DNA from: Lachnospiraceae bacterium
Lineage (GTDB): Bacteria; Bacillota; Clostridia; Lachnospirales; Lachnospiraceae
Reading direction: 5' to 3'
DNA length: 64,000 nucleotides
NCBI GenBank assembly: GCA_017520425.1
Contig: JAFXFO010000009.1
Span: forward strand, 1-64,000
Part shown: one piece after another, positions 1-64,000 of the stretch
How the letters are laid out: each line of letters opens with the position of its first letter
Position numbering within the stretch: the first letter of the stretch is position 1
The notes under the pieces: model-generated
Databases searched by the model: none
Told to the model about the DNA's origin: nothing
Seen by the model: only the letters and a program-made list of their open reading frames with translations
Translations under genes and position numbers: made by a program

Positions 1-140
1 ATAACCCCTTCCAGGGGTGGCGAAAGCGGCAAAGGCGAAATGGCTTGAACGAAGTGAAAGCCAGCGTCTTTAGGCGCTGGCCGGTAACAAAGGCTTATAG
101 CCGCAGAGCAAACCACCCGTTAGACGGGTGGTGCTGATTT
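1..140 (+). mobile_element. Right end of an IS200/IS605-like element (omega-RNA-like), tnpB off-window
   Basis: The first 140 bases form a chain of short hairpins: ACCCC/GGGGT at 4-18, CCAGCG/CGCTGG at about 61-80, and a strong terminal stem ACCACCCGT/ACGGGTGGT at 111-133 followed by a T-rich stretch. From memory, a run like GGCTTGAACGAAGTGAAAGCC followed by a terminal CCACCCG-type stem is typical of the 3' ends of tnpB-type IS200/IS605 elements in gut Firmicutes, where it also encodes the guide RNA scaffold. The tnpB gene would lie left of the window. No coding frame is visible here. Alternative: a plain terminator array. The assignment is inferred. Confidence 0.5.
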
Positions 141-207
141 TTATTTATATTGTATCAATAATATGAAAGTGTTATAATGAGGATAACAAAAGAAAAGGAG
201 GTTTTTT

Positions 208-363
208 ATGGAAGCAACAATCAATTATTCCCAAGAAGAAATTGCCAGATTGGAAATACGTAGTTTTGTTCAAGAAGGTTTGCAGGATGTCTATAATAAC
301 AAATTGTTGGATTTTGAAGCAACTTTTGATGAACTGGAAGAAAGGTATGGTGTCGATGAATGA
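208..363 (+). CDS. Putative type II antitoxin (51 aa)
   Basis: A 51-residue acidic protein starts at ATG 208, seven bases after a good AAGGAGG ribosome binding site. It overlaps the downstream ParE/RelE-like toxin gene by eight bases, the usual antitoxin-first order of type II toxin-antitoxin pairs. The sequence is helical and rich in Glu, Asp and Leu and contains FDELEERYG near the C-terminus, as expected for the toxin-wrapping half of a small antitoxin. No complete DNA-binding fold is evident at this length, so the antitoxin family (RelB, ParD or other) is not assigned. The role is inferred mainly from position. Confidence 0.6.
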   Translation: MEATINYSQEEIARLEIRSFVQEGLQDVYNNKLLDFEATFDELEERYGVDE

Positions 364-673
364 ATATCGGATAACCCTTACCCCGCGAGCCAAGGATGAT
401 CTTATTGACATTGGCGACTACATTACATTCATTCTACTGGAACCGGATATCGCAAGAAATTATATTAAAGGTCTAAGAAATTCAATCTCTCAGCTTAAAA
501 TTTTTCCATGTAAATTTCCACTTGTTCCAGATGATATTCTACAAAGTCAAGGCGTTCGTTGTATGCCGTACAAAAATCATTATATTTTTTATGAAGTCAT
601 AGATATTCTACAAATCGTTATTGTCCTAAGAATTAGTTATAACAAAAGAAATTGGAAGGACATTCTTAACTAA
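356..673 (+). CDS. ParE/RelE-family toxin
   Basis: This 105-residue protein begins at ATG 356 inside the end of the antitoxin gene. The N-terminus (NEYRITLTPRAKDDLIDIGDYI) followed by an ARNYIKGL helix is the classic ParE/RelE start: a beta strand followed by the helical hairpin of the fold. The C-terminal part ends in strands with YEVID and IVIVLRISYNKRNW, matching the R-x-x-Y-x-x-R/N-W tail of ParE-like toxins. RelE members cleave mRNA on the ribosome and ParE members poison gyrase; the sequence alone does not decide between them. It sits directly beside an insertion-sequence end, fitting an accessory addiction module. Confidence 0.8.
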   Translation: MNEYRITLTPRAKDDLIDIGDYITFILLEPDIARNYIKGLRNSISQLKIFPCKFPLVPDDILQSQGVRCMPYKNHYIFYEVIDILQIVIVLRISYNKRNWKDILN

Positions 674-726
674 CTCCGAAATTAAATTGTATATTGCTAG
701 CTTTTTTCTCATACGTAAAATTCTGC

Positions 727-767
727 TTGCAATTTTGTATTGTTTGTATTATACTAAGTAATACAAA
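727..767 (+). promoter_or_regulatory. Promoter with overlapping GntR/YtrA-type operator
   Basis: A promoter TTGCAA (727-732), 17-bp spacer, TATACT (750-755) precedes the GntR gene. A perfect inverted repeat, TTTGTATTA (743-751) and TAATACAAA (759-767) separated by seven bases, covers the -10 box. YtrA-type GntR regulators bind such dyads and repress their own operon, so this is the likely autoregulatory operator. Confidence 0.7.
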
Positions 768-789
768 GATGTATTCGCAGGAGAACACC

Positions 790-1167
790 ATGGTTATCAT
801 ATTGCAGGACGGCTCGGAAGTGCCGGTATTTAAGCAAATCAGAAATCAAATCGTTATGGGTATATCGGACGGCCGGTTGCAGCCCGGGGAGAAACTGCCT
901 ACAGTCAGGGCACTGGCGGAGGAAATCGGTATCAACTCCATGACGGTAAATAAAGCCTACCAGCTACTGAAGCAGGAAGGCTATATCATGACGGACCGCA
1001 GAAACGGTGTGCGGGTGCGGGAAAGTTTTCGTATGACACCGGAGCTTCCTTTGGAGTCCAAGGAGCAGCTGAAGCAGCTGGTGTCCGAGGCCCGGGTGCG
1101 TGGTGTGAGTCAGGAAGAGTTTATGGCACTGGTGGAGGAGTATTTTAGTGCCGGACAGAGGGAATAG
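790..1167 (+). CDS. GntR-family (YtrA-type) transcriptional regulator
   Basis: This 125-residue protein has an N-terminal GntR winged helix (PVFKQIRNQIVMGI, then GEKLPTVRALAEEIG and a recognition region NSMTVNKAYQLL, residues about 13-75). A short C-terminal helical tail follows instead of a large effector domain, which is the YtrA subfamily layout. The ATG at 790 was chosen because it follows AGGAG at proper spacing; upstream in-frame codons have no ribosome binding site and read through the promoter. It is the first gene of an operon with two membrane proteins, starting 14 bp before the next gene. It probably represses this operon through the dyad at 743-767. Confidence 0.85.
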   Translation: MVIILQDGSEVPVFKQIRNQIVMGISDGRLQPGEKLPTVRALAEEIGINSMTVNKAYQLLKQEGYIMTDRRNGVRVRESFRMTPELPLESKEQLKQLVSEARVRGVSQEEFMALVEEYFSAGQRE

Positions 1168-1181
1168 GAGGAGATGGCATT

Positions 1182-2555
1182 ATGAATTGGACAGTGATGA
1201 TTTTACTTTTGTGCTTATATCCGGCCATACTGTTTGTATATTTCTTTGTGAAAATGGGTGCCACGCCTAAGAAAGGTGTTTATTTCGGAGTGACTTTGAC
1301 TTCTGAGCTTGCCAAAGAGCAGAAGGTGAAAGCGGTGACGGAAAGCTATCATAAAGAAATGAAAAAGTGGCTGTTAGGGATACTTTTGATGCCCTTGCCG
1401 GCCATGTTTATTCCTTGGGCGTCTGTATGGGATTTGTATTTTTTATTGTGGATTGGGGTGTCAGCTGTGGCCTTTTTCGTCCCCTTCGCAGTAGCCAATC
1501 ATAGGCTGAAGACCTGGAAGCTGGAGCAGGGCTTTGTGACCAATGCAGAGCCGGTGATTTATACGGAGTTAAAGCAGGCCGGAGCCATCCGCAGGGTGAA
1601 GTGGTTTCACTTTGCACCTCAGGCAATGATAAGTGTGATAGCTTTTGTAGCAGCATTTCTGATTCATAAGCAGCAGGGGAATCAGCTATTGCTTCTTATG
1701 ACAGGAACTTTCAGTTGCATTACCTTCCTATACTGGCTGGTAGCCATTTGGATGGACCGACAGAAGACCATGGCGGTCAGTACAGACAGTGATGTAAATG
1801 TAAATTACGCCCGGGCCAAGAAGAATCTCTGGAAGAATTTCTGGGTGGCTTGTTCCCATGTGCATATGATATATATTGTGGTGCAGGGATACTTCTTGCT
1901 GAAAAGGAGTAATATTACCCTTAGTATTTGGGTGTTGGCAATTCTGTATACCGTGGCTGTTTTGGTATTACTGTTTTGGATGTTACGCAAAAAAGCCGGA
2001 CTGGATAAGAGGTATGAGGACAAAATGGATATCCTTCGGCAGGATACGGATGATTACTATCTCTGGGGACTCATTTATTATAATCCCCATGATAAGCATA
2101 CCATGGTGGAGAGTCGAAACGGTATGGGCACGGACACTAATCTGGCTACTCCCGTAGGCAAGGGTGTGGTAGTTCTTATCGCCGCCTTAGCCCTGCATGT
2201 GTTGATACTGGCCGTAAGCGGAGTGGTGCAGGAGTTTACTCCCATCCATTTGCAGGTGGAGGAGGGCTATGTGGTAGCAAGTCATACCAACGAGTACCGT
2301 ATCGCCCTACACAGTATAAAAGAGGCGCAGCTCCTGACAGAGTGGCCGAAGATGACCCGCAATCACGGCTGGAATACGGATACTCTGGTAAAGGGAAGCT
2401 TCCGCCTGAAGGAAGAGAAGAAGGACTGCGAGGTCATGGGTTATGATTACAATACCCTGTTCTTACGCATCGACACCTCTTGGGGAACCTTTGTTTTCAG
2501 TGGTGTGGATGATGAAGAGACGAAACAAGTGTATGAGATTATTATGAAAGAATGA
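1182..2555 (+). CDS. DUF1648/DUF5808-like multi-pass membrane protein (paralog 1)
   Basis: This 457-residue membrane protein has about seven hydrophobic segments. After the first segment comes VYFGVTLTSELAKEQ, resembling the FGVRVP-type segment of DUF1648 proteins. Near residue 295 is LWGLIYYNPHDKHTMVE followed by GMGTDTNLATPVGKG, which fits DUF5808. Such proteins commonly sit behind YtrA-type GntR regulators and are linked to cell-envelope stress, but their biochemical role is unknown. The C-terminal 110 residues after the last membrane segment form a probable extracytoplasmic, PH-like beta domain. It is a clear paralog of the next gene, sharing NVNYARA(K/R)KN and ATPVGKGV. Confidence 0.75.
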   Translation: MNWTVMILLLCLYPAILFVYFFVKMGATPKKGVYFGVTLTSELAKEQKVKAVTESYHKEMKKWLLGILLMPLPAMFIPWASVWDLYFLLWIGVSAVAFFVPFAVANHRLKTWKLEQGFVTNAEPVIYTELKQAGAIRRVKWFHFAPQAMISVIAFVAAFLIHKQQGNQLLLLMTGTFSCITFLYWLVAIWMDRQKTMAVSTDSDVNVNYARAKKNLWKNFWVACSHVHMIYIVVQGYFLLKRSNITLSIWVLAILYTVAVLVLLFWMLRKKAGLDKRYEDKMDILRQDTDDYYLWGLIYYNPHDKHTMVESRNGMGTDTNLATPVGKGVVVLIAALALHVLILAVSGVVQEFTPIHLQVEEGYVVASHTNEYRIALHSIKEAQLLTEWPKMTRNHGWNTDTLVKGSFRLKEEKKDCEVMGYDYNTLFLRIDTSWGTFVFSGVDDEETKQVYEIIMKE

Positions 2556-2568
2556 GGGAGGTTAAGTT

Positions 2569-3948
2569 ATGAGTTGGGTGAATTGGATTTTAGTGATTTG
2601 TATGTACCCTTTTGTTTTGATTATGTACTTCTGCTTAAAGAATGAAGGACACGATCCGAAAAAGCGGGTTTATTACGGCGTTTCTCTGAGTAAAGAGCAG
2701 GCGGAAGACCAGATTGTAACGGAGATAGGAAATGCTTATAAAAAGCAGATGAAGAGGTTGTTATGGATTAGCTTTCTGACCTCCGTACCGGTATTGATTC
2801 TTCCTTCCTTTTCTATTGCCTTTACCTATTGGTGTTTCTGGTTTCTTTTTGTCTGTTTTGTGTTCTTCTGGCCCTTTGGTATAGCCAATAAGAAGCTGAG
2901 GGAGGTAAAGCTGGAAAAGGGCTGGACCACAGGAGAAGCACAGCCAAGATATACCGAAATAAAAGAAGCCGCAGGAATCCGTAAGGTGAAGTGGTATCAT
3001 TTCTTAGGACCGGTAGTAATCAGCATCGCCTGTGTGGTTTGGGCTGTTTTACAGCCTCGGGACGGCAGGGAAGCCATGTTAATCATTCTGGCAGCTACCT
3101 TTGGCGGTATGACACTGATGTTTGCGGCTCTGGCTTTCTGGATGGACAAGGAGAAAACAGCCATTGTCAGCTCGGACAGCAATGTGAATGTGAATTACGC
3201 CCGTGCCCGGAAAAATATGTGGAAGAACTTTTGGGTAGCCTTTGCCTGGTTTAATACTCTATATACGGTAGGCATCTTGTTTTATCAGGTGCAGGAGTCA
3301 GAAGTAACCGGTATGTTCTGGCTACTGCTGGGTCTGTATATTCTGTTTACCGTGATTCTGCTTGTTTGGGTGATTCAGAAGAGCAAAGCCTTGGAGGAGC
3401 GTTATGCGGATAAGATGGATTTGAAGGTGGAAGAAGGGGATGATGCCCATTGGCTTTGGGGCATGCTTTACTGTAACCCCAAGGATAAACATACCATGGT
3501 CAATAAGCGGGTAGGTTTGGGAACAACAATTAATCTGGCCACTCCTGTAGGAAAGGGCGTAGCAGTTTTTCTGATACTTACACTCCTTTCCATGCCGGTC
3601 TTAGGTATCTGGCTTATATTGGATGATTTTACGCCCATTCAGCTGAAGGTGGAAGAGAATTGTCTGGTTGCTAAGCATGTGACGGAAAAATATCGTGTCC
3701 CTTTTGAGGATGTAAGGGAAGCCCAGCTTTTGACTAAACTGCCCAATATAGGTCGTAATTATGGTACCAGTATGGATAATGTAAAAAAGGGTAATTATCG
3801 GTTGAGGGACGAATCCATAAGCTGTGAAGTCCTTCTGAATCCGGAGAATGGCTTGTTTATCCGTTTGGAAACGGAAGATGAAATTTACCTGTTCAGTGGA
3901 TTTGATGATACAGAGACCAGGCAGGTGTATGAAGCGATGATAAAGTAA
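2569..3948 (+). CDS. DUF1648/DUF5808-like multi-pass membrane protein (paralog 2)
   Basis: This 459-residue protein is collinear with the preceding gene and starts 13 bp after it with a GGAGG site. It has the same order of features: an N-terminal membrane segment, VYYGVSLSKEQAEDQ, several membrane helices, NVNYARARKNMWKNF, then LWGMLYCNPKDKHTMV and LATPVGKGV, a last membrane helix and a soluble C-terminal domain. The pair appears to be a tandem duplication that has diverged considerably, so the two products may form a heteromer. It is the last gene of the GntR operon; a strong hairpin follows at 3956. Function unknown. Confidence 0.75.
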   Translation: MSWVNWILVICMYPFVLIMYFCLKNEGHDPKKRVYYGVSLSKEQAEDQIVTEIGNAYKKQMKRLLWISFLTSVPVLILPSFSIAFTYWCFWFLFVCFVFFWPFGIANKKLREVKLEKGWTTGEAQPRYTEIKEAAGIRKVKWYHFLGPVVISIACVVWAVLQPRDGREAMLIILAATFGGMTLMFAALAFWMDKEKTAIVSSDSNVNVNYARARKNMWKNFWVAFAWFNTLYTVGILFYQVQESEVTGMFWLLLGLYILFTVILLVWVIQKSKALEERYADKMDLKVEEGDDAHWLWGMLYCNPKDKHTMVNKRVGLGTTINLATPVGKGVAVFLILTLLSMPVLGIWLILDDFTPIQLKVEENCLVAKHVTEKYRVPFEDVREAQLLTKLPNIGRNYGTSMDNVKKGNYRLRDESISCEVLLNPENGLFIRLETEDEIYLFSGFDDTETRQVYEAMIK

Positions 3949-3955
3949 ATTATGT

Positions 3956-3988
3956 GGGCACCTTAAGTACTCAGTACTTAAGGTGCCC
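3956..3988. terminator. Perfect hairpin between convergent genes
   Basis: A 15-16 bp perfect stem (GGGCACCTTAAGTAC and its complement) with a three-base loop lies between the plus-strand membrane-protein operon and the minus-strand rubredoxin gene. The T-runs are weak on both sides, but the stem is strong enough to act as a bidirectional terminator. Confidence 0.7.
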
Positions 3989-3994
3989 TGCTTT

Positions 3995-4165
3995 CTACTG
4001 CACCATGGGCAGGAACTGTTCCTTACCTACGCCGCAGATGGGACATACCCAGTCCTCCGGCAGCTCCTCAAAGGGAGTGCCGGCAGGGATACCGGAGTCC
4101 GGGTCCCCCAACTGAGGGTCGTAAATATAGCCGCAGGGTTCACAAATAAATTTCTGATATTCCAT
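3995..4165 (-). CDS. Rubredoxin
   Basis: This 56-residue rubredoxin carries both iron-binding motifs, [10 protein letters not shown] near the N-terminus and CPICGVGK near the C-terminus, and the conserved family core [23 protein letters not shown]. It carries one electron at a Fe(Cys)4 centre in the cytoplasm, often to oxygen or peroxide detoxifying enzymes. ATG 4165 has an AAGGAA site; an upstream TTG in frame lacks one. The gene lies 27 bp after nifJ on the same strand, so it is probably co-transcribed and coupled to the ferredoxin-type electron flow from pyruvate oxidation. Confidence 0.95.
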
Positions 4166-4192
4166 GATTAAATTCCTTTCCAATTGTTTTAT

Positions 4193-7100
4193 TTATTGTT
4201 TCTCAGATATATCTTTTATACTTTCATTCGGTTCATAAAAGCTTTGAAGCTTACATAAATGGGCATAGCGTTTCTGGGCGTCCTCTTCTGCTTTGGCAAA
4301 AAGCTCCTTGGCATCCTCGGGTCGCATGAGTTCTAAAGCTGTGTAACGGGTTTCGCCTGCCAGGAAGCTGTCAAAATCCAGATGGGGGGCTTTACTGTCC
4401 AGCTGGAAGGGATTCTGTCCCGCTTCCCGCAGTGAGGGATTGAAGCGAAACAGATGCCAGTAACCGGTTTCCACAGCCTTTGCCTCCTCATGCTGGGAGC
4501 TTCCCATACCTGCTTTTACTCCATGACTGATACAGGGAGAGTAAGCAATAATCAGGGAAGGGCCGGGATAATGTTCTGCTTCCCAAAGGGCCTTTAAGGT
4601 CTGGTTGAAGTCTGCGCCCATGGCCACCTGTGCCACATATACATCCTGGTAGGTCATAGCCATGGCAGCCAGGTCTTTTTTTCGTGTGGCTTTACCGCCG
4701 GAGGCAAACTTGGCAGTGGAGCCGGTGGGTGTAGCCTTGGATGCCTGACCGCCGGTATTGGAGTATACTTCCGTATCAAAGATCAGAATATTAATATTTT
4801 CCCCGCTGGCCAGTACATGATCCAAACCGCCGAAACCGATATCGTAGGCAAAGCCATCCCCACCGAATACCCAATGGGACTTTTTCGCCAGATAATCCTT
4901 GTAGGTCAGAAGCTCTGTCAGTGTGGGCAGGAAAGACTGAAGGGTATTGGAATCCTTTCCAACTGCTGACAATGGTTTAGCTTCTGCAGAAGGCTGTATT
5001 ACCTGTGCCGGGGCAATGGTATCCGGCTGTTTCTTTGTCTCAGCAGGGCTTTCCAGATGTCTGGGAGTAGCACCCTTGCTACCACCTCGCTCTCCCTTCT
5101 GAAGAAGCTCCCGGATGATAGCGACCAGTCGGTTAGCAGCACCGGTATTTAAGTCTCCGTCTTCAAAAGTATCCAACCATTCACCGCAGGCATCAGTCAG
5201 TTCCTTATAGTCTTTTTGTCCGGTAGTTCCCTTTTCCAGTTGTACGACTAACTCCTTTAATCTGCCGCGCAGAGCCTTCTGGGTCAGTAGCATACCATAA
5301 CCGAATTCTGCACCGTCCTCAAAGAGGGAATTGGACCAGGCAGGACCACAGCCGGCTTTGTTTACCGTGTAGGCAGTGGAAGGGGAGGAATTAGCCCAAA
5401 TGGAGGAGCAACCGGTGGCGTTACCGATATACATACGCTCGCCGAAAAGCTGGGTTACCAGGATGGCATAGGGTGTTTCCCCACAGCCGGCACAGGCGCC
5501 GTGGAATTCCAGCAGGGGCTGGCAGAACTGGCTGCCCTTTACAGTGTTTTTCTTGAATTTCTCCAAAAGCTCCGGCTTTACCGGCAAGGATTTGCCATAA
5601 TCAAAGTACTCCTGGTGCTCCTCCATTTCATGGATGGGGCACATTTCCAGTGCCTTCCTACCCTGCTTGCCGGGGCAAACGCCTGCACAGGAGCCGCAGC
5701 CGGTACAATCCACCTTGGATACGGTGATGCCGAAGAAATAATCCGGCATACCGGTAAGGGGCAAAAGCTGCATGCCCTTTGGAGCGTTTTCTGCCTCTTC
5801 CTTTGTCAGTACGGCGGGACGGATAACAGCATGTGGGCAGACATAGGAGCAACGGTTACATTGAATACAGTTTTCCGGAAGCCAGCGGGGTACCTCTGTG
5901 GCCACATTGCGCCTTTCGTGGGCAGAGGTACCGGGCGGAAAGGCGCCGTCTGCATAGGGCAGAAAGGCGGATACAGGCAGGTCGTTACCCTCCTGACGGG
6001 TGATTTTCTTCTGCAGATTCACCACATAATCTGTGATATCTGAGTGATCCGGTAGTACCTGTGCATCAAAGGGTTCTTCTCCTGTCAAAGTAGCCCATTT
6101 TTCAGGAATCTCTACTTCCATCACATCTGAAATCCCTCGGTCAATGGCGGCAAAGTTCATGGCCACAATCTTTTCGCCCTTCTTGCGATAGCTGTTTTCG
6201 GCGGCCTCCTTCATCAGGGTGGCGGCTTCTTCTATCGGTAGTATGGCTGTCACACGGAAAAAGGCAGCCTGCAAAATGGTGCTGGTTTTATTATTCAGAC
6301 CGATTTCCTTGCCGATACGGATGGCATCAATGATATACAGCTTGATATGATGCTCTGCCAGATAACGTTTTACCTGAGGGGGCAAAGCCTCCTCCAAATC
6401 CTCTTCCTTCCAGTAGCAGTTCAGCAAAAAGGTGCCCCCATCCTTGATATCCTGCACCATATTGTACTTGTGCAGGTAAACAGGGTTGTGGCAGGCCACG
6501 AAGTCGGCCTTTTGCACTAGGTAAGGGGCATGAATGGGACTGTCACCGAAACGCAGATGGGAGACCGTAAGTCCCCGGGACTTCTTGGAGTCATAATCAT
6601 AATATGCCTGCACGTATTTGTCTGTGTGATTTCCGATAATTTTAATGGAGTTTTTGTTGGCACTGATGGTGCCGTCGCCCCCAAGTCCCCAGAATTTACA
6701 GTTGTAGATATCCGCAGGTAAAGGGTCTATATGCTCTTTCACATCTAAGGAGAGGTGGGTCACATCATCCCTGATACCTATGGTGAAAACCGGCTTTTCT
6801 GCATTACTTAACACCGCCAGAATTTGAGAAGGTGTAGTATCTTTGGAGCTTAAACCATAGCGGCCGGAATACACAGGAAGCCCCGCAAAGGAGCTTCCCT
6901 TCAAAGCTGCTACCACATCCAGATACAGGGGCTCGCCCATAGCGCCGGGTTCCTTTGTGCGGTCCAGCACGGTGATGCGCTCTACCGTAGGTGGCAGGCA
7001 GGAAAGCAGGTGGGCAGCACTGAAGGGACGATACAAATGCACCTTGATTACGCCGGTTTTCGCACCTTGTCGATTTACATAATCCACGGTTTCTTCGATG

Positions 7101-7945
7101 GTTTCACATACGGAGCCCATGGCGATTATTACGTGGGTGGCATCGGGCACACCATGGTAGTTGAAGAGTCCGTAGGAAGTGCCCAGCCGATTATTGATTT
7201 GTACCATGTAATTTTCAACAATGGCAGGCAGGTTGTCATAGTAGATATTGCAGGCCTCACGGTTTTGGAAAAAGATGTCCGGATTTTGGGCAGATCCCAT
7301 CATCTTCATGTGGGAGGGATGAAGGGAGCGTTCCCGAAAGGCTTGGAGAGCTTCCCGGTCCATAAGCTGTCCTAAATCAGCATAATCCCAAACTTCAATC
7401 TTTTGCTGTTCATGGGAGGTTCGAAAGCCGTCAAAGAAGTGAAGAAAAGGCACACGCCCCTTGATTGCCGCTAAATGAGCCACAGGGGATAAATCCATAA
7501 CCTCCTGCACACTACCGGTAGCCAGCATAGCCACGCCGGTCTGGCGGCAGGCATAGATGTCCGAATGGTCGCCGAATATGGAGAGGGCGTGGGTGGCAAT
7601 GGTACGTGCAGCCACATGAAAGACACCGGGCAGCAGCTCTCCCGCTACCCGGTAAAGATTTGGTATCATTAACAAAAGTCCCTGAGAAGCCGTAAACGTA
7701 GTGGACAGGGCACCGGTAATCAGGGAGCCGTGCATGGCCCCTGCGGCACCGGCTTCCGACTGCATCTGGGAAACCTGTACCGGGTGTCCGAATATGTTTT
7801 TGCGGCCTTCCAAAGACCATTCATCTGTGTATTCTGCCATGGTGGAGGAAGGAGTGATGGGATAAATCGCAGCCACCTCCGTGTAGGCATAAGCCACATG
7901 GGCAGCAGCCTGGTTGCCGTCCATGGTTTTTTGAATTCGCTTCAT
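4193..7945 (-). CDS. nifJ: Pyruvate:ferredoxin (flavodoxin) oxidoreductase
   Basis: This 1250-residue homodimeric-type enzyme oxidises pyruvate to acetyl-CoA and CO2 and passes electrons to ferredoxin. In order: the N-terminal TPP/pyruvate domain (AAIYPITPSSTMAE), the GDHSD segment, the FWGLGGDGT domain, two ferredoxin-like clusters (CIQCNRCSYVCP near residue 693, CTGCGSCAGVCPG near 745), the proximal cluster region GACAGCGET near 815, and the TPP-Mg site (GGDGFAYDIG near 1027, DTEVYSNTGGQ near 1055). ATG 7945 follows AGGAGG at good spacing. The usual family length is about 1170-1190; the excess lies mainly in a low-complexity Ala/Pro/Lys stretch around residues 905-1000 just before the TPP site. 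It is followed by rubredoxin and preceded 47 bp upstream by the LytTR-type regulator. Confidence 0.96.
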   Translation of the reverse strand: MKRIQKTMDGNQAAAHVAYAYTEVAAIYPITPSSTMAEYTDEWSLEGRKNIFGHPVQVSQMQSEAGAAGAMHGSLITGALSTTFTASQGLLLMIPNLYRVAGELLPGVFHVAARTIATHALSIFGDHSDIYACRQTGVAMLATGSVQEVMDLSPVAHLAAIKGRVPFLHFFDGFRTSHEQQKIEVWDYADLGQLMDREALQAFRERSLHPSHMKMMGSAQNPDIFFQNREACNIYYDNLPAIVENYMVQINNRLGTSYGLFNYHGVPDATHVIIAMGSVCETIEETVDYVNRQGAKTGVIKVHLYRPFSAAHLLSCLPPTVERITVLDRTKEPGAMGEPLYLDVVAALKGSSFAGLPVYSGRYGLSSKDTTPSQILAVLSNAEKPVFTIGIRDDVTHLSLDVKEHIDPLPADIYNCKFWGLGGDGTISANKNSIKIIGNHTDKYVQAYYDYDSKKSRGLTVSHLRFGDSPIHAPYLVQKADFVACHNPVYLHKYNMVQDIKDGGTFLLNCYWKEEDLEEALPPQVKRYLAEHHIKLYIIDAIRIGKEIGLNNKTSTILQAAFFRVTAILPIEEAATLMKEAAENSYRKKGEKIVAMNFAAIDRGISDVMEVEIPEKWATLTGEEPFDAQVLPDHSDITDYVVNLQKKITRQEGNDLPVSAFLPYADGAFPPGTSAHERRNVATEVPRWLPENCIQCNRCSYVCPHAVIRPAVLTKEEAENAPKGMQLLPLTGMPDYFFGITVSKVDCTGCGSCAGVCPGKQGRKALEMCPIHEMEEHQEYFDYGKSLPVKPELLEKFKKNTVKGSQFCQPLLEFHGACAGCGETPYAILVTQLFGERMYIGNATGCSSIWANSSPSTAYTVNKAGCGPAWSNSLFEDGAEFGYGMLLTQKALRGRLKELVVQLEKGTTGQKDYKELTDACGEWLDTFEDGDLNTGAANRLVAIIRELLQKGERGGSKGATPRHLESPAETKKQPDTIAPAQVIQPSAEAKPLSAVGKDSNTLQSFLPTLTELLTYKDYLAKKSHWVFGGDGFAYDIGFGGLDHVLASGENINILIFDTEVYSNTGGQASKATPTGSTAKFASGGKATRKKDLAAMAMTYQDVYVAQVAMGADFNQTLKALWEAEHYPGPSLIIAYSPCISHGVKAGMGSSQHEEAKAVETGYWHLFRFNPSLREAGQNPFQLDSKAPHLDFDSFLAGETRYTALELMRPEDAKELFAKAEEDAQKRYAHLCKLQSFYEPNESIKDISEKQ

Positions 7946-7992
7946 GATAAACCTCCTGAAAAAGTATTTACAGGATAGTTTATCCAAAAAAC

Positions 7993-9710
7993 TTACATAA
8001 TATTAACTCTTTCCTTAAATTCATTGGCATGTTTTCTGGATACATGTACGGTTACTTTTCCGGGCAGTGTGGCCATAAGGGTCCGATCCACATCCGGCGT
8101 GATGCTGAGTACCTTTGCCAGATTCAACAATGTAGATTTGGAAACACGCAAAAAGTTCTTATTTGAATAAAGTTCCTCCAATTGACTAAGGGTCTTTTTG
8201 ATTTCATAACGGCCGGATTTCATAACGGCAATGGTTTTACGATTTTCCGATTCAAAAAGAAGAATGTTTTCCAACGGGACTTTTAGCAGGCTGTTGTCCT
8301 TTTGGACAAAAAGGGTTTCCTGTGCCTTAGTATTTCCGGATGCAGACTGCTCCGGTTCCAAAGATGCATTTGGTCTGCTTTCTAAAGATGCTATAAGTTC
8401 ATTCCGATTGCTGATTAAGGAAATAGCGATAGCCAGTCGGGATATATAGCGTTTAAGGATGCTGTTATATACGCTTGGGCCGTCATAGCCTACAACCGCA
8501 TGACCGATGATTTGATTATTAAAGGTCATGGGCAGAATGTGAAGGTTCTTGGATTCATTTTTCAGCAGGTGGCGGGGATATAAATCCCGGCTTTCAAAAA
8601 GAATGGGTTCATCCTCCCACACATGGTTTCTGGCATAAATGCATCGGGAAGTGGTTGCACTTTCCCTGATATGGAAGGCAAGGAAGCTCTTATCCTGTAT
8701 CAGATAAGAGGAATGCAGAATAATCGGGTGAAGCTCTTTATAATCTTTGCAGCTACAGAGCTTTTCTTCCAGTTCACTGTTTTTATAATAAATTTCAGCC
8801 ATACGATGCTTTTCGTGAAGTTCTAATTGAAGGCGGATATCATGGGGCTTACGATCACCGCAACCGCAGCTCATACCGGTAATAATATTGCATTTTGGTG
8901 GAGTGATTTGAGGTTCCTCGCAACCGGTAATCAGTGTATGTAAACGATTCATAACCAAGCGACCATGGTGCTCCGCATTGCTTGGATAAGTGGTAATGGA
9001 CAGGACGTTATTGCGGGAATCTCTTCTGGCATCAAAGCCCGTAACAATGATATCTTCAGGTACCCGGATACCATACTTAGCCAAGGCTTTGATAAAAAAG
9101 AAGGCTACAGTATCGTCCTGACAGATTACGGCATCGGGTTTTTCCACCAGATTGTAGGCGATATCCTTGGCCAGCGCTTCTCCGCATTCCATCCAGTAAC
9201 CGCCGTATATCAGATTATCATCCGTACAGGGTAAGCCATGCTTTTCCATAGAGTTCATAAAGCCCACATCATTTCCCAGGGGCTGGTTTGCTTCTCCCCC
9301 CAGAAAGTAAAGGGTTTCACAGCCATGTTCTTCAATGACATGATCTGTAAGAGTTTCTATACCAATGCGGTTATCCGGTTGGTAGGTTTCGGGAAAAAAC
9401 TGAGAGTCGCCTAGTACAATAACCGGTTTCTTGCAGTTTTTATGAATAAAGCTTTCTAACATATTTCCTAAAGATTTCAGTGCAGAGAAGGAACTCTGAA
9501 AAAAACCACGCCGTCATATTGTTCAAAATCAATGAGTCCATAGATTTCTTCTTCCTTTTTCGTATGAATCTCATCCAGTAAGGGCATGGAAAAGACAAAG
9601 GTGTGATACCCCAGCTTATTGGCTTGCTTCTCAATTCCCACTATAAACTCATCCCGATAATCCTCTGTAATATCGGCCATAATAACACAAATCTTTTTAA
9701 TTTGATTCAT
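7993..9710 (-). pseudogene. Binding-protein-like sensor with LytTR DNA-binding domain, frameshifted
   Basis: Two reading frames join into one protein of about 572 residues. Frame one starts at ATG 9710 (AAGGAG site) with MNQIKKICVIMADITEDYRDEF and reaches YDGVVFF. A seven-base A run on the plus strand (9499-9505) then shifts the frame, and the protein continues at QSSFSALKSLGNMLESF to the end. The N-terminal 300 residues look like a LacI/periplasmic-binding-protein sensor (VPEDIIVTGFD, SITTYPS). The middle is of GAF type or unknown, and the C-terminal 100 residues (LLFESENRKTIAVM, FLRVSKSTLLNL, VHVSRKHANEFK) are a LytTR domain. One extra base would restore the frame, so it may be a recent mutation, phase variation or a sequencing error. 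It may control nifJ and the divergent surface proteins. Confidence 0.75.
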
Positions 9711-9751
9711 GGGTATCTCTCCTTTTCTTATGCATAAGTTCCCTTAACTCC

Positions 9752-9780
9752 GTTATAGTGCATTTGTGGCACGTTGTCAA
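9752..9780 (-). promoter_or_regulatory. Promoter of the LytTR-regulator/nifJ operon
   Basis: On the minus strand TTGACA (9780-9775), a 17-bp spacer and TATAAC (9757-9752) form a near-consensus sigma-A promoter 42 bp upstream of the regulator start. The spacer holds AACGTGCC, one base different from the AACATGCC boxes found at 9871-9899, so the regulator may bind its own promoter. Confidence 0.7.
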
Positions 9781-9870
9781 TATGGTTTGCCTTACGATGT
9801 AGAAGTAAGGTGCCGAATAGAAAACATGAATTTCTAACCTTTAAGAAGTGGAATTTCATGCATTAAAAAC

Positions 9871-9967
9871 GGCATGTTATACAGGCGAAAAGGCATGTTG
9901 TGCTGATAATGCTACATCTAGTGCATAGACGATTGTGAAATCACTATATTTAGTGTATGGTTATAAT
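9871..9967 (+). promoter_or_regulatory. Direct-repeat LytTR-like box and promoter of the surface-protein operon
   Basis: GGCATGTT occurs at 9871-9878 and again at 9892-9899, a period of exactly 21 bp, the spacing typical of LytTR-domain binding sites. A TATAAT box lies at 9962-9967 with no good -35 hexamer at 17 bp, as expected for an activated promoter. A third imperfect copy (GGCACGTT, 9768-9775) lies inside the divergent promoter. The rest of the 331-bp gap shows only loosely repeated TAGTGCAT/TAGTGTAT words. Binding is inferred. Confidence 0.5.
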
Positions 9968-10041
9968 GGATGATAATATTTAGAATGGTATAAATATTGC
10001 CTGTTTATAAAGTATTCTGCTCGAGAAAGGGAGAAAAACAA

Positions 10042-13000
10042 ATGAAGAAGAATCGTAGGATTATGACGTATCTGGCATACCTTACCATGGTGGCAGTTTT
10101 GCTTGCAAATATGCCGCTGGGAGTGTCTGCAAGCGTAATGCTTCCGGATGATACTATAGAGTATATCAAGGGGACGGCAGACGATACATCCAAGGATGCA
10201 GCTGAGAAGGATATGAATACCTATTCTATCAACTATGATCCCAATGAAGGTGTCATTACCTACGGTACAGTGGGAAAAGTAGGTGCATGTGAGGAAAATG
10301 ACACCAACAATGAAGTGTACAGGGGAAGTAAGTTTAAAAAATTTCCTTCTGATTATGAGAATTTAACCAATGCTGACGGTACGCTTATGTTCCCCGGTTG
10401 CACGCAGCCCGGATATGATTATACGGCTATGTTGACTTATGCCATTGATACGGAGGCCAACAATAACGCTGCCGGCAGGGACTCTTATGAAATTCGTATA
10501 GAGGAAGGTGTATATTATTTTGCAGGAGCCCTGAAGGTTTGGGGACAGTTTAGTTTAAACGGTGTATACGGCAAGACGGTATTTGTCTGTGAGAAGAATG
10601 CAGAGGGAACCCTGTTTAAGGCAGCTACAAGCAATACCTATTATTCTGGTGTCAGCATTACGGATATTACCTTTGTGGCAAGGGGTGCTCATGATAGCTT
10701 TGAACCGACAAAGTCCGCTGCGGAAATCCATGGAAAGACATTGGATATGAGAATCGACCCGGTAGAAGATTATAACTGTTTCCAGGGCATGAACATCTCC
10801 TGGTCTACCATTAAGAATTGTACGATTTCCGGTTTCGCGGCACCTTTGTCCGGTGTAAAGGGGCATATGTGTTCCCGTATTCAGAAAAATACCTTTGGTC
10901 CCTGTATTGTGGCACTACATGGTTTACATTTTATAGATTGCTTTATTTATGACAATTACTTCATGGGCACAGCCATTCTTCGGGATACCAATCCCAAGGA
11001 AGGTGTGGATAAGCATATGGATTTGCCTTTGTTTACCACCGGTATCGGCCCAAATCTGACCACCATTAACAACAATTATATTAAGAACTTTTTCTATGGG
11101 AAGGGAGAGTCCGATACTTACGGCGTAGCTTATACCAATAATACCTATGACCATGTTTACGGTATTGAGTTTTTTACGGCAGGAGATTCCACAAATCCGG
11201 TTTCTCAATGTTTATTTAAGAACAATACCTATAAGGATATTGCGGCATTCTTTGAAGGATTGGGCTATACACCCTACACCTCTGAAAACACAGGGGAAAA
11301 TGCTTATGTGATTCACGCTCTTTCCTATGACCACAATGATAATATCAGCGGAAAATCCTTTAATAAAGTGCAAGCGGATAACAAGGCTTATATTATTGAT
11401 TTGGCCGGTGGTACTACGATTACCCAGTGTAAATTTGAAGAAACGGATATGGCAGATACGGAGCTGTTCCGTTTCGGATATACGAGCAATGCTGTAAGAG
11501 ATAAAGGCAGTACAGGGACTCAGATTTTGGATAATGCTTATGAGATTGACTCTTATCAGAAGGATGATATTTTCAGAGATAATATCAATCTAAAAAATAA
11601 TGGCTTGAAAGCAGAGTGGGATACCAAGTATTTCCTTTCCAGGAAAACTTCCAAGGAAGCGTGCATCTACTACAGCCCGGATGGTTGCATTAAGATTGAT
11701 ATGTCCTGCTTCTTTGATCCGGACAACAACGAGACATTGGGCTATAAGGCTTTATCAAATAAGGTGGGCGCGGATGAAGCGACCCTTAACAATACGGTAG
11801 CACAGCAATATTACAAGGATATTAAGGCAGGCAAAAATATAGTGTACCTGTCTGATTTTGGTGCCACTGCAGACGATGGTGTCAGCGACAGTATGAATAT
11901 TCAAAAGGCTTTTGATACAATCGCGGAAACAGGGGATATTTTGGTAGTAGAGGGAACCTATAATATAACCACCCCTATTTTGCTACGTGGCGGAAAAACC
12001 TATCGTGTAGTAGGTAATGGCGGAAAGGAAAGCCAGAACAAAGAGCAAGTGGCAGGTGGCTTCTGTCTGAATGTACAGGATGCTACATTGGTGAAGACCG
12101 GAGCTTTCGTACAGGATAAGGATGATACCGGCAAAGTAAGCGGTTATTTTTGGAACATTAATATGAACCCCAATAATATCGGTCAGGGTCTTAAGTGCAT
12201 AGAACGTACAGGTACAGCCTTTTATCAGGTACGTTTTGATAAAATGCTTTTTACGGACTATCGCATGGGCTATATGGAAACGGTTTTTGAGGAATGTACC
12301 TTTACCGATTCCATTATCCAGGGCGGATATAGCCAATATAATCCTTCCGGTTTGATGAAGAGATGTATTTTTGAGTCTTCTGTTTTGAGACATACCTATT
12401 ACACAGGAAGCTTGTGTGATTACGGTATCGGATATACCTATGCCTATTTCTTAAAAGATACGGATTTTGTACAGTCCACCATGCGAGGGAACTGGGTAGA
12501 ATTTGCCCAGATGAGTAATGGTTTCCGCTTTAACGGGGATGGTAATTCCCTCTATACCGGCAATATATGGGACTATGTGTGGAATTTCCAGTTTGGACGG
12601 AATGACATATTCACAGGCAATAATCTGACGCATAATGCTACCACTAGTGTAACCAATCATCTGGCTGGTCCGGATAACGTAGCCCGTGACAAGTGGACCT
12701 CGGAAATCAGTGCAGGCAATATTACCTCCATGCATGTATCCGATGGTGTCAAAATCGTAGGTAATGTATTCAGTGACGGCAGCAGTCAGTATACCACATA
12801 TTTTAACTTTGACGGACGTACCACCGTTTATAGCAATGGCGGAAAGCCGGCCACCTCTATTTCCAATGCAAGAATTGCCGGTAATCTGACCGGAGGTGCG
12901 GCAAATGCCAAGGAAATGGTTCAAGTGCTTTGTTCCGATACCTTAGTGAAAGAGAATTGCCGGAATAATCAGATTGATTTAACCTCCATGGCGAAAAGCA

Positions 13001-15273
13001 AGAAGTATATCCCGGATACACAAGCCTATGCCTACAGCCCTGCGAACTACAAAGAAGCTATGATTCCCGGCACGATTGCCTGGCTGTGGGGAAGTGAAGA
13101 TTCGGCACTGTATTATTATGGGGAAGAAGGAACACCCAAGGCTTTACAGGCACAGCCTCGTAAAACATTGGATTTTGATTTGAGTTATAAACTGGAAAAT
13201 ACCGGTGGAGACCAAAACAATGGATTGACCGTTTATGAATACGATTTTGTAAACAATGACAAGCTGGTGATTACGGATGAAACCGGTAATAAGACGGAAG
13301 AAGCAGGGGATATTGTTACTTCCTATAAGGACAGGGCTGCTTTTGTTTCACCATTTAATGAAACCTATATGGAACCGGTGGTTACTTTGATTCCGGGTGA
13401 AGAAAGTCCGGCTTCACAGTTGAGGAAAGTATTGTATTCCGAATCCGTTTATTTGAACAGTGAACCCAATGCCAATAAGGGATTAAGCACCCTTCCCCCG
13501 GTTTATCTGTTTGCGGATGAGGAACTGGTAAATAGGTATATTACTTTTACGGCAGACTTTACCGCACCACTGGGAACGAATCCTGTGGGAGATTATCCGG
13601 CCATTATTTACGGTGAGGATGATAATTATTATTACGGCGTGATACCGGGCTTGCAGAACAGCTATGCATTACGTAAGCGCAGCTTTAAGATAGAAAAGAG
13701 TGAAAATGGTAAGATTCATGGTACCAACAATAATAACGGAGGTGTATTGCCCTGTGATAAGGGAACAATGAATAAAGCAACCTCCACAGATGTCTCTGCA
13801 GCAGGTGCAGGCAAGTCCGGAAATAATGTAAACGGTAATGTTTATTTTGATGGATTGGACGAAGAAGCCACCAAGGATAACACCGGCATAGTGAATTATG
13901 ACCCTACGAATTTAAATACCCCTGTGATGGGCATGAAAGTGGAATGTAAATACGGTTACACCCAGAATGCCGTAGAAATATTTGTAGTATTTGATTTTGG
14001 TGATTCTTATGTGCCGAAGGATACTGCGAAGAAGCTGACAGAGAGGAAGATTTCTCTGGGAACCTTTTCCATTGAAAATATGAATACTTTACCCGGTATC
14101 ATGTTCTTTACGGATGCGTGGATTGAGAATGTTTCCTATGCCATCGACGAGGATTTTGACCGTGATGAAATAACAGAGATTCATCCGGGAGAGGACGAGG
14201 AAGAAACCTGTACCCATCCCTTTACGGAATATATCCGTGTGAAGCCTACCTGTACCACAGATGGCTATGATTCCTATATTTGCAGTAATTGTAAAGTGAC
14301 CCTGTCTTATGTGGAATTAAAGGCGGCGCATGACTTTACGGAAGAGATTATAGCACCTACTTATGAGGCTCAGGGATACACCTTATGTACCTGTGAGGTA
14401 TGCGGACATACGGAAAAGAAGGATTATACAGACAAATTGGTGCCTACACCTACGCCTACCGCAGTACCCACGGCAACATCCACGGTAGCACCTACAGCAA
14501 CACCCGCAGTAGTACCTACGGCAACACCCACGGTAGCGCCTACGGCAACGCCAACGGTAGCACCTACAGCAACACCCACGATTGCGCCTACGGCAACGCC
14601 CACAGCGACTCCGACAGCAGAGCCGGTGCCCACCCCTACATTGGAACCTACCCCTACTCCGAAGCCGGATAATATCATAAGCGGTATTGTAACGAATACA
14701 ACCTACTATGTGGACGATACCATCAGCTTCACGGCTATCGGCGATGATATGAATATTACACCTACAGAAAATGCACTTCGCTATGTACCCGTGAGCTGGA
14801 AGGTAAATCCTCACGGAAGCTGGGAGAACGCACCTTATACGGCAAGCTTTCGCATTGCTTCAGCAGGTGACTATACCCTGTATGTAACGTATATGGAGCA
14901 GGAATATTGGAACGGAAAGTGGAATAATACAGGCAGAACCGATGTGGCAAGTGTGGCATTTACCGTGATGGACAAGCCGGCAGAACCTACAGCTGAGCCC
15001 ACGGCGACACCTACGGCAGAACCGGAAGCAACTGCTTCCCCTGCGCCTACCGTAGCACCCACTTCAGCGCCTACAGCGGCTCCAACCATGGCGCCGCCTC
15101 AGGTAACAGCAGTACCTACAGCCGCACCGGAAATCGAAACCATTCCCACATATCCTATTGATAAGAGTCCTCAAACGGGACAGGAGGATATGATGTTATT
15201 ATGGTGCGGTATGGCTCTTATAGCGGCCGGAAGTTTAGCCGGATATGTATTTGTGAGAAGAAAACGCAGATAG
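10042..15273 (+). CDS. Giant cell-wall-anchored beta-helix surface protein 1 (1743 aa)
   Basis: A signal peptide (residues 1-31, ending LGVSA) is followed by long Asn/Gly/Tyr-rich beta-helix regions. One, near residues 600-650 (FGATADDGVSDSMNIQKAF, GTYNITTPILLRGG), matches the start of pectate-lyase-3-type right-handed beta helices. A lectin-like domain follows, then a CxxC module with PTCTTDGYDSYIC and CEVCGH (about 1389-1463), a Pro/Thr/Ala linker (1467-1543), an Ig-like domain (1546-1643), a second linker, and SPQTG with a membrane helix and RRKRR tail. SPxTG-type signals are used by class B-like sortases of clostridia. ATG 10042 has an AAAGGGAG site. The likely role is adhesion to, or attack on, glycans at the cell surface; catalytic residues are not identified. 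Confidence 0.85.
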   Translation: MKKNRRIMTYLAYLTMVAVLLANMPLGVSASVMLPDDTIEYIKGTADDTSKDAAEKDMNTYSINYDPNEGVITYGTVGKVGACEENDTNNEVYRGSKFKKFPSDYENLTNADGTLMFPGCTQPGYDYTAMLTYAIDTEANNNAAGRDSYEIRIEEGVYYFAGALKVWGQFSLNGVYGKTVFVCEKNAEGTLFKAATSNTYYSGVSITDITFVARGAHDSFEPTKSAAEIHGKTLDMRIDPVEDYNCFQGMNISWSTIKNCTISGFAAPLSGVKGHMCSRIQKNTFGPCIVALHGLHFIDCFIYDNYFMGTAILRDTNPKEGVDKHMDLPLFTTGIGPNLTTINNNYIKNFFYGKGESDTYGVAYTNNTYDHVYGIEFFTAGDSTNPVSQCLFKNNTYKDIAAFFEGLGYTPYTSENTGENAYVIHALSYDHNDNISGKSFNKVQADNKAYIIDLAGGTTITQCKFEETDMADTELFRFGYTSNAVRDKGSTGTQILDNAYEIDSYQKDDIFRDNINLKNNGLKAEWDTKYFLSRKTSKEACIYYSPDGCIKIDMSCFFDPDNNETLGYKALSNKVGADEATLNNTVAQQYYKDIKAGKNIVYLSDFGATADDGVSDSMNIQKAFDTIAETGDILVVEGTYNITTPILLRGGKTYRVVGNGGKESQNKEQVAGGFCLNVQDATLVKTGAFVQDKDDTGKVSGYFWNINMNPNNIGQGLKCIERTGTAFYQVRFDKMLFTDYRMGYMETVFEECTFTDSIIQGGYSQYNPSGLMKRCIFESSVLRHTYYTGSLCDYGIGYTYAYFLKDTDFVQSTMRGNWVEFAQMSNGFRFNGDGNSLYTGNIWDYVWNFQFGRNDIFTGNNLTHNATTSVTNHLAGPDNVARDKWTSEISAGNITSMHVSDGVKIVGNVFSDGSSQYTTYFNFDGRTTVYSNGGKPATSISNARIAGNLTGGAANAKEMVQVLCSDTLVKENCRNNQIDLTSMAKSKKYIPDTQAYAYSPANYKEAMIPGTIAWLWGSEDSALYYYGEEGTPKALQAQPRKTLDFDLSYKLENTGGDQNNGLTVYEYDFVNNDKLVITDETGNKTEEAGDIVTSYKDRAAFVSPFNETYMEPVVTLIPGEESPASQLRKVLYSESVYLNSEPNANKGLSTLPPVYLFADEELVNRYITFTADFTAPLGTNPVGDYPAIIYGEDDNYYYGVIPGLQNSYALRKRSFKIEKSENGKIHGTNNNNGGVLPCDKGTMNKATSTDVSAAGAGKSGNNVNGNVYFDGLDEEATKDNTGIVNYDPTNLNTPVMGMKVECKYGYTQNAVEIFVVFDFGDSYVPKDTAKKLTERKISLGTFSIENMNTLPGIMFFTDAWIENVSYAIDEDFDRDEITEIHPGEDEEETCTHPFTEYIRVKPTCTTDGYDSYICSNCKVTLSYVELKAAHDFTEEIIAPTYEAQGYTLCTCEVCGHTEKKDYTDKLVPTPTPTAVPTATSTVAPTATPAVVPTATPTVAPTATPTVAPTATPTIAPTATPTATPTAEPVPTPTLEPTPTPKPDNIISGIVTNTTYYVDDTISFTAIGDDMNITPTENALRYVPVSWKVNPHGSWENAPYTASFRIASAGDYTLYVTYMEQEYWNGKWNNTGRTDVASVAFTVMDKPAEPTAEPTATPTAEPEATASPAPTVAPTSAPTAAPTMAPPQVTAVPTAAPEIETIPTYPIDKSPQTGQEDMMLLWCGMALIAAGSLAGYVFVRRKRR
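14443..14670 (+). repeat. Pro-Thr-Ala coding tandem repeat
   Basis: An in-gene tandem array with a period of roughly 24 bases encodes repeated PTVAPTAT-type units linking the CxxC module to the Ig-like domain of surface protein 1. Such arrays change length easily by slippage. Long open frames on both strands through this stretch are artefacts of the repeat. Confidence 0.85.
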
Positions 15274-15300
15274 TGTAAAAATAAAAAATCGGAGGCAAAT

Positions 15301-18300
15301 ATGAAAAGAACGAAAGCATTATTCAGAGGATTGAGCTTCATCATGATGTTGTGCTTACTTCTGCAGATGATTCCTATGGAAGCATTTGCAGTGGCACCGG
15401 ATGCTGACCAGATTCAGTCCGCACCCTTTCCCGTTAATTATGATCCCAATGACGGAATGATTCACTATGGTCATTCAGGTGAGGTGGGATTCAGACCGGA
15501 GAATGATACCAATAACATCTATGAAGCAGATGATAAGGTGATTTATTTCCCGGATGATGTGATTAACGAAAGGGACGAAAACGGAAATCCTTTATTCCCC
15601 GACTATAATCCCGGCAATGCCTATTATGATTATACGGACATGTTCAATCGGGCCATGGCAAAGTCCAAAGAGCAGGGAAATGCAGAGATTTTTGTAAATC
15701 CGGGTGTGTTTTATTTTACAGGTTCTGTGTATTTAAATAGTGGAACCAGTATTAATGCAGAAGCCGGAAAAACAGCATTTGTTATTAAGCCAAACTATCA
15801 GGATAAGGACGGAAATCCGGTAGATGTTACCGGTTTCTTTACCAACCCTAATTTGAATGAAACCTATGCATGGTATCAGGGAGGAATCGGCGATCTTATT
15901 TTCGTTGTGGAAGGTACTCATGATGCCTTTAAACCTACCAGTTCGGTACAGACCATTATGGATAATCTCTGTAGTGATCAGGTGAACGCAGTAAAGGATT
16001 TTTCATTATTCTATCGCATTCGTATGAAATATAGTGGCATAGATAATATTGCGCTCAGTGGATTTCATGCATTTATGCGCTGGACCTTTACAGATATGCT
16101 GACCCGTGTAACCAGTGTTACGGTAGGACCTACCAGATTGGTTTACCATGGTGTCCAGACCAACGATGCATTTTTCTATGATTGTTATTACTACGGTGGA
16201 TATTTTACAGAGGATGACTTACATGAAATCCCTGTTTTCCAGATAAATTTCAGTATGGGTACCACGGTATTCGCCAATTCTTACCTTGGGAATTACTATT
16301 TTTCCCATAGTGGTGCAGGATGTTGGTGTCCTCATACCACCTATTCGAATCTGACACTGGAGAGAGTTTGTAATTTTGTTATAGATACTACAACAGTTTC
16401 CTCTTCTGTCAGCGGATGCTTGTTTAAAGATGGTGCATACAACGATATTAAGAAATATTTTGAGTCCCAGGGGTTAACGCCTTATGACCATGCTACCAGA
16501 TACTATGACCATACTGCGAAGAAATGGGTATATCCCGGTACCGGTTATGTGATTCGTGACAATATAGTGGGTGACAATGCCTACGACAGAAAGCACAGTG
16601 CCAACCACTGGGACGGACAGATGCTGACTATGATTCAGTTACATAGTGGTATTGCCTTTACCCAGAACAAGATTCAGTGTGATTCTTTGGATTGGACGAC
16701 TTTGGTGCGATTGACGGATTCGGAGTGGTCTTCCAGATATGATGCCCGTAGAAATGCAACCAACTTGCAGTTTTCGGACAATGCCTTTGAAATCCGTGAG
16801 TGGGATTATGGGAACCTGATGGTGGATGACTGGAGAGGTGGCAAACCCTATACGGAAGGCTGGCATGACAATACCATCATCGTATGGGGAGAAAGAGGCT
16901 GGAAAAATGATGATGGCACACCTGCCATGGGCTGGGTCGGCGCAGAGGGACCGGAACCCGTGTGCTGGCTGAAGGATGGCGTTTATGTTTCCACAGAACT
17001 GGAAAGATATATTGATTTGTCCGCTTTCTTAGACAAGAATAAGCCTACGGCAGGTTATGCTGCATTGGGTGCAGTAGGTGCTGATGAGCAGGGACTTTGG
17101 GATGCAGGCCTGGAAGATCAGTATTATAAGGATTTGCATTCCGGCAACTATGAAATCTTATCTTTTGTAGATGATTTTGGCGGTTTTAATTGGAATACCA
17201 GCAGTAATCATGAGAAGCTTCAGGAAGCCTTTGACTATGTGGCGACTCATGATGATGCGATTCTGTATATTGAAAGCGGTACATATCGTACGGATAAGCC
17301 CATTGTACTTCGTGGCGGTGCAACCTATCGGGTAGTCTTTAATGGTGAAATCAGAGCCAATAAGACTACGGATATGGATGGTGCGGGTATCTTTGTTATG
17401 AGCGGAGATGATAATGAACCGATTAAGGGTTATTTCATTGAAGCTAATTTGTACATGCAGGATACCAATTCCAGTGGTTTCTATAATGTGAATTTTGATG
17501 ATTTTTATATGAAGGTACATAGTATTGCCCGTGGTGTAGGTGCATTTACCAACTGTAAGCTTACGGATACCATCCTTCATGAAGGTCAGATTCAGTATAA
17601 TGATTACGGATTTTTCTATAAAACCGTTACCAACAATACTTTGGTAAAGAATGTTTACGGTACATCCAGTACCGGTGTGGAAGGTGCAGACGGATATACA
17701 CCCGGTGATATCAACTATAAGTATTTCATATCATCCTCTGATTTCACCAAATCCACCTGGAGAGGCTGTTGGCTGGAGTTCGGCCAGTTCTCCAACGGTA
17801 AGACCTTAACCGGTGCAGGTAATAGTGTATATCGCGGTAATATTATTGACTATACCTATAACTACAGCTTCGGTAAGAATGACGTGGTTTGCGGAAATAC
17901 CATGACCAGAGCGAATTACGGTTCCATCGTGAATCATATGGAGAATTCTAATTTCCCCATTGATAAGCCGGATGTTTTGAAAGACAAGCCTATGATTATG
18001 TTCCATGTGAGCGATGGCTTGCGACTGATTGGTAACACGGATTTAGGAGCTATGAATCCTCAGACACATTTCATTGAGTTTGACAGTCCGGGTATCAGCT
18101 ACAAGGATGCAAATGGGAATATCGTGAAATCCATTTCTAACGTACGTATTGCCGGTAATGTGGTATATACGATAACAGGGGGTGAATACAAGCAGAATAT
18201 ACCGGTGATGCCCTTTGATAAAGCGGATAATGTGGTATTTGAAAACTGTAAGAACAACCAGATTCTCCTTCACCACTGGTACCTGAGAGATCAGGTAGAC

Positions 18301-20643
18301 GACCCGGAAACAGAGGAAGCAGAGATTCCCTATACCATTACGAAGGATGAGGTAATCAGCTGGTCCATCCCCGGTGTAAAGACCTATGTGAACAAGGAGT
18401 ATCTGGAGGTAAAAGAGCCGACCACACCTGCTAAGAATTTAGAACAGGTAGTAACACCTCAACCGGCACAGGATGAAATCTTTGATGTGCCGAATAAGTG
18501 GGAGGGTGAAGGCGCATATACGGAGTATGAGCTGTTTGATTTTAAGAACAGAACACCGGAAGAAGCACAGGCCTTGGCGGAAAAAATGGCCGGTTATATT
18601 GATAATTCTACTATTGTGGCTTACAGGAATTCCGGTTACAACAAGGTGGTTGTTGATGGAGAGGAAATGCCTTTGGCCTATTATGACGGAAGTGATGTGA
18701 AGGGCATTAAGAACCTTTCACCTGAGGAACGTCGAGCTATCCTGCAGCAGATTGTTCAATATGCTGTGAAGGAAAGTCCGAGTGGAAATAACGCATTTTT
18801 GATGGATGGTTCCAGAGCAAAAACGGATGACACCGGAGGCGGAAATGATAATGTGGAGAATAAGCCCACTTATGCTATTATATTTAGGGACGAGGAGTTA
18901 TCAGGTAACAGTTTACAGAGTGTAAACACCAGCTTCTATTATGACTTTGAGTTATCTTATGCATGGTTGGGCAAGAGACCGCTGTTTATTATTCTGTCTG
19001 AGGATGCAGAAAAGTATTATGGCATCCTGTTAGGTTATACCAGCGGAGATTATGGTATCTATACTGCAGTTTCAAGTTATGAGAAAGATTTCTTTAATCG
19101 TTATGTTGATGAACAGTATAAGTTTGCGGACTACGGACAAACAGGTCTTTCTAACGTAAAGAATGATATCAGTCGCTTGAGTCATATAGATACTTTTAGC
19201 GGAATTACGCGCCCGGCACATGGCGAACAGGGTAGAACAGTATTTGGTGACTACACAGAGATTCCCATGTTTGAGGGAAATGTATACAATTATGACTCAG
19301 TGGTATTGGGTGTGGATCTGACCTGCGAATACAATGATGACTACGGCAGTGTATCCGTTTATGCAACCTTTGATTTTTCCAATATAGGTAAGGATGAATC
19401 ACAGACACCGGCATTACAGGCTTCTACCAGAAAGGTGTGGATTGGTACCTTCCCTATTCAGGGCAATAACAAGATTTTTGGTCTTTGGAACGGTGATAAG
19501 ACATGGTTGGAAAGTGTACAGTTTGAGTATGTACCCGAAACACCGGCTACATGTGATCATGTTTATACAGATGAAATTACCAGGGAAACCACCTGTACGA
19601 AGGATGGTGTAGTCAGACATACCTGTACCAAGTGTGGTTATGATTACGAAGAGCCGGATAAGGCGTTAGGACATGTCTTCTGGGATAAAGTATTATCAGA
19701 TGGCAGAACGCAGCGTACCTGTACTGTCTGCGAATTGTCATTTATCACTACAGAGGAGCCCAAGTATGAGTGCAGTCACAGATATACGAAGACGATCATA
19801 ACTGAGGAAACCTGTACTACGGACGGTATCATTAATTACATCTGTAGTATCTGTGAAGACAGCTATACGGAAACCGTTCCGGCACCCGGACATGAATACA
19901 CATCAACTGTAGTTCCCCCGACTGTGGAAGCAGAAGGATATACAGAGTACTTCTGTACCGAGTGTGGGGATACCTATAAGGGTGATTATGTGCCTAAGGT
20001 AGAGGTGCAGCCTACTCCTACACCCACGGCAGCACCTACAGCAACGCCCACACCTGATGCAGGTCGCAATATGATTGAAGGTATTGTAGCAGGAGGAATC
20101 TACTATGTGGGTGATACCATCAGCTTCACTGCAATCGGAGATGGTATGAATATTACTGCTACGAATCAGGTATTTCGTTATGCACCTGTGAGCTGGAAGG
20201 TAAATCCCAGCGGGACTTGGGAGAGTGCCCCTTATACGGCAAGCTTTACCATCAGTACGGCGGGTGATTATACCTTGAAGGTAACCTTTGCGGAACAGGA
20301 GTACGAAAACGGAACTTGGAATAATACAGGTAGAACATCTGAGACAAGCGTAGATTTTGTAGTGAAGGAAAGACAGACAGAGCCCACAGCAACACCGACA
20401 GCAGAACCTACAGCGGAACCTACAACCGCTCCGACTCAAGCACCTACTGCGGCACCTACATCTGCTCCTACGGCAGCTCCTGTAGTGACAGCAGTACCGG
20501 AAAGCACAACCATTCCCACATATCCTATTGATAAGAGTCCTCAAACGGGACGGGAAGATATGATGTTGGTATTGTGCGGATGCATTATGTGCCTTATGAG
20601 TGGCCTTGCTCTGGTGATGAGTAATAAGAAAAAGAAAAAGTAA
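15301..20643 (+). CDS. Giant cell-wall-anchored beta-helix surface protein 2 (1780 aa)
   Basis: This is a paralog of the preceding gene, 27 bp downstream with a CGGAGG site, so the two form an operon. It has the same architecture: signal peptide (MKRTKALFRGLSFIMMLC...), NYDPNDGMIHYG, two beta-helix regions (the second near residues 620-670 with SGTYRTDKPIVLRGG), a lectin-like beta domain, a longer set of CxxC modules (CTKCGYDY, CTVCELSF, CSICEDSY, CTECGDTY), a short Pro/Thr linker, an Ig-like domain, another linker, SPQTG, a membrane helix and a KKKKK tail. It carries more CxxC units but a shorter linker than protein 1. Probably sortase-anchored on the cell wall; ligand unknown. Confidence 0.85.
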   Translation: MKRTKALFRGLSFIMMLCLLLQMIPMEAFAVAPDADQIQSAPFPVNYDPNDGMIHYGHSGEVGFRPENDTNNIYEADDKVIYFPDDVINERDENGNPLFPDYNPGNAYYDYTDMFNRAMAKSKEQGNAEIFVNPGVFYFTGSVYLNSGTSINAEAGKTAFVIKPNYQDKDGNPVDVTGFFTNPNLNETYAWYQGGIGDLIFVVEGTHDAFKPTSSVQTIMDNLCSDQVNAVKDFSLFYRIRMKYSGIDNIALSGFHAFMRWTFTDMLTRVTSVTVGPTRLVYHGVQTNDAFFYDCYYYGGYFTEDDLHEIPVFQINFSMGTTVFANSYLGNYYFSHSGAGCWCPHTTYSNLTLERVCNFVIDTTTVSSSVSGCLFKDGAYNDIKKYFESQGLTPYDHATRYYDHTAKKWVYPGTGYVIRDNIVGDNAYDRKHSANHWDGQMLTMIQLHSGIAFTQNKIQCDSLDWTTLVRLTDSEWSSRYDARRNATNLQFSDNAFEIREWDYGNLMVDDWRGGKPYTEGWHDNTIIVWGERGWKNDDGTPAMGWVGAEGPEPVCWLKDGVYVSTELERYIDLSAFLDKNKPTAGYAALGAVGADEQGLWDAGLEDQYYKDLHSGNYEILSFVDDFGGFNWNTSSNHEKLQEAFDYVATHDDAILYIESGTYRTDKPIVLRGGATYRVVFNGEIRANKTTDMDGAGIFVMSGDDNEPIKGYFIEANLYMQDTNSSGFYNVNFDDFYMKVHSIARGVGAFTNCKLTDTILHEGQIQYNDYGFFYKTVTNNTLVKNVYGTSSTGVEGADGYTPGDINYKYFISSSDFTKSTWRGCWLEFGQFSNGKTLTGAGNSVYRGNIIDYTYNYSFGKNDVVCGNTMTRANYGSIVNHMENSNFPIDKPDVLKDKPMIMFHVSDGLRLIGNTDLGAMNPQTHFIEFDSPGISYKDANGNIVKSISNVRIAGNVVYTITGGEYKQNIPVMPFDKADNVVFENCKNNQILLHHWYLRDQVDDPETEEAEIPYTITKDEVISWSIPGVKTYVNKEYLEVKEPTTPAKNLEQVVTPQPAQDEIFDVPNKWEGEGAYTEYELFDFKNRTPEEAQALAEKMAGYIDNSTIVAYRNSGYNKVVVDGEEMPLAYYDGSDVKGIKNLSPEERRAILQQIVQYAVKESPSGNNAFLMDGSRAKTDDTGGGNDNVENKPTYAIIFRDEELSGNSLQSVNTSFYYDFELSYAWLGKRPLFIILSEDAEKYYGILLGYTSGDYGIYTAVSSYEKDFFNRYVDEQYKFADYGQTGLSNVKNDISRLSHIDTFSGITRPAHGEQGRTVFGDYTEIPMFEGNVYNYDSVVLGVDLTCEYNDDYGSVSVYATFDFSNIGKDESQTPALQASTRKVWIGTFPIQGNNKIFGLWNGDKTWLESVQFEYVPETPATCDHVYTDEITRETTCTKDGVVRHTCTKCGYDYEEPDKALGHVFWDKVLSDGRTQRTCTVCELSFITTEEPKYECSHRYTKTIITEETCTTDGIINYICSICEDSYTETVPAPGHEYTSTVVPPTVEAEGYTEYFCTECGDTYKGDYVPKVEVQPTPTPTAAPTATPTPDAGRNMIEGIVAGGIYYVGDTISFTAIGDGMNITATNQVFRYAPVSWKVNPSGTWESAPYTASFTISTAGDYTLKVTFAEQEYENGTWNNTGRTSETSVDFVVKERQTEPTATPTAEPTAEPTTAPTQAPTAAPTSAPTAAPVVTAVPESTTIPTYPIDKSPQTGREDMMLVLCGCIMCLMSGLALVMSNKKKKK
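20509..20551 (+). repeat. 43-bp exact repeat shared by the sorting signals of the two surface genes
   Basis: This stretch, which encodes IPTYPIDKSPQTG, is identical over 43 bases to 15139-15181 in the first surface gene although most of the two genes has diverged. It suggests gene conversion or strong constraint around the sortase motif. Confidence 0.85.
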
Positions 20644-20682
20644 TAAACTGGCAATTAGGGAATAATCGATAGATAACCCTGA

Positions 20683-20723
20683 AAAACCCCGACCATTTTC
20701 TACGGAGAACGGTCGGGGTTTTT
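20683..20723 (+). terminator. Rho-independent terminator of the surface-protein operon
   Basis: A long stem, AAAACCCCGACC paired with GGTCGGGGTTTT plus inner TTTTC/GAGAA pairs and a TACG loop, runs into TTTTT 40 bp after the second surface gene. Confidence 0.92.
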
Positions 20724-20753
20724 GTATGCAGGAAAGATTACGGCTTTTTTCAA

Positions 20754-20790
20754 AAATTTTGTAGCATTTTACGAATCTAAATTGTATTAT
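20754..20790 (+). promoter_or_regulatory. ECF-type promoter, copy 1
   Basis: AAATTTTGT (20754-20762), 19 bases, TTGTATTAT (20782-20790), followed by GGGTGAA. The same elements at the same spacing precede the second sigma gene (22357-22393), so the motif is a good candidate for autoregulation by these ECF sigma factors. Confidence 0.6.
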
Positions 20791-20810
20791 GGGTGAAAGG
20801 TGGTGAGGAA

Positions 20811-21314
20811 GTGAAGAAACAACCAATGCGCGCAGAGGATTATATACTGATTGAGAAATATTCGGCCGCGGTTTACCGTATGGCTTATTCCATGGTAAAA
20901 AATACACAGGATGCGGAGGATATTCATCAGGAGGTATTTTTAAAATATCTGGCAAAAAGGCCGGAGTTTGAAAGTGAAGAGCATGCAAAAGCGTGGTTTT
21001 TAAGAGTAACCATTAATTTGGCGAAGAATTTGTGGAAGACAGCCTGGCGTCAAAAGGTAGTGAGTCTGGGAGAAGTGGACAGGGAAGAAACAGAGGCACA
21101 GCAGGAAGAGGAACAGCTGATAGAAATTGTGAAAAGACTTCCTCAGAAGTATCGTACGGTAGTGCATCTGTTTTATTATGAGGAATACAGTCTGGAAGAG
21201 ATTGCTGACCTATTGAAGGCGAAACCCTCCACAGTGCGGACCCGGCTGACCAGAGCCAGGCAGAAGCTGAAAGAGATGTTAAAGGAGGATGAATATGTTT
21301 CAGGAGGCTTATAA
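20811..21314 (+). CDS. ECF-type RNA polymerase sigma factor 1
   Basis: This sigma factor of about 167 residues has region 2 (VYRMAYSMVKNTQDAEDIHQ EVFLKYL split over residues 20-50) and region 4 (LPQKYRTVVHLFYYEEYSLEEIADLL, then STVRTRLTRARQKL, about 105-155). These domains bind the -10 and -35 elements. GTG 20811 was chosen because AAGGTGG lies seven bases upstream; GTG 20793 is also open but lacks a site, so the start is uncertain. The stop overlaps the next gene, the standard arrangement for ECF sigma/anti-sigma pairs. It is probably released by an envelope signal through the downstream membrane protein. Confidence 0.9.
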   Translation: MKKQPMRAEDYILIEKYSAAVYRMAYSMVKNTQDAEDIHQEVFLKYLAKRPEFESEEHAKAWFLRVTINLAKNLWKTAWRQKVVSLGEVDREETEAQQEEEQLIEIVKRLPQKYRTVVHLFYYEEYSLEEIADLLKAKPSTVRTRLTRARQKLKEMLKEDEYVSGGL

Positions 21315-22344
21315 AAAAGCGTATGACAACAAGGTGCCTGACCGGGATCTGCTTCAAAAAATAGAAGAACGAAGTGCGGCCAAGAGGTATGGCGCGTGGG
21401 TGGCTTTAAGACCCGTAGTGGCCGCTTTAGCGGTAGTGTTGGTTTGCGGAGGCGTAGCCACACCCATATTAGCCAGGGAGTTTCCCTTTGCCTACAGAAT
21501 CGTAGAGAAATATGCACCGGGTCTGGCGGATTATGTATTGCCCCAGGCACTTACAGACAGCAAGGCAGGCATCAAAATGCAGGTAGAGGCTGTACGTGTG
21601 GAGGAAAAGAATGCAGAGGTGGTGGTATCCTTTACCGATGAGCCGGGATTTGATTATATTCAGGGAGAAGTGGATTTGTATGACAGCTATACGCTGACCG
21701 GCTATGGCGGTGACAGTAATGTGGGCGGATGCAGCTTTTTAGAATATGATGCTGCAGAGGATAAGGCCTATTTCAAGCTGGATTTAGGCAGCTGGGATAC
21801 CTTTGATCAAGGCAAGTTTCGCTTCCGTGTAAGGATGCTTTTGACCAATTGCGTGGAGGAGACACAGGTGGTGGACTTGACCGGGTTGGAAAGAAGCCCG
21901 GTATTAAAGGATGTGACCATAAATGGAGCCGGAGGAGCACCGGACAGCCGTATAGAGAAATATTTGGGTAAGAGTGTGGAAGAACTGTGGCGACGGGGTG
22001 CGCAGGTCATGCAGGGCTCCTACGACAGTACCAATGTGGATAAGCTGGAAATTACCGCTATAGGCTATCAGGATGGTATACTACGGATTCAGAACTGTCG
22101 GGGCAGTTTCAAGAATGCGGACCGACATATGGCACTTCGATGGGTGGATGCTGCCGGCAATGAGTACTTTGCGGATTACAGTGTGGACTGGCAGGAGGAG
22201 CTTGCCGGAGAAACCGTATCCTTCAATGAGCAGTGGTTTATCGTCAGCGAAGAGGAGCTTGCAGGTATGCAAATGGAGGCGACATACTTTGTGACGGACG
22301 GCTGTATAGAAGGCGACTGGGAAGTGGTATTTGAGGCGCCTTGA
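21295..22344 (+). CDS. Probable membrane-bound anti-sigma factor (DUF4179-like)
   Basis: This 349-residue protein has a short cytoplasmic N-terminus (MFQEAYKKAYDNKVPDRDLLQKI), one membrane segment around residues 40-58 (VVAALAVVLVCGGVAT) and a large external domain. The domain order matches DUF4179-like partners of clostridial ECF sigma factors. ATG 21295 has AAGGAGG at six bases and overlaps the sigma gene by 20 bases, which argues for translational coupling. It presumably holds sigma factor 1 inactive until a cell-surface signal is sensed. DUF4179 membership is by impression of layout only. Confidence 0.7.
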   Translation: MFQEAYKKAYDNKVPDRDLLQKIEERSAAKRYGAWVALRPVVAALAVVLVCGGVATPILAREFPFAYRIVEKYAPGLADYVLPQALTDSKAGIKMQVEAVRVEEKNAEVVVSFTDEPGFDYIQGEVDLYDSYTLTGYGGDSNVGGCSFLEYDAAEDKAYFKLDLGSWDTFDQGKFRFRVRMLLTNCVEETQVVDLTGLERSPVLKDVTINGAGGAPDSRIEKYLGKSVEELWRRGAQVMQGSYDSTNVDKLEITAIGYQDGILRIQNCRGSFKNADRHMALRWVDAAGNEYFADYSVDWQEELAGETVSFNEQWFIVSEEELAGMQMEATYFVTDGCIEGDWEVVFEAP

Positions 22345-22356
22345 AAAATAATTGAG

Positions 22357-22393
22357 AAATTTTGTCACCTTTCCCCATTCCCACTTGTACTAT
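22357..22393 (+). promoter_or_regulatory. ECF-type promoter, copy 2
   Basis: AAATTTTGT (22357-22365), 19 bases, TTGTACTAT (22385-22393), then TAGTGAA. It is aligned base for base in spacing with the promoter upstream of the first sigma gene and contains GTCACCTTT, an ECF-like -35 core. Confidence 0.65.
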
Positions 22394-22432
22394 TAGTGAA
22401 GGCCTTTGAAAAACATAAAGCGAGGGATACTC

Positions 22433-22915
22433 ATGAGAATACCCGTACAGGAGCTGATAGAACGGTACCGAGGCAATCTCTTCGTGGCAGCCTTCCAGAT
22501 TTGTAAGAATCGGGAGGATGCGGAGGATGTTGTACAGGACACCTTTCTACAGTACCATATAAGTAAAAAAGAATATGAAAGTGAAGAGCATATACGTGCC
22601 TGGCTGCTGAGGGTGGCCATCAACAAGGCAAAGAACGTAAACCTGACCTTCTGGCGGCGTAATAAGCAGCCACTGGAGGATTACATGGAGACCTTAACCT
22701 TTGAGACAAAAGAGGCCAGTGACTTGTTTGAAGCAGTGCTTGCTTTACCGGAGAAGTACCGTGTGGTAATACATCTGTTTTATTACGAGGATTACTCTGT
22801 GAAGGAGATTGCCGGGGTACTGAAGGTAAGCGAAAGTAATGTAAAGGTAAGACTCTCCAGAGGGCGCGAGATGCTTAAGCAAGCATTGAAGGAGGAATGG
22901 GAAGATGACAAATAA
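22433..22915 (+). CDS. ECF-type RNA polymerase sigma factor 2
   Basis: This 160-residue ECF sigma factor is related to sigma factor 1, sharing the words YESEEHIRAWLLRVAINKAKN and VIHLFYYEDYSVKEIAG. Region 2 spans residues about 10-50 and region 4 about 100-150 (SNVKVRLSRGREML). ATG 22433 follows GAGGGA; a TTG at 22406 is in frame but poorly placed. The stop overlaps the next gene by 11 bases. With the first pair it makes a tandem of two sigma/anti-sigma modules with matching promoters, so cross-regulation is likely. Confidence 0.9.
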   Translation: MRIPVQELIERYRGNLFVAAFQICKNREDAEDVVQDTFLQYHISKKEYESEEHIRAWLLRVAINKAKNVNLTFWRRNKQPLEDYMETLTFETKEASDLFEAVLALPEKYRVVIHLFYYEDYSVKEIAGVLKVSESNVKVRLSRGREMLKQALKEEWEDDK

Positions 22916-23357
22916 GGAAAAATATAAACAGGCATTTTCGGGATTGCATGCCTCCATAGATGTAGGAATGGAGGATATCATGAAGAAAAAAAGTGCAAAT
23001 ATCGCAAAGAGAATCGCTGTGGCAGCAGTTGCTTTAGCAATTGGTTTTGCAGGTAGTAACGGAGTTTGCTATGCAGCCACCGGTGAGACTTGGGTGGAAA
23101 AGGTGTTTATAAAGGTGAATGGCGTGGATAAGGAAGCCATTGTCACAGAAAATGAAGACGGAAGCGTAAACTACGATATCAAGCTGGATCCTTATCAGGA
23201 TGGAGAGAACAATGTGGAACGAGGAGTTGTTATCTCAGCAGATAAAGAAGATACGTTGGAGGAAATCATAGTAAATGAGTTTGAAGCGGGAAATGGCTTT
23301 GGAGTTGAAGTAACGATAACTAACGACAATCCTGAAAATGAAACCGAGGCAGAATAA
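22905..23357 (+). CDS. Small membrane partner of sigma factor 2 (putative anti-sigma)
   Basis: This 150-residue protein has a cytoplasmic N-terminus (TNKEKYKQAFSGLHAS), one membrane segment near residues 34-52 (IAVAAVALAIGFAGSNGV) and an acidic external tail of about 95 residues. The layout and the overlapping start match an anti-sigma factor, and the N-terminal helix resembles that of the first anti-sigma (QEAYKKAY versus KYKQAFSG). It is much shorter than its counterpart, so the sensing domain is reduced or different. Function is inferred from position and topology. Confidence 0.6.
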   Translation: MTNKEKYKQAFSGLHASIDVGMEDIMKKKSANIAKRIAVAAVALAIGFAGSNGVCYAATGETWVEKVFIKVNGVDKEAIVTENEDGSVNYDIKLDPYQDGENNVERGVVISADKEDTLEEIIVNEFEAGNGFGVEVTITNDNPENETEAE

Positions 23358-23408
23358 CGCAATAGCTATTGCATTTTCTCCCCATAAGGACTAAAATAAT
23401 CTGGAAAG

Positions 23409-23434
23409 CAGGGCTCTTTTTAGGGTCCTGTTTT
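23409..23434 (+). terminator. Probable terminator after sigma module 2
   Basis: An eight-pair stem with two G-T pairs (CAGGGCTC/GGGTCCTG) and a T-rich loop is followed by TTTT. A small palindrome, GCAATAGCTATTGC, just after the stop codon may add to it. Confidence 0.55.
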
Positions 23435-23451
23435 AATCGGGAGGAAATATT

Positions 23452-23922
23452 ATGATCATCAGAAGAGCGTTCGAAAAGGATATGCCGGATATATTGAAAT
23501 TGCTGAGCCAGGTGTTGGAGGTACATCATCAGGGAAGGCCGGACTTGTTTAAGGGAGGCGTCCGTAAATATACGGACAGTGAGCTGGCGGAACTCATCAA
23601 GGATGATTCCAAACCCATCTTTGTAGGCGTGGATGAGTCGGAGCGGGTGTTAGGCTATGCCTTTTGTGTGTTTGTACAACATGTGGGTGACAATATCCTG
23701 ACAGATATAAAGACTCTCTATATCGATGATTTGTGTGTGGATGAGGAAATCAGAGGACAGCATGTAGGCAGGCAGCTGTATGAATATGTGCTTGGATTTG
23801 CCAGGGAGCAGGGCTGCTATAATGTGACCTTGAACGTCTGGGCACTGAATGACGGGGCCATAAAATTCTACGAAGCATGCGGCCTAAAGCCCCAGAAAAT
23901 CGGCATGGAGACCATATTGTAA
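23452..23922 (+). CDS. GNAT-family N-acetyltransferase
   Basis: This 156-residue protein has the GNAT fold. It opens with IIRRAFEKDMPDILKLL (strand and helix 1). The acetyl-CoA binding core is LYIDDLCVDEEIRGQHVGRQLYEYV, with the R/Q-x-x-G-x-G/R loop read as RGQHVGR, followed by LNVWALNDGAIKFYEACGL, the typical motif B ending. It transfers an acetyl group from acetyl-CoA to an amine; the substrate cannot be told. GGGAGG precedes ATG 23452 at good spacing. It stands alone between the sigma module and a regulator pair. Confidence 0.88.
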   Translation: MIIRRAFEKDMPDILKLLSQVLEVHHQGRPDLFKGGVRKYTDSELAELIKDDSKPIFVGVDESERVLGYAFCVFVQHVGDNILTDIKTLYIDDLCVDEEIRGQHVGRQLYEYVLGFAREQGCYNVTLNVWALNDGAIKFYEACGLKPQKIGMETIL

Positions 23923-23969
23923 ATTGAGGAAATGCAGAGGGTAGATTGCTCTCTGCAAATTTAATGCAA

Positions 23970-24016
23970 CAAAATGTAAAATATATATTGCATTTTGCAA
24001 AGTGGTGTGATATAGT
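23970..24016 (+). promoter_or_regulatory. Promoter with inverted-repeat operator for the membrane protein/XRE operon
   Basis: TTGCAT (23988-23993), a 17-bp spacer and TATAGT (24011-24016) form the promoter. CAAAATG (23970-23976) and CATTTTG (23991-23997) form an inverted repeat over the -35 box, a possible site for the small XRE protein encoded at the end of this operon. Confidence 0.55.
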
Positions 24017-24108
24017 AAACTCATCAAATAAAGGAATGAGGGATTTGGGATCTTATGAGGGGGCAAAGCGCTTTGCCTGAAACTGAATCCTCAGAATGGA
24101 GGAAAAAT

Positions 24109-24816
24109 ATGTTTAAGAGAAAACAAAAAGTAGTTGATGAGAGAATTGAAAAGGAAAGCAATAAGCTGAGTGCAAAGATGTATGCTCTGATGCTGATATT
24201 AACCAATGCCTGTCTGATTTATAAGATTGTGAAGGGATTGCCCTTTTACCTATATGCATTGGAGATTATCGTAGAACTCACTATGATTCTTTATTTTTTA
24301 GTGAAGGAATCGAAAAGCGGTATCTTGTTCATGAATAAAAAGGATGAGGCTATTCAGACCTTACATGAGGGTGTGCTGGCGAAGGCCTTTAACATTGCTT
24401 TCAATATTGTGGTAGATGGTGAGTTCCTGTTGATGTTTGGTTTGTTGATTTGGGCAAGAGAGTATTTCTTTTGGTGTCTTTCTTATCTCGTAATTTGGGT
24501 ACCGGCTGCATTGATTATTACCGTATTATCCATTAAGAGAGGCTGGTTTGTATGGGGAAGCAAGAAGAAAGAGCAGGAAGGCACTAAAGCTTTCGGTAAA
24601 AGAGTTATTGTAGGTTCCTTATTGTACGGATGTATCATGGGTGTGTTCTTTATGATTATAACTGGGGAATTTGCAGTAAAGTATCTTGTGATGATGCCCG
24701 TTATGGCGGCTATGTGGGGTATCCCCTTTTATATCATCATGCTTCTTATGGTAAAGTGGGGAGAAAAACAGGCTGACAAGAAAGTAGAGGAAGTCGAACA
24801 TGGCTGTGAAGAATAA
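24109..24816 (+). CDS. Multi-pass membrane protein paired with an XRE regulator
   Basis: This 235-residue protein has a charged N-terminus (MFKRKQKVVDERIEKESNK) and about six hydrophobic segments arranged in pairs, with charged loops between them and a basic/acidic C-terminal tail. ATG 24109 has GGAGG at proper spacing. The gene overlaps the downstream small helix-turn-helix gene by 17 bases. This pairing of a membrane protein and a 67-residue XRE regulator is common in Clostridia and usually described only as DUF6773-like or unknown. No catalytic motif is visible. Confidence 0.65.
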   Translation: MFKRKQKVVDERIEKESNKLSAKMYALMLILTNACLIYKIVKGLPFYLYALEIIVELTMILYFLVKESKSGILFMNKKDEAIQTLHEGVLAKAFNIAFNIVVDGEFLLMFGLLIWAREYFFWCLSYLVIWVPAALIITVLSIKRGWFVWGSKKKEQEGTKAFGKRVIVGSLLYGCIMGVFFMIITGEFAVKYLVMMPVMAAMWGIPFYIIMLLMVKWGEKQADKKVEEVEHGCEE

Positions 24817-25003
24817 GAGAATGAAGATAGCAAGAGTGGAGTGCGACCTGACCCAGGAACAGCTGGCGGATAAGGTAGGTGTCACCAGACAGACCATCGG
24901 TCTCATAGAATCGGGAAACTATAATCCCAGTATCAGCTTATGCATTGACATCTGCAAGGCCTTGAATAAGAGGTTGGATGACCTGTTTTGGCCCATAGAT
25001 TAG
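24800..25003 (+). CDS. Small XRE-family transcriptional regulator
   Basis: This 67-residue protein is nearly all helix-turn-helix: RMKIARVECDLTQEQLADKVGV, then TRQTIGLIESGNYNPSISL and a closing CKALNKRLDDLFW. This is the YgzD/HTH_3 minimal regulator type that ends in LF-W. It starts inside the end of the membrane protein gene with GAGGAAG upstream, so the two are translationally coupled. It probably represses its own operon through the repeat at 23970-23997. Confidence 0.9.
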   Translation: MAVKNKRMKIARVECDLTQEQLADKVGVTRQTIGLIESGNYNPSISLCIDICKALNKRLDDLFWPID

Positions 25004-25075
25004 TCTTCTGATGCGGGGGGAGATAGCAGAAGAGAAATTGGAAAAATTAAGATTGCGGGAAAAAGTATAAATAAG

Positions 25076-25104
25076 TGGACAAGAAAAGCGGTTTGCGATA
25101 CAAT
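25076..25104 (+). promoter_or_regulatory. Promoter of the DUF3048 lipoprotein operon
   Basis: TGGACA (25076-25081), a 17-bp spacer and TACAAT (25099-25104) lie 54 bp upstream of the lipoprotein start. Confidence 0.6.
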
Positions 25105-25158
25105 ATACATGATTATCCGATACAAGAGATAACAGCATATATAGAAGGGAATAGAGAT

Positions 25159-26391
25159 ATGAAGAAGTTAAGATTATTGGTAACTTGTGTATTGTTAGCA
25201 TGTGCCTTGACTGCTTGTTCAGGAACCGGAGATAGGGAGCCCGTGATTCAGCAAGTTGAGCAGCAGCCGGTTACACCTGATGACAAGGCACCTTCCACCA
25301 ATCCTGAAGTGACGGAGCCTACCACAGGCAATGATGTACAGGAGCCGGAAGCAACAGAAGAACCTGTTAAAGTGGCAGATACCGCAGTCATCAAGGACAG
25401 ATATGTGGATGAAAATGGTTTGATGCAGAGTTATCTGACCGGTGAATGGAAGGACGCATCCATCGTACAGCGTCGTCCCATGGCAGTTATGACTCCGAAT
25501 AATAAAGCAGCTATGCCTCAGTACGGTATTTCCTTGGCAAGCATTATTTACGAAGCACCCGTAGAGGGACGTATTACCCGTTTGATGATGCTTTTAGAGG
25601 ATTATGATGAATTGGAGTTTATCGGACCCGTACGAAGCAGCCGTGACTACTATGTATATGAGGCAATGTCTTATGATGCAATCTATTGTAACTGGGGTCT
25701 GGCAGTTCCTTTTGTTGAGGAATTACTGAAGAGTGACAGAATCGACAACATCAGCCAGGCAGTTTCCGGTATTCACAATCCTTACCAGAAGGCATTTTTC
25801 CGTAGAGAAAGACCCGGATACAAGACAGAATACACCGGCTACATGTACATTGATGAATATGAAGAGGGTGTAGAGCATTTTGGATATTCCAAGACCTATC
25901 GTAAGAGCTTTGAGCAGGCATTTACCTTTGCCAACGATGGTTGGCCGTCCACCTATGACGGATATGAAGAAGCTACCAAGATTTATCCCGGCGGAAGCAG
26001 CGGAAGCAACAAGAGTGGTTATGGTAGCCACAGACCCAGCTTTGAATACAATGAAGAAGATGGTCTTTACTATCGTTTCCAGTATGACGAGCCTCAGATT
26101 GACGAGTACAATAATGAGCAGCTTGCTGTTTCTAACGTAGTATTCAAGGTTTGTACCGGTGCGGTTAGAGAGCCTGCGAGCTATGACTATTTAGCGTTTG
26201 GTGTACATGGTAAAGGCGATGCTTATATCTTTACCAACGGTAAGGTGATTAAGGGTAGCTGGAGCCGCTATGCAGACAGCTCAGCAAACATGTTCTACGA
26301 TGATAAGGGTAACGAAATCGTGTTAAATCAGGGTAAGACCTGGATTTGCTGTATCTGGGATACCTATGAAGATTGTATAGAATGGAAATAA
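25159..26391 (+). CDS. DUF3048 (YerB-like) lipoprotein
   Basis: This 410-residue lipoprotein has a signal sequence with lipobox LTAC (cysteine near residue 20), a Thr/Pro/Glu-rich spacer to about residue 75, then a DUF3048 domain (RRPMAVMTPNNKAAMPQYGIS, SLASIIYEAPVEGRITRLM, FIGPVRSSRDYYV) and a C-terminal DUF3048_C domain ending NQGKTWICCIWD. YerB-type proteins are anchored outside the membrane; their function is not established. ATG 25159 was chosen for the lipoprotein signal and GAAGGGA; an upstream ATG at 25075 would add 28 residues without sense. The next gene follows after four bases. Confidence 0.9.
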   Translation: MKKLRLLVTCVLLACALTACSGTGDREPVIQQVEQQPVTPDDKAPSTNPEVTEPTTGNDVQEPEATEEPVKVADTAVIKDRYVDENGLMQSYLTGEWKDASIVQRRPMAVMTPNNKAAMPQYGISLASIIYEAPVEGRITRLMMLLEDYDELEFIGPVRSSRDYYVYEAMSYDAIYCNWGLAVPFVEELLKSDRIDNISQAVSGIHNPYQKAFFRRERPGYKTEYTGYMYIDEYEEGVEHFGYSKTYRKSFEQAFTFANDGWPSTYDGYEEATKIYPGGSSGSNKSGYGSHRPSFEYNEEDGLYYRFQYDEPQIDEYNNEQLAVSNVVFKVCTGAVREPASYDYLAFGVHGKGDAYIFTNGKVIKGSWSRYADSSANMFYDDKGNEIVLNQGKTWICCIWDTYEDCIEWK

Positions 26392-26395
26392 TCAA

Positions 26396-27541
26396 ATGAA
26401 GAAAAAAACAGGAATCATATATGCATCCATAGCAGTTTTTGTTGTATTATTAAATGTGATTGCATGGAGCAGTACGTCATTCTGTGATGCGTATATCAGG
26501 TATATATTTCCTGTTTGGGTAAATACCTACGGCAGACTGACCGGAGTATTTCCTTTTTCCGTAGGAGAAATCCTGCTGGTGGCAGGGGTTCTATGCGTAT
26601 TGATTTTTGTTCTGTGTATATTAATATGTTTATCACTGGGAGTATATTCTTTGCTGACTGGTCAGGGAAGTACTCCCGGTAAAATACGAAATGGCCTTTG
26701 GAAGTTTTCCAAGGGTTATTTTAGTTTCTTTGCCTGGACGGTGCTGGTAGTATGCGTGATTATGACGCTGAATTGTAGTATCCTGTACCATGCATCCACC
26801 TTTTCGGAGCAGTATTACGGGGAGGAGGATGGTGATTATACCCTGGATGATTTGATTGCTGTAAGAAATATGGTGGTGGAGCGTTGTAATATCCTGGCAC
26901 AGGAGATGACAAGGGATGAGAACGGGGACTTGGTATACGACAAAGACATGGAGGCAGAAGCCATCCGTGCCATGAAGGCACTGGGCAAGCAGTATGACCA
27001 GCTGGACGGCTATTATCCCAGACCAAAGCCCTTAGTTTTCTCGGACTTTTTCAGTCAGCAGTACTGTTGCGGATATTATTTCCCTTTTTCCATGGAAGCC
27101 AATTACAACAACGTCATGTATATTGGAAATTTTCCGTCTACCATGTGCCACGAGCTGGCTCATCTGAGAGGGTATATTTATGAAGATGAGGCCAATTTTA
27201 TCAGCTATTTGGCATGTATACAGTCCGGAGATTCGTTTTTTGAATATTGCGGGTACTTAAGTGTGCTGTACTATCTGGATAATGATTTCTATACGGCAGT
27301 GGGCGATGATAAATATTGGGAGGAGATTTGGATTGCTCCTCAGGTTCATAAGGACAATGTGTTCCTGAAGCGGGAGGAATGGGACCGTATCGAAGAGGAA
27401 TCCCCCTTGGATACGGAAGTGGTAGAGGCTGTTTCGGATGAATTTACGGATACCATGCTGAAGGTCAACGGTGTAGAGGACGGTATGATTAGTTACAGCC
27501 GCGTGGTGGAACTGATTCTGTGTTATTATAGCCGGCAATAA
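26396..27541 (+). CDS. DUF3810 membrane protein with HELAH zinc motif
   Basis: This 381-residue protein has three N-terminal membrane segments (to about residue 130) and then a soluble domain with SDFFSQQYCCGYYFPFSMEANYN and STMCHELAHLRGY, that is, a HExxH zinc-peptidase motif, followed by EDEANFISYLACI supplying a downstream glutamate. This is the DUF3810 pattern. It starts four bases after the DUF3048 gene and is probably translated with it. It is a likely membrane-linked metallopeptidase acting outside or within the envelope, substrate unknown. Confidence 0.85.
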   Translation: MKKKTGIIYASIAVFVVLLNVIAWSSTSFCDAYIRYIFPVWVNTYGRLTGVFPFSVGEILLVAGVLCVLIFVLCILICLSLGVYSLLTGQGSTPGKIRNGLWKFSKGYFSFFAWTVLVVCVIMTLNCSILYHASTFSEQYYGEEDGDYTLDDLIAVRNMVVERCNILAQEMTRDENGDLVYDKDMEAEAIRAMKALGKQYDQLDGYYPRPKPLVFSDFFSQQYCCGYYFPFSMEANYNNVMYIGNFPSTMCHELAHLRGYIYEDEANFISYLACIQSGDSFFEYCGYLSVLYYLDNDFYTAVGDDKYWEEIWIAPQVHKDNVFLKREEWDRIEEESPLDTEVVEAVSDEFTDTMLKVNGVEDGMISYSRVVELILCYYSRQ

Positions 27542-27567
27542 AAACTTAATAAAATTACAAAAAGCTA

Positions 27568-27596
27568 TTGACTTTTTGGTTTTTTCTGTGTATATT
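27568..27596 (+). promoter_or_regulatory. Promoter of the tRNA-Phe/tRNA-Gly unit
   Basis: TTGACT (27568-27573), a 17-bp spacer and TATATT (27591-27596), 47 bp upstream of tRNA-Phe. Confidence 0.75.
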
Positions 27597-27642
27597 TATT
27601 TCTGTTGTTAGGAATCGGTGGTAACACATCGAGGAAACACAG

Positions 27643-27715
27643 GCCCAGATAGCTCAGTTGGTAGAGCAAAGGACTGAAAATCCTTGTGTCGCTGGTTCGA
27701 TTCCGGCTCTGGGCA
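27643..27715 (+). tRNA. tRNA-Phe (anticodon GAA)
   Basis: A full cloverleaf: acceptor GCCCAGA/TCTGGGC, D-arm GCTC..GAGC, anticodon loop CTGAAAA giving GAA, T-loop TTCGATT. CCA is not encoded. It is followed 37 bp later by a second tRNA. Confidence 0.97.
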
Positions 27716-27752
27716 TACTGCATGAGGCTTATGCCGAGTGCTTTATATATAC

Positions 27753-27823
27753 GCGGGTGTAGTTCAATGGTAGAACACCAGCCTTCCAAGCTGGATACGT
27801 GGGTTCGATTCCCATCACCCGCT
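27753..27823 (+). tRNA. tRNA-Gly (anticodon TCC)
   Basis: Acceptor GCGGGTG/CACCCGC, D-arm with GTTC..GAAC, anticodon loop CTTCCAA giving TCC, T-loop TTCGATT, discriminator T. Co-transcribed with tRNA-Phe. Confidence 0.97.
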
Positions 27824-27827
27824 TAAA

Positions 27828-27855
27828 AAGCAAGGTCATGAACCTTGCTTTTTTG
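27828..27855 (+). terminator. Terminator of the tRNA pair
   Basis: AAGCAAGGT/ACCTTGCTT stem with a five-base loop, followed by a T run, five bases after tRNA-Gly. Confidence 0.9.
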
Positions 27856-28132
27856 TTTGCGAAGCAAACCATGGGCGAAGCCCATGAAAGCGGGGGATTG
27901 CACCCTGCTTTTGTTAAGCGGATGCGTAAACCGTCCCCAGGGTGAGTCTTAAGCTCCGCGACCGTCGGCGCAAAGCCCGCTTTTGTAGAAATTCCACTGA
28001 AAATACGTACTTTGCAACCGTCAGTTGACAAAGTTCCAAGCCCGATTGATAGCATGCAACCGCAAAAAGAGGTAGGATAAGGGCATGAAAGGTAAGCGGC
28101 CGCTACCGGAAATGTTCATAGGAGGAAGAAAA
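27855..28132 (+). repeat. Post-tRNA intergenic region with three tandem mini-hairpins
   Basis: Right after the terminator come GTTTGC-GAA-GCAAAC (27855-27869), CATGGGC-GAA-GCCCATG (27870-27886) and AAAGC-G-GGG paired with CCC-T-GCTTT (27887-27912). The first two have the very stable GCGAAGC cap. The rest, up to the XRE gene at 28133, holds no convincing gene. The open frame on the minus strand here (27729-28055) reads through the tRNA complement and is taken as spurious. Confidence 0.5.
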
Positions 28133-29113
28133 ATGATTTTAGCAAATAAGATAATTAACTTAAGAAAAAAATGTGCATGGTCTCAGGAGGAACTGGCGGA
28201 GAAGATGAATGTTTCCAGACAGTCCATCTCCAAATGGGAAAGTGGTCAGTCAGTACCCGACTTGGACAAAATATTGAAGCTCTGTCAGATATTTGGTGTG
28301 TCTACGGATTATTTATTAAAGGATGAAATGGAAGAATTTGAAGTTGCAGTGGATGTTTATGAGCCTGCCAATGTAAAGCATGTTTCTGCAGAGGAAGCTC
28401 ATACCTTTATGGAGATGAAGAAGAAATCAGCAGTCCGTATCGGTATCGGTGTGGTACTTTGTATCCTGTCTCCCACAGTACTTTTCTTTATGCTTGGTAT
28501 CAGTACAATGGGTCATGTAAAAGAGACTTTGGCAGTAGCCATTGGTCTGGGTGCATTGATGCTCATGGTACTTGTGGCAGTGGTATTGTTTATTTATGAT
28601 TGCAGCATGATGAGTGATTATGAATGGGTACTGAAGGAAGAATTTACACTGAATTACGGTGTGTCAGGTATCGTAGAAGATCGTATGAAAAAGCAGAAAC
28701 CCATGCTGGTCATGACCAGAGCCATTGGCGTTGGCTTATGTATTGTAGCTGCCATGGTATTGGTAATTACTTCCATACTGAGCTCGAAAGCAATTGCTGT
28801 CATGGCGGCATTGGATGTGCTTTTACTATTGGTAGCCATAGCGGTGTATCTTTTCATCCGTTGGGGCAACGAATGCGGTTCCTATCTGCAGTTATTACAG
28901 AGAGGTGATTATGCACCGGATATGAAAAAAAATATGGAGAAACATGAGCTGGTGGGTGGTATCTACTGGTGTACAGCAACTGCGATTTACTTAGGAATCA
29001 GCTTTTTGACCAATCGCTGGGATATTACCTGGATTATTTGGCCGGTAGTAGCATTGCTTTATGGCGGAATTGCCTGTATTATTAACTATAGTGAACGGAA
29101 GAAGGCTGACTAA
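28133..29113 (+). CDS. XRE regulator with C-terminal membrane domain
   Basis: This 326-residue protein has an N-terminal helix-turn-helix (KIINLRKKCAWSQEELAEKMNV SRQSISKWESGQSVPDLDK split at residue 30; ends STDYLL near residue 66). A linker and six or so membrane segments follow (residues 105-320), arranged in three pairs with soluble loops between. This fused architecture of a DNA-binding domain on a membrane anchor is frequent in Clostridia and thought to link a membrane signal to transcription. ATG 28133 follows AGGAGG. It stands between tRNA genes, followed after 39 bp by a VOC gene. Confidence 0.88.
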   Translation: MILANKIINLRKKCAWSQEELAEKMNVSRQSISKWESGQSVPDLDKILKLCQIFGVSTDYLLKDEMEEFEVAVDVYEPANVKHVSAEEAHTFMEMKKKSAVRIGIGVVLCILSPTVLFFMLGISTMGHVKETLAVAIGLGALMLMVLVAVVLFIYDCSMMSDYEWVLKEEFTLNYGVSGIVEDRMKKQKPMLVMTRAIGVGLCIVAAMVLVITSILSSKAIAVMAALDVLLLLVAIAVYLFIRWGNECGSYLQLLQRGDYAPDMKKNMEKHELVGGIYWCTATAIYLGISFLTNRWDITWIIWPVVALLYGGIACIINYSERKKAD

Positions 29114-29152
29114 GCCAAGGCTGACAGTGCCAATTTTCGGGAAGGAGCAGCT

Positions 29153-29524
29153 ATGCGACTGAAGAATTTTTTGTTAGTGGTAGAAGACATGGAGCGTGCA
29201 AAGAGCTTTTACAAAGAAATATTCGGCTTGGATGTATTGCGGGATTTTGGCACCAATGTCATATTGACGCAGGGACTGGTATTACAGGAAAGAAAAAGCT
29301 GGGAGCAGGCGGTTGGTGGGCAGGTAAGCCACGGTGATAAGGACGCGGTGCTGTATTTTGAAGAATATGATTTGGAAGGTTTTGTACAAAGGATAGAAGG
29401 AAGCGGATGGGATATCTGCTTCCTAAACCCCTTGAAAACCTTAGAGGATGGACAGAAGATGCTGCGCCTTACAGACCCGGATGGTCATGTGATTGAAATC
29501 AGAGAAATAAAAAATTATATTTAG
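29153..29524 (+). CDS. VOC/glyoxalase-fold protein
   Basis: This 123-residue protein has two beta-alpha-beta-beta-beta units. It begins with RLKNFLLVVEDMERAKSFYKEIFGL, the classic VOC start, and ends DPDGHVIEIREI, the classic metal-ligand end. The fold is shared by glyoxalases, extradiol dioxygenases and fosfomycin or bleomycin resistance proteins; nothing specifies the substrate here. GGAAGGAG lies before ATG 29153. It is probably co-transcribed with the XRE membrane regulator upstream. Confidence 0.85.
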   Translation: MRLKNFLLVVEDMERAKSFYKEIFGLDVLRDFGTNVILTQGLVLQERKSWEQAVGGQVSHGDKDAVLYFEEYDLEGFVQRIEGSGWDICFLNPLKTLEDGQKMLRLTDPDGHVIEIREIKNYI

Positions 29525-29527
29525 TAC

Positions 29528-29556
29528 TTGACATTTTCAGATTTACCATGTAATAT
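29528..29556 (+). promoter_or_regulatory. Promoter of tRNA-Gly(GCC)
   Basis: TTGACA (29528-29533), a 17-bp spacer and TAATAT (29551-29556), about 80 bp upstream of the tRNA. Confidence 0.75.
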
Positions 29557-29637
29557 AAATTTTGCTGTGAGAAACACAGCAGAAACATTTTAATTTTCAT
29601 ACCTTCAAGGATACAGGTATTTTACCTGTAGACACAT

Positions 29638-29709
<72 letters not shown>

Positions 29710-29711
29710 CT

Positions 29712-29771
29712 AAAAAAGCAGTGATACCAAATGGTATCGCTGCTTTTTTTCGAGTCCAATCCTGGACTCGA
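29712..29771 (+). terminator. Terminator plus second hairpin after tRNA-Gly(GCC)
   Basis: AAAAAAGCAGTGATACC/GGTATCGCTGCTTTTTTT (29712-29750) is a strong intrinsic terminator. It is followed at once by a second perfect stem, CGAGTCCA/TGGACTCG (29751-29771), echoing the extra hairpins after the other tRNA-Gly. From 29772 to 29910 there are further GC-rich short repeats but no gene. Confidence 0.9.
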
Positions 29772-29910
29772 AGGTTCGATGTCTACGCTCCGCTTCGGTC
29801 CGCGCAAAGCCGAGGTCCTCCGGACCTCGTGCGCCGTCTCGCGTTCCTTCATTTTTTTGAGTCCCTTTCTTTAGTCCGTAATGTCAATTTTACAAAAGTG
29901 TAAAAACTTC

Positions 29911-29941
29911 TTGACTCTCACGTTACGTCATAGTATATGCT
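29911..29941 (+). promoter_or_regulatory. MerR-type promoter with 19-bp spacer
   Basis: TTGACT (29911-29916), exactly 19 bp, TATGCT (29936-29941). The long spacer carries an imperfect dyad ACTCTCACGT/ACGTCATAGT, matching the promoter style twisted open by TipA/BmrR-like MerR activators. It drives the MerR gene that follows. Confidence 0.8.
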
Positions 29942-29998
29942 ATAATCAGTGGAGATAAGAAAAACAACTATTTCTTGCAGAACAGGAGACGAATTATC

Positions 29999-30736
29999 AT
30001 GAGAATGCAAATAAAAGAATTTGCTGATTTTACGGGAGTCAGTGTGCGCACACTGCATTATTATGATGAAATCGGGCTACTAACGCCCTCATACGTGGAT
30101 GAGCAGACCGGGTACAGATACTATGATGGGACTTGCCTGGAGCGTATGCAGGAGATACTGTTCTATCGGGAGTTGGACTTCCCTCTAAAGAATATATGTG
30201 AACTTTTATCATCACCGGGCTACGACAAGCAAAAGGCCCTGGAACAGCAGAAGCGACTGCTGGTTTTGAAAAAGGAACGCTTGGAACGATTAATAGATGC
30301 GCTGGATAGCGCAAAGAGAGGAGAATATGTAATGGCAGCATTTGATAACAAAGAATATGAAAAAACGAAAAAGCAGTACGAGGCAGAGGTAAAGGAGCGT
30401 TGGGGAAAGACGGATGCTTACAAGGAGAATCAGGAAAAGACCAAGGGCTATTCCAATGATAAGTGGCAGGAGGCTAATGCAGGCCTGGATGTTATTATGG
30501 AAGAGTTTGCCCGCTGTAAGGACCGCGGAGCTACGGCAGACTCAGATGAAGCACTTGCCTTAGTACAAAAGCTCCAAAATTACATTACCGAGCAGTATTA
30601 TACCTGCACTAAAGAGATACTGGCAGGACTGGGACAGATGTATGTGGCGGATGAACGGTTCCGCAACAATATCGATAAGCACGGAGAAGGAACGGCTCAG
30701 TTTATTAGTGAAGCTATTACAAAATATAGTCAATAG
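29999..30736 (+). CDS. MerR-family regulator with TipAS-like domain
   Basis: This 245-residue protein begins with the MerR winged helix (MQIKEFADFTGVSVRTLHYYDEIGLLTPSY, TGYRYYDGTCLERMQEILFYRELDFPLKNI). A dimerisation coiled coil follows (residues 75-105), then a C-terminal helical domain with ERWGKTDAYKE and EGTAQFISEAI, characteristic of TipAS-type drug-binding domains. TipA proteins activate transcription after binding peptides or other ligands. ATG 29999 has AGGAGAC. Its own promoter has the 19-bp spacer, so autoactivation is likely. No efflux or resistance gene lies immediately downstream. Confidence 0.9.
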   Translation: MRMQIKEFADFTGVSVRTLHYYDEIGLLTPSYVDEQTGYRYYDGTCLERMQEILFYRELDFPLKNICELLSSPGYDKQKALEQQKRLLVLKKERLERLIDALDSAKRGEYVMAAFDNKEYEKTKKQYEAEVKERWGKTDAYKENQEKTKGYSNDKWQEANAGLDVIMEEFARCKDRGATADSDEALALVQKLQNYITEQYYTCTKEILAGLGQMYVADERFRNNIDKHGEGTAQFISEAITKYSQ

Positions 30737-30814
30737 AAATTTTGGCTTGCTTAATTCGACCTCTTGCAGTAATAATAGTGTGACAGCTTTGTATCTATAC
30801 TGGTCAAAGACAAG

Positions 30815-30852
30815 AAAAAGTATCCGTTTTATGGTATAAATGGATACTTTTT
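30815..30852. terminator. Bidirectional terminator between convergent regulators
   Basis: AAAAAGTATCC/GGATACTTTTT with a 16-base loop, T-rich on both strands, between the MerR gene and the minus-strand XRE gene. Nothing else is seen in the 257-bp gap. Confidence 0.8.
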
Positions 30853-30993
30853 CTAAGTTATTTATGTAGAGATACAATGAAGCCTTGAAAAAGACAGAAA
30901 ACATACAAAATCATTATGAAAATGGATACCAAATGCTTAGAAATAGCCATATAGATACTTTATGCTACAGGAAACTAGAATTAATCGGTGGCA

Positions 30994-31881
30994 CTATTTC
31001 ATAACATCTTGCATTATAGCAATGAGACTTGCCTTAGCACTGTTGGCTGTAAGTTTAGATGCAAAGTCATCGGCAAAATAAGAGATATAAGCTTGGATAT
31101 CAGCCACTCCCGTGGTGTCGCCGAAATCTTTAAGTGCTCGGCAGAAGGTCAGAGCGGCATTTGTCTTTTCTGCGAGACTGCCCTCGCTGCAGAACCATAT
31201 ATCCTTAGACTTCTTGTTCAAGAAGAAAAGTGCCAGGTCCTTCATATTTTGGTGCAGCTGTGCGGCAAATTCAGCAGAGTCCTTAGGGAAGAGTTGTTCA
31301 CATTTCTGGCCGGCTGTGCGGTACATATCAGGAAGCTCATTATAGTAAAGGGTTTTAGCCTCTTCTGTTTTTCCGGCAGCATGCAGTAGTTTCCCTTTTA
31401 TGGTAAGAGCATCCAGACGTATGCTGATATCCCGACAGCCGCTTAAAATCCGTTCGCAGATTTTTTCCAACTCTTTTTCGTATTTCAGGATTTGTGTGGT
31501 GTCATTGTCCGCACAGCCTCCGATTAAGTCCCAGGCATAAATAATCATGACCCGGTAGTCATTGGGGAACTGTCGGATGGCAGCGGTGGATAGCTGCAGA
31601 GCCTCCACCAGGCAAAAGCTTTCCATAGCGGCAGTATGCTTTTTCCAAAAGGCTAAAATGTCCTGTTCCATTTTAGATTCACTGTAATTCATTAGTTCAT
31701 CGATGGACACCTTAAAGTAGTAAGCCAGCTGAGGAAGCAGGGAGATATCCGGCAAGGTAATGCCGGTTTCCCACTTACTAACCGCTGCGGCAGAAACATT
31801 CATAGCCACTGCCAGCTCCTCCTGAGTAATATTCTTTTGATTTCGCAATCTTTTGATGGTTTCACCCATTTGTATATTCAT
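30994..31881 (-). CDS. XRE regulator with helical-repeat C-terminal domain
   Basis: This 295-residue protein has an N-terminal helix-turn-helix (TIKRLRNQKNITQEELAVAMNV, then SAAAVSKWETGITLPDISLLP and SIDELM, residues 7-66). The rest is a mainly helical domain that looks like TPR-type repeats (LEKICERILSGCRDISIRLDA, GKTEEAKTLYYNELPDMY). A related protein is encoded at 53620-54708. AAAGGAG precedes ATG 31881. It is divergent from an XRE-methyltransferase gene, and the 320-bp gap between them holds a perfect palindrome. A sensory or partner-binding role for the C-terminus is inferred. Confidence 0.88.
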   Translation of the reverse strand: MNIQMGETIKRLRNQKNITQEELAVAMNVSAAAVSKWETGITLPDISLLPQLAYYFKVSIDELMNYSESKMEQDILAFWKKHTAAMESFCLVEALQLSTAAIRQFPNDYRVMIIYAWDLIGGCADNDTTQILKYEKELEKICERILSGCRDISIRLDALTIKGKLLHAAGKTEEAKTLYYNELPDMYRTAGQKCEQLFPKDSAEFAAQLHQNMKDLALFFLNKKSKDIWFCSEGSLAEKTNAALTFCRALKDFGDTTGVADIQAYISYFADDFASKLTANSAKASLIAIMQDVMK

Positions 31882-32003
31882 AGAAATGTCTCCTTTCTAA
31901 AATAATCCCTATCATCCTCACAGAATGCCATAGCTTATCCGGCATCGCTACGCTTCTGTTTTAAGTTAATCATATCATAAAGATACGAAAAGAACAGGTA
32001 TTG

Positions 32004-32026
32004 GTGGTTAATCGTTGATTAACCAC
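32004..32026. promoter_or_regulatory. Perfect 10-bp-arm palindrome in divergent XRE intergenic region
   Basis: GTGGTTAATC-GTT-GATTAACCAC, a perfect 23-bp dyad, lies between two divergent XRE regulator genes, 123 bp upstream of one and 176 bp upstream of the other. Size and symmetry fit an XRE dimer operator. Confidence 0.6.
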
Positions 32027-32087
32027 AGGTTAATAATATCAACTGCAAATCATTGTAGCTATGAAAAAAGACATTAACTCGCTTGCG

Positions 32088-32143
32088 AGGCGAATAAATT
32101 CCCCTACAATTAGTATCACAAGGCGAATAAACTCTGCTATAAT
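32088..32143 (+). promoter_or_regulatory. Promoter of the XRE-methyltransferase operon with direct repeats
   Basis: TATAAT at 32138-32143 without a good -35. AGGCGAATAAA is repeated at 32088-32098 and 32121-32131 (period 33, about three helix turns), suggesting an activator site. Confidence 0.45.
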
Positions 32144-32201
32144 CTAAGCATAACAACTTATGAGGCCTTGGAAGTGTGAAAAATTCGTGGGAGCAATGCA
32201 T

Positions 32202-33317
32202 ATGAAAGAGATGAAGTTACGGATTGCAGATTTAAGAAGAAAGAAAAAGATTACCCAGAAGGAGCTGGGCGAAGCCATGGGCGTTTCCTTCCAAACCATC
32301 AGTAAGTGGGAGAAGGGAGTAAACCTGCCGGATATTACGATTTTGCCTGCCCTGGCAGAGTATTTTAAGGTGTCCATAGACCAGCTGATGGGGGTGATAC
32401 CCTTGCAGGGGGAAGAGTATATAGAGGAAAAGACGGGAACAGGACAGTTTTGGGAGCAGAAGCTGGAGTACCTGCTACGGTCCCGTAGGAGGTCCTGGAA
32501 CGAAGATTATATGCAGTTCCTAATAGAAAAAGTGTGGAAGATAGAGAAGCCGGTGAAGGTGCTGGATTGCGGCTGTGGCTATGGATTCTTAGGACTATTA
32601 TTAATGCCCCTTTTGCCCAAGGGAAGTACCTATACGGGTATGGATTTGTCGGAAAGGCTTTTGGAGGAAGGACAGAAGCTGTTTGCAGACAAGGAGTATG
32701 AGGTGCGTTTCCTGCACAAGGATGTGTACGAATATCATGTGAAGGAGCAGTATGATTTGGTGATTTGTCAGGGGGTACTCAGGCATTTGGATACGCCGGA
32801 GGCATTCTTAAAAAAGATGATAGAGTTTGCCAAGAAGGACGCCCATGTGGTTTGTATCGACGCCAACAGGGAGTTTGAGTGCGACGGTCTCTACGTGGAC
32901 GGCATGGATTATTTCTGGCTTTGTAAGCATGACGGCATGGAGGCACATTGGCGGACGGAGCTGGAGCAGCAGGGGCGTGACTATGCGGTGGCCATCCGTA
33001 CCGCTCATATGATGCAGAAGCTGGGACTAAAGGAAGTGGATGTACGGATGAAGGACAAGGTAGCTTTCGTCACACCGGCACAGGAGGATTATGAGCAGAC
33101 CAAGCGAGATTTTTTGGAGTACAATGACTGGAATGCAGGATTAAGCCCTCAGGAAATGGAGAATACCATTCATTTCCTCATGAATCACGGCATGTCCCGT
33201 AAGGAAGCTACGGATTATTGCACCCGCAATATACGGATTGCGGAGTTTTTCCAGCTACATCCGGATGCGGGCTATACTTTTGCGAAAGGAACGATGATAT
33301 CTTATGGAAAGAAGTAA
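32202..33317 (+). CDS. XRE DNA-binding domain fused to SAM-dependent methyltransferase
   Basis: This protein of about 371 residues has an N-terminal helix-turn-helix (IADLRRKKKITQKELGEAMGV, FQTISKWEKGVNLPDI, SIDQLMG, to residue 65). A class I methyltransferase domain follows: motif I VLDCGCGYGFLG near residue 120, motif II YTGMDLSERLLEEG, and motif IV YDLVICQGVLRHLD near 190. Catalytic and substrate residues are not recognisable, so the target is unknown. ATG 32202 has GGGAG at eight bases; ATG 32196 and 32211 are alternatives. The downstream HAD gene overlaps by 14 bases and a NUDIX gene follows, giving an operon of regulator-enzyme, phosphatase and house-cleaning hydrolase. Confidence 0.88.
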   Translation: MKEMKLRIADLRRKKKITQKELGEAMGVSFQTISKWEKGVNLPDITILPALAEYFKVSIDQLMGVIPLQGEEYIEEKTGTGQFWEQKLEYLLRSRRRSWNEDYMQFLIEKVWKIEKPVKVLDCGCGYGFLGLLLMPLLPKGSTYTGMDLSERLLEEGQKLFADKEYEVRFLHKDVYEYHVKEQYDLVICQGVLRHLDTPEAFLKKMIEFAKKDAHVVCIDANREFECDGLYVDGMDYFWLCKHDGMEAHWRTELEQQGRDYAVAIRTAHMMQKLGLKEVDVRMKDKVAFVTPAQEDYEQTKRDFLEYNDWNAGLSPQEMENTIHFLMNHGMSRKEATDYCTRNIRIAEFFQLHPDAGYTFAKGTMISYGKK

Positions 33318-33930
33318 AGTATTGCTAATTGATATGTATGGAGTGATTATTAAGGAGAGCAAGGGGTACTTCATCCCCTATACTTTTCAACATTTCCCTG
33401 AAGTGGAATATGACCGACTGACCAATGCTTTTAAGGTGGAGAGGGTATTTTCCAAGGCCCAGAAAGGGCAGCTGACCAATGAAGAGTTCTTAAGCTATCT
33501 TGGGTATGGGAACCCACGTGAGACTATGGAGGATTATCTGAAGAACTACCTGACCTTGGATGAGCAGTTCCATGATTTCGCGTCAAGTGTTACTCAAAAG
33601 ATGGAGATGTGTTTACTGTCCAATGATGTGTTGGAATGGAGTGAATTTCTGACGGAGTATCATGGCATGAGCCCCTATTTCAAGGACAAAATTGTCAGTG
33701 GAGAGGTACATTTGCGTAAGCCGGATAAGGCAATTTTTGAGTGTGCCATTGAGAGACTGCAATGCAAACCGGGGGACTGTATTTTCGTAGACAATAGTGT
33801 GAAGAACCTGCGGGTGGCAGAGGAGCTGGGAATGACTGCCATACTCTTTAATAGAGATGGCGAGGAGTATGAAGGCAATGTGGTGAATGATTTCGGGGAG
33901 CTGGGCGAATTGCTTCAGAGGCTTCTGTAG
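33304..33930 (+). CDS. HAD-superfamily hydrolase
   Basis: This 208-residue protein has the HAD core: motif I LLIDMYGVI (the DxYGV variant of DxDGT), motif II LLSNDVLEW, lysine in LRKPDKAIFECAI (motif III) and VDNSVKNL (motif IV, a single acidic residue plus asparagine). The second aspartate of motif I, usually the general acid, is Tyr or Gly here, so phosphatase activity may be altered. A helical cap occupies residues 20-90. It starts inside the end of the methyltransferase gene, so the two are translationally coupled. Confidence 0.85.
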   Translation: MERSKVLLIDMYGVIIKESKGYFIPYTFQHFPEVEYDRLTNAFKVERVFSKAQKGQLTNEEFLSYLGYGNPRETMEDYLKNYLTLDEQFHDFASSVTQKMEMCLLSNDVLEWSEFLTEYHGMSPYFKDKIVSGEVHLRKPDKAIFECAIERLQCKPGDCIFVDNSVKNLRVAEELGMTAILFNRDGEEYEGNVVNDFGELGELLQRLL

Positions 33931-33950
33931 AGGAAAGGAGAGGAACTATT

Positions 33951-34406
33951 ATGAGTGATAATTATTCTTTGGCAGTAGGTTGTATCGTCCGTAAGGAGGA
34001 TGAGGTGCTTCTGGTGCGTCACACCTACGGTGGGGCTGCAGGTCAGCTGTTAATTCCCGGAGGACTTTGTACTGTGGACGAGCTTCCGGAGGAAGCCGCG
34101 CAACGGGAAGTATTGGAAGAGACTCATGTGGTGGCAAAGATGGATGCCATGCTGGGCATACGCTGCGGACGTAATGGCTGGTATGCATTATTATTGATGG
34201 ATTATGTGGAAGGCGAGCCTATGAGTGACGGAAATGAAAACAGCGAAGCCCTTTTTATGAAGGTGAATGAGGCTTTGGAGCGGGAGGATGTGACCCATAT
34301 GACCAAGGTGGCACTGAGAGCTATGCTTTCTAAGGATAAGGTGCTGTTATATTCCGATGAGGAGTATAAGAAAGTAAAAGAAAATAAGTTTACGTTGTTT
34401 ATATAG
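33951..34406 (+). CDS. NUDIX hydrolase
   Basis: This 151-residue protein contains the NUDIX box, read as GGLCTVDELPEEAAQREVLEETHV from about residue 45: GG near the start, REVLEE at the end; the canonical Gx5E spacing is slightly altered (G..DELPEEA). It hydrolyses a nucleoside diphosphate linked to a moiety X, substrate undetermined. AAAGGAGAGG precedes ATG 33951, 20 bp after the HAD gene. It is the last gene of the XRE-methyltransferase/HAD/NUDIX operon before a terminator at 34415. Confidence 0.88.
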   Translation: MSDNYSLAVGCIVRKEDEVLLVRHTYGGAAGQLLIPGGLCTVDELPEEAAQREVLEETHVVAKMDAMLGIRCGRNGWYALLLMDYVEGEPMSDGNENSEALFMKVNEALEREDVTHMTKVALRAMLSKDKVLLYSDEEYKKVKENKFTLFI

Positions 34407-34414
34407 GGAGTGTG

Positions 34415-34444
34415 AAAACCAAGGTCCGGTTGCCTTGGTTTTTC
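34415..34444 (+). terminator. Terminator of the XRE-methyltransferase operon
   Basis: AAAACCAAGG/CCTTGGTTTTT with an eight-base loop, directly after the NUDIX gene. Confidence 0.9.
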
Positions 34445-34562
34445 TTGTATATAAGAAATGATTATGTTATATTGATATTGTCTTAAAAATCTATCATCTG
34501 ATTTCAGGCAGTTTCTGCCAAGTTTTTCTAAGACTATTAATTACATACGGAGGTATTGGCTT

Positions 34563-35552
34563 ATGGAGGAAAGCAAGGAATTATTGTCCACTGATTCGAT
34601 ATGCAATCGGGTTTATACTATTAGGGGGCAACAGGTAATGCTGGATTATGATTTGGCAGAGATTTATGGGTATGAAGTGAAAAGATTGAATGAACAGGTA
34701 AAAAGAAACATAAATAGATTTCCGAATGATTTTATGTTTCAGTTGGAGGAAGCAGAGTTTGATATCTTGAAGTCGCAATTTGCGACTTCAAGTTGGGGGG
34801 GCAAAAGAAAGCTTCCTTATGCTTTTACAGAACAAGGAATATATATGCTTGCAACTGTCCTGCGTGGCGAATTAGCAGAAAAACAAAGCATCTTTATTAT
34901 GCGGGCCTTTCGGGAAATGAGACATTACATAAAGCAAAACCAGCAGTTTGTAACACAGTCAGAAATACGACTGGTAACGGCAAAGGTATCGGAGATTTCT
35001 GCACAGATGACAAGTATGACCGACAGGCAGAAGAAGAATGAGCAGAAGATTACTGACATCATGCGCAGTATTGATACTATTAGCGAGAACTTTATTTCAG
35101 ATAGAGACTGCAAAAACTTTGTAATCTATAAAGGGCAGAAATTCGAAGCGGATTTAGCTTACATTGATATTTATCAACAGGCGACTACCAGCATTTATTT
35201 AGTGGATGATTATATGGATGCCAAGACCTTGCAGTTGTTATCACAGAAAAGGCAAGGAGTAGAAGTGATTCTTTTTACAGAAAACGGTCATGGGCGGAAG
35301 GGGTTTTTGACGGAGGCAGTGGTAAAGGATTTTATGATGCAATTTCCGCCTCTTAAAATTAAGCCTAATCCTGACTGTCATGACCGTTTCATAGTGATAG
35401 ATTATGGTATGCCCACAGAGCAGGCATACCATTGTGGGGCATCCAGTAAGGATGCAGGTAAAAAGCTTTGTGCAATTAATAAGCTGGAGAATTCATACAT
35501 GATTCATCCGCCTATGGACAAGCTTCTGACACAGAAGGATAAGAAAGTGTGA
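34563..35552 (+). CDS. ORF6N-domain protein with PLD-like C-terminal domain
   Basis: This 329-residue protein has an N-terminal ORF6N domain (VYTIRGQQVMLDYDLAEIYGYE VKRLNEQVKRNINRFP split at residue 40, then FMFQLEEAEF and LPYAFTEQGIYMLATVLRG), a DNA-binding type common in phages and mobile elements. A coiled-coil linker follows (about 130-175). The last 140 residues carry CHDRFIVIDYG and AYHCGASSKDAGKK, resembling the HxR/K-ID and GSxN-like halves of a PLD-fold phosphodiesterase with imperfect motifs. GGAGG lies upstream of ATG 34563. It stands alone. A nuclease or defence role is possible but unproven. Confidence 0.75.
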   Translation: MEESKELLSTDSICNRVYTIRGQQVMLDYDLAEIYGYEVKRLNEQVKRNINRFPNDFMFQLEEAEFDILKSQFATSSWGGKRKLPYAFTEQGIYMLATVLRGELAEKQSIFIMRAFREMRHYIKQNQQFVTQSEIRLVTAKVSEISAQMTSMTDRQKKNEQKITDIMRSIDTISENFISDRDCKNFVIYKGQKFEADLAYIDIYQQATTSIYLVDDYMDAKTLQLLSQKRQGVEVILFTENGHGRKGFLTEAVVKDFMMQFPPLKIKPNPDCHDRFIVIDYGMPTEQAYHCGASSKDAGKKLCAINKLENSYMIHPPMDKLLTQKDKKV

Positions 35553-35573
35553 AGGTAAGGGGGGATTCCCCTC

Positions 35574-35602
35574 TTGCATCTTTTCTTATTCTGTGCTATG
35601 GT
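35574..35602 (+). promoter_or_regulatory. Promoter of the ABC-F leader
   Basis: TTGCAT (35574-35579), a 17-bp spacer and TATGGT (35597-35602), about 270 bp upstream of the ABC-F gene. This leaves a long untranslated leader with a peptide gene and a terminator. Confidence 0.6.
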
Positions 35603-35684
35603 TAGTACAGATTAAGGAAAGGCACAAAGTAAGTGAACGGTGGAGAAATGAGAAACAGATAGTTTGATTTGGAGGAAACAGACA

Positions 35685-35771
35685 ATGATGAGAGTTGCCT
35701 ATAAAGATAGGCTTGTTTGTGTATGCCGAATTAGATTATCACACTTGTTGAAACCCGCTGATTCCCTGTAA
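35685..35771 (+). CDS. Leader peptide of the ABC-F gene (28 aa)
   Basis: A 28-codon frame, MMRVAYKDRLVCVC to KPADSL, starts at ATG 35685 ten bases after TTGGAGG and ends at TAA 35771, 52 bases before the attenuator hairpin. Bases 35714-35727 inside this frame (TGTTTGTGTATGCC) can pair with the loop and 3' arm of the terminator at 35824-35850 over 14 positions (11 Watson-Crick, 2 G-U, 1 mismatch), a possible antiterminator. Ribosome stalling on this peptide by an antibiotic could therefore open the terminator, as known for other ABC-F resistance genes. Confidence 0.65.
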   Translation: MMRVAYKDRLVCVCRIRLSHLLKPADSL

Positions 35772-35823
35772 GAAGTCATTGCTTTTCTCTATAGGTGAAT
35801 TGTATAGGTTTTATTTGAGTATG

Positions 35824-35858
35824 AGTCTGTTTGGGGTATACAAACAGACTTTTTCTTT
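35824..35858 (+). terminator. Attenuator terminator upstream of the ABC-F gene
   Basis: Perfect stem AGTCTGTTTG/CAAACAGACT with a seven-base loop followed by TTTTC TTTT, only 16 bases before the start codon of the ABC-F gene and before its AAAGGAGG site. A terminator inside a gene's own leader is the hallmark of attenuation. Confidence 0.85.
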
Positions 35859-35873
35859 TGAAAGGAGGCCTAT

Positions 35874-37418
35874 ATGTTACAGATTAAGAATTTGAATATC
35901 ACACATAAGAAAGATTTAAGGGAAATCATAAAGGATTTTTCTGTTGTATTAAATCACGGGGATAAGGCCGTGATAATCGGGGAGGAAGGAAATGGAAAAT
36001 CCACCTTGATGAAATGGATTTATGACCCTCAGCTGGCAGAGGAATACGTGGAATGCAGGGGAGAACGTATTTTAGGGAAGGAAAAGCTTTGTTACCTGCC
36101 TCAGGAGTTACCCAAGGTCGAAAGAGAAATGACCATATATGAGTTCTTTGCGGCAAGTACTTTTTTCTTTGATTATACACCAAAGGAATTGACGCAGATG
36201 GCAAAGGAATTCCGGGTGGATACGGATTTCTTCTACAGGGAACAGCGGATGGGTACCTTATCCGGCGGCGAGAAAATAAAGGCTCAGATGATGAGGATTT
36301 TGATGGAAAAGCCTACAGTACTTCTGTTGGACGAGCCCTCCAATGATATTGATATTGCCACGTTGGAGTTTTTAGAGGAACTGATAAATAACTGGGAATA
36401 TATTGTATTATATATTTCCCATGATGAAACTCTGATAGAGAATACGGCCAATATGGTGATTCATTTGGAGCAGCTGAAGCGTAAGACGGAGCCGAAGTTT
36501 ACGGTGGCCAAGATGCCCTACCGACAGTATGTGGAGGAGCGGATCTACAGCTTTGACAGGCAGGAACAGCAGGCTATGAATGAACGCAGGGAGAAACGTA
36601 AGCGTGATGAGAGATTTGCCAAAATATATCTGGATGTGCAGACACAATTAGCCGGATGTACCAGACAGGCACCTGCCATAGCTAAAAATCTGAAGGACAA
36701 AATGCATTCCGTGAAAGCCATGGAAAGGCGTTTTGAAAGAGAAGATGAGAATATGACAGAAATACCCGAGCAGGAAGAAGCCATCTTCTTTAAGTTGGGT
36801 GCTAAGGAATTAGCCATTCCGGCAGGAAAGACAGTGATAGAGTATGAGTTGGATGAACTGTTGACGCCGGATGGAGCGAGGGTTCTGGCCAGGGACATAA
36901 AGCTTATCATGCGTGGCAGTAAGAAGGTATGCATCATAGGCAATAACGGGGCAGGCAAGACCACTCTGTTAAAGAAAATAGCGGCACTGCTTCTGGAAAG
37001 AAAAGATATACATGCCCAATATATTCCCCAGAATTATGAGGATATATTGGACATGACGCAGACACCGGTGGATTACCTGGATACCACCGGAGACAAGGAA
37101 GAGAGAACCCGAATAAGAACCTACCTTGGTGCCTTAAAGTATACGGCGGATGAGATGGACCACCCCATCGGTGAATTGTCCGGTGGTCAGAAGGCAAAAG
37201 TATTGCTTCTGAAAATCAGTTTGTCAAAAACCAATGTGTTGATACTGGACGAACCGACCCGTAACTTTTCGCCCCTGTCAGGACCTGTGATACGTAAAAT
37301 CCTGGCAGAATTTCCGGGGGCTATTATCAGTATTTCTCATGACCGAAAGTACATGGATGAGGTATGCGATGTGGTATATCGGCTTACGGAAAGCGGATTA
37401 GAGGAATGGGAAAATTAA
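35874..37418 (+). CDS. ABC-F family ATPase (ribosomal-protection type)
   Basis: This 514-residue soluble protein has two ABC cassettes and no membrane segments. Cassette 1: Walker A GEEGNGKST (about residue 38), signature LSGGEK (about 128), Walker B VLLLDEPSNDID. Cassette 2: Walker A GNNGAGKTT (about 358), signature LSGGQK (about 435), Walker B VLILDEPTRNFSP. The basic helical linker (about 240-300) is the part that reaches into the ribosomal exit site in ABC-F proteins. The TRNFSP variant in place of TNHLD resembles the antibiotic-resistance (Vga/Lsa-like) branch, by impression only. The attenuated leader fits antibiotic induction of resistance to a ribosome-targeting drug. Confidence 0.88.
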   Translation: MLQIKNLNITHKKDLREIIKDFSVVLNHGDKAVIIGEEGNGKSTLMKWIYDPQLAEEYVECRGERILGKEKLCYLPQELPKVEREMTIYEFFAASTFFFDYTPKELTQMAKEFRVDTDFFYREQRMGTLSGGEKIKAQMMRILMEKPTVLLLDEPSNDIDIATLEFLEELINNWEYIVLYISHDETLIENTANMVIHLEQLKRKTEPKFTVAKMPYRQYVEERIYSFDRQEQQAMNERREKRKRDERFAKIYLDVQTQLAGCTRQAPAIAKNLKDKMHSVKAMERRFEREDENMTEIPEQEEAIFFKLGAKELAIPAGKTVIEYELDELLTPDGARVLARDIKLIMRGSKKVCIIGNNGAGKTTLLKKIAALLLERKDIHAQYIPQNYEDILDMTQTPVDYLDTTGDKEERTRIRTYLGALKYTADEMDHPIGELSGGQKAKVLLLKISLSKTNVLILDEPTRNFSPLSGPVIRKILAEFPGAIISISHDRKYMDEVCDVVYRLTESGLEEWEN

Positions 37419-37431
37419 TTTTTTAACCCCC

Positions 37432-37481
37432 TTGACTCTAAACCATACTTTAAGCTTATGATATGTACATAAGGTACCTTA
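37432..37481 (+). promoter_or_regulatory. MerR-type promoter with 19-bp spacer and palindrome
   Basis: TTGACT (37432-37437), 19 bp, TATGAT (37457-37462), then a perfect 12-bp palindrome TAAGGTACCTTA (37470-37481). The long spacer indicates control by a MerR-family activator, probably the gene that follows. Confidence 0.75.
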
Positions 37482-37504
37482 AAGAATATTAGGAGGTGGC
37501 ATCA

Positions 37505-38605
37505 ATGAAAATCGGAGAATTTGCCAAGGCCTGTAATGTGCCCGTTTCTGTTTTGCGTTATTATGACAGCTATGGACTGCTAAAGCCGGTATATCACGAT
37601 TGTTTTACCGGATACCGGTATTATTCACAAAGTCAGGTTGCAGTATGTGAGCGTATTAATGAATTGAAGGCAGCGGAGTTTTCCCTTGCACAAATCAAGA
37701 AAATTATGGCTGGCAATCTGTCGGAAGCGGAAATAAGTCTTGTATTTGATGAAAAGAAAGAGCAGCTTAGGCAAGTTCTGGATAAGCTTGATGTGCTTCG
37801 TGAAAAAATATCAGGAGGTACTTTTATGGAAACAATAAATTTAGAATTAATGCATGAGGATGTGCATTTGCCATTTGAGAACGATGACAAGGTAATCGGT
37901 AAATGGGAGATCCTGGGCGAGTACAATAGTCGTAAGGAGTATGAGCTGGATAAGAAGCTTCCCGAAATTAGAATTGGCAGTAAAAAACGTGAAATTTATT
38001 TCCTTCCCCAGGGAGAATGGTACTGGTGCTATTCATGGACGAAGGGCAAATTGTTGGTTGACGGTGGTGATTGTTCTTATGTGAATGAGTACACCATTGA
38101 AAAACAGGCAGATGAACTTTTTATGTTTGTAAATCTGAAAGCCTATGATTATTTGCAAACCGGCAGAACCACACTTTTAGTACTTCACCGTCTTGATAAT
38201 CGGCACTATCGTGCAGCTGAGATTAGCCGCAAGGATGACATTGATAAGCCCTTTATTAAGGATGACGGTATTGTGGGTAAGTGGGAAGCAGTAAGCTTTG
38301 TACAGCATAAAGAGGAGTTTGCCCCGGAAGCCATAAGAGAGAATTTTGTTCCCTATTTCAAGGAAATAGAGTTTCTTCCCGAAGGAGAATGTGTCAGTGT
38401 TTACGGAGAGGAAATCATAAGCGGAAGGGCAAAACAGGAATGGACCAAGGGTTATTTGCTGCGCAAATGGAACAGTACGGCTTGTGCCTACGAAATCAAG
38501 AATATTGACGGGACGGAATATCTGTTTATGGAATGGAAAAGCGGTGATTACCGCTGGGGTGGATATGAGACAGATTATTACGTTTTTCAAAGGCAGGAGA
38601 AGTAA
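37505..38605 (+). CDS. MerR-family regulator with duplicated lipocalin-like beta domains
   Basis: This 366-residue protein has an N-terminal MerR domain (MKIGEFAKACNVPVSVLRYYDSYGLL, TGYRYYSQSQ, EFSLAQIKKIM) and a coiled coil. Two similar beta-rich repeats follow: the first with DDKVIGKWEILGEYNSRKE, EIYFLPQGEWYWCYSWTKG; the second with DDGIVGKWEAVSFVQHKEEF, EIEFLPEGECVSVYG. Each repeat looks like a small lipocalin-type barrel of about 110 residues, a rare effector domain for MerR proteins and probably its ligand pocket. ATG 37505 has AGGAGG at eight bases. It is likely autoregulated through the promoter at 37432 and may also act on the ABC-F gene upstream; that link is only positional. Confidence 0.82.
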   Translation: MKIGEFAKACNVPVSVLRYYDSYGLLKPVYHDCFTGYRYYSQSQVAVCERINELKAAEFSLAQIKKIMAGNLSEAEISLVFDEKKEQLRQVLDKLDVLREKISGGTFMETINLELMHEDVHLPFENDDKVIGKWEILGEYNSRKEYELDKKLPEIRIGSKKREIYFLPQGEWYWCYSWTKGKLLVDGGDCSYVNEYTIEKQADELFMFVNLKAYDYLQTGRTTLLVLHRLDNRHYRAAEISRKDDIDKPFIKDDGIVGKWEAVSFVQHKEEFAPEAIRENFVPYFKEIEFLPEGECVSVYGEEIISGRAKQEWTKGYLLRKWNSTACAYEIKNIDGTEYLFMEWKSGDYRWGGYETDYYVFQRQEK

Positions 38606-38624
38606 GCTTGTATAAGAAACATGA

Positions 38625-38654
38625 ATCCCCGGAGACCAAGAGGTTTCCGGGGAT
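38625..38654 (+). terminator. Hairpin after the MerR gene
   Basis: ATCCCCGGAGACC/GGTTTCCGGGGAT, 13 pairs with one mismatch and a four-base loop, 20 bp after the MerR stop codon. The following T tract is weak. Confidence 0.6.
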
Positions 38655-38694
38655 AACTTATGGTATGGGAAAGTGTGCGAGTACAGTGATGAAA

Positions 38695-38778
38695 TTACTT
38701 TTTGGCTACGATAGTAAATTCACCCGGAACTTCAGGGTTCTCCCATGCTTTTTTGTTTTGTACACTATAATCTCTCAT
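38695..38778 (-). pseudogene. Internal-deletion scar of a SAM-methyltransferase gene (27 codons)
   Basis: A 27-codon frame overlaps the end of the AraC gene. Its first half (MRDYSVQNKKAWE) resembles the N-terminus, and its second half (AWENPEVPGEFTIVAKK) the C-terminus, of a clostridial class I methyltransferase family that starts M-DY--QN--AWEY and ends W-N--LPGEFTIVA-K. The two halves share the word AWE, which suggests that recombination at a short homology removed roughly 230 codons. The similarity is from memory of the family and needs a search. Confidence 0.5.
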
Positions 38779-39754
38779 GTTTCCCCAACCACTTTTCTAC
38801 CATTTTGTAATATTCCGTATCTTTCTCTGCATTATTGTAGTAAAATTCCAGAGATTGTACGGGAACCACAAGATGGTCAATCTGTACCATGTCTGTATTT
38901 TTGTACAGAAACTCATCCGTATCATCGCCGGGACAATTGCCATAAAACATGCACCTTACTTTTATACCCTGATAGTTAATATCAAAATACTTAAATTCAT
39001 CAGTTGTTTGTTTCGCGGCATCCGGGTAGCGGAAAAATGATTTAACGATTTCTTCATCCTTCCATTTAAAGGTCAGGCAAATCTTGTCCAAGGGAAATTC
39101 CAGACCATGGGCAAAAATCATAGTTTTGCCGTCAACCTTGAAGGGTATTTGGTTTTGAACCAGGCTACCTGCCAAAGAATGGAGTATGCTCCATTCATGC
39201 TTGTACTGCATCGTACCAATATCAATTTGATAAGTAGTGTTTGTTGGTTCCATATGGTTTCCTCCTATATTGTTTATAGGAGTATTATAAGCAGTATTTT
39301 GGGTTTGTTCCTGTCCTGTATCATTTGATTTTGTCAGGTTTCCGGTATTCCAGCCGCCTTGAATAGTGACTGCAATTTCCATAGGCGCAAATGACTTGGA
39401 AACAGGAAATCCGCGTCTGATAAAGCTGGGCGGAAATCCGTGGAATCTGGAAAATGCCTTGGTAAAGGCTTCGGGAGTTTCGTAACCGTATTTGTAGGCC
39501 ATTTCGATGATTGGTGTATTTGAAGTTGTCAATTCTTCTGCGGCCATAGTTAACCTTCTGTTTCGGATATACTCCATAATGGTCATTTCACAAACCACCT
39601 TGAAAAGAGAAGATAAGGTTGACTCACTGATGAAAAAATGCGAGGCAATGGAGGTTGGTGTCAACTCGTCGAAAAGATTCTCTTCGATGTGGTCTATTAC
39701 CCGGTGTAACATGGAAAGGGAAAAAACATTTGTATTCTCGAAATCAGATGCCAT
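38765..39754 (-). CDS. AraC-family regulator with effector-binding domain
   Basis: This 329-residue protein has the AraC double helix-turn-helix at its N-terminus (VIDHIEENLFDELTPTSIASHF FISESTLSSLFK split at residue 32; MAYKYGYETPEAFTKAFSRFHGFPPS, to residue 108). A long beta-rich domain of the GyrI/effector-binding kind follows (IEIGT-like TYQIDIGTMQYKHEWSI; FKYFDINYQGIKVRCMFYG). It probably senses a small molecule. Its ATG lies one base after the stop codon of the reverse transcriptase, and its ribosome binding site AAGGAGG lies inside that gene's last codons, so the two are translationally coupled. Confidence 0.85.
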   Translation of the reverse strand: MASDFENTNVFSLSMLHRVIDHIEENLFDELTPTSIASHFFISESTLSSLFKVVCEMTIMEYIRNRRLTMAAEELTTSNTPIIEMAYKYGYETPEAFTKAFSRFHGFPPSFIRRGFPVSKSFAPMEIAVTIQGGWNTGNLTKSNDTGQEQTQNTAYNTPINNIGGNHMEPTNTTYQIDIGTMQYKHEWSILHSLAGSLVQNQIPFKVDGKTMIFAHGLEFPLDKICLTFKWKDEEIVKSFFRYPDAAKQTTDEFKYFDINYQGIKVRCMFYGNCPGDDTDEFLYKNTDMVQIDHLVVPVQSLEFYYNNAEKDTEYYKMVEKWLGKHERL

Positions 39755-39755
39755 G

Positions 39756-40988
39756 TTATTCCTCCTTGGGATTTGTAGCTTTGAATTGTTTATAGTATTC
39801 GTGCACCAGACTGCGATATCCCCACTCTTTCATTTGTTTGTAGGTAATGCGGTAATTGCCCTTGTAATGGCGGCCTGTGACACAGTAGCGGATATACTGT
39901 TGCATGTAAGTATCGATTTCTTTCAGGCCTTCGTCGGTGGTCAGACAGGGGAAAAACCAGCGGCTCCAGGAGAATTCGGTGCCCTCTCCATTGTCGTAGA
40001 ACTTGCGGTTCATGGCTTTGATGAAGCCCTTTGCAGCCCGGTCTCCGGATAAATCTTTCTTTTGCTGCCAGCGTCGCAGTGCGTGAGCTTTTCGCTTAAT
40101 CTTATCTTTCATCTTTCGGATGGTAACATCGGACAAATCCACCTTGTAATCATGAAATGAAAAACCTAAGAAGTCAAAAGGCTCACCGGGTTTGCTCAAG
40201 TGTACTTTGGAAGGATTTATAGCCAGTTTGTGTGTTTCAATATATTTATAGAGACGAGTTTGTAATCCGGCCAATTCATCTTCCGTATCCGCGAATATCA
40301 GAATATCATCGGAATAGCGGAAGTACACAATCCCTTCCTGCTCAAAGAGATGGTCCATTTCCATCAGGTACACGTTGGCCAGGAAGGGTGAAATAGGAGT
40401 GCCGGCCATGGCCCCACGCTTTTCCGTAAAGATTTGTGTATTCCCATTCTATTCATAAATGGCTTGGTCAGTAGTCAGAAGATGAAAAAGAAAATCATAA
40501 ACGGCAGAATCTTCTGACTTTAAGAACGCAAGCTTACTAAGAAGAAGAGGCACATCTATGGAATTGAAATAGTTGCTGATATCCACCTTTAAGCAGTACT
40601 TTTGGTGGATGTTATCGGTATGCCGAAGGCGACGTACCGCATCCTTTACCCCATAATGTCTGCGAAAAGCATAGCAATTACGGGCAAATAAGTGATCGTA
40701 ACGGAAAAGAAGGTAGGTCAGCATCTTTAGGAGCAAATTAAAATCTCCTTGGAAGGAATAGACCACTCTTTTCTTGGATACGCCGCTTTTATTGACTTCC
40801 TTTTTGAAGGGGAGTGGCAAAGCAGAACCACACTCAGAGATGCAGGCAAGAATCGGAAGATACCTTTTTTCGACAATGTATTCTTCCAGTTCTTTTTGCT
40901 CTCTGGTTGATAAGTGTTGTTTTTCAATTTTATAGTCTAAAAATTCCTGCCAGTATTCGGGACAGGAAAGCTGTTCTTGGATGGTCAT
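39756..40988 (-). pseudogene. Reverse transcriptase with one in-frame TAG
   Basis: A 411-codon reading frame encodes a complete RT fold. In order: an N-terminal region, motif A VDISNYFNSID near residue 135, an in-frame TAG at codon 180 (40451-40449), motif B GAMAGTPISPFLANVYL just after it, motif C RYSDDILIF near 224, motif D INPSKVHL and the LGFSF segment, then a thumb-like helical C-terminus. The frame is otherwise intact on both sides, so this is either a very recent nonsense mutation or readthrough. There is no maturase or endonuclease domain, and no retron NAxxH motif is seen, so it is neither a group II intron protein nor an obvious retron. The start at 40988 has GAGGAG at seven bases; an upstream ATG at 41024 lacks spacing. 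Confidence 0.8.
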
Positions 40989-41032
40989 GGGTGGTCTCCT
41001 CTTGTAGCCCTGCTTTAGAGCCATTCCTTAAG

Positions 41033-41185
41033 TTTTGCTTCAGAGCATACATTCGCAAAACCGCCTCTTCGAGGCTTTTCTTTTGCTCATGCATGGCTAC
41101 TCGCCATATAATTTCCCCAAAACAGGCTTTACCAAGCCAGCTTGGAACGCCTGCTTATTGGGAAATTGCATGGCTCTGAAGCAAA
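41033..41185 (-). ncRNA. Closed multi-hairpin structure immediately upstream of the reverse transcriptase
   Basis: The ends pair perfectly over 13 bases (plus strand TTTGCTTCAGAGC 41034-41046 with GCTCTGAAGCAAA 41173-41185). Inside lie three hairpins: GCAAAA..GCCTC-TTC-GAGGC..TTTTGC (41055-41086), ATGGC-GAGTA-GCCAT (minus strand, 41093-41107), and a stacked stem AATTTCCC/GGGAAATT with CAGGC/GCCTG and CCAAG/CTTGG (41110-41167). This looks like a folded RNA read toward the reverse transcriptase, as in retron or DRT-type systems. Short open frames in it (24 and 54 codons) lack ribosome binding sites. Confidence 0.5.
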
Positions 41186-41190
41186 GCAAA

Positions 41191-41340
41191 AAAAGAAAGA
41201 GAAATTACTTTGAAGCAACTAAAGCGTGCTTAGTTGTACCAGACTGAACATATCCCTACTACCTGCAAAGCACCATAACGGATATGGGAATGCTTCATCT
41301 GTCACAGGTGTAACAATAGCGTCACATTTCTCTTTCTTTT
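41191..41340 (-). ncRNA. Second closed RNA-like structure upstream of the reverse transcriptase
   Basis: A perfect 15-bp inverted repeat (plus strand AAAAGAAAGAGAAAT 41191-41205 and its complement 41326-41340) encloses exactly 120 bases. On the minus strand these contain TGTTAC/GTGACA, AAGCA-CCATA/TATGG-TGCTT and AACTAAGC/GCTTTAGTT hairpins. It adjoins the first structure with five bases between. The layout resembles the flanking repeats of msr-msd or DRT-type non-coding RNA. A 46-codon minus-strand frame (41359-41219) runs through it without a ribosome binding site. Confidence 0.5.
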
Positions 41341-41389
41341 CTATTTCTATCACACGCATAGCGTGGAACAGACTTGATTAAGTTGTAAA

Positions 41390-41980
41390 TTAGCTAATGG
41401 CCTTGCGGATTCTTTCTTCCATATAGTCCAATTCGTTGGGCATATACTCGAAGAAGTCCATCATAGGAGTACTGTTTTGGTCACAGTAATCCTTGATTTT
41501 ACGGTTTGCCATATGTGTATATTCCTGATAAGAATCATAGACATTGATAAACAATACTCTTTGGCCATTCTTATAAATCGCATAGGAGATATCCTTGGGA
41601 AGACGATAGCAACCGCCACGTTTGTAAAGCTCGTAGCCTGCCTCTGCTTCAATGGAATCCGCAGAAATGTTTTCCTGTATCTCAAACTCGCCGATTTTAT
41701 TTAATACATCAGGAAGCTTCTGTGCAAAAGGTCTGTCATCGTAGGAATCGTTTGAGCTTTTGGCAACGGTGGTTGACGTATGGGTGGTGGAAGCAGCCGT
41801 ATTGGAAGAAGGCACATTCACAGACTTGCGAATCGCATCATCTGTCTTACTCATTCCGCCACGTAATCCCTTGTCTACAGTAGTATGTACATTGTCGTAT
41901 ACAGCATCGTTTACCGCTCTGTTCATAGCACGTTCTGCTGCCTTTAAGCCGGTTTTTAATAAATTATCTAAAAATCCCAT
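41390..41980 (-). CDS. Hypothetical protein (196 aa)
   Basis: ATG 41980 follows GGGAGG at five bases. The N-terminal half (MGFLDNLLKTGLKAAERAMNRA, VHTTVDKGLRGG, a Ser/Thr-rich linker) is amphipathic and flexible. The C-terminal half from about residue 95 (FEIQENISADSIEAEAGYELYKRGG, GQRVLFINVYDSY) looks like a compact alpha/beta domain. No known family is recognised. It lies on the same strand upstream of the two RNA-like structures, but 50 bp of unstructured sequence and its stop separate it from them; whether it belongs to the reverse transcriptase locus is unclear. Confidence 0.6.
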   Translation of the reverse strand: MGFLDNLLKTGLKAAERAMNRAVNDAVYDNVHTTVDKGLRGGMSKTDDAIRKSVNVPSSNTAASTTHTSTTVAKSSNDSYDDRPFAQKLPDVLNKIGEFEIQENISADSIEAEAGYELYKRGGCYRLPKDISYAIYKNGQRVLFINVYDSYQEYTHMANRKIKDYCDQNSTPMMDFFEYMPNELDYMEERIRKAIS

Positions 41981-42184
41981 GAGTACCTCCCATATATCAA
42001 TGAAAATTAAAGTTATTATAACAAAAAGTGATTCCTTTCGCAATAATATTTGTTATAATCAGTAACAGAAGTGTTGAGTATTTAGGAGATGAACGATAGG
42101 GACTAAACTTTTCAAAAATCGAGACGATATATGTAGTACAAATACTTATGGCCATAAGATTGAGTATTCACAAATCGTCACCAC

Positions 42185-42238
42185 GGATGGTAAGGATTGA
42201 AAACAGGAGGTTTTCATGAGATACCATCCTTTTGTTTT
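42185..42238 (+). promoter_or_regulatory. Leader hairpin carrying a short peptide gene
   Basis: GGATGGTA (42185-42192) pairs with TACCATCC (42222-42229), and an inner stem GAAAAC/GTTTTC holds AGGAGG in its loop; TTTTGTTTT follows. A perfect AGGAGG-TTTTC-ATG start in the hairpin opens an 18-codon frame (42216-42272, MRYHPFVLQ...). It sits 20 bases before the next gene's start, so it may be a regulatory leader or attenuator. The rest of 41981-42184 shows nothing definite. Confidence 0.45.
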
Positions 42239-42291
42239 GCAGGAATCAGGGAAGGTGAATAAAAACAAGTGACGCATGGAAAGGAGCAGTA

Positions 42292-43374
42292 TTGCGTATT
42301 GATTCTGGAGTGATAGGAATGGAGTCCGCTCGAAGATATACCGCTTCGAGAACACAATATAGCCGTTTCGTGCTAAAGGAAAAACAGGAAGAAAAAACAC
42401 AGACCGGAACCTCCCTTTTAGGTGGAGAGTTGGAAACCCATGAGGAAGAGAAGAAACAGCCGGCTCTAGGAGAAGCAACCACGGATTATACCTATGATTT
42501 GCAGGAAAAGGTGGAGAGTATGCGGACCAACAGACCCCGTATCCGCAGCACCACCACGGATTTTGCGGACCGGTTCAGACAGTATACCACCCGCTATATT
42601 TTTATGTTGCTTTTTGGAGATGACAAGACGAAGAAGTATCTGGGGGAAGAGGAGGCACAGGAGCTTTCCCCGAAGAATACAGCCACCTTGGAGTTTACCC
42701 CCATGAGGCAGGTGGCAGTATCCATGGAGAGTTATTATCGGGAAGAAGAATCGGTTACTTTTTCTTCCCAAGGTAAGGTGACCACGGCAGACGGAAGGGA
42801 GATTACTTTTTCCCTGGAGGTGGGCATGAGCCGGACCTTTGAACAGTACTACCGGGAAGAGTATGAAATGACGGAGTTCCGGAGGTTGTACGACCCATTG
42901 GTCATCAATTTTGATGCGGATACAGCACAGCTGTCTGATCAAAAGTTTTTCTTTGATTTGGACAGTGATGGTGCGGCGGAGGAAATATCGGAATTAGGTG
43001 CCGGCAGTGGTTATCTGGCCCTGGATAAGAATGAAGACGGCCGGATAAATGACGGCAGTGAATTGTTTGGACCGGCCTCCGGTGATGGTTTCAAAGATTT
43101 AACAGCCTATGATGAGGACGATAATGGTTGGATTGATGAAGGGGACAGCATTTGGAATAAGCTGAAAATCTGGTGCCGTGACGAAAACGGTCAGGATACC
43201 TTATTTACCCTGGCACAGAAAGGCATAGGTGCTATCTGTCTGCAAAATGTGGCCACGGATTTTGCATTGAAGGGCGCAGAGAATGTGGCCAACGGCTATA
43301 TCCGTAGTACGGGTATATTCTTATATGAGAATGGCAATGCAGGTACTCTGCAGCATTTGGATTTGGCCCAATAA
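42292..43374 (+). CDS. EF-hand-like calcium-binding protein
   Basis: This 360-residue protein lacks a signal peptide. The first 100 residues are charged and flexible. From about residue 205 it carries FFFDLDSDGAAEEI, ALDKNEDGRINDGSELFG and AYDEDDNGWIDEGDSIW, a run of DxDxDG-type calcium loops as found in dockerin/RTX-related bacterial proteins (LDKNxDGxINDGxELFG is a recurring family motif). The TTG at 42292 was chosen because AAGGAG lies five bases upstream; ATG 42319 is the alternative. How it would be exported, if at all, is unclear. It ends in a strong terminator. Confidence 0.75.
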   Translation: MRIDSGVIGMESARRYTASRTQYSRFVLKEKQEEKTQTGTSLLGGELETHEEEKKQPALGEATTDYTYDLQEKVESMRTNRPRIRSTTTDFADRFRQYTTRYIFMLLFGDDKTKKYLGEEEAQELSPKNTATLEFTPMRQVAVSMESYYREEESVTFSSQGKVTTADGREITFSLEVGMSRTFEQYYREEYEMTEFRRLYDPLVINFDADTAQLSDQKFFFDLDSDGAAEEISELGAGSGYLALDKNEDGRINDGSELFGPASGDGFKDLTAYDEDDNGWIDEGDSIWNKLKIWCRDENGQDTLFTLAQKGIGAICLQNVATDFALKGAENVANGYIRSTGIFLYENGNAGTLQHLDLAQ

Positions 43375-43384
43375 GGGAAAATCG

Positions 43385-43424
43385 AAAGAACATCTCAAAG
43401 TTCGTATTTTGAGATGTTCTTTTT
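43385..43424 (+). terminator. Terminator of the calcium-binding protein gene
   Basis: AAAGAACATCTCAAA/TTTTGAGATGTTCTTTTT with a short loop and T run. Confidence 0.92.
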
Positions 43425-43516
43425 ATATGTTTTGTAGTATAATAATGAGGAATGCTGTATTGTGGGTACAAAAGGCTTTGTGCCGGAGCAATTCCTTGGA
43501 ACAGGAGCAGGAAAGT

Positions 43517-45175
43517 ATGTTAATGATTTTGGTAAATTGGCTGTATACGGGAACAACGGTTTTTTTGTTGGGCTGCGGTTTTTCAGCCTTTTCCGTTAAA
43601 ATATTTCACTATAAATTAAAGAGAACCGATAGCCTGCTGATGGCAGGATTGGTGCTGGCTACGGTGTATGCGCAGTTTTATTCTTTGTTGGGGTCGGTAT
43701 CGCTGATTGCCAATCTGCTACTTGTAGGTGCTTGTCTTATATGTCTGATTGCTTGCAGGAAGGATATCCTGCTAATTCTTCGGGAAGGAGTGGCGTCATA
43801 TGGACCAATCAAGTGGATCATCGTGATTTTGTTGATAAGTATGTGGGCATTTTTTACCTCTCGGGGATATATCCATTATGACAGTGATTTGTATCATGGC
43901 CAGAGTATCCGTTGGATTGAGGAGTATGGTGTGGTACCCGGCTTGGGACACCTGCACGAACGATTCGCTTACAACAGTTCTTTTTTTGCGGTCAGTGCCT
44001 TGTTCAGTATGAAGTTTTTGCTGGGAGAGTCCTTGCATAGTATGAGCGGATTTTTTGCTTTGCTGTTGAGCATCACCACATTGGATATTACGAAAAGCTG
44101 GAAACGGAAGAAATTTATCCTGTCGGATTATGCCAGAGTAGGTGCTATTTATTATTTGACTACCATATTTGACGAGGTGGTGTCTCCGGCATCGGATTAC
44201 TCCATTATGTGTGTTGTCTTTTTTATTATCATAAAGTGGTTAGATTTATTGCTGGAAGAAGAAAAGGAGATTGCGTCCTATGCTCTGCTTTGCGTAGTGG
44301 GAGTGTATGCATTGACCTTGAAGCTGACGGCAGGTCTTGTACTGTTGTTATTGATTAAGCCTGCATATCTGTTGATAAAAGAAAAGAGAGTCCGAGAGAT
44401 TATACTTTACTTATGCATGGGTTTGGCGGTGGCCATCCCCTGGTTTGCCCGAACGGTGGTGATTTCCGGATGGCTGGTGTATCCTTTGCCCTCTCTGGAC
44501 TTGTTTTCCTTTGACTGGGAAATGAGTGCAGAGCTTATGGAGATTGATGCGGCACAGATTTCAGCCTGGGGCAGGGCCCTGTATAATGTAGGACTTTTGG
44601 ACACGCCGGCAAGTGTTTGGATCCCCAATTGGTTTAGGACTACCTTGTCCGGAACAGAGAAGTTGCTGATTCTGGGCTGCGTAGGATGTATTGGTGTCTA
44701 TCTGTTAGGCTTGGTTTGGATGTTTGTGAAAAAACAATGGAAGCATCTGGATATGGCGTTGGTGCTGTTGACAGTAATCAGCTCCTATCTGTTTTGGCAA
44801 ATGAGCGCACCTTTGATGCGTTACGGATATGCCTATGTATTGTTAACAGACTTTTTGGTAATGGGCTGGATTGTGATCCGGTTAGGCTGGAATAAATTAG
44901 AAAATATTCTGTACGGCATGTTGCTTTTGTATGGAGTTTATAAGCTGTACCCTACGGGAGTATACTGCTATGCTTATCGAAATGAGCCCTATTATATGTG
45001 GCAGCAGGATTACGGCACCTATGAGCTGGAGTCCTATGAGATACAGGGAGTCACTTTCTATAAGCCTGTTTACGGAGACAGAACAGGTTACGATTATTTC
45101 CCGGCAGGGCCGGTTAAGGCTGATATTGAGCTTAGGGGAGAGGGACTTGAGGACGGTTTCCGACCCAAGCAGTGA
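43517..45175 (+). CDS. LIC_10190-like multi-pass membrane protein (GT-C-fold candidate)
   Basis: This 552-residue integral membrane protein has about 12 hydrophobic segments. After the fourth comes YIHYDSDLYHGQSIRWIEEYG and HERFAYNSSFF, resembling the acidic loop after the first helix pair of GT-C glycosyltransferases and the wording of the LIC_10190 membrane family. A lipid-linked sugar donor and a cell-surface acceptor would be typical. ATG 43517 follows GGAGCAGGAA; an open frame extends upstream through the terminator and is not used. The C-terminal 70 residues are soluble (YEIQGVTFYKPVYGD). A CapA-type gene follows after 38 bp, consistent with surface polymer work. Confidence 0.7.
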   Translation: MLMILVNWLYTGTTVFLLGCGFSAFSVKIFHYKLKRTDSLLMAGLVLATVYAQFYSLLGSVSLIANLLLVGACLICLIACRKDILLILREGVASYGPIKWIIVILLISMWAFFTSRGYIHYDSDLYHGQSIRWIEEYGVVPGLGHLHERFAYNSSFFAVSALFSMKFLLGESLHSMSGFFALLLSITTLDITKSWKRKKFILSDYARVGAIYYLTTIFDEVVSPASDYSIMCVVFFIIIKWLDLLLEEEKEIASYALLCVVGVYALTLKLTAGLVLLLLIKPAYLLIKEKRVREIILYLCMGLAVAIPWFARTVVISGWLVYPLPSLDLFSFDWEMSAELMEIDAAQISAWGRALYNVGLLDTPASVWIPNWFRTTLSGTEKLLILGCVGCIGVYLLGLVWMFVKKQWKHLDMALVLLTVISSYLFWQMSAPLMRYGYAYVLLTDFLVMGWIVIRLGWNKLENILYGMLLLYGVYKLYPTGVYCYAYRNEPYYMWQQDYGTYELESYEIQGVTFYKPVYGDRTGYDYFPAGPVKADIELRGEGLEDGFRPKQ

Positions 45176-45213
45176 GCGGAATTGTATGAGATGCAGGATG
45201 TATGAGGGTTTTC

Positions 45214-46413
45214 ATGAAGAAAAAGCAGTTTAGAATGATAATAATCGCCGGATTTGTGCTGGGAAGCGTATTGTGTTTTACCGGTTGCGGTGCGGATGTT
45301 AATGCGGTGATTCCCAAGTCCGGATATGTTTATGGCGGATTGGAAGAAGATTTGGCCTTGGCGCCTGGTCAACCGGTAGAGCAGGATATCAATAAGCTGC
45401 CGGAACAGGAGCAGAAGGAACCGGCGGACAGTACTCCGGTTCAGACCATGCCGGAGTCAAATAAGGTCTCCATCACCATTTCCGCAGCAGGGGATTGTTC
45501 TCTGGGCAATCATATAGAGCAGGATTACAATTCATCCTTCAACCAAGCCTATGATACGCAGGGAGGAGCAGAGTATTTTCTGCGTAATGTAAAGGAGATT
45601 TTTGAGGCAGATGATATGACGATTGTGAATCTGGAAGGCGTATTAACCACTTCCAATGCAGCAGCGTCAGGAAGAGCCTATAATATAAAAGGCGACCCTT
45701 CGTATGCAAAGATATTGACGGAAGGCAGTGTGGAAGCAGTCAGCATGGCCAATAATCACCGTCTGGATTTTGGGTCAGAAGGCACCAAGGATACGGAAGC
45801 GGCCTTGAATGCAGAGAATATTGTGTATGCTTATGATAAAAATGTGGCTATCTATGAGACACAGGGCATTCGGGTAGGTTATGTATCCGTTAATGAAGTG
45901 GCCTGGGGTCAGGGCTCGGAGGAGTTGGTAGAAGAGGGTATCAATAAATTGAAGGAAGCAGGTGTGGATTTGATACTGGTAGCCTGCCATTGGGGGGTAG
46001 AGAAGGATAATTATCCGGAAGCCTATCAGCAGAGACTTGGCCGGAAATGCATCGACATGGGAGCTGATTTGGTCATCGGTCATCATCCCCACGTACTTCA
46101 GGGCATTGAGGAATATAAGGGAAAGTTAATCCTACATAGTTTGGGCAACTTCTGTTTCGGTGCAAACAGAAATCCTACGGATAAGGATACCATGATTTTC
46201 CAGCAGACCTTCACTTTTGTGGACGGTGAGTTGCAGGGTGATATGGATGCGTTAGTGATTCCCTGTTCCGTAAGCTCTGTAAGCAGTAAAAATGATTTTC
46301 AGCCCACACCACTTGCAGGAGAGGACGCCACAAGGGTTATCAATCGCCTGAACACTTACAGTGCGGATATGGGCATCGTGATTTCGGAAGAGGGTATTGT
46401 AGAAATGAAATAA
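45214..46413 (+). CDS. CapA-family (PgsA-like) lipoprotein
   Basis: This 399-residue protein has a lipoprotein signal (CFTGC, cysteine near residue 25) and a spacer to residue 85, then a CapA/metallophosphatase-like domain: ITISAAGDCSLG, DDMTIVNLEGVLT, AVSMANNHRLDFG, ILVACHWGVEKDNYP and VIGHHPHVLQGIE. These are the binuclear metal motifs D-, NLE, NNH, H-G and GHHPH. The family works in poly-gamma-glutamate or related capsule export and in other envelope phosphoester chemistry. ATG 45214 has GAGGG; ATG 45202 adds four residues and is also possible. The neighbouring GT-C-like gene supports a surface role. Confidence 0.9.
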   Translation: MKKKQFRMIIIAGFVLGSVLCFTGCGADVNAVIPKSGYVYGGLEEDLALAPGQPVEQDINKLPEQEQKEPADSTPVQTMPESNKVSITISAAGDCSLGNHIEQDYNSSFNQAYDTQGGAEYFLRNVKEIFEADDMTIVNLEGVLTTSNAAASGRAYNIKGDPSYAKILTEGSVEAVSMANNHRLDFGSEGTKDTEAALNAENIVYAYDKNVAIYETQGIRVGYVSVNEVAWGQGSEELVEEGINKLKEAGVDLILVACHWGVEKDNYPEAYQQRLGRKCIDMGADLVIGHHPHVLQGIEEYKGKLILHSLGNFCFGANRNPTDKDTMIFQQTFTFVDGELQGDMDALVIPCSVSSVSSKNDFQPTPLAGEDATRVINRLNTYSADMGIVISEEGIVEMK

Positions 46414-46475
46414 GGCATCAGGCTTAAAGGGGAGGCTAAAGATGCTTAAAGTATAAAACATAGGAGGAAGTTACA

Positions 46476-47606
46476 ATGGAACTGAGAAAAATGGAGAAGC
46501 TGGGAATCGAAACATCCCTTTTGGGATTCGGATGTATGCGTTTTCCCACCAATGCTGAGGGGAAGATTGACAGGGAAAAGGCACAGGAGATGCTGGACAA
46601 GGCCATTGCGGCAGGTGTGAACTATATTGACACCGCATATCCCTATCACAACGGAGAAAGTGAACTTTTCGTAGGTGAGGCGCTGAAGAAGTATGACAGA
46701 GCATCCTACTATTTGGCTACCAAGCTGCCGGTATGGTTTGTAAAGAGCGTGGAGGACGTGGATAAGTACTTCAACGAGCAGCTTGAGAAATTACAGACAG
46801 ACTATGTGGACTTTTATCTTTTACATGCCATGGGACTTAGCCGTTGGAAAGAGATGGTAGAGCTTGGGGTAGTGGAAAGATTGGAGGAACTGAAGGCAGA
46901 GGGAAAGATTCGTTATTTGGGATTCTCCTTCCATGACAGCTACGAGGCCTTTGAAGAAATGCTTTGTGCAAGAGACTGGGATTTCTGCCAGATTCAGTTA
47001 AACTATATGGATACCAATGAACAGGCCGGTATGAAGGGCTATAAGCTGGCAGAGGAAAGAAATATCCCGCTGGTAATCATGGAGCCTATTAAGGGCGGTA
47101 TGCTGGCCAATTTCGGTGCAGATATCAAGAAGAAATTTGCGGAACTGGATCCGGATGCAAGTGTGGCATCCTTCGCCCTCAGATGGGTTGGCTCCCTGCC
47201 CAATATCAAGGTGGTTTTAAGTGGTATGAGTACCATGGAGCAGGTGGAAGATAATTTGAAGACCTTTGTGAATTTCAAGACTTTATCAGAGGAAGAGTCA
47301 AAGGGGATTGATGAGATTGTAAACATTATCAACAGCCGCGTGCAGAATGGTTGTACCGGATGTGCATACTGTATGCCTTGTCCTGCAGGAGTAAATATCC
47401 CTAAGAACTTCCGAGTATGGAATACCTTCCATATGTACCAGAGCTATGATGCCGTGAAGTGGAACTGGGAAGTAGAAATGAAGGACTGCGAAAAGGCTAA
47501 GAACTGCGTGGAATGCGGTATGTGTGAGGCGGCTTGTCCTCAGGCATTACAGATTCGTGAAGATTTGAAGAAAGTTCAGGAAGACTTAGATAATAAGAGT
47601 ATTTAA
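46476..47606 (+). CDS. Aldo/keto reductase with C-terminal 4Fe-4S ferredoxin domain
   Basis: This 376-residue protein has an N-terminal aldo/keto reductase barrel (LGFGCMRFPT, NYIDTAYPYHNGESE with catalytic D and Y, YLATKLPV with the active lysine, DFYLLHAMG with histidine). The C-terminal domain has CTGCAYCMPCPAGVNIP near residue 290 and CVECGMCEAACPQALQI near 350, giving cysteine sets for iron-sulfur clusters. Such fused reductases are common in anaerobes; the substrate and electron partner are unknown. GGAGG is upstream. It stands as a single gene with a hairpin behind it. Confidence 0.92.
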   Translation: MELRKMEKLGIETSLLGFGCMRFPTNAEGKIDREKAQEMLDKAIAAGVNYIDTAYPYHNGESELFVGEALKKYDRASYYLATKLPVWFVKSVEDVDKYFNEQLEKLQTDYVDFYLLHAMGLSRWKEMVELGVVERLEELKAEGKIRYLGFSFHDSYEAFEEMLCARDWDFCQIQLNYMDTNEQAGMKGYKLAEERNIPLVIMEPIKGGMLANFGADIKKKFAELDPDASVASFALRWVGSLPNIKVVLSGMSTMEQVEDNLKTFVNFKTLSEEESKGIDEIVNIINSRVQNGCTGCAYCMPCPAGVNIPKNFRVWNTFHMYQSYDAVKWNWEVEMKDCEKAKNCVECGMCEAACPQALQIREDLKKVQEDLDNKSI

Positions 47607-47617
47607 GAAAGACAATG

Positions 47618-47643
47618 TGGAGCCGGCGGGATGGTCGGCTCCA
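47618..47643 (+). terminator. Hairpin after the aldo/keto reductase gene
   Basis: TGGAGCCG/CGGCTCCA with a ten-base loop, twelve bases after the stop codon. No T run follows, so it may slow or stop transcription only weakly. Confidence 0.5.
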
Positions 47644-47669
47644 TGATTATGCTACAGAGGTGATAGAAG

Positions 47670-48833
47670 ATGAAGGAACAGCTGTTACAGAAATTTGAAG
47701 AAATATTTGGAGATAGGGAAGGAGCGCAGGTGTATTTTGCACCGGGGCGTGTGAATTTAATCGGAGAGCATACGGACTACAATGGCGGTCATGTATTTCC
47801 CTGTGCACTGACTATCGGTACTTACGGTGTGGTAAGGAAGCGTCAGGACAGGGTGCTGCAGTTTTACTCCACGAATTTCCCCCATCTGGGAGTAATAGGT
47901 TGTACTCTGGAGGATTTGGTGCCGGACCCGGCTGCAGACTGGACCAATTATCCCAAGGGAGTCATGTGGGCTTTTGAGGAAAAGGGCATGAAGATTCCCT
48001 ATGGTATGGATATTTTGCTCAGCGGCAATATTCCTAATGGCTCAGGACTGTCATCTTCTGCTTCCGTGGAAGTATTAACCGGTTTCTTTTTGAGGGATTT
48101 GTTTGATTTTGAGGTGAGTAATCAGGAGCTGGCGTTGATCGGTCAGTTCTCAGAAAATAAATTTAATGGTGTGAACTGCGGTATCATGGACCAGTTTGCC
48201 ATCGCCATGGGAAAAGAAAACAGCGCCATCTTCCTGGACACGGCAGATTTATCCTACGAATATGCACCCATTCATCTGGAGGGAGCTAAAATCGTGATAG
48301 CCTGCTCCAATAAAAAGAGAGGGCTTGGGGATTCCAAGTACAATGAGCGCCGCAGCGAGTGCGAAGAAGCATTGGCAGAGCTTCAACAGGTAGTGTCAGT
48401 GAAGTCTTTGGGTGAGTTAAGCGAGGAGGCTTTTGAACAGCAAAAGGATGCCATCAAGAGTGAGGTACGCATGCGACGTGCCAAGCATGCAGTATACGAG
48501 AATCAGCGTACTTTGAAGGCAGTGGAAGCCTTGAAAGCAGGAGATATTGCAGGTTTCGGTGAGCTGATGAATGCCTCCCATGTGTCTTTGCGAGATGATT
48601 ATGAGGTCACCGGCATAGAGCTGGACACCTTGGTGGAAGAAGCATGGAAGGTAGAGGGCGTGATAGGCTCCCGTATGACCGGTGCGGGTTTTGGCGGTTG
48701 TACGGTCAGTATTGTGAATGAAAGCTGTGTGGAAGACTTTATCCGTAGTGTTGGTGAGGCCTATAAAGCCAAAATCGGATACGCGGCAGATTTTTATGTG
48801 GTAGAAATCGGGGACGGACCTCGTGTATTATAA
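47670..48833 (+). CDS. galK: Galactokinase
   Basis: This 387-residue GHMP-family kinase has all signature motifs: APGRVNLIGEHTDYNGG (galactose binding, residues 26-42), the ATP-binding GNIPNGSGLSSSASVEV (about 127-143), GVNCGIMDQFAIAMG with the catalytic aspartate, and the C-terminal SRMTGAGFGGCTVSIV. It phosphorylates galactose at C1 with ATP as the first step of the Leloir pathway. AGAGGTGATAGA precedes ATG 47670. No galT or galE lies next to it in this window; a phosphoesterase gene follows at once. Confidence 0.97.
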   Translation: MKEQLLQKFEEIFGDREGAQVYFAPGRVNLIGEHTDYNGGHVFPCALTIGTYGVVRKRQDRVLQFYSTNFPHLGVIGCTLEDLVPDPAADWTNYPKGVMWAFEEKGMKIPYGMDILLSGNIPNGSGLSSSASVEVLTGFFLRDLFDFEVSNQELALIGQFSENKFNGVNCGIMDQFAIAMGKENSAIFLDTADLSYEYAPIHLEGAKIVIACSNKKRGLGDSKYNERRSECEEALAELQQVVSVKSLGELSEEAFEQQKDAIKSEVRMRRAKHAVYENQRTLKAVEALKAGDIAGFGELMNASHVSLRDDYEVTGIELDTLVEEAWKVEGVIGSRMTGAGFGGCTVSIVNESCVEDFIRSVGEAYKAKIGYAADFYVVEIGDGPRVL

Positions 48834-48848
48834 ATGATGGGGTGGCTT

Positions 48849-49691
48849 ATGAGAGTAGCGGTAATCAGTGATATACATTCGAATTTTAAGGCCTTTGAGG
48901 CGTTTTTAGAGTATATAGAAGCACATCCGGTGGATGCCATCATCGGTTTGGGGGACTATGTGACGGACATGCCCTATCCCCGACGAACCTTGGATATGCT
49001 GTATGATTTGATGGAAAAGTATCCCTGTATCATTTTGCGGGGCAATCGGGAAGAGTATTTGCTGAATCACAGAAAGCAGGACCAGGGCTGGCATATCAGC
49101 TCCCCCAATGGAGCCTTGCTTTATACTTATGAGAATATTACGGATCAGGATATGGACTTTTTCGAAGGCCTGCCTACGGTGATGGACCATGTGAAGCTGG
49201 GAGATTGTCCGGAGCTGACCCTTTGCCATGGGGCGCCCAAGGAAGTGAGGGGGAACCTGAAGTATGACTTAGTGTTGCAGGATCAGGTCATGAAGGAACT
49301 GCCCACTCAGTATCTGCTGGGCGGACATACCCATCATCAGGAAACTATTAGTCTACATAACAAGATTTATATCAATCCCGGTTCCTTGGGACTGGCGATT
49401 GATGAAAAGGGTGGTCATGCGGATTTTGCCATCCTGAAAGGAAATAAAGAGGGTTGGGAGTATGAGTTGATCAGTATCCCCTATGATTTGGAGGGGATGC
49501 TTCAAACCTTTGCTGAATCCGGCGTGGACGAGTACGGATTGGTACTGAACCGTGCCGTGAAAAAGACCATGGAAACCGGTATCAACTGGTTTTACTTTGC
49601 GGCTATGGATGCCATGAAGTTGAGCGGCAAGCCTTTGAATCAGGTAGAAGAGGACATCTGGGATATGGTAGCGGAGAAGCTGGAGCTGTAA
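48849..49691 (+). CDS. Metallophosphoesterase (YfcE/MPP-like)
   Basis: This 280-residue protein of the calcineurin-like metallophosphoesterase fold has MRVAVISDIHSN (DxH metal ligands), GLGDYVTDMPYPR (GD), LRGNREEY (GN-R/H variant), LCHGAP and LLGGHTHHQE with NPGSLG. The order matches YfcE/MJ0936-type phosphodiesterases, with a C-terminal helical extension of about 60 residues. The substrate is unknown. ATG 48849 has GGGGTGG; ATG 48834 is in frame but lacks spacing. It follows galK after 15 bp and is probably co-transcribed. Confidence 0.9.
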   Translation: MRVAVISDIHSNFKAFEAFLEYIEAHPVDAIIGLGDYVTDMPYPRRTLDMLYDLMEKYPCIILRGNREEYLLNHRKQDQGWHISSPNGALLYTYENITDQDMDFFEGLPTVMDHVKLGDCPELTLCHGAPKEVRGNLKYDLVLQDQVMKELPTQYLLGGHTHHQETISLHNKIYINPGSLGLAIDEKGGHADFAILKGNKEGWEYELISIPYDLEGMLQTFAESGVDEYGLVLNRAVKKTMETGINWFYFAAMDAMKLSGKPLNQVEEDIWDMVAEKLEL

Positions 49692-49715
49692 GAGTGGTAG
49701 TTCTACTAAATTTAA

Positions 49716-50047
49716 ATGGGAAACCCGAAAAGTACACCGACATATGGTCATACATTTTCACAACATGGTAAAAAAATAACTAAACAACAATTAATAGATA
49801 TAATGGATTTGAAAATCCACATCAAGTTGGACAATGGCTTGATTATCAACAAGCGGCAGATTTTCTGGCTAATGCAGTTAAAAATAGCGAAGGTGTTTTT
49901 GATGTCCAATTGCCTTCTGATATAAAAGCACGCTCAATTCTTCCAGACGGAACAGAGGTAATTCCAGATAGGGTAAAGATTGTAATGAAACCAGATGGAA
50001 GCATAAGGACAGCATATCCTTATAGTAGTTTATATCCTAATAGTTAA
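49716..50047 (+). pseudogene. Decayed C-terminal tail of a polymorphic toxin
   Basis: Frame one reads PTYGHTFSQHGKKITKQQLI and then must shift within the A/T-rich stretch near 49780-49800. Frame two continues NGFENPHQVGQWLDYQQAADFL and GTEVIPDRVKIVMKPDGSIR to TAA 50047. Joined, it resembles the (Y)GH-F--HG ... G(T/N)P-GQWLDN--AADFL layout seen at the C-termini of secreted polymorphic/CDI-type toxins. The N-terminal delivery part is missing and the frame is broken, so it is inactive. Its exact toxin family is not assigned. An intact presumed immunity gene follows 18 bp later. The stretch is clearly more AT-rich than its neighbours, suggesting transfer. Confidence 0.6.
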
Positions 50048-50064
50048 TAGGGAGTGATAATCAA

Positions 50065-50454
50065 ATGGGCAAAGAGTTGAAATATCCATCAAAAGAGACA
50101 ATTACCAAGTTGACAAAAGATTTACAGTTAGAAGGCGTAAATGATTTTACTCAAGATTGGGAATATGAGGTGGCAAATGCTGAGCAATTGCAAAGTTACA
50201 TTGAATATTATCAAAAAGCTAATCTTAATGTTAATGAAAAAGCTACTTTAATGAGGATTATATTAGAAGCATATAATGACCTTGTGGTTCTAAATACTCA
50301 GGAATGTAAGTATCAAAATGTGATTAAACAATTGTTACGCTATGATTATACAATTCACGAAGGAACTATAAATTATTGGAGTTGTGAAGGTGAAGCGTTA
50401 GAAAATTGCTTTGCAATAACAGCGTTTGTCAGAAGTATAAGAGATTGTGAATAA
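50065..50454 (+). CDS. Presumed immunity protein (129 aa)
   Basis: This 129-residue protein (pI acidic by eye: many Glu/Asp) starts at ATG 50065 with GGGAG upstream. Sequence words such as GVNDFTQDWEYEVANAEQLQSYIEYYQ and LRYDYTIHEGTINYWSC are not tied to a named family. Its place directly behind a toxin tail, its small size and its AT-rich composition match an immunity gene of a polymorphic toxin cassette. As the toxin is broken, it may persist as an orphan giving protection against the same toxin from neighbours. Confidence 0.55.
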   Translation: MGKELKYPSKETITKLTKDLQLEGVNDFTQDWEYEVANAEQLQSYIEYYQKANLNVNEKATLMRIILEAYNDLVVLNTQECKYQNVIKQLLRYDYTIHEGTINYWSCEGEALENCFAITAFVRSIRDCE

Positions 50455-50761
50455 AAGTATTCTTGGACATTTTTTAATTTATTATGTCTCCGCATAAGGA
50501 CATCCAAGATTAAAACGGAATATTGTTACTGAAACGCGTTGTTTTCATGGTACTTGGTGCTGTGAAGATGATGCGTTTTTAAACAAAAAATTCTTGCATA
50601 TTATTAACGCAGGTGATAAATTATATACAAAGCATATTTTCTTTTTCAATTCTTTGAATCTTTTATTCTATTTATTTCAGAAAATTCATGCTTTTCATTC
50701 ACATTTTAATAAAAGCAGGAGATTTCTGAAAGAGTATGCTCCTGTGGCAAGGAGGGTACAA
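50455..50761 (+). other. AT-rich intergenic stretch without a clear gene
   Basis: A frame of about 90 codons (about 50500-50761, with HGTWCCEDDAFLNKKFL and a hydrophobic FFFNSLNLLFYLFQ) runs into the next gene, but no start with a ribosome binding site is seen. It may be another remnant of toxin or immunity material. No repeat or terminator stands out. Confidence 0.4.
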
Positions 50762-51709
50762 ATGAACGTGAAACGTAACTACAAGGACTCTATTTTTCGG
50801 ATGCTATATCTGGATAAAAAGGAATTGCTAAGTTTGTATAATGCGGTAAATGGAACGCATTATACGGACGTGGATGGGTTGGAGATTAACACTCTGCAGA
50901 ATGCCATCTATATGAATATGAAAAATGATGTGTCATTTCTCTTTAATTTTCAAGTAAATCTATATGAGCATCAGTCAACAGTAAATCCGAATATCCCGCT
51001 GAGAGACTTGTTATATGTATCTAAGCTGTTGCAAAATATTGTAAAAGACAGCGATTTATACGGAGCTACATTAGTAAAAATACCGGCACCAAGGTTTGTG
51101 GTATTCTATAACGGAAAAGAACATCAGCCGGAGCGTAGGGTGTATAAGCTGTCGGATGCATTTTCAAAGAAACAGGATGAGCCGGAACTGGAATTGATGG
51201 TGACTGTACTGAATATTAATGCCGGAAATAATGCAGAAATATTGGGAAGCTGTAAAACATTAAGAGAATATATGCAGTATACGGAAAAAGTAAGAAGGTA
51301 TGCGATGCAGATGCCTATTGAACAGGCTGTGGAGCGGACGATTACAGAATGTATCAAAGAAGATATCTTGGCGGAGTTTTTGAAGAAGAACCGGGCGGAG
51401 GCGATGGAAGTGAGTATATTTGAATATAACGAAGAGTTGCATTTGGCAAATCTTCGCAGGGAAGGTTATGAAGAAGGATTAGCTGATGGAATAGAGAGAG
51501 GAATCAGTCAGGGAATAACTCAAGGAATAACTCAGGGAGTACAGGATTTGTTGTTAGATATTCTGGGAGATATAGGAATAATTTCTGAAGTATTGGAAGC
51601 AGCCATTGTGGAACAGACGGATATAGATGTTCTGAATGGATGGGTAAAGATAGCAGCAAGATGTTCTAAAATAGAAGAGTTTGAGGAAGGGTTAAGAAGA
51701 AGCCTATGA
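50762..51709 (+). CDS. Rpn-like PD-(D/E)XK nuclease-family protein
   Basis: This 315-residue protein begins VKRNYKDSIFRMLY and contains FNFQVNLYEHQSTVNPNIPLRDLLYVS near residue 75, the word pattern of Rpn/YhgA-like putative transposases and recombination-promoting nucleases. The middle has RFVVFYNGKEHQPERRVYKLSDAF and an oligomerisation-type tail with a GISQGITQGITQG repeat near residue 250. ATG 50762 has AAGGAGGG; the upstream extension is not used. Rpn-like genes are numerous in Clostridia and often expanded. The stop overlaps the start of the next gene (ATGA). Confidence 0.8.
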   Translation: MNVKRNYKDSIFRMLYLDKKELLSLYNAVNGTHYTDVDGLEINTLQNAIYMNMKNDVSFLFNFQVNLYEHQSTVNPNIPLRDLLYVSKLLQNIVKDSDLYGATLVKIPAPRFVVFYNGKEHQPERRVYKLSDAFSKKQDEPELELMVTVLNINAGNNAEILGSCKTLREYMQYTEKVRRYAMQMPIEQAVERTITECIKEDILAEFLKKNRAEAMEVSIFEYNEELHLANLRREGYEEGLADGIERGISQGITQGITQGVQDLLLDILGDIGIISEVLEAAIVEQTDIDVLNGWVKIAARCSKIEEFEEGLRRSL

Positions 51710-53499
51710 AATTTTTACTGGTGGCGCTGAATGCGAAATATATCCACTCCAATCCTGCTCTTTACAGTCTGCGGGCTTACGTGGGCGAAGAACTGCAGGA
51801 GCATGTGGAGATTGCGGAGTATACCATAAATCACGCCTTTACGGACGTACTGGCGGATATTTACAAGAGAAAGCCGGATGTCATCGGGCTTTCCTGTTAT
51901 ATTTGGAACATTGAGCAGATGCTGGAACTGGTGACGGAGCTTGGCAAGCTGATGCCGCAGGTACCCATTTGGTTGGGAGGCCCGGAGGTGACTTATGATG
52001 CTCCCGGATTACTGGAGAAGTATCCTCAGCTGGCAGGAATAATGATTGGAGAAGGAGAGGCCACCTTTCGGGAGTTGCTGGGATATTATGTAAACCGGGA
52101 AAACTGTGAGGAGGGTCGGTTTGCAGCGATTCCGGGGCTTTGTCTTCCGGGAGGCTTTACCACACCCAGAGAGCTTACGGATATCAGTACCTTGCCCTTT
52201 TTGTATGAGGATATGGAGCCTTTTCAGAATAGGATTATTTACTATGAATCCAGTCGTGGATGTCCTTTCCGTTGCAGCTATTGTTTGAGTTCCATTGATA
52301 AAAAGGTGAGACTACGTGACATGAGTGTCGTAAAAAAGGAGCTACAGTTTTTCCTGGATCAGATGGTGAAGCAGGTAAAGTTTGTGGACAGAACCTTTAA
52401 TTGCAACCATGCTCATGCAACAACTATCTGGAAATATCTGCTAGATAATGACAATGGTGTCACTAATTTCCACTTTGAAATAGCAGCGGATTTGTTGAAT
52501 GAAGAAGAACTGGAGCTGTTAAGCAGGATGCGTCCCGGTCTGGTACAATTGGAAATCGGTGTGCAGTCCACCAATCCGAAGACTTTGGAAGCTATACATC
52601 GGGTGATGGATGTGGAGAAACTGGCGACAGTGGTAGCACGTATTAATGCCGGCAAAAATGTGCATCAGCATCTGGATTTGATTGCGGGACTACCTTATGA
52701 AGATTATGAGAGTTTTGGCCGGTCCTTCAACCGTGTCTATGCCATGGAGCCGGAACAGCTGCAGCTGGGCTTTTTAAAGGTGTTGAAGGGTTCGGAAATG
52801 TGCGAGAGAGCCGCAGAGTACGGTATTCATTATACGGATAAGGCGCCTTACGAGGTATTGTTTACCAAGTGGCTAAGTTTTGAGGATGTGCTTCGCTTAA
52901 AGCGTATCGAGGAAATGGTGGAGTTGTACTACAACAGCAACCAGTTCGTGCATACCCTGCAGTTTTTGGTGCAGGCGTTTGAGACGCCCTTTGCTTTGTA
53001 TGAAGCTTTGGCGGACTTTTATGAGAAGAGGGGCTATTTTGTTAACAGCCCTGCCAGAAGCTATCGCTATCAGGTGCTATTGGAGTTTGCCTGCGAGTAT
53101 GACGGACAGTATAGGTGCGTGTATCGGGAGCTTTTGACCTATGATATGTATCTAAGGGAGAATCTGAAGAGTCGTCCTGATTTTGCCAAGGATTTGGGAG
53201 CACATAAGGAAGTATTCAGGGCTTTTTATAAGCAGGAAGAGGAAAAGAGAGAGTATCTGCCTGCTTATGAGGCTTATGATTCCAAGCAACTGTCCAGAAT
53301 GACTCATTTGGAGCCCTTTGCTTACCCGGTGTGGGAAAGAATGGACAGAAATGTGACAAGCGTGTCACGCAAGAAAGAATGCTTTGTGTTGTATGACTAC
53401 CAAGAGAGAAGTCCGTTGACCGGTGAGGCACGGACGGTGGTAATTGATATCGAGGGCTTGAAGGCTAAGAGAAATGCAGAATCGGAGGAGCACGAATAG
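51706..53499 (+). CDS. B12-binding radical SAM protein (DUF4080-type)
   Basis: This 597-residue protein has an N-terminal B12-binding-like domain (VIGLSCYIWNIEQMLEL, IWLGGPEVTYD) and a radical SAM core with CPFRCSYCLSS (CxxxCxxC, near residue 188) and later GIQ-like LEIGVQSTNPKTLEAIHR. A C-terminal extension of about 200 residues matches DUF4080 by layout. It would use SAM and a 4Fe-4S cluster, perhaps with cobalamin, in an unknown reaction. ATG 51706 overlaps the stop of the upstream gene by four bases. This family is widespread in Firmicutes and of unsettled function. Confidence 0.88.
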   Translation: MKFLLVALNAKYIHSNPALYSLRAYVGEELQEHVEIAEYTINHAFTDVLADIYKRKPDVIGLSCYIWNIEQMLELVTELGKLMPQVPIWLGGPEVTYDAPGLLEKYPQLAGIMIGEGEATFRELLGYYVNRENCEEGRFAAIPGLCLPGGFTTPRELTDISTLPFLYEDMEPFQNRIIYYESSRGCPFRCSYCLSSIDKKVRLRDMSVVKKELQFFLDQMVKQVKFVDRTFNCNHAHATTIWKYLLDNDNGVTNFHFEIAADLLNEEELELLSRMRPGLVQLEIGVQSTNPKTLEAIHRVMDVEKLATVVARINAGKNVHQHLDLIAGLPYEDYESFGRSFNRVYAMEPEQLQLGFLKVLKGSEMCERAAEYGIHYTDKAPYEVLFTKWLSFEDVLRLKRIEEMVELYYNSNQFVHTLQFLVQAFETPFALYEALADFYEKRGYFVNSPARSYRYQVLLEFACEYDGQYRCVYRELLTYDMYLRENLKSRPDFAKDLGAHKEVFRAFYKQEEEKREYLPAYEAYDSKQLSRMTHLEPFAYPVWERMDRNVTSVSRKKECFVLYDYQERSPLTGEARTVVIDIEGLKAKRNAESEEHE

Positions 53500-53541
53500 A
53501 AAATTAACCATAATGGTGAAAAAATCTCCACTAACGTGATA

Positions 53542-53570
53542 TTGCGTATCCCTACGGTTTTTTATACAAT
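53542..53570 (+). promoter_or_regulatory. Promoter of the XRE/TPR-like regulator
   Basis: TTGCGT (53542-53547), a 17-bp spacer and TACAAT (53565-53570), 50 bp upstream of ATG 53620. Confidence 0.55.
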
Positions 53571-53619
53571 ACAATCAGAAAGAGCGCTACTTTCCGAAAA
53601 GATAAGCGAGGTAAATTGT

Positions 53620-54708
53620 ATGAAATTAAAAGTAGGAGAAACGATAAAGAGACTTCGAAAGGAAAGGGAGATTACCCAGGAGGAGTTTGCGGAAGTGTTG
53701 GGAGTGTCCTGTCAGTCTGTGTCCCGTTGGGAAAAGGGTACCTGTTATCCGGATATGGAACTGGTGCCAACCATTGCAGGCTTTTTCGGTATCTCTGTGG
53801 ATAAACTGCTTGGCGTGGACGAAACTGTAGAAAAGCAGGCGGTGGAGCGATACAGATGCGATTTTCAGAAAGCCATAAGTGTGGGAAAGATTGAGGAGTG
53901 CATCCGGATTGCCAGAGAGGGTGTTGCGGAATTTCCCAATAATTACACGATTTTTAATAGTTTGATGTATGCGTTGTTTGTGTCAGGTAGTGATGATGCA
54001 GATATTCCAAATTGGAAGGAGAATATGGAAAAGTATGACGGAGAAATCGTAGCCTTGGGTGAACGTATTATGAAATACTGCCCGGATGTGGATCTTCGTA
54101 TGGAAGCGACTGCCCGACTTGCATTCCAGCATTGTGAGATGGGAAGAAAAGCCATGGGACGTGCTATTTATGAAACACTTCCCAATATGGAATGGTGCAG
54201 GGAGCGTTCTATTTGGTGGGCCTTGGAGGAGGAAGAAAAGCTGTCTCATACCAGAAAGTATATGTTGGAAGCATTTGATCATATTATGGATGCTATGGAT
54301 CATTTGATGCATTTGCTTCCTGCTGAAGATGCAATTAAGGTATTAGATAAATTCTATGCTCTAGAAGATCTGATGGAAGATAATCATCCCAGATTTGCCA
54401 CATGGTGTAATGTAGATAACCATTATTTGGGTGGTAAATTTTTGCTGAAACTGGGAAGGGAAAAGGAAGCCCTTGAGCAGTTACGGATTGCAGCAGAAGC
54501 TGCCATTGCTAAAGACAATCGTCCTGCGGAGGAGAAGATAGATAGTTTATTACTGGGTGAGAGGACTTATAAACGAGTAAATTGTGATACGGCCGATTCC
54601 AGACCGGCAAGGATTATCTTCCGTGACAAGAATTTGGCTGAGCCTGAATTCGACACAGTGAGGGAGAAACCGGAGTTCCAAGAGATTATTAAGATGTTAA
54701 GTGAATAG
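53620..54708 (+). CDS. XRE regulator with helical C-terminal domain
   Basis: This 362-residue protein has an N-terminal helix-turn-helix (TIKRLRKEREITQEEFAEVLGV, SCQSVSRWEKGTCYPDMELVP, SVDKLLGV). A 290-residue helical region with TPR-like units follows (IAREGVAEFPNNYTIFNSLMYAL; LMHLLPAEDAIKVLDKFYALEDL; GREKEALEQLRIAAEAAI). It is a distant paralog of the regulator at 30994-31881 (shared ITQEE, P.DM/I, EFPNNY/QFPNDY, LP(D/N)M). ATG 53620 has GCGAGG; the open frame upstream passes through its promoter and is not used. Confidence 0.85.
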   Translation: MKLKVGETIKRLRKEREITQEEFAEVLGVSCQSVSRWEKGTCYPDMELVPTIAGFFGISVDKLLGVDETVEKQAVERYRCDFQKAISVGKIEECIRIAREGVAEFPNNYTIFNSLMYALFVSGSDDADIPNWKENMEKYDGEIVALGERIMKYCPDVDLRMEATARLAFQHCEMGRKAMGRAIYETLPNMEWCRERSIWWALEEEEKLSHTRKYMLEAFDHIMDAMDHLMHLLPAEDAIKVLDKFYALEDLMEDNHPRFATWCNVDNHYLGGKFLLKLGREKEALEQLRIAAEAAIAKDNRPAEEKIDSLLLGERTYKRVNCDTADSRPARIIFRDKNLAEPEFDTVREKPEFQEIIKMLSE

Positions 54709-54715
54709 GCAAAAT

Positions 54716-54757
54716 AAAAGGCTGGTGGATTTCGAACGTAAAATTCACCGGTCTTTT
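54716..54757 (+). terminator. Terminator of the XRE/TPR-like gene
   Basis: A 16-pair stem AAAGGCTGGTGGATTT/AAATTCACCGGTCTTT (three G-T pairs) with TTTTT at its end. Confidence 0.85.
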
Positions 54758-54770
54758 TGAATAAGAGTAC

Positions 54771-54825
54771 TTGACAAATAAATACTTCGGAGGTAGAATT
54801 AAAATAATTCGAGGCCCGAAGTATT
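54771..54825 (+). promoter_or_regulatory. Promoter and MarR operator of the ArsA-like operon
   Basis: TTGACA (54771-54776), a 17-bp spacer and TAGAAT (54794-54799). AATACTTCGG (54781-54790) and CCGAAGTATT (54816-54825) form a wide inverted repeat over the spacer and early transcript, and ATTCGAGG is repeated twice. Related ATACTTCG words recur upstream of the first ArsA gene at 55389. Confidence 0.65.
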
Positions 54826-54851
54826 CGAGGAAGTGTTATAGAGGAGTTATT

Positions 54852-55349
54852 ATGAAACTGGATGAACAAGGAATATCTCAAGAGACATTTCAGGTGATTA
54901 TAGAATACATAGAGGAAGTTAAGGAATTGTTGTCTTCGAATATATGGGAAAACATTTTTCTTAATTGTACTAAAAATGAAGTATTAATTTTCTGGTTACT
55001 CTATCAGAAAAATGAGGTCAACATGACAGAAATTGCGGAATATATACATGTACCTCTAAACACAGCGACGGGAATTATAAATCGAATGGAAAAGAATGAA
55101 CTGATAGTGAGGACCCGTTCTAAAGAGGATAAGAGAGTAGTAATTATCGGATTTAGTGAAAAAGGAAGGGTACAGTTTCAGAATTTGGTTAATGAATTAT
55201 TACATTACGGAATAATGGTTATGAGTTCCTTTACCAAAGAAGAAATAGAACTTTTTCATAAAATGACAAATAAGATAAAAGAGGTACTGCAACAAGAGAA
55301 AAGGAAAGAAGAAACACCGAAAAAGGTACGAAGAATTACCATACAGTAG
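54852..55349 (+). CDS. MarR-family transcriptional regulator
   Basis: This 165-residue protein has the MarR winged helix: LNCTKNEVLIFWLLYQKNEVNMTEIAEYI (helices 2-3), then PLNTATGIINRMEKNELIVRTRSKEDKRVVIIGFSEKGR (recognition helix and the wing with DKR-V). N- and C-terminal helices form the dimer interface. AGAGGAG precedes ATG 54852; the upstream frame overlaps its own promoter and is not used. It is probably the repressor of the ArsA-like operon, binding the AATACTTCG sites at 54781-54825 and 55388. Confidence 0.92.
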   Translation: MKLDEQGISQETFQVIIEYIEEVKELLSSNIWENIFLNCTKNEVLIFWLLYQKNEVNMTEIAEYIHVPLNTATGIINRMEKNELIVRTRSKEDKRVVIIGFSEKGRVQFQNLVNELLHYGIMVMSSFTKEEIELFHKMTNKIKEVLQQEKRKEETPKKVRRITIQ

Positions 55350-55387
55350 CGACGTAAGGCGGCTAAAAGCTGCCTTATAAAAAGGAT

Positions 55388-55412
55388 AATACTTCGAATG
55401 CGGAAATATTCG
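55388..55412 (+). promoter_or_regulatory. Second MarR-like operator upstream of the first ArsA gene
   Basis: AATACTTCGAAT (55388-55399) followed by GGAAATATTCGGAG repeats the core of the operator at 54781. It lies 29 bp upstream of the ArsA start codon, so the regulator may also act between the two genes. Confidence 0.5.
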
Positions 55413-55440
55413 GAGAAAGAAATTTGTGGAGGAACGAATA

Positions 55441-56622
55441 ATGAATAGAATTTATATTTTTACAGGAAAAGGTGGAGTAGGAAAAAGCAGTATCGCAGCA
55501 GCACATGCGATTAAGAGTGCAGAAGAAGGAAAAAAGACCATACTTGTCAGCACGGATATGGCTCATAACCTGGGAGATATATTTGAACACAAGTTAGGAA
55601 AAGAAGCGGAACAAGTGCTTCCGAATTTAGATATTTATGAAATTGATCCGGAATATGTTATGGAAAATGATTTTTCTTCCATTATGAGTTATTTGGGAAA
55701 GGTATTATTGGAAAGTAGTAGTTCCAATCTTCAGGATATGGGAATGATGCCGGGAATGGAAGAATTGTTTTCTTTACTTAAAATAGCTGACCTCTATAAT
55801 AGTGAAAGATATGAGAGAATTATAGTTGATTGTGCGCCGACAGGTGAAACGCTTGCGTTATTGAAGTTCCCGGAATTGCTTTCGTGGTATATGGAAAAGC
55901 TCTTTCCGATTGGTAAAGTTGGCGTTAGGATGCTGGCGCCTATATCGAAGTCAGTGTTTAAGGTTGAGATGCCTAATAAAAGTGCAATGAGTGATATTGA
56001 AAAAATGTACTTGAAGTTAGTAGAATTGCAGGAGCTGTTAAAAAATAGGGCTGTTACAAGTATAAGGATAGTAACCACACCGGAAAAAATGGTTGTGGAG
56101 GAAACAAAACGAAATTATATGTACATGAATCTTTACAATTTCAATGTGGATGGTCTTTATATTAACAGAATTCTTCCGGAGGATATTAATAATGACTTTT
56201 TCAAGCAATGGCTTGCGATTCAAAGGGAATATGTAGCTTGCCTGAAAGAGACTTTTTCGGTACTTCCGATATTTGAGATACCCTGGTATGAAGAAGAATT
56301 AAGAGGTGTAGAGAATGTCAGAAGAATTGTTGAGGATGTATTAACTGATAAAGCAGTATTTGAAGAGAAAATTGTTACAGAAAGAGAATGTTTTAAGCAG
56401 ATAGAGACAGGATATCAATTGGATGTATTTTTACCGTGTACAGATAAATCAAATATTGATTTATATCAGGGCAATACAGATATTGTTATAAAAATAGGCA
56501 ATTTTAAGCGGAATATTCCGCTTCCGAATATTCTTCGTAATTATACAGTTACAGGGGCAAAATTTGAGGAAGAAGTATTAAGGATTGTATTTGAGAAAGG
56601 AAGTGCGGGTTATGATGAATAG
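55441..56622 (+). CDS. ArsA/Get3-like ATPase 1
   Basis: This 393-residue protein is of the ArsA/Get3 deviant-Walker family: P-loop GKGGVGKSSIAA at residue 8, switch I DMAHNLGDIF near 40, and the switch II/A-loop IVDCAPTGETLALLKFPELL near 135. The C-terminal 70 residues after about 320 (DIVIKIGNFKRNIPLP, AKFEEEVLRIVFEK) resemble the alpha-crystallin-like ArsA_HSP20 end known from Get3d proteins. The cysteines used by arsenite pumps or the Get3 CxxC are not seen. ATG 55441 has GTGGAGG. It is a paralog of the gene at 56871; function (client chaperoning or membrane-protein targeting) is inferred only. Confidence 0.88.
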   Translation: MNRIYIFTGKGGVGKSSIAAAHAIKSAEEGKKTILVSTDMAHNLGDIFEHKLGKEAEQVLPNLDIYEIDPEYVMENDFSSIMSYLGKVLLESSSSNLQDMGMMPGMEELFSLLKIADLYNSERYERIIVDCAPTGETLALLKFPELLSWYMEKLFPIGKVGVRMLAPISKSVFKVEMPNKSAMSDIEKMYLKLVELQELLKNRAVTSIRIVTTPEKMVVEETKRNYMYMNLYNFNVDGLYINRILPEDINNDFFKQWLAIQREYVACLKETFSVLPIFEIPWYEEELRGVENVRRIVEDVLTDKAVFEEKIVTERECFKQIETGYQLDVFLPCTDKSNIDLYQGNTDIVIKIGNFKRNIPLPNILRNYTVTGAKFEEEVLRIVFEKGSAGYDE

Positions 56623-56851
56623 TGAAGTTGCAGGTAGAATTAAGTTAGCAGGGGAATATCAGAGAAAAGCCATTTATGCGCTATTTCCGGAAAAAGTAAG
56701 CGAACACTTAACCGTGATTGAAAAAGAGTTGAAAATGATAGCTTTGGAAGTTTTGGCTGAAGTGTTGAAAGAAAGGAATGAAAGCCATACTTTTAATGAA
56801 CAGCAAAGCCGGGAACAAACGTCAAAAGTTAAAAAGGTGGATATAGGATAG
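56612..56851 (+). CDS. Small helical protein between the two ArsA-like genes (79 aa)
   Basis: A 79-residue protein starts at ATG 56612 (a second ATG lies at 56615), overlapping the end of ArsA-like 1. Its first 60 residues are predicted helix (EVAGRIKLAGEYQRKAIYALFPEKVSE, LTVIEKELKMIALEVLAEVL). The tail is polar and charged. No family is recognised. Its place between two ATPase paralogs suggests a partner or adaptor of the complex; conservation between genomes would be needed to show this. Confidence 0.7.
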   Translation: MMNSEVAGRIKLAGEYQRKAIYALFPEKVSEHLTVIEKELKMIALEVLAEVLKERNESHTFNEQQSREQTSKVKKVDIG

Positions 56852-56870
56852 AGAAAAGGGAAGGTAAGAG

Positions 56871-58022
56871 ATGAGAGTGATTATATATACCGGAAAAGGT
56901 GGAGTGGGAAAGACAAGTATGGCTGCGGCAACAGCATGCAAAATAGCCAAGTACGGAAAAAGAGTACTTGTGATGAGTACGGACCAGGCACATAGTTTAG
57001 GAGATTCTTTTGACATAAGAATTGACAAAGAACCCACAAAGATTACAGATAACTTATTTGCAATGGAAATAGATACAGTATATGAAAGTGAAAAGAGTTG
57101 GGGAAATCTGAAGGAATACTTTAAGCGACTGATTACGCTCAAAGGCGGAAGTGGAATCGAAGTGGAGGAGCTATTAGTATTTCCGGGGTTAGAAGAATTG
57201 TTTTCCATGTTTAAAATCTTAGAAGTGTATGAAAGTGGGGAATACGATACGATTGTTGTGGACTGTGCACCTACGGGGGAGACATTAGCACTATTAAAAT
57301 ATCCGGAGAGGTTGTCCGGAATGATAGATAAGGTATTACCGATAAAGAGAGCAGGAGTAAAAACAGTAGGACCCATTGTAGAAAAGGTTATGAAAGTTCC
57401 CATGCCGAAGGATAATGTGTTTGATGATATAGAATATTTAATGGATAAAATGCAAATGTTGCAAGAATTATTATTAAATAAGGAGGTTGTAAGTCTGCGT
57501 GTAGTAACAACACCCGAAAAGATAGTGATCAATGAAGCAAAACGTAATTTTACCTGTTTGTATCTATATCACTATAATGTGGATGCCATTATGATTAACC
57601 ATATATATCCGGCAAAAGCTATGGAAGGATATTTTAATAAATGGATAAAGCGACAAGAAGAAGGATTACAGGAAATAAAAGAAAGTTTTAGTGAAGTGCC
57701 GCGCTTTTATGTGGAATTGCAGCAACAAGAATTGCGTACGTTAGATATTTTGGAAAAAGTAGGTGATGCTATTTTTGCTGAAATTGATCCTGATGAGGTG
57801 TTATTTAAGAAAGAGATTTATAGTATCAACAATGAAGAAAGGTGGCTTAAGATTTATCTTCCCTTTGCAGAAAAGGAAGAATTGAGATTGGAACAGGATA
57901 AAAATGAGTTGGTGGTAGGCGTTAGGAATGAAAGCCGAAAGTTTCCAATACCAATTGAATTTGCAGAAAAAGAGATTGTAGGAGCTAGATTTGAGGATGG
58001 ATATTTATATATTCAGTTTTAA
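56871..58022 (+). CDS. ArsA/Get3-like ATPase 2
   Basis: This 383-residue paralog of the first ArsA-like protein carries GKGGVGKTSMAAAT, STDQAHSLGDSFDI, VDCAPTGETLALLKYPERLSG, the TTPEKIVINEAKRNF segment shared with its paralog (TTPEKMVVEETKRNY), and a C-terminal HSP20-like end (ELVVGVRNESRKFPIPIEF, GARFEDGYLYIQF). AAGGGAAGG precedes ATG 56871, 19 bp after the small gene. The two ATPases probably form a homo- or heterodimer, as Get3/ArsA proteins work as dimers. There is no arsB, arsC or arsR-type gene in the operon; MarR control argues against an arsenic role. Confidence 0.9.
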   Translation: MRVIIYTGKGGVGKTSMAAATACKIAKYGKRVLVMSTDQAHSLGDSFDIRIDKEPTKITDNLFAMEIDTVYESEKSWGNLKEYFKRLITLKGGSGIEVEELLVFPGLEELFSMFKILEVYESGEYDTIVVDCAPTGETLALLKYPERLSGMIDKVLPIKRAGVKTVGPIVEKVMKVPMPKDNVFDDIEYLMDKMQMLQELLLNKEVVSLRVVTTPEKIVINEAKRNFTCLYLYHYNVDAIMINHIYPAKAMEGYFNKWIKRQEEGLQEIKESFSEVPRFYVELQQQELRTLDILEKVGDAIFAEIDPDEVLFKKEIYSINNEERWLKIYLPFAEKEELRLEQDKNELVVGVRNESRKFPIPIEFAEKEIVGARFEDGYLYIQF

Positions 58023-58054
58023 GATATTTGTCATATGACCCATACCATTGGTAG

Positions 58055-58098
58055 AAATTGGAACAACACAAATGTATCGTTAGTGTGTTCCAATTTTT
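58055..58098 (+). terminator. Terminator of the ArsA-like operon
   Basis: AAATTGGAACA-ACAC paired with GTGTGTTCCAATTT and a TTTT tail, 33 bp after the last ArsA-like gene. Confidence 0.85.
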
Positions 58099-58146
58099 GC
58101 GTTAAGGTGCTAAACTAGTTACAAGAAGAGAAAGAAGGAGTGTATC

Positions 58147-58290
58147 TTGAAGAAGGAAGGGTGGATTAAAGAAATACGGTTGAAAGAGAATGGTTTTATA
58201 GACATGGAAACAAAAGTTGACACAAGAGAGATGTTTGATTATAATAGTTTTATAATCAAATTGTCTGACAATGAGGAGGGTTACAAATGA
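58147..58290 (+). CDS. Small TTG-start gene in front of the chemoreceptor (47 aa)
   Basis: A 47-codon frame starts at TTG 58147 with a perfect AAGGAG site six bases upstream and ends TGA 58290 overlapping the ATGATG of the next gene (58287). The product is charged and has no membrane segment ([35 protein letters not shown]). Translational coupling to the chemoreceptor is likely. No family recognised. It may be a short regulator or only a coupling leader. Confidence 0.6.
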
Positions 58291-59810
58291 TGGAAAATGG
58301 TGTTTTACGGGAAAATGAAAAACTGGCTAATATAAAGGTAGCCAAATTGATGTGTATTACCTTTGGATTTTTTGTGTTGATATACATTTTGAATGTAATT
58401 GGAATTTTTATAGTTGATATGACAGTTATGACCATTGCGTTCGTGGCAGGAGCCATTTGTTTACTATTTCCTACAGTTCTTGTAATCGTATTAAAACAGC
58501 AGGGGGGATGGGTCAAATATGTAAACATAGCAACAGCGGTTGTATTTGTGACTATTTCAGCAGTTACCCTGACCTTCCATGTGGTGGGAATGTATGTTTA
58601 TGCGATTGCTTTGGCAGGTCTCTATTTTTCGAAAAGGCTTAATATTTTTGCGACGATTCTTACAGTAATCGGCGTATCCGTGGGTCAGATTCTGGCATTT
58701 GTATTAGAAACAACACAGGATGATAATTTTACAGATTGGAAGAAAGTGATTGTTTTCGGTGTGATCCCCAGAGCTTTGGTATTGATTGCGGTTTCTGCGA
58801 TTTTTACCATGTTAAGTGAACGTACCGCCACCCTTCTTTCTAATGTAATGGGTGCTGAAGAACAGAAGAATATGCTGAATCGGATGCAGAATATGCGTGA
58901 AAGTGCGTCCAATACTTCCGATACTATGGTGGGTATGGTTTCCAACCTTTCCAATATTACGGATACCACGCGAAATGCCAATCAACAGATTGCCAATGAA
59001 GCGACCAACCTGTTACAGAGTTCTACCGAAAATAATGAAGTGGTTACACGGGCAGATGCGGGCATGCAGGATATTATTGCCTTGATGGATAAGTTAAGTG
59101 ATATGAACGGGCGAACTGCGGAGCTGGCGAAACGAGTGGGTGAAAATACCCATGAGAATCAGAAGTTGATGACTGAGTCAGCCAAGAATATGAAGGATAT
59201 TTATCAGAGTACCAATAAATGTAAAGAGATTATTACCCAATTAGGAGAAGAATCGAAGGAAATACTTGGTATCATTACCACGATTACAGACATCTCCAGT
59301 CAGACCAATATTCTGGCTTTGAATGCGAGTATTGAAGCAGCCCGTGCGGGTGAACACGGAAGAGGCTTTTCTGTAGTTGCGGAAGAGATTCAGAAATTGG
59401 CAGAGCAGACCAGAGTAGCGGTAGAGGGAATCGGAACCATTGTACATCAGGCTGTAAGTAATACAGAGCGTGCAGTGACCGCCATGGAAGCGAATACCAA
59501 GTTGACACAAAATGGCTTGGAGAATATCAATAAGGCAAATGATTCGACTGTATTGGTTTCAACCTCCAATGAAGAAATGGTGGAACAGATTCTGTCCATT
59601 AAGGCCGCAGCCGAAGTAATTGCACAGAAGAGCAATTTGATTGCTGAAAATATGAAGCAGATTCGCGATAATGCCCAGCAGAATTGTGACGCTGTGGAAC
59701 AAGTGACTTCTGCAAGTAAAACCAGCAGCGAAGCGGCTAACAGTCTGGCAGAAATCGTTAAGCAGATAGAAGAATTATCAGAGCAGTTAAATAGGGTGGT
59801 GAGATTGTAA
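58287..59810 (+). CDS. Methyl-accepting chemotaxis protein without periplasmic sensor domain
   Basis: This 507-residue protein has six membrane segments in the first 185 residues with very short loops, then a cytoplasmic signalling domain of about 310 residues. The hairpin tip is read as [41 protein letters not shown] around residue 335-370; heptad coils flank it. It thus probably senses within or at the membrane. It would control CheA-type kinase activity, but no che or flagellar genes lie in this window. GAGGAGGG precedes ATG 58287. Confidence 0.92.
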
Positions 59811-59812
59811 AG

Positions 59813-60697
59813 ATGCAGATGGAATTTACGTATTCGTATATATTTGATTTAGCATATCATGCATTGGCACATATGCAGGTAAACAATCCGTCTAATTTGT
59901 ATTCGGAAGAGTATATTGCCATGATAAATGAAGCAAAAGGCGGACAGTTCGAGGATATTACGGAGCCCATGAGTCAGTTGGCGGAGTATTATAATGCTAA
60001 TTTTGAACGATTGTATATGGTGAATTTCCTACCGTTTGGCTGTCAGAATATGGATGCTTTAAAGTATATGGTGGAGCAGCATCCATATTTTACCACCGAG
60101 GATAAAGAGAGTTTTCTCATCCCTTTCTTGGAGCTGTTACAGAAGGAAGCCCTATTTTACGAAGCTTATTGGAAGGGCATGTATGATAGGAGTGAACAGG
60201 CGCGAGAGCATCTGACGGCTTATTTGACAAAAGAATGGGAAAAGTATAAAGTATTGGGAAGTTACTTTCAAAAGTCCAGAGCCATAGCAGGCATTTCCTA
60301 CAGTATAACCTGTAACGGAAGAGGTTTGGGACACTATGATGCTTTCTTGGCAGTGGTCCCTTTTGCAGAAAAGGAAAAAGCGTATAAAAATACCTTTTTG
60401 CAGCTTCTTCATGAGTACACTCATCAGTTTACGGATGGGATGCTTCAGCAGAATATCAACATGGAGGATAGCAGTCATGCTTTCTCTGAGTATGTGGTAC
60501 TCTTATTTGATTATTACTTGATTAAGACTCTTTGTCCGGAGGATTTGGAGGAGTATTTGTACTTTTTGTCCCCGGAAGCAGAAAGTGGTGGTCCTATTAT
60601 GACGGAAGAGATACTATTGTCTGTATTTGAGCTTCCGGCTCAGTGGCATGAAAGACTACAGCAATTGGTGAAGGATATTTGTTCACTTTCTATTTAA
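59813..60697 (+). CDS. HExxH putative metallopeptidase, cytosolic
   Basis: This 294-residue protein has no signal peptide. Near residue 200 it has LLHEYTHQFTD, a HExxH zinc motif, followed about 26 residues later by HAFSEYVVLLFDYYL, whose glutamate could be the third ligand. The N-terminal part is helical (YSYIFDLAYHALAHMQVNNPS). It begins two bases after the chemoreceptor and may be co-translated. The family is not recognised; the role as peptidase is inferred from the motif. Confidence 0.7.
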   Translation: MQMEFTYSYIFDLAYHALAHMQVNNPSNLYSEEYIAMINEAKGGQFEDITEPMSQLAEYYNANFERLYMVNFLPFGCQNMDALKYMVEQHPYFTTEDKESFLIPFLELLQKEALFYEAYWKGMYDRSEQAREHLTAYLTKEWEKYKVLGSYFQKSRAIAGISYSITCNGRGLGHYDAFLAVVPFAEKEKAYKNTFLQLLHEYTHQFTDGMLQQNINMEDSSHAFSEYVVLLFDYYLIKTLCPEDLEEYLYFLSPEAESGGPIMTEEILLSVFELPAQWHERLQQLVKDICSLSI

Positions 60698-60739
60698 GCA
60701 ATATCGCAAGCGTTGTCTGTGATATGCAGGGGAGTATAT

Positions 60740-61405
60740 ATGAAAAAACGAACGGGAGAAATCTTGGCGGCTCTGGATGCACAGTATGGTACAGAGTACC
60801 GTTGTTATTTAAATCATGAGAATGCCTGGCAGCTATTGCTTGCCACCATGCTTAGTGCCCAGTGTACTGACGCGCGTGTCAATATTGTGACTAAGGATTT
60901 GTTTCAGAAATACAGAAGTGTGGAGGATTTTGCCAAAGCGGACTTGAAGGAGTTGGAGCAGGATATCCATTCCACAGGCTTTTATCATAATAAGGCCAAG
61001 AATATAATCGCTTGTTGTAACCAGTTACTGGAACGCCATAATGGCGAAGTGCCAAGCACCATAGAAGAACTGACAGCCTTGTCAGGTGTTGGCAGAAAAA
61101 CTGCCAATGTGATTCGTGGTAATATTTTCAACCAGCCCAGTATTGTGGTGGATACCCATGTGAAGCGGATTTCCAAGAAGCTTGGAGTAAGTAAAAGCGA
61201 TGACCCGGTGAAGGCGGAGATGGAGCTGATGAAGGAATTGCCAAAGGACCATTGGATTCTTTGGAATATCCATATTATCACCTTCGGACGTACCATTTGT
61301 AAGGCGCCTACGCCCAAATGTGAGGAGTGCTTTTTGCAGCATTTGTGCCCGGATTATGAGAAGCGGATGAAGGCAGCAAAGGGTAAGGCTGACAGAAAGA
61401 AATAA
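60740..61405 (+). CDS. nth: Endonuclease III (DNA glycosylase/AP lyase)
   Basis: This 221-residue protein has the helix-hairpin-helix GPD fold: LLATMLSAQCTDARVN at residue 32, TALSGVGRKTANVIRGN (hairpin with catalytic lysine) near 112, VDTHVKRISKKLG (catalytic aspartate) near 137, and a C-terminal 4Fe-4S loop C-x6-C-x2-C-x5-C (CKAPTPKCEECFLQHLC). It removes oxidised pyrimidines from DNA and nicks the AP site in base-excision repair. ATG 60740 has CAGGGGAG. It forms an apparent pair with the following exonuclease gene. Confidence 0.95.
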   Translation: MKKRTGEILAALDAQYGTEYRCYLNHENAWQLLLATMLSAQCTDARVNIVTKDLFQKYRSVEDFAKADLKELEQDIHSTGFYHNKAKNIIACCNQLLERHNGEVPSTIEELTALSGVGRKTANVIRGNIFNQPSIVVDTHVKRISKKLGVSKSDDPVKAEMELMKELPKDHWILWNIHIITFGRTICKAPTPKCEECFLQHLCPDYEKRMKAAKGKADRKK

Positions 61406-61420
61406 GGAACGAAGACGAAT

Positions 61421-62122
61421 ATGATAAACTCCTACGTATGTATTGATTTGGAAACCACGGGACTGAATCCCAAACTGGACAAAATCATAGAAATCGGCGC
61501 GGTGAAGGTACGAGATGGCAGGGTTGTGGATACCTTTTCAATCTATGTGAACCCGGGACGGAAGCTGGAGGAACGTATCGTAGAGCTTACCGGTATTACC
61601 CAGGAGCAGGTAGACGAAGCGGAAGAGATTACGGTGGTTTTACCCGGGCTTCTGGAGTTTCTGGAGGATTTGCCCCTGCTGGGACATCGGGTGCTGTTTG
61701 ACTATTCATTCCTGAAAAAGGCTGCAGTGAATCAGAAGCTCACCTTGGAGAAGCAGGGCATTGATACCCTGCGAATTGCCAGATGCTTTTTGCCCCAGTT
61801 GGAAAAGCGTTCTTTGGAATACCTGTGTAAATACTATGAGATTCCGCATGTGGCTCATAGGGCCTATGCAGACGCGGAAGCCACCTCCATGCTGTATCAG
61901 AAGTTGGCTGAGGAATTCTATGAAAAGGATAGTCGCATATTTGAACCACAGCCACTGCATTATGCAGCGAAAAAAGAGACTCCGGCCACTAAGGCTCAGA
62001 AGGAACGGTTGAACAAGCTGATAGAGCAACATGGATTGGTAGTGGATTATGATGTGGAGAAGCTGAGTCGCAGTGAGGCCAGCAGGTACACAGACAAGAT
62101 TTATGAGAAGTATGGAAGATAA
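61421..62122 (+). CDS. DnaQ-like 3'-5' exonuclease (PolC/epsilon type)
   Basis: This 233-residue protein has the three exonuclease motifs of the DEDD family: ExoI CIDLETTGLNP at residue 7, ExoII GHRVLFDYSFLKKA near 87, and ExoIII HRAYADAEATSMLY near 145. The ending carries a helical extension (KAQKERLNKLIEQHGL, SEASRYTDKIYEKYG). It resembles the exonuclease of PolC or stand-alone DnaQ proteins, and acts on single-stranded 3' ends. It starts 15 bp after nth and is likely co-transcribed, fitting a small DNA-repair unit. Confidence 0.9.
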   Translation: MINSYVCIDLETTGLNPKLDKIIEIGAVKVRDGRVVDTFSIYVNPGRKLEERIVELTGITQEQVDEAEEITVVLPGLLEFLEDLPLLGHRVLFDYSFLKKAAVNQKLTLEKQGIDTLRIARCFLPQLEKRSLEYLCKYYEIPHVAHRAYADAEATSMLYQKLAEEFYEKDSRIFEPQPLHYAAKKETPATKAQKERLNKLIEQHGLVVDYDVEKLSRSEASRYTDKIYEKYGR

Positions 62123-62155
62123 AAGGAACCACCTTATGAGGTGGTTCCTTGTTTT
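62123..62155. terminator. Convergent terminator overlapping the end of the AraC gene
   Basis: AAGGAACCACCT/AGGTGGTTCCTT with a four-base loop, followed on the plus strand by GTTTT. The AraC stop codon on the minus strand lies within the stem. Confidence 0.85.
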
Positions 62156-62976
62156 ATGTTTATACGATATTCACTGGGCGAAAAGCCGGTTTCCTGCTTA
62201 AACACTTTGGAAAAAGCCAAGGGGTCGTTGTAACCTACGGAAAACCATACATGTCGTATGGGTAAATCCGTTTCCAAAAGTAGTTCTCTGGCTCTCTTTA
62301 TCCGATGCTCCATAAGGTACTTTTGGGGAGTTTGTCCGGTAGCCGTTTTGAATATCTTGCCCAGATAGGAACGGTCCAGACCGCAATAATCGGCAATCTC
62401 CTGAATGTGTATGGGTTCAGAATATTTTTCGTTAATATATTGAATAACGGTGCGTACATAGTGTAGCCCCGGCTCTTCTTTTGGCGTACGGACAGTTGAA
62501 TACGCGGATAGGGTTATCAGCTGTTGAAAGAATTCATAAAGCTTGCCCATGGTGGCGTATTCGCTAAAAGGCTTATCCAGCATAGTAAATAGGCAGTTTT
62601 CAAGCTCACCGCAGTCGTCCGTTGGAATAAATACGGGAGCTTTGCGGGTTAGTCCGGTCTTTTGCAGGATTTCTACTGCCTTGGGACCGTGAAACTGAAG
62701 CCAGATATACTCCCAGGGTTCCTCCATATCTGCCTGATAATAGCTTAACACTCCGGCAGGTATTACGAAGGCCTGTTTGCTTTCCACGGGGAAAATCTGT
62801 CCGTCCATTTCCAAGTGTCCCTTACCCCTTACCACATAGTGTAAGATATATTTATCTCGGATAATGGGTCCGAAATCATAGCCGGGTTCACATTTCTGAT
62901 GACCGATTTCATAGAACCGCAAATCTTCGTAGTGACTGTAGTTCAGCCAGTGAATGGCTTCGTACTGAGGTGCCAT
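62134..62976 (-). CDS. AraC-family regulator with cupin-like N-terminal domain
   Basis: This 280-residue protein has an N-terminal sugar-binding-type cupin (FGPIIRDKYILHYVVRGKGHLEMDGQ, PAGVLSYYQADMEEPWEYIWLQFHG) and a C-terminal AraC double helix-turn-helix (YINEKYSEPIHIQEIADYCGLDRSYLGKIF, GQTPQKYLMEHRI, VWFSVGYNDPLAFSKVFKQETGFSPSEYR). It likely activates carbohydrate genes elsewhere on the chromosome; no transport gene lies adjacent here. ATG 62976 has AAAGGAGG at five bases; upstream codons are not used. Confidence 0.92.
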   Translation of the reverse strand: MAPQYEAIHWLNYSHYEDLRFYEIGHQKCEPGYDFGPIIRDKYILHYVVRGKGHLEMDGQIFPVESKQAFVIPAGVLSYYQADMEEPWEYIWLQFHGPKAVEILQKTGLTRKAPVFIPTDDCGELENCLFTMLDKPFSEYATMGKLYEFFQQLITLSAYSTVRTPKEEPGLHYVRTVIQYINEKYSEPIHIQEIADYCGLDRSYLGKIFKTATGQTPQKYLMEHRIKRARELLLETDLPIRHVWFSVGYNDPLAFSKVFKQETGFSPSEYRINIKQGTTS

Positions 62977-63025
62977 AGGAGCCTCCTTTCTTCTTTTCTT
63001 AACCAAGTTTATCTTAACATGCAAA

Positions 63026-63056
63026 AAGTACTCCTGTCAAAGAAACAGGAGTACTT
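63026..63056 (-). terminator. Terminator of the SPFH/RHH operon
   Basis: AAGTACTCCTGT/ACAGGAGTACTT with a seven-base loop; on the minus strand it runs into CTTTTTG, 14 bp after the stop codon of the small gene. Confidence 0.88.
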
Positions 63057-63069
63057 ATGGGTAATTGTA

Positions 63070-63267
63070 CTATTCTATATCTAATTCCGGAGGTACATCA
63101 ATCTGGTCGGAAACATACTTTCCGTTTTTCTTTCTTTGGCGGACACACTCTGTCAGCAAATATTCTATCTGCCCGTTGACAGAGCGGAAATCATCTTCTG
63201 CCCAGGCAGCAATGGCATTGTACAGACTCTCGGAAAGTCTGAGGGGGATTTGTTTTTTTTCTGCCAT
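63070..63267 (-). CDS. Small ribbon-helix-helix-like protein
   Basis: This 65-residue protein is related to Arc-type ribbon-helix-helix DNA-binding proteins: an N-terminal strand [12 protein letters not shown], helix [13 protein letters not shown], then [18 protein letters not shown] and an acidic tail. Its ATG is one base after the stop codon of the SPFH gene, so the two are coupled. Small RHH proteins of this type regularly follow the SPFH gene in Clostridia. DNA targets unknown. Confidence 0.8.
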
Positions 63268-63268
63268 A

Positions 63269-64000
63269 TTAGTACAAGCTTCCTGAATTTACGACAGGCT
63301 GAGCATCGTGATTGCCACAGAGAACAACCAGCAGATTGGATACCATTGCCGCCTTTCTTTCTTCATCCAATTCTACCACATTCTTCTCGTTCAATCTTTC
63401 CAGAGCCATTTCCACCATGCCTACAGCACCATCTACAATCATCTTACGGGCATCAATAATAGCACTTGCCTGCTGGCGCTGAAGCATAACGGCTGCGATT
63501 TCGGTAGCGTATGCCAGATAAGTAATTCTTGCTTCTTCTATCTCCATACCGGCATCAGTTACTCTCTTCTGGATTTCATCCTTGATACGATTAGCTACTA
63601 CTTCGCTGGAACCACGCAGGCTGCCTTCATCAGCCACTCCGTCGCCGGTGGTATCTACATTCTGTGCTACATCATAAGGGTAAATACGTACGATATCTCT
63701 TAAAGCACTGTCACACTGTAAGGACAGATACTCTTTGTAGTTATCTACTGCAAAAACTGCTTTTGCGGTATCCACTACTCTCCAGGTAACAGCGATAGCG
63801 ATTTCAATAGGGTTACCTAAGCAGTCGTTGATTTTCTGCTTGCTGTTGCTTAAGGTCATCAGCTTCAGGGAAATCTTTTTGCTGAGTGCTTCCGGACTTA
63901 CCTGTACGGTTCCCTGTGCGGCCGGTATAGAAGTTGCTGTCTTCACATCTCCGCTCTGGCTGAGTCTGGTTCTGGCTGCAGGGTTTACTGCGGAGCAGAA
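63269..64000 (-). CDS. SPFH/Band 7-domain protein, truncated by the window end
   Basis: The 5' end lies beyond base 64000; 243 C-terminal residues are visible. The frame stays open to the window edge ([18 protein letters not shown]). A GTG inside the gene is not the start. The visible part shows the SPFH core: [48 protein letters not shown], and the region [37 protein letters not shown], and it ends [19 protein letters not shown] proteins form oligomers on membranes. Coupled to the small RHH gene downstream. Confidence 0.9.

Follow-up and report, generated by a model that had tools for sequence, protein, structure and literature searches.

A UG26 reverse transcriptase of the Lachnospiraceae, its RT-5 RNA and an upstream partner protein as a probable DRT-like three-part system

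A 64,000-nucleotide stretch of DNA from a gut Lachnospiraceae bacterium (GCA_017520425.1, contig JAFXFO010000009.1, positions 1 to 64,000; referred to throughout as the window) carries on its minus strand a reverse transcriptase (RT) gene which was found to be accompanied by an RT-5 non-coding RNA (ncRNA) and by a gene for a small partner protein (Table 1). The class of this RT is UG26, and the locus probably constitutes a three-part system that resembles the class 2 DRTs, composed of the partner, the RT-5 RNA, which would be bound by the RT and serve as its likely template, and the RT. Comparison between genomes showed that these three parts travel together, and by analogy with studied systems the set looks like a DNA-making anti-phage system. 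The original prediction for this DNA had proposed an undescribed or rare RT-ncRNA system; the joining of the parts into one unit does appear to be new, but the parts had already been named in Rfam and PADLOC, and the protein partner had been overlooked. No link of RT-5 to UG26 or to RTasCOG2852 was found in the available portions of the literature covered, with Weinberg 2017 and Mestre 2022 lying outside that coverage.

Table 1. Features of the UG26 locus and their positions in the window.
Feature	Position	Strand	Remarks
UG26 reverse transcriptase	39756..40988	-	PADLOC RT_UG26 E=1.7e-163; YSDD and motif A Asp intact; 410 residues including TAG codon
In-frame TAG inside RT	40449..40451	-	gap in 64/72 aligned proteins at that stretch
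Clostridiales-1-like dispersed repeat between ncRNA and RT, outside the system	41034..41185	-	RF01699, 36.3 bits
RT-5 ncRNA, extended, about 150 nt	41186..41340	-	Rfam RF03026 at 41201-41313; model R1 at 41186-41339
P1 closing stem, 3' strand, then T run	41191..41205	-	T run common in UG26 loci
Single-stranded P5-P1 segment (CTTCAAAGTAA), putative template	41205..41215	-	position as for the DRT10 template in PMC12632851
P5 hairpin	41216..41236	-	both-side changes in 9/9 pairs; pairing in 87.7% of cells
P3 long hairpin, variable bulge	41241..41300	-	both-side changes in 12/14 lower pairs and 4/4 apical pairs
Pseudoknot 3' strand CAGGT, in P3 loop	41261..41265	-	pairs with 41305..41309
Pseudoknot 5' strand ACCTG	41305..41309	-	pairs with 41261-41265
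P2 hairpin	41309..41326	-	both-side changes in 6/6 pairs; pairing in 94.3% of cells
P1 closing stem, 5' strand	41326..41340	-	pairs with 41191-41205; 15 bp, perfect
Partner protein, 196 aa (MGFLDNLL...)	41393..41980	-	profile family in 59/72 loci; AlphaFold2 model

Fold and conservation of the RT-5 RNA

The structure lying upstream of the RT on the same strand was recognised by Rfam model RF03026 (RT-5) with 52.8 bits against a gathering score of 45.7, and the name RT-5 implies nearness to a reverse transcriptase gene. At the Rfam cut-off RT-5 was found in 10 of 61 genomes in a sample of relatives, all 10 of which were UG26-positive. Eight of the 10 aligned hits, with the stems P1 and P2 added, were made into an extended model, R1; the hits from G011 and G018 were left out because MAFFT misaligned both at P1. 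The window sequence scored 131.7 bits with R1, a match by construction, as this sequence belongs to the seed. Matches to R1 were obtained upstream of the RT in 67 of 74 UG26 sources with E ≤ 2e-8, or in 59 of 66 when the eight seeds were set aside. Seven of the 74 gave no good match: L032 and L146 are contig edges, an explanation that does not extend to L108, L166, L173, L174 and L175, and the match in L166 was weak (E 0.95) yet located just upstream of the RT. Weak R1 matches on the opposite strand at the same places (best E 0.006) arise because the stems are near-palindromic.

Covariation of the predicted pairs was assessed in two alignments. In the RT-5 alignment behind R1, which had not been fitted to the structure, 29 of 50 pairs were double-changed, compared with 12.0 ± 2.5 after shuffling and at most 12 when the structure was slid along the columns. 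The alignment of 67 sequences, which was fitted to the helices and not to the pseudoknot, the latter being absent from R1, contained 94.1% pairing cells as against 71.4% in shuffled and at most 50.0% in slid controls, and 48 of its 50 pairs changed on both sides (36.1 ± 1.9 shuffled). All 13 modelled pairs of P1 changed on both sides somewhere among the 67 sequences. A complement to the 5' strand of the pseudoknot was located in the loop region over 4 bp in 66 of the 67 sequences and over 5 bp in 61; in the pseudoknot columns all four counted pairs changed on both sides and 100% of the cells with letters paired. Comparative analysis thereby showed RT-5 to have a conserved fold with a pseudoknot, in which the two ends of the RNA pair to form the closing stem; the stem covariation and conservation upstream of homologous RTs that had been named as a check on the original prediction were both found for this RNA.

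The fold extends the published family. The Rfam match covers neither the closing stem P1 nor the 5' strand of P2, and the covarying pseudoknot joins stretches that are unpaired in the printed consensus line of RF03026. All three additions, P1, P2 and the pseudoknot, are results of the present analysis and appear to be new. Over the 321-nt stretch which contains RT-5 together with the structure adjoining its 3' end, the folding energy was -123.1 kcal/mol, compared with -85.2 ± 5.0 for shuffled sequences (z -7.5), and none of 100 shuffles was as low.

The partner protein and the association of the three parts

Open reading frames upstream of the RT were clustered, giving two groups (35 and 18 loci) which were merged by profile into a single family present in 59 of 72 UG26 loci. 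A start of the MGFLD type is usual in this family. The profile, A6, matched the window protein (G000:C1:41393-41980) at 1.9e-43, this protein being itself a row of A6. The 13 loci without a partner were L108, L146, L149, L150, L156, L159, L160, L164, L165, L166, L173, L174 and L175, of which L146 and L156 are contig edges. The PADLOC model RTasCOG2852 (PDLC03793) matched 36 of the 56 aligned members at E ≤ 0.1 (best 2.5e-63), so a connection with RTs was already known for some of these proteins; the same model gave no hits to the window partner or to 19 other members, and it is the broader profile that unites the matching with the non-matching proteins. No SLATT domain was found in the 56 members among the 25 Pfam families listed out of 27 and five PADLOC families at E ≤ 0.1. 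The partners of L147 and L161 were longer (293 and 371 aa) with extra N-terminal parts, and cysteine pairs in that of L147 look zinc-binding.

In the AlphaFold2 model of the window partner residues 1-80 were of low confidence, and a C-terminal domain (residues 81-195) was mostly modelled with pLDDT above 90. A fold search returned nothing significant (best E 0.11), with unrelated proteins following the best seven matches; six of these seven we take from their names, for example TnsA and VRR_NUC, to be PD-(D/E)xK nucleases. Positions conserved in 50% or more of the 59 members did not display the usual (D/E)xK motif.

The distribution of UG26 was patchy. At E ≤ 1e-60 it was detected in 36 of the 138 genus genomes, in 37 of 397 genomes of a family sample, spread over 36 of 334 genera, and in two of 398 genomes of a phylum sample, both from the same family; such patchy spread is usual for defence genes. 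Within the genus, R1 matched in 29 of the 36 UG26-positive genomes and in none of the 102 UG26-negative ones, and the partner was found in 34 of 36 and in two of 102 (G075 and G115), respectively. The counts for UG26-positive genomes include sequences used in building the models (eight genomes for R1, most for A6), and it is the near absence of ncRNA and partner from UG26-negative genomes that is the independent part of the co-occurrence evidence. Five genomes in which R1 was missed genome-wide (G070, G103, G128, G147 and G155) had the RNA at the locus itself (L107, L106, L138, L116 and L109, respectively), the misses being due to the stricter filters of the whole-genome search. G024 and G027 were the UG26-positive genus genomes still lacking an R1 match, the latter because its contig starts inside the RT.

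Searches of mobile elements yielded four distant UG26 relatives on viral contigs, none with an R1 match, and no UG26 in phage or plasmid records at 1e-20. Two diverged relatives were observed elsewhere. In L173 (3385-7200) a protein of 1271 aa carries Radical_SAM_N2 and Radical_SAM domains followed by a UG26-like RT (5.8e-107 to UG26), with no RT-5 RNA found by R1 and no partner found by profile. A similar RT in L174 (5980-7197 within 1352-7197) stands beside two large open reading frames that look like ABC exporters by translation, one of them possibly with a peptidase domain. These two loci may belong to a side lineage with a different role, perhaps in the neighbourhood of genes for peptide export.

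The usual gene order was partner, ncRNA, RT, and in 63 of 66 loci a distance of 2-245 nt separated the end of the ncRNA from the RT match that follows it. Such proximity, together with a T run near the 3' end of the RNA in 50 of 66 loci (8.5% of random places) and the position of the ncRNA directly before the RT start codon in L112 and L120, would also suit a cis-acting leader, a terminator or attenuator that controls transcription or translation of the RT and is not a template. We consider this rather unlikely: in L154 the order is ncRNA, partner, RT, so that the partner gene comes between, and in L127 a distance of 2.2 kb separates the RNA from the RT; a covarying pseudoknot and five helices are more than a terminator needs; and functional, RT-bound ncRNAs are described for DRT2, DRT9 and DRT10 in PMC12039810, PMC12483538 and PMC12632851. 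The altered order in L154 indicates that the parts stay together through rearrangement.

Other features of the neighbourhood were recorded. A promoter-like site precedes the partner gene (42043-42015), and such sites were not in excess (4 compared with 3.5 in shuffles). A gene for an AraC-type regulator (38765-39754, minus strand) starts directly after the RT stop, and no family of the AraC type could be recognised in the 18 largest clusters of genes neighbouring UG26 RTs. Further away, two giant adjacent open reading frames (9997-15273 and 15301-20643, plus strand) encode 1758 and 1780 aa; in a Pfam search the first had no match and the second only a PT disordered repeat under the cut-off.

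The reverse transcriptase and the adjoining repeat

The window RT matched PADLOC RT_UG26 (PDLC03764) over residues 13-414, nearly the full profile, and scored 542 bits compared with 117 bits for the next model. After UG26 and a general RT model, the PADLOC ranking continued with UG27, UG4, UG17 and Drt9. The class of the RT had originally been left open, and is open no longer since the RT is UG26. The gene is better started from the ATG at 40988, which coincides with the beginning of the UG26 profile and is preceded by an AGGAGA-like ribosome site. An RT of about 410 codons with no maturase or nuclease domain had been anticipated, in agreement with the 410 residues (TAG included) and with RVT_1 as the only Pfam match. 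D148 of motif A and the YSDD motif, both present in the window RT, are at least 95% conserved in 72 aligned UG26 proteins; tyrosines are frequent at the C terminus in the same alignment, with Y395 in 97%. An AlphaFold2 model of an intact relative, the RT of L112 (pLDDT 91.7), had the GsI-IIC intron RT as its best fold match, followed by DRT9.

All nine NCBIfam models listed for group II, retron, DRT and AbiA proteins fell under their own cut-offs. A retron-like arrangement, in which a single round of copying would turn a portion of the RNA into a fixed msDNA and this would hold a toxic partner in check, might be suspected from an RNA, an RT and a small effector-like protein adjoining on one strand and from the retron RTs among the weaker matches. 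It is, however, quite improbable for a UG26 RT whose best retron model (St85) reached 67.2 of 235 bits, with the other retron models lower, and whose translation lacks the retron motif NAxxH, as had been noticed from the start.

The window copy differs from other UG26 RTs in that its reading frame is broken by one internal TAG. L176, which is in two pieces, was set aside from the 73 loci, and in the translated tblastn spans of the other 72 the window copy was the only one with a stop inside the RT, the stop flagged in L126 lying before the RT start. In the genome search G335:C12, G394 and G492 were each flagged with one stop, which by its coordinates falls within the last codons, beyond the part matched by tblastn, and the RTs of G018 and G401 were split as by frameshifts or gaps. 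A family-wide recoding site at this TAG was considered and rejected, since one of 72 loci has a stop inside the RT.

Two perfect stems had been predicted to close a tandem pair of RNA structures in front of the RT, and both were confirmed, with 13 bp (41034-41046/41173-41185) and 15 bp (41191-41205/41326-41340). An RT-associated upstream RNA was strongly borne out for the 5' structure, which is RT-5, and not for the 3' one. The 3' structure, closed by the 13-bp stem, matched the whole of Rfam model RF01699 (Clostridiales-1) under its gathering score of 48. A DNA search of its own genome at E ≤ 0.01 placed this segment at 15 sites besides its own (16 matches in total), with eight of the 15 matching over at least 130 nt, and Clostridiales-1 matches (E ≤ 0.001) occurred in 47 of 101 genus genomes sampled, with at least 25 in each of two genomes. 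At L112 and L120, with RT identities of 81% and 67%, the ncRNA runs straight into the RT start and the repeat is absent from the junction. Owing to the copies in its own genome, the multicopy occurrence across the genus and this absence, the 3' structure was identified as a dispersed repeat; the two structures differ in kind and are not two copies of one thing.

The tandem pair is therefore not one system, and a tandem ncRNA pair as one unit was rejected. That the two structures form a single bipartite ncRNA, as their adjacency and stability could indicate, is very improbable, given the 15 further matches to the second segment in the same genome, its resemblance to a family with many copies per genome and its absence at the L112 and L120 junction. 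When 25 UG26 gaps of at least 60 nt were compared by blastn with a set of 30 Clostridiales-1 slices, a few of them with incorrect boundaries, the gap of the window was the only one to give a match (28 nt). Clostridiales-1 RNA (RF01699) was observed as multicopy, dispersed and sometimes tandem in G006, G098, G112 and others (loci L036-L065), and is more like a mobile repeat than an ncRNA of a single gene. Other palindromic, repeat-like sequences, read by eye, occupy the gap between ncRNA and RT in L115 and L124 (193 and 116 nt). With a Clostridiales-1-like repeat between ncRNA and RT and a TAG within the RT, the window copy of the UG26 system may be impaired.

That the locus is a group II intron in decay, or the RT of such an intron standing alone, as the closest solved fold (GsI-IIC) might suggest, is hardly credible in a window with no intron RNA at the Rfam threshold, no Pfam maturase domain in the RT, a score of 120.9 of the 300 bits needed for the group II RT/maturase model TIGR04416, and a conserved non-intron RNA with a partner protein; the placement among group II introns with intron domains, against which the original prediction was to be judged, was accordingly not found.

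Proposed mechanism and comparison with known systems

By analogy with studied class 2 DRT systems, the RT-5 ncRNA would bind the RT and provide it with a short template, which probably lies in the unpaired stretch from P5 to P1. The RT would prime on itself, perhaps on a conserved C-terminal tyrosine, and would make repetitive single-stranded DNA. The partner, which would combine a flexible arm at its N terminus with a degenerate nuclease-like fold, may act as effector or regulator once a phage disturbs the complex.

According to PMC12632851, UG17 is DRT10, a system of a UG17 RT, a SLATT protein and an ncRNA located upstream of the SLATT gene; it makes ncRNA-templated repeats, and its template lies downstream of a stem-loop. 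The class 2 labels given in PMC12632851 and PMC13174585 are UG17, UG28, DRT2 and DRT3a. The UG26 locus resembles DRT10 in its three parts, in an ncRNA near the RT and in a folded RNA whose stem-loop is followed by a single-stranded segment. It differs in the RT group, in a partner that is not SLATT and in the usual order partner, ncRNA, RT. Two further reports describe functional RT-bound ncRNAs that neighbour the RT in DRT2 (PMC12039810) and lie immediately upstream of it in DRT9 (PMC12483538). With DRT9 the UG26 system shares the position of the ncRNA, and DRT9 came second to GsI-IIC in the fold search; unlike DRT9, it has no universal poly-U in the single-stranded consensus before the 3' end and it has an additional protein.

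The candidate template segment after P5 is a conserved single-stranded UU(C/U)AA(A). An A-B-A' repeat of at least 2 nt was present in 57 of 58 distinct tails, a pattern which fits in form. The A-A' match was nevertheless not in excess over permuted tails (mean 3.431 vs 3.429 ± 0.098, 58 distinct of 67 tails), by an anchoring rule that misplaced at least two tails (L142 and L150) and made some wrong stem picks, for example in L144, L160 and L168. The 20 tails with UUUAA gave a weak difference (3.50 vs 3.22 permuted, p 0.06), and inspection by hand of the bases before the T runs revealed no clear A-B-A' excess. In lacking statistical support for A-B-A' the UG26 system differs from DRT10, and a telomerase-like A-B-A' template is kept as a possibility. 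Tentatively, and with more doubt than confidence, UG26 could be read as an undescribed defence RT for which RT-5 would template telomerase-like tandem-repeat DNA from the P5-P1 segment, in units of about 8-12 nt, with an effector of catalytically degenerate nuclease fold that would read the DNA or the complex.

In the literature covered no function was found for UG26, which is listed in a paper on prokaryotes. If the telomerase-like reading of the RT-5 template were true, it would be the first function for the orphan RT-5 RNA class. The UG26 RT, the RT-5 RNA and the RTasCOG2852-type protein, until now catalogued separately, are here joined in a single unit that can be tested, in which the ends of the RNA are exactly placed and a pseudoknot and a candidate for the template are given. 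Since the RTs of this broad kind studied so far yield DNA products that are odd and unlike one another, a further group with a defined RNA would be directly useful for questions of how and why such DNA is made.
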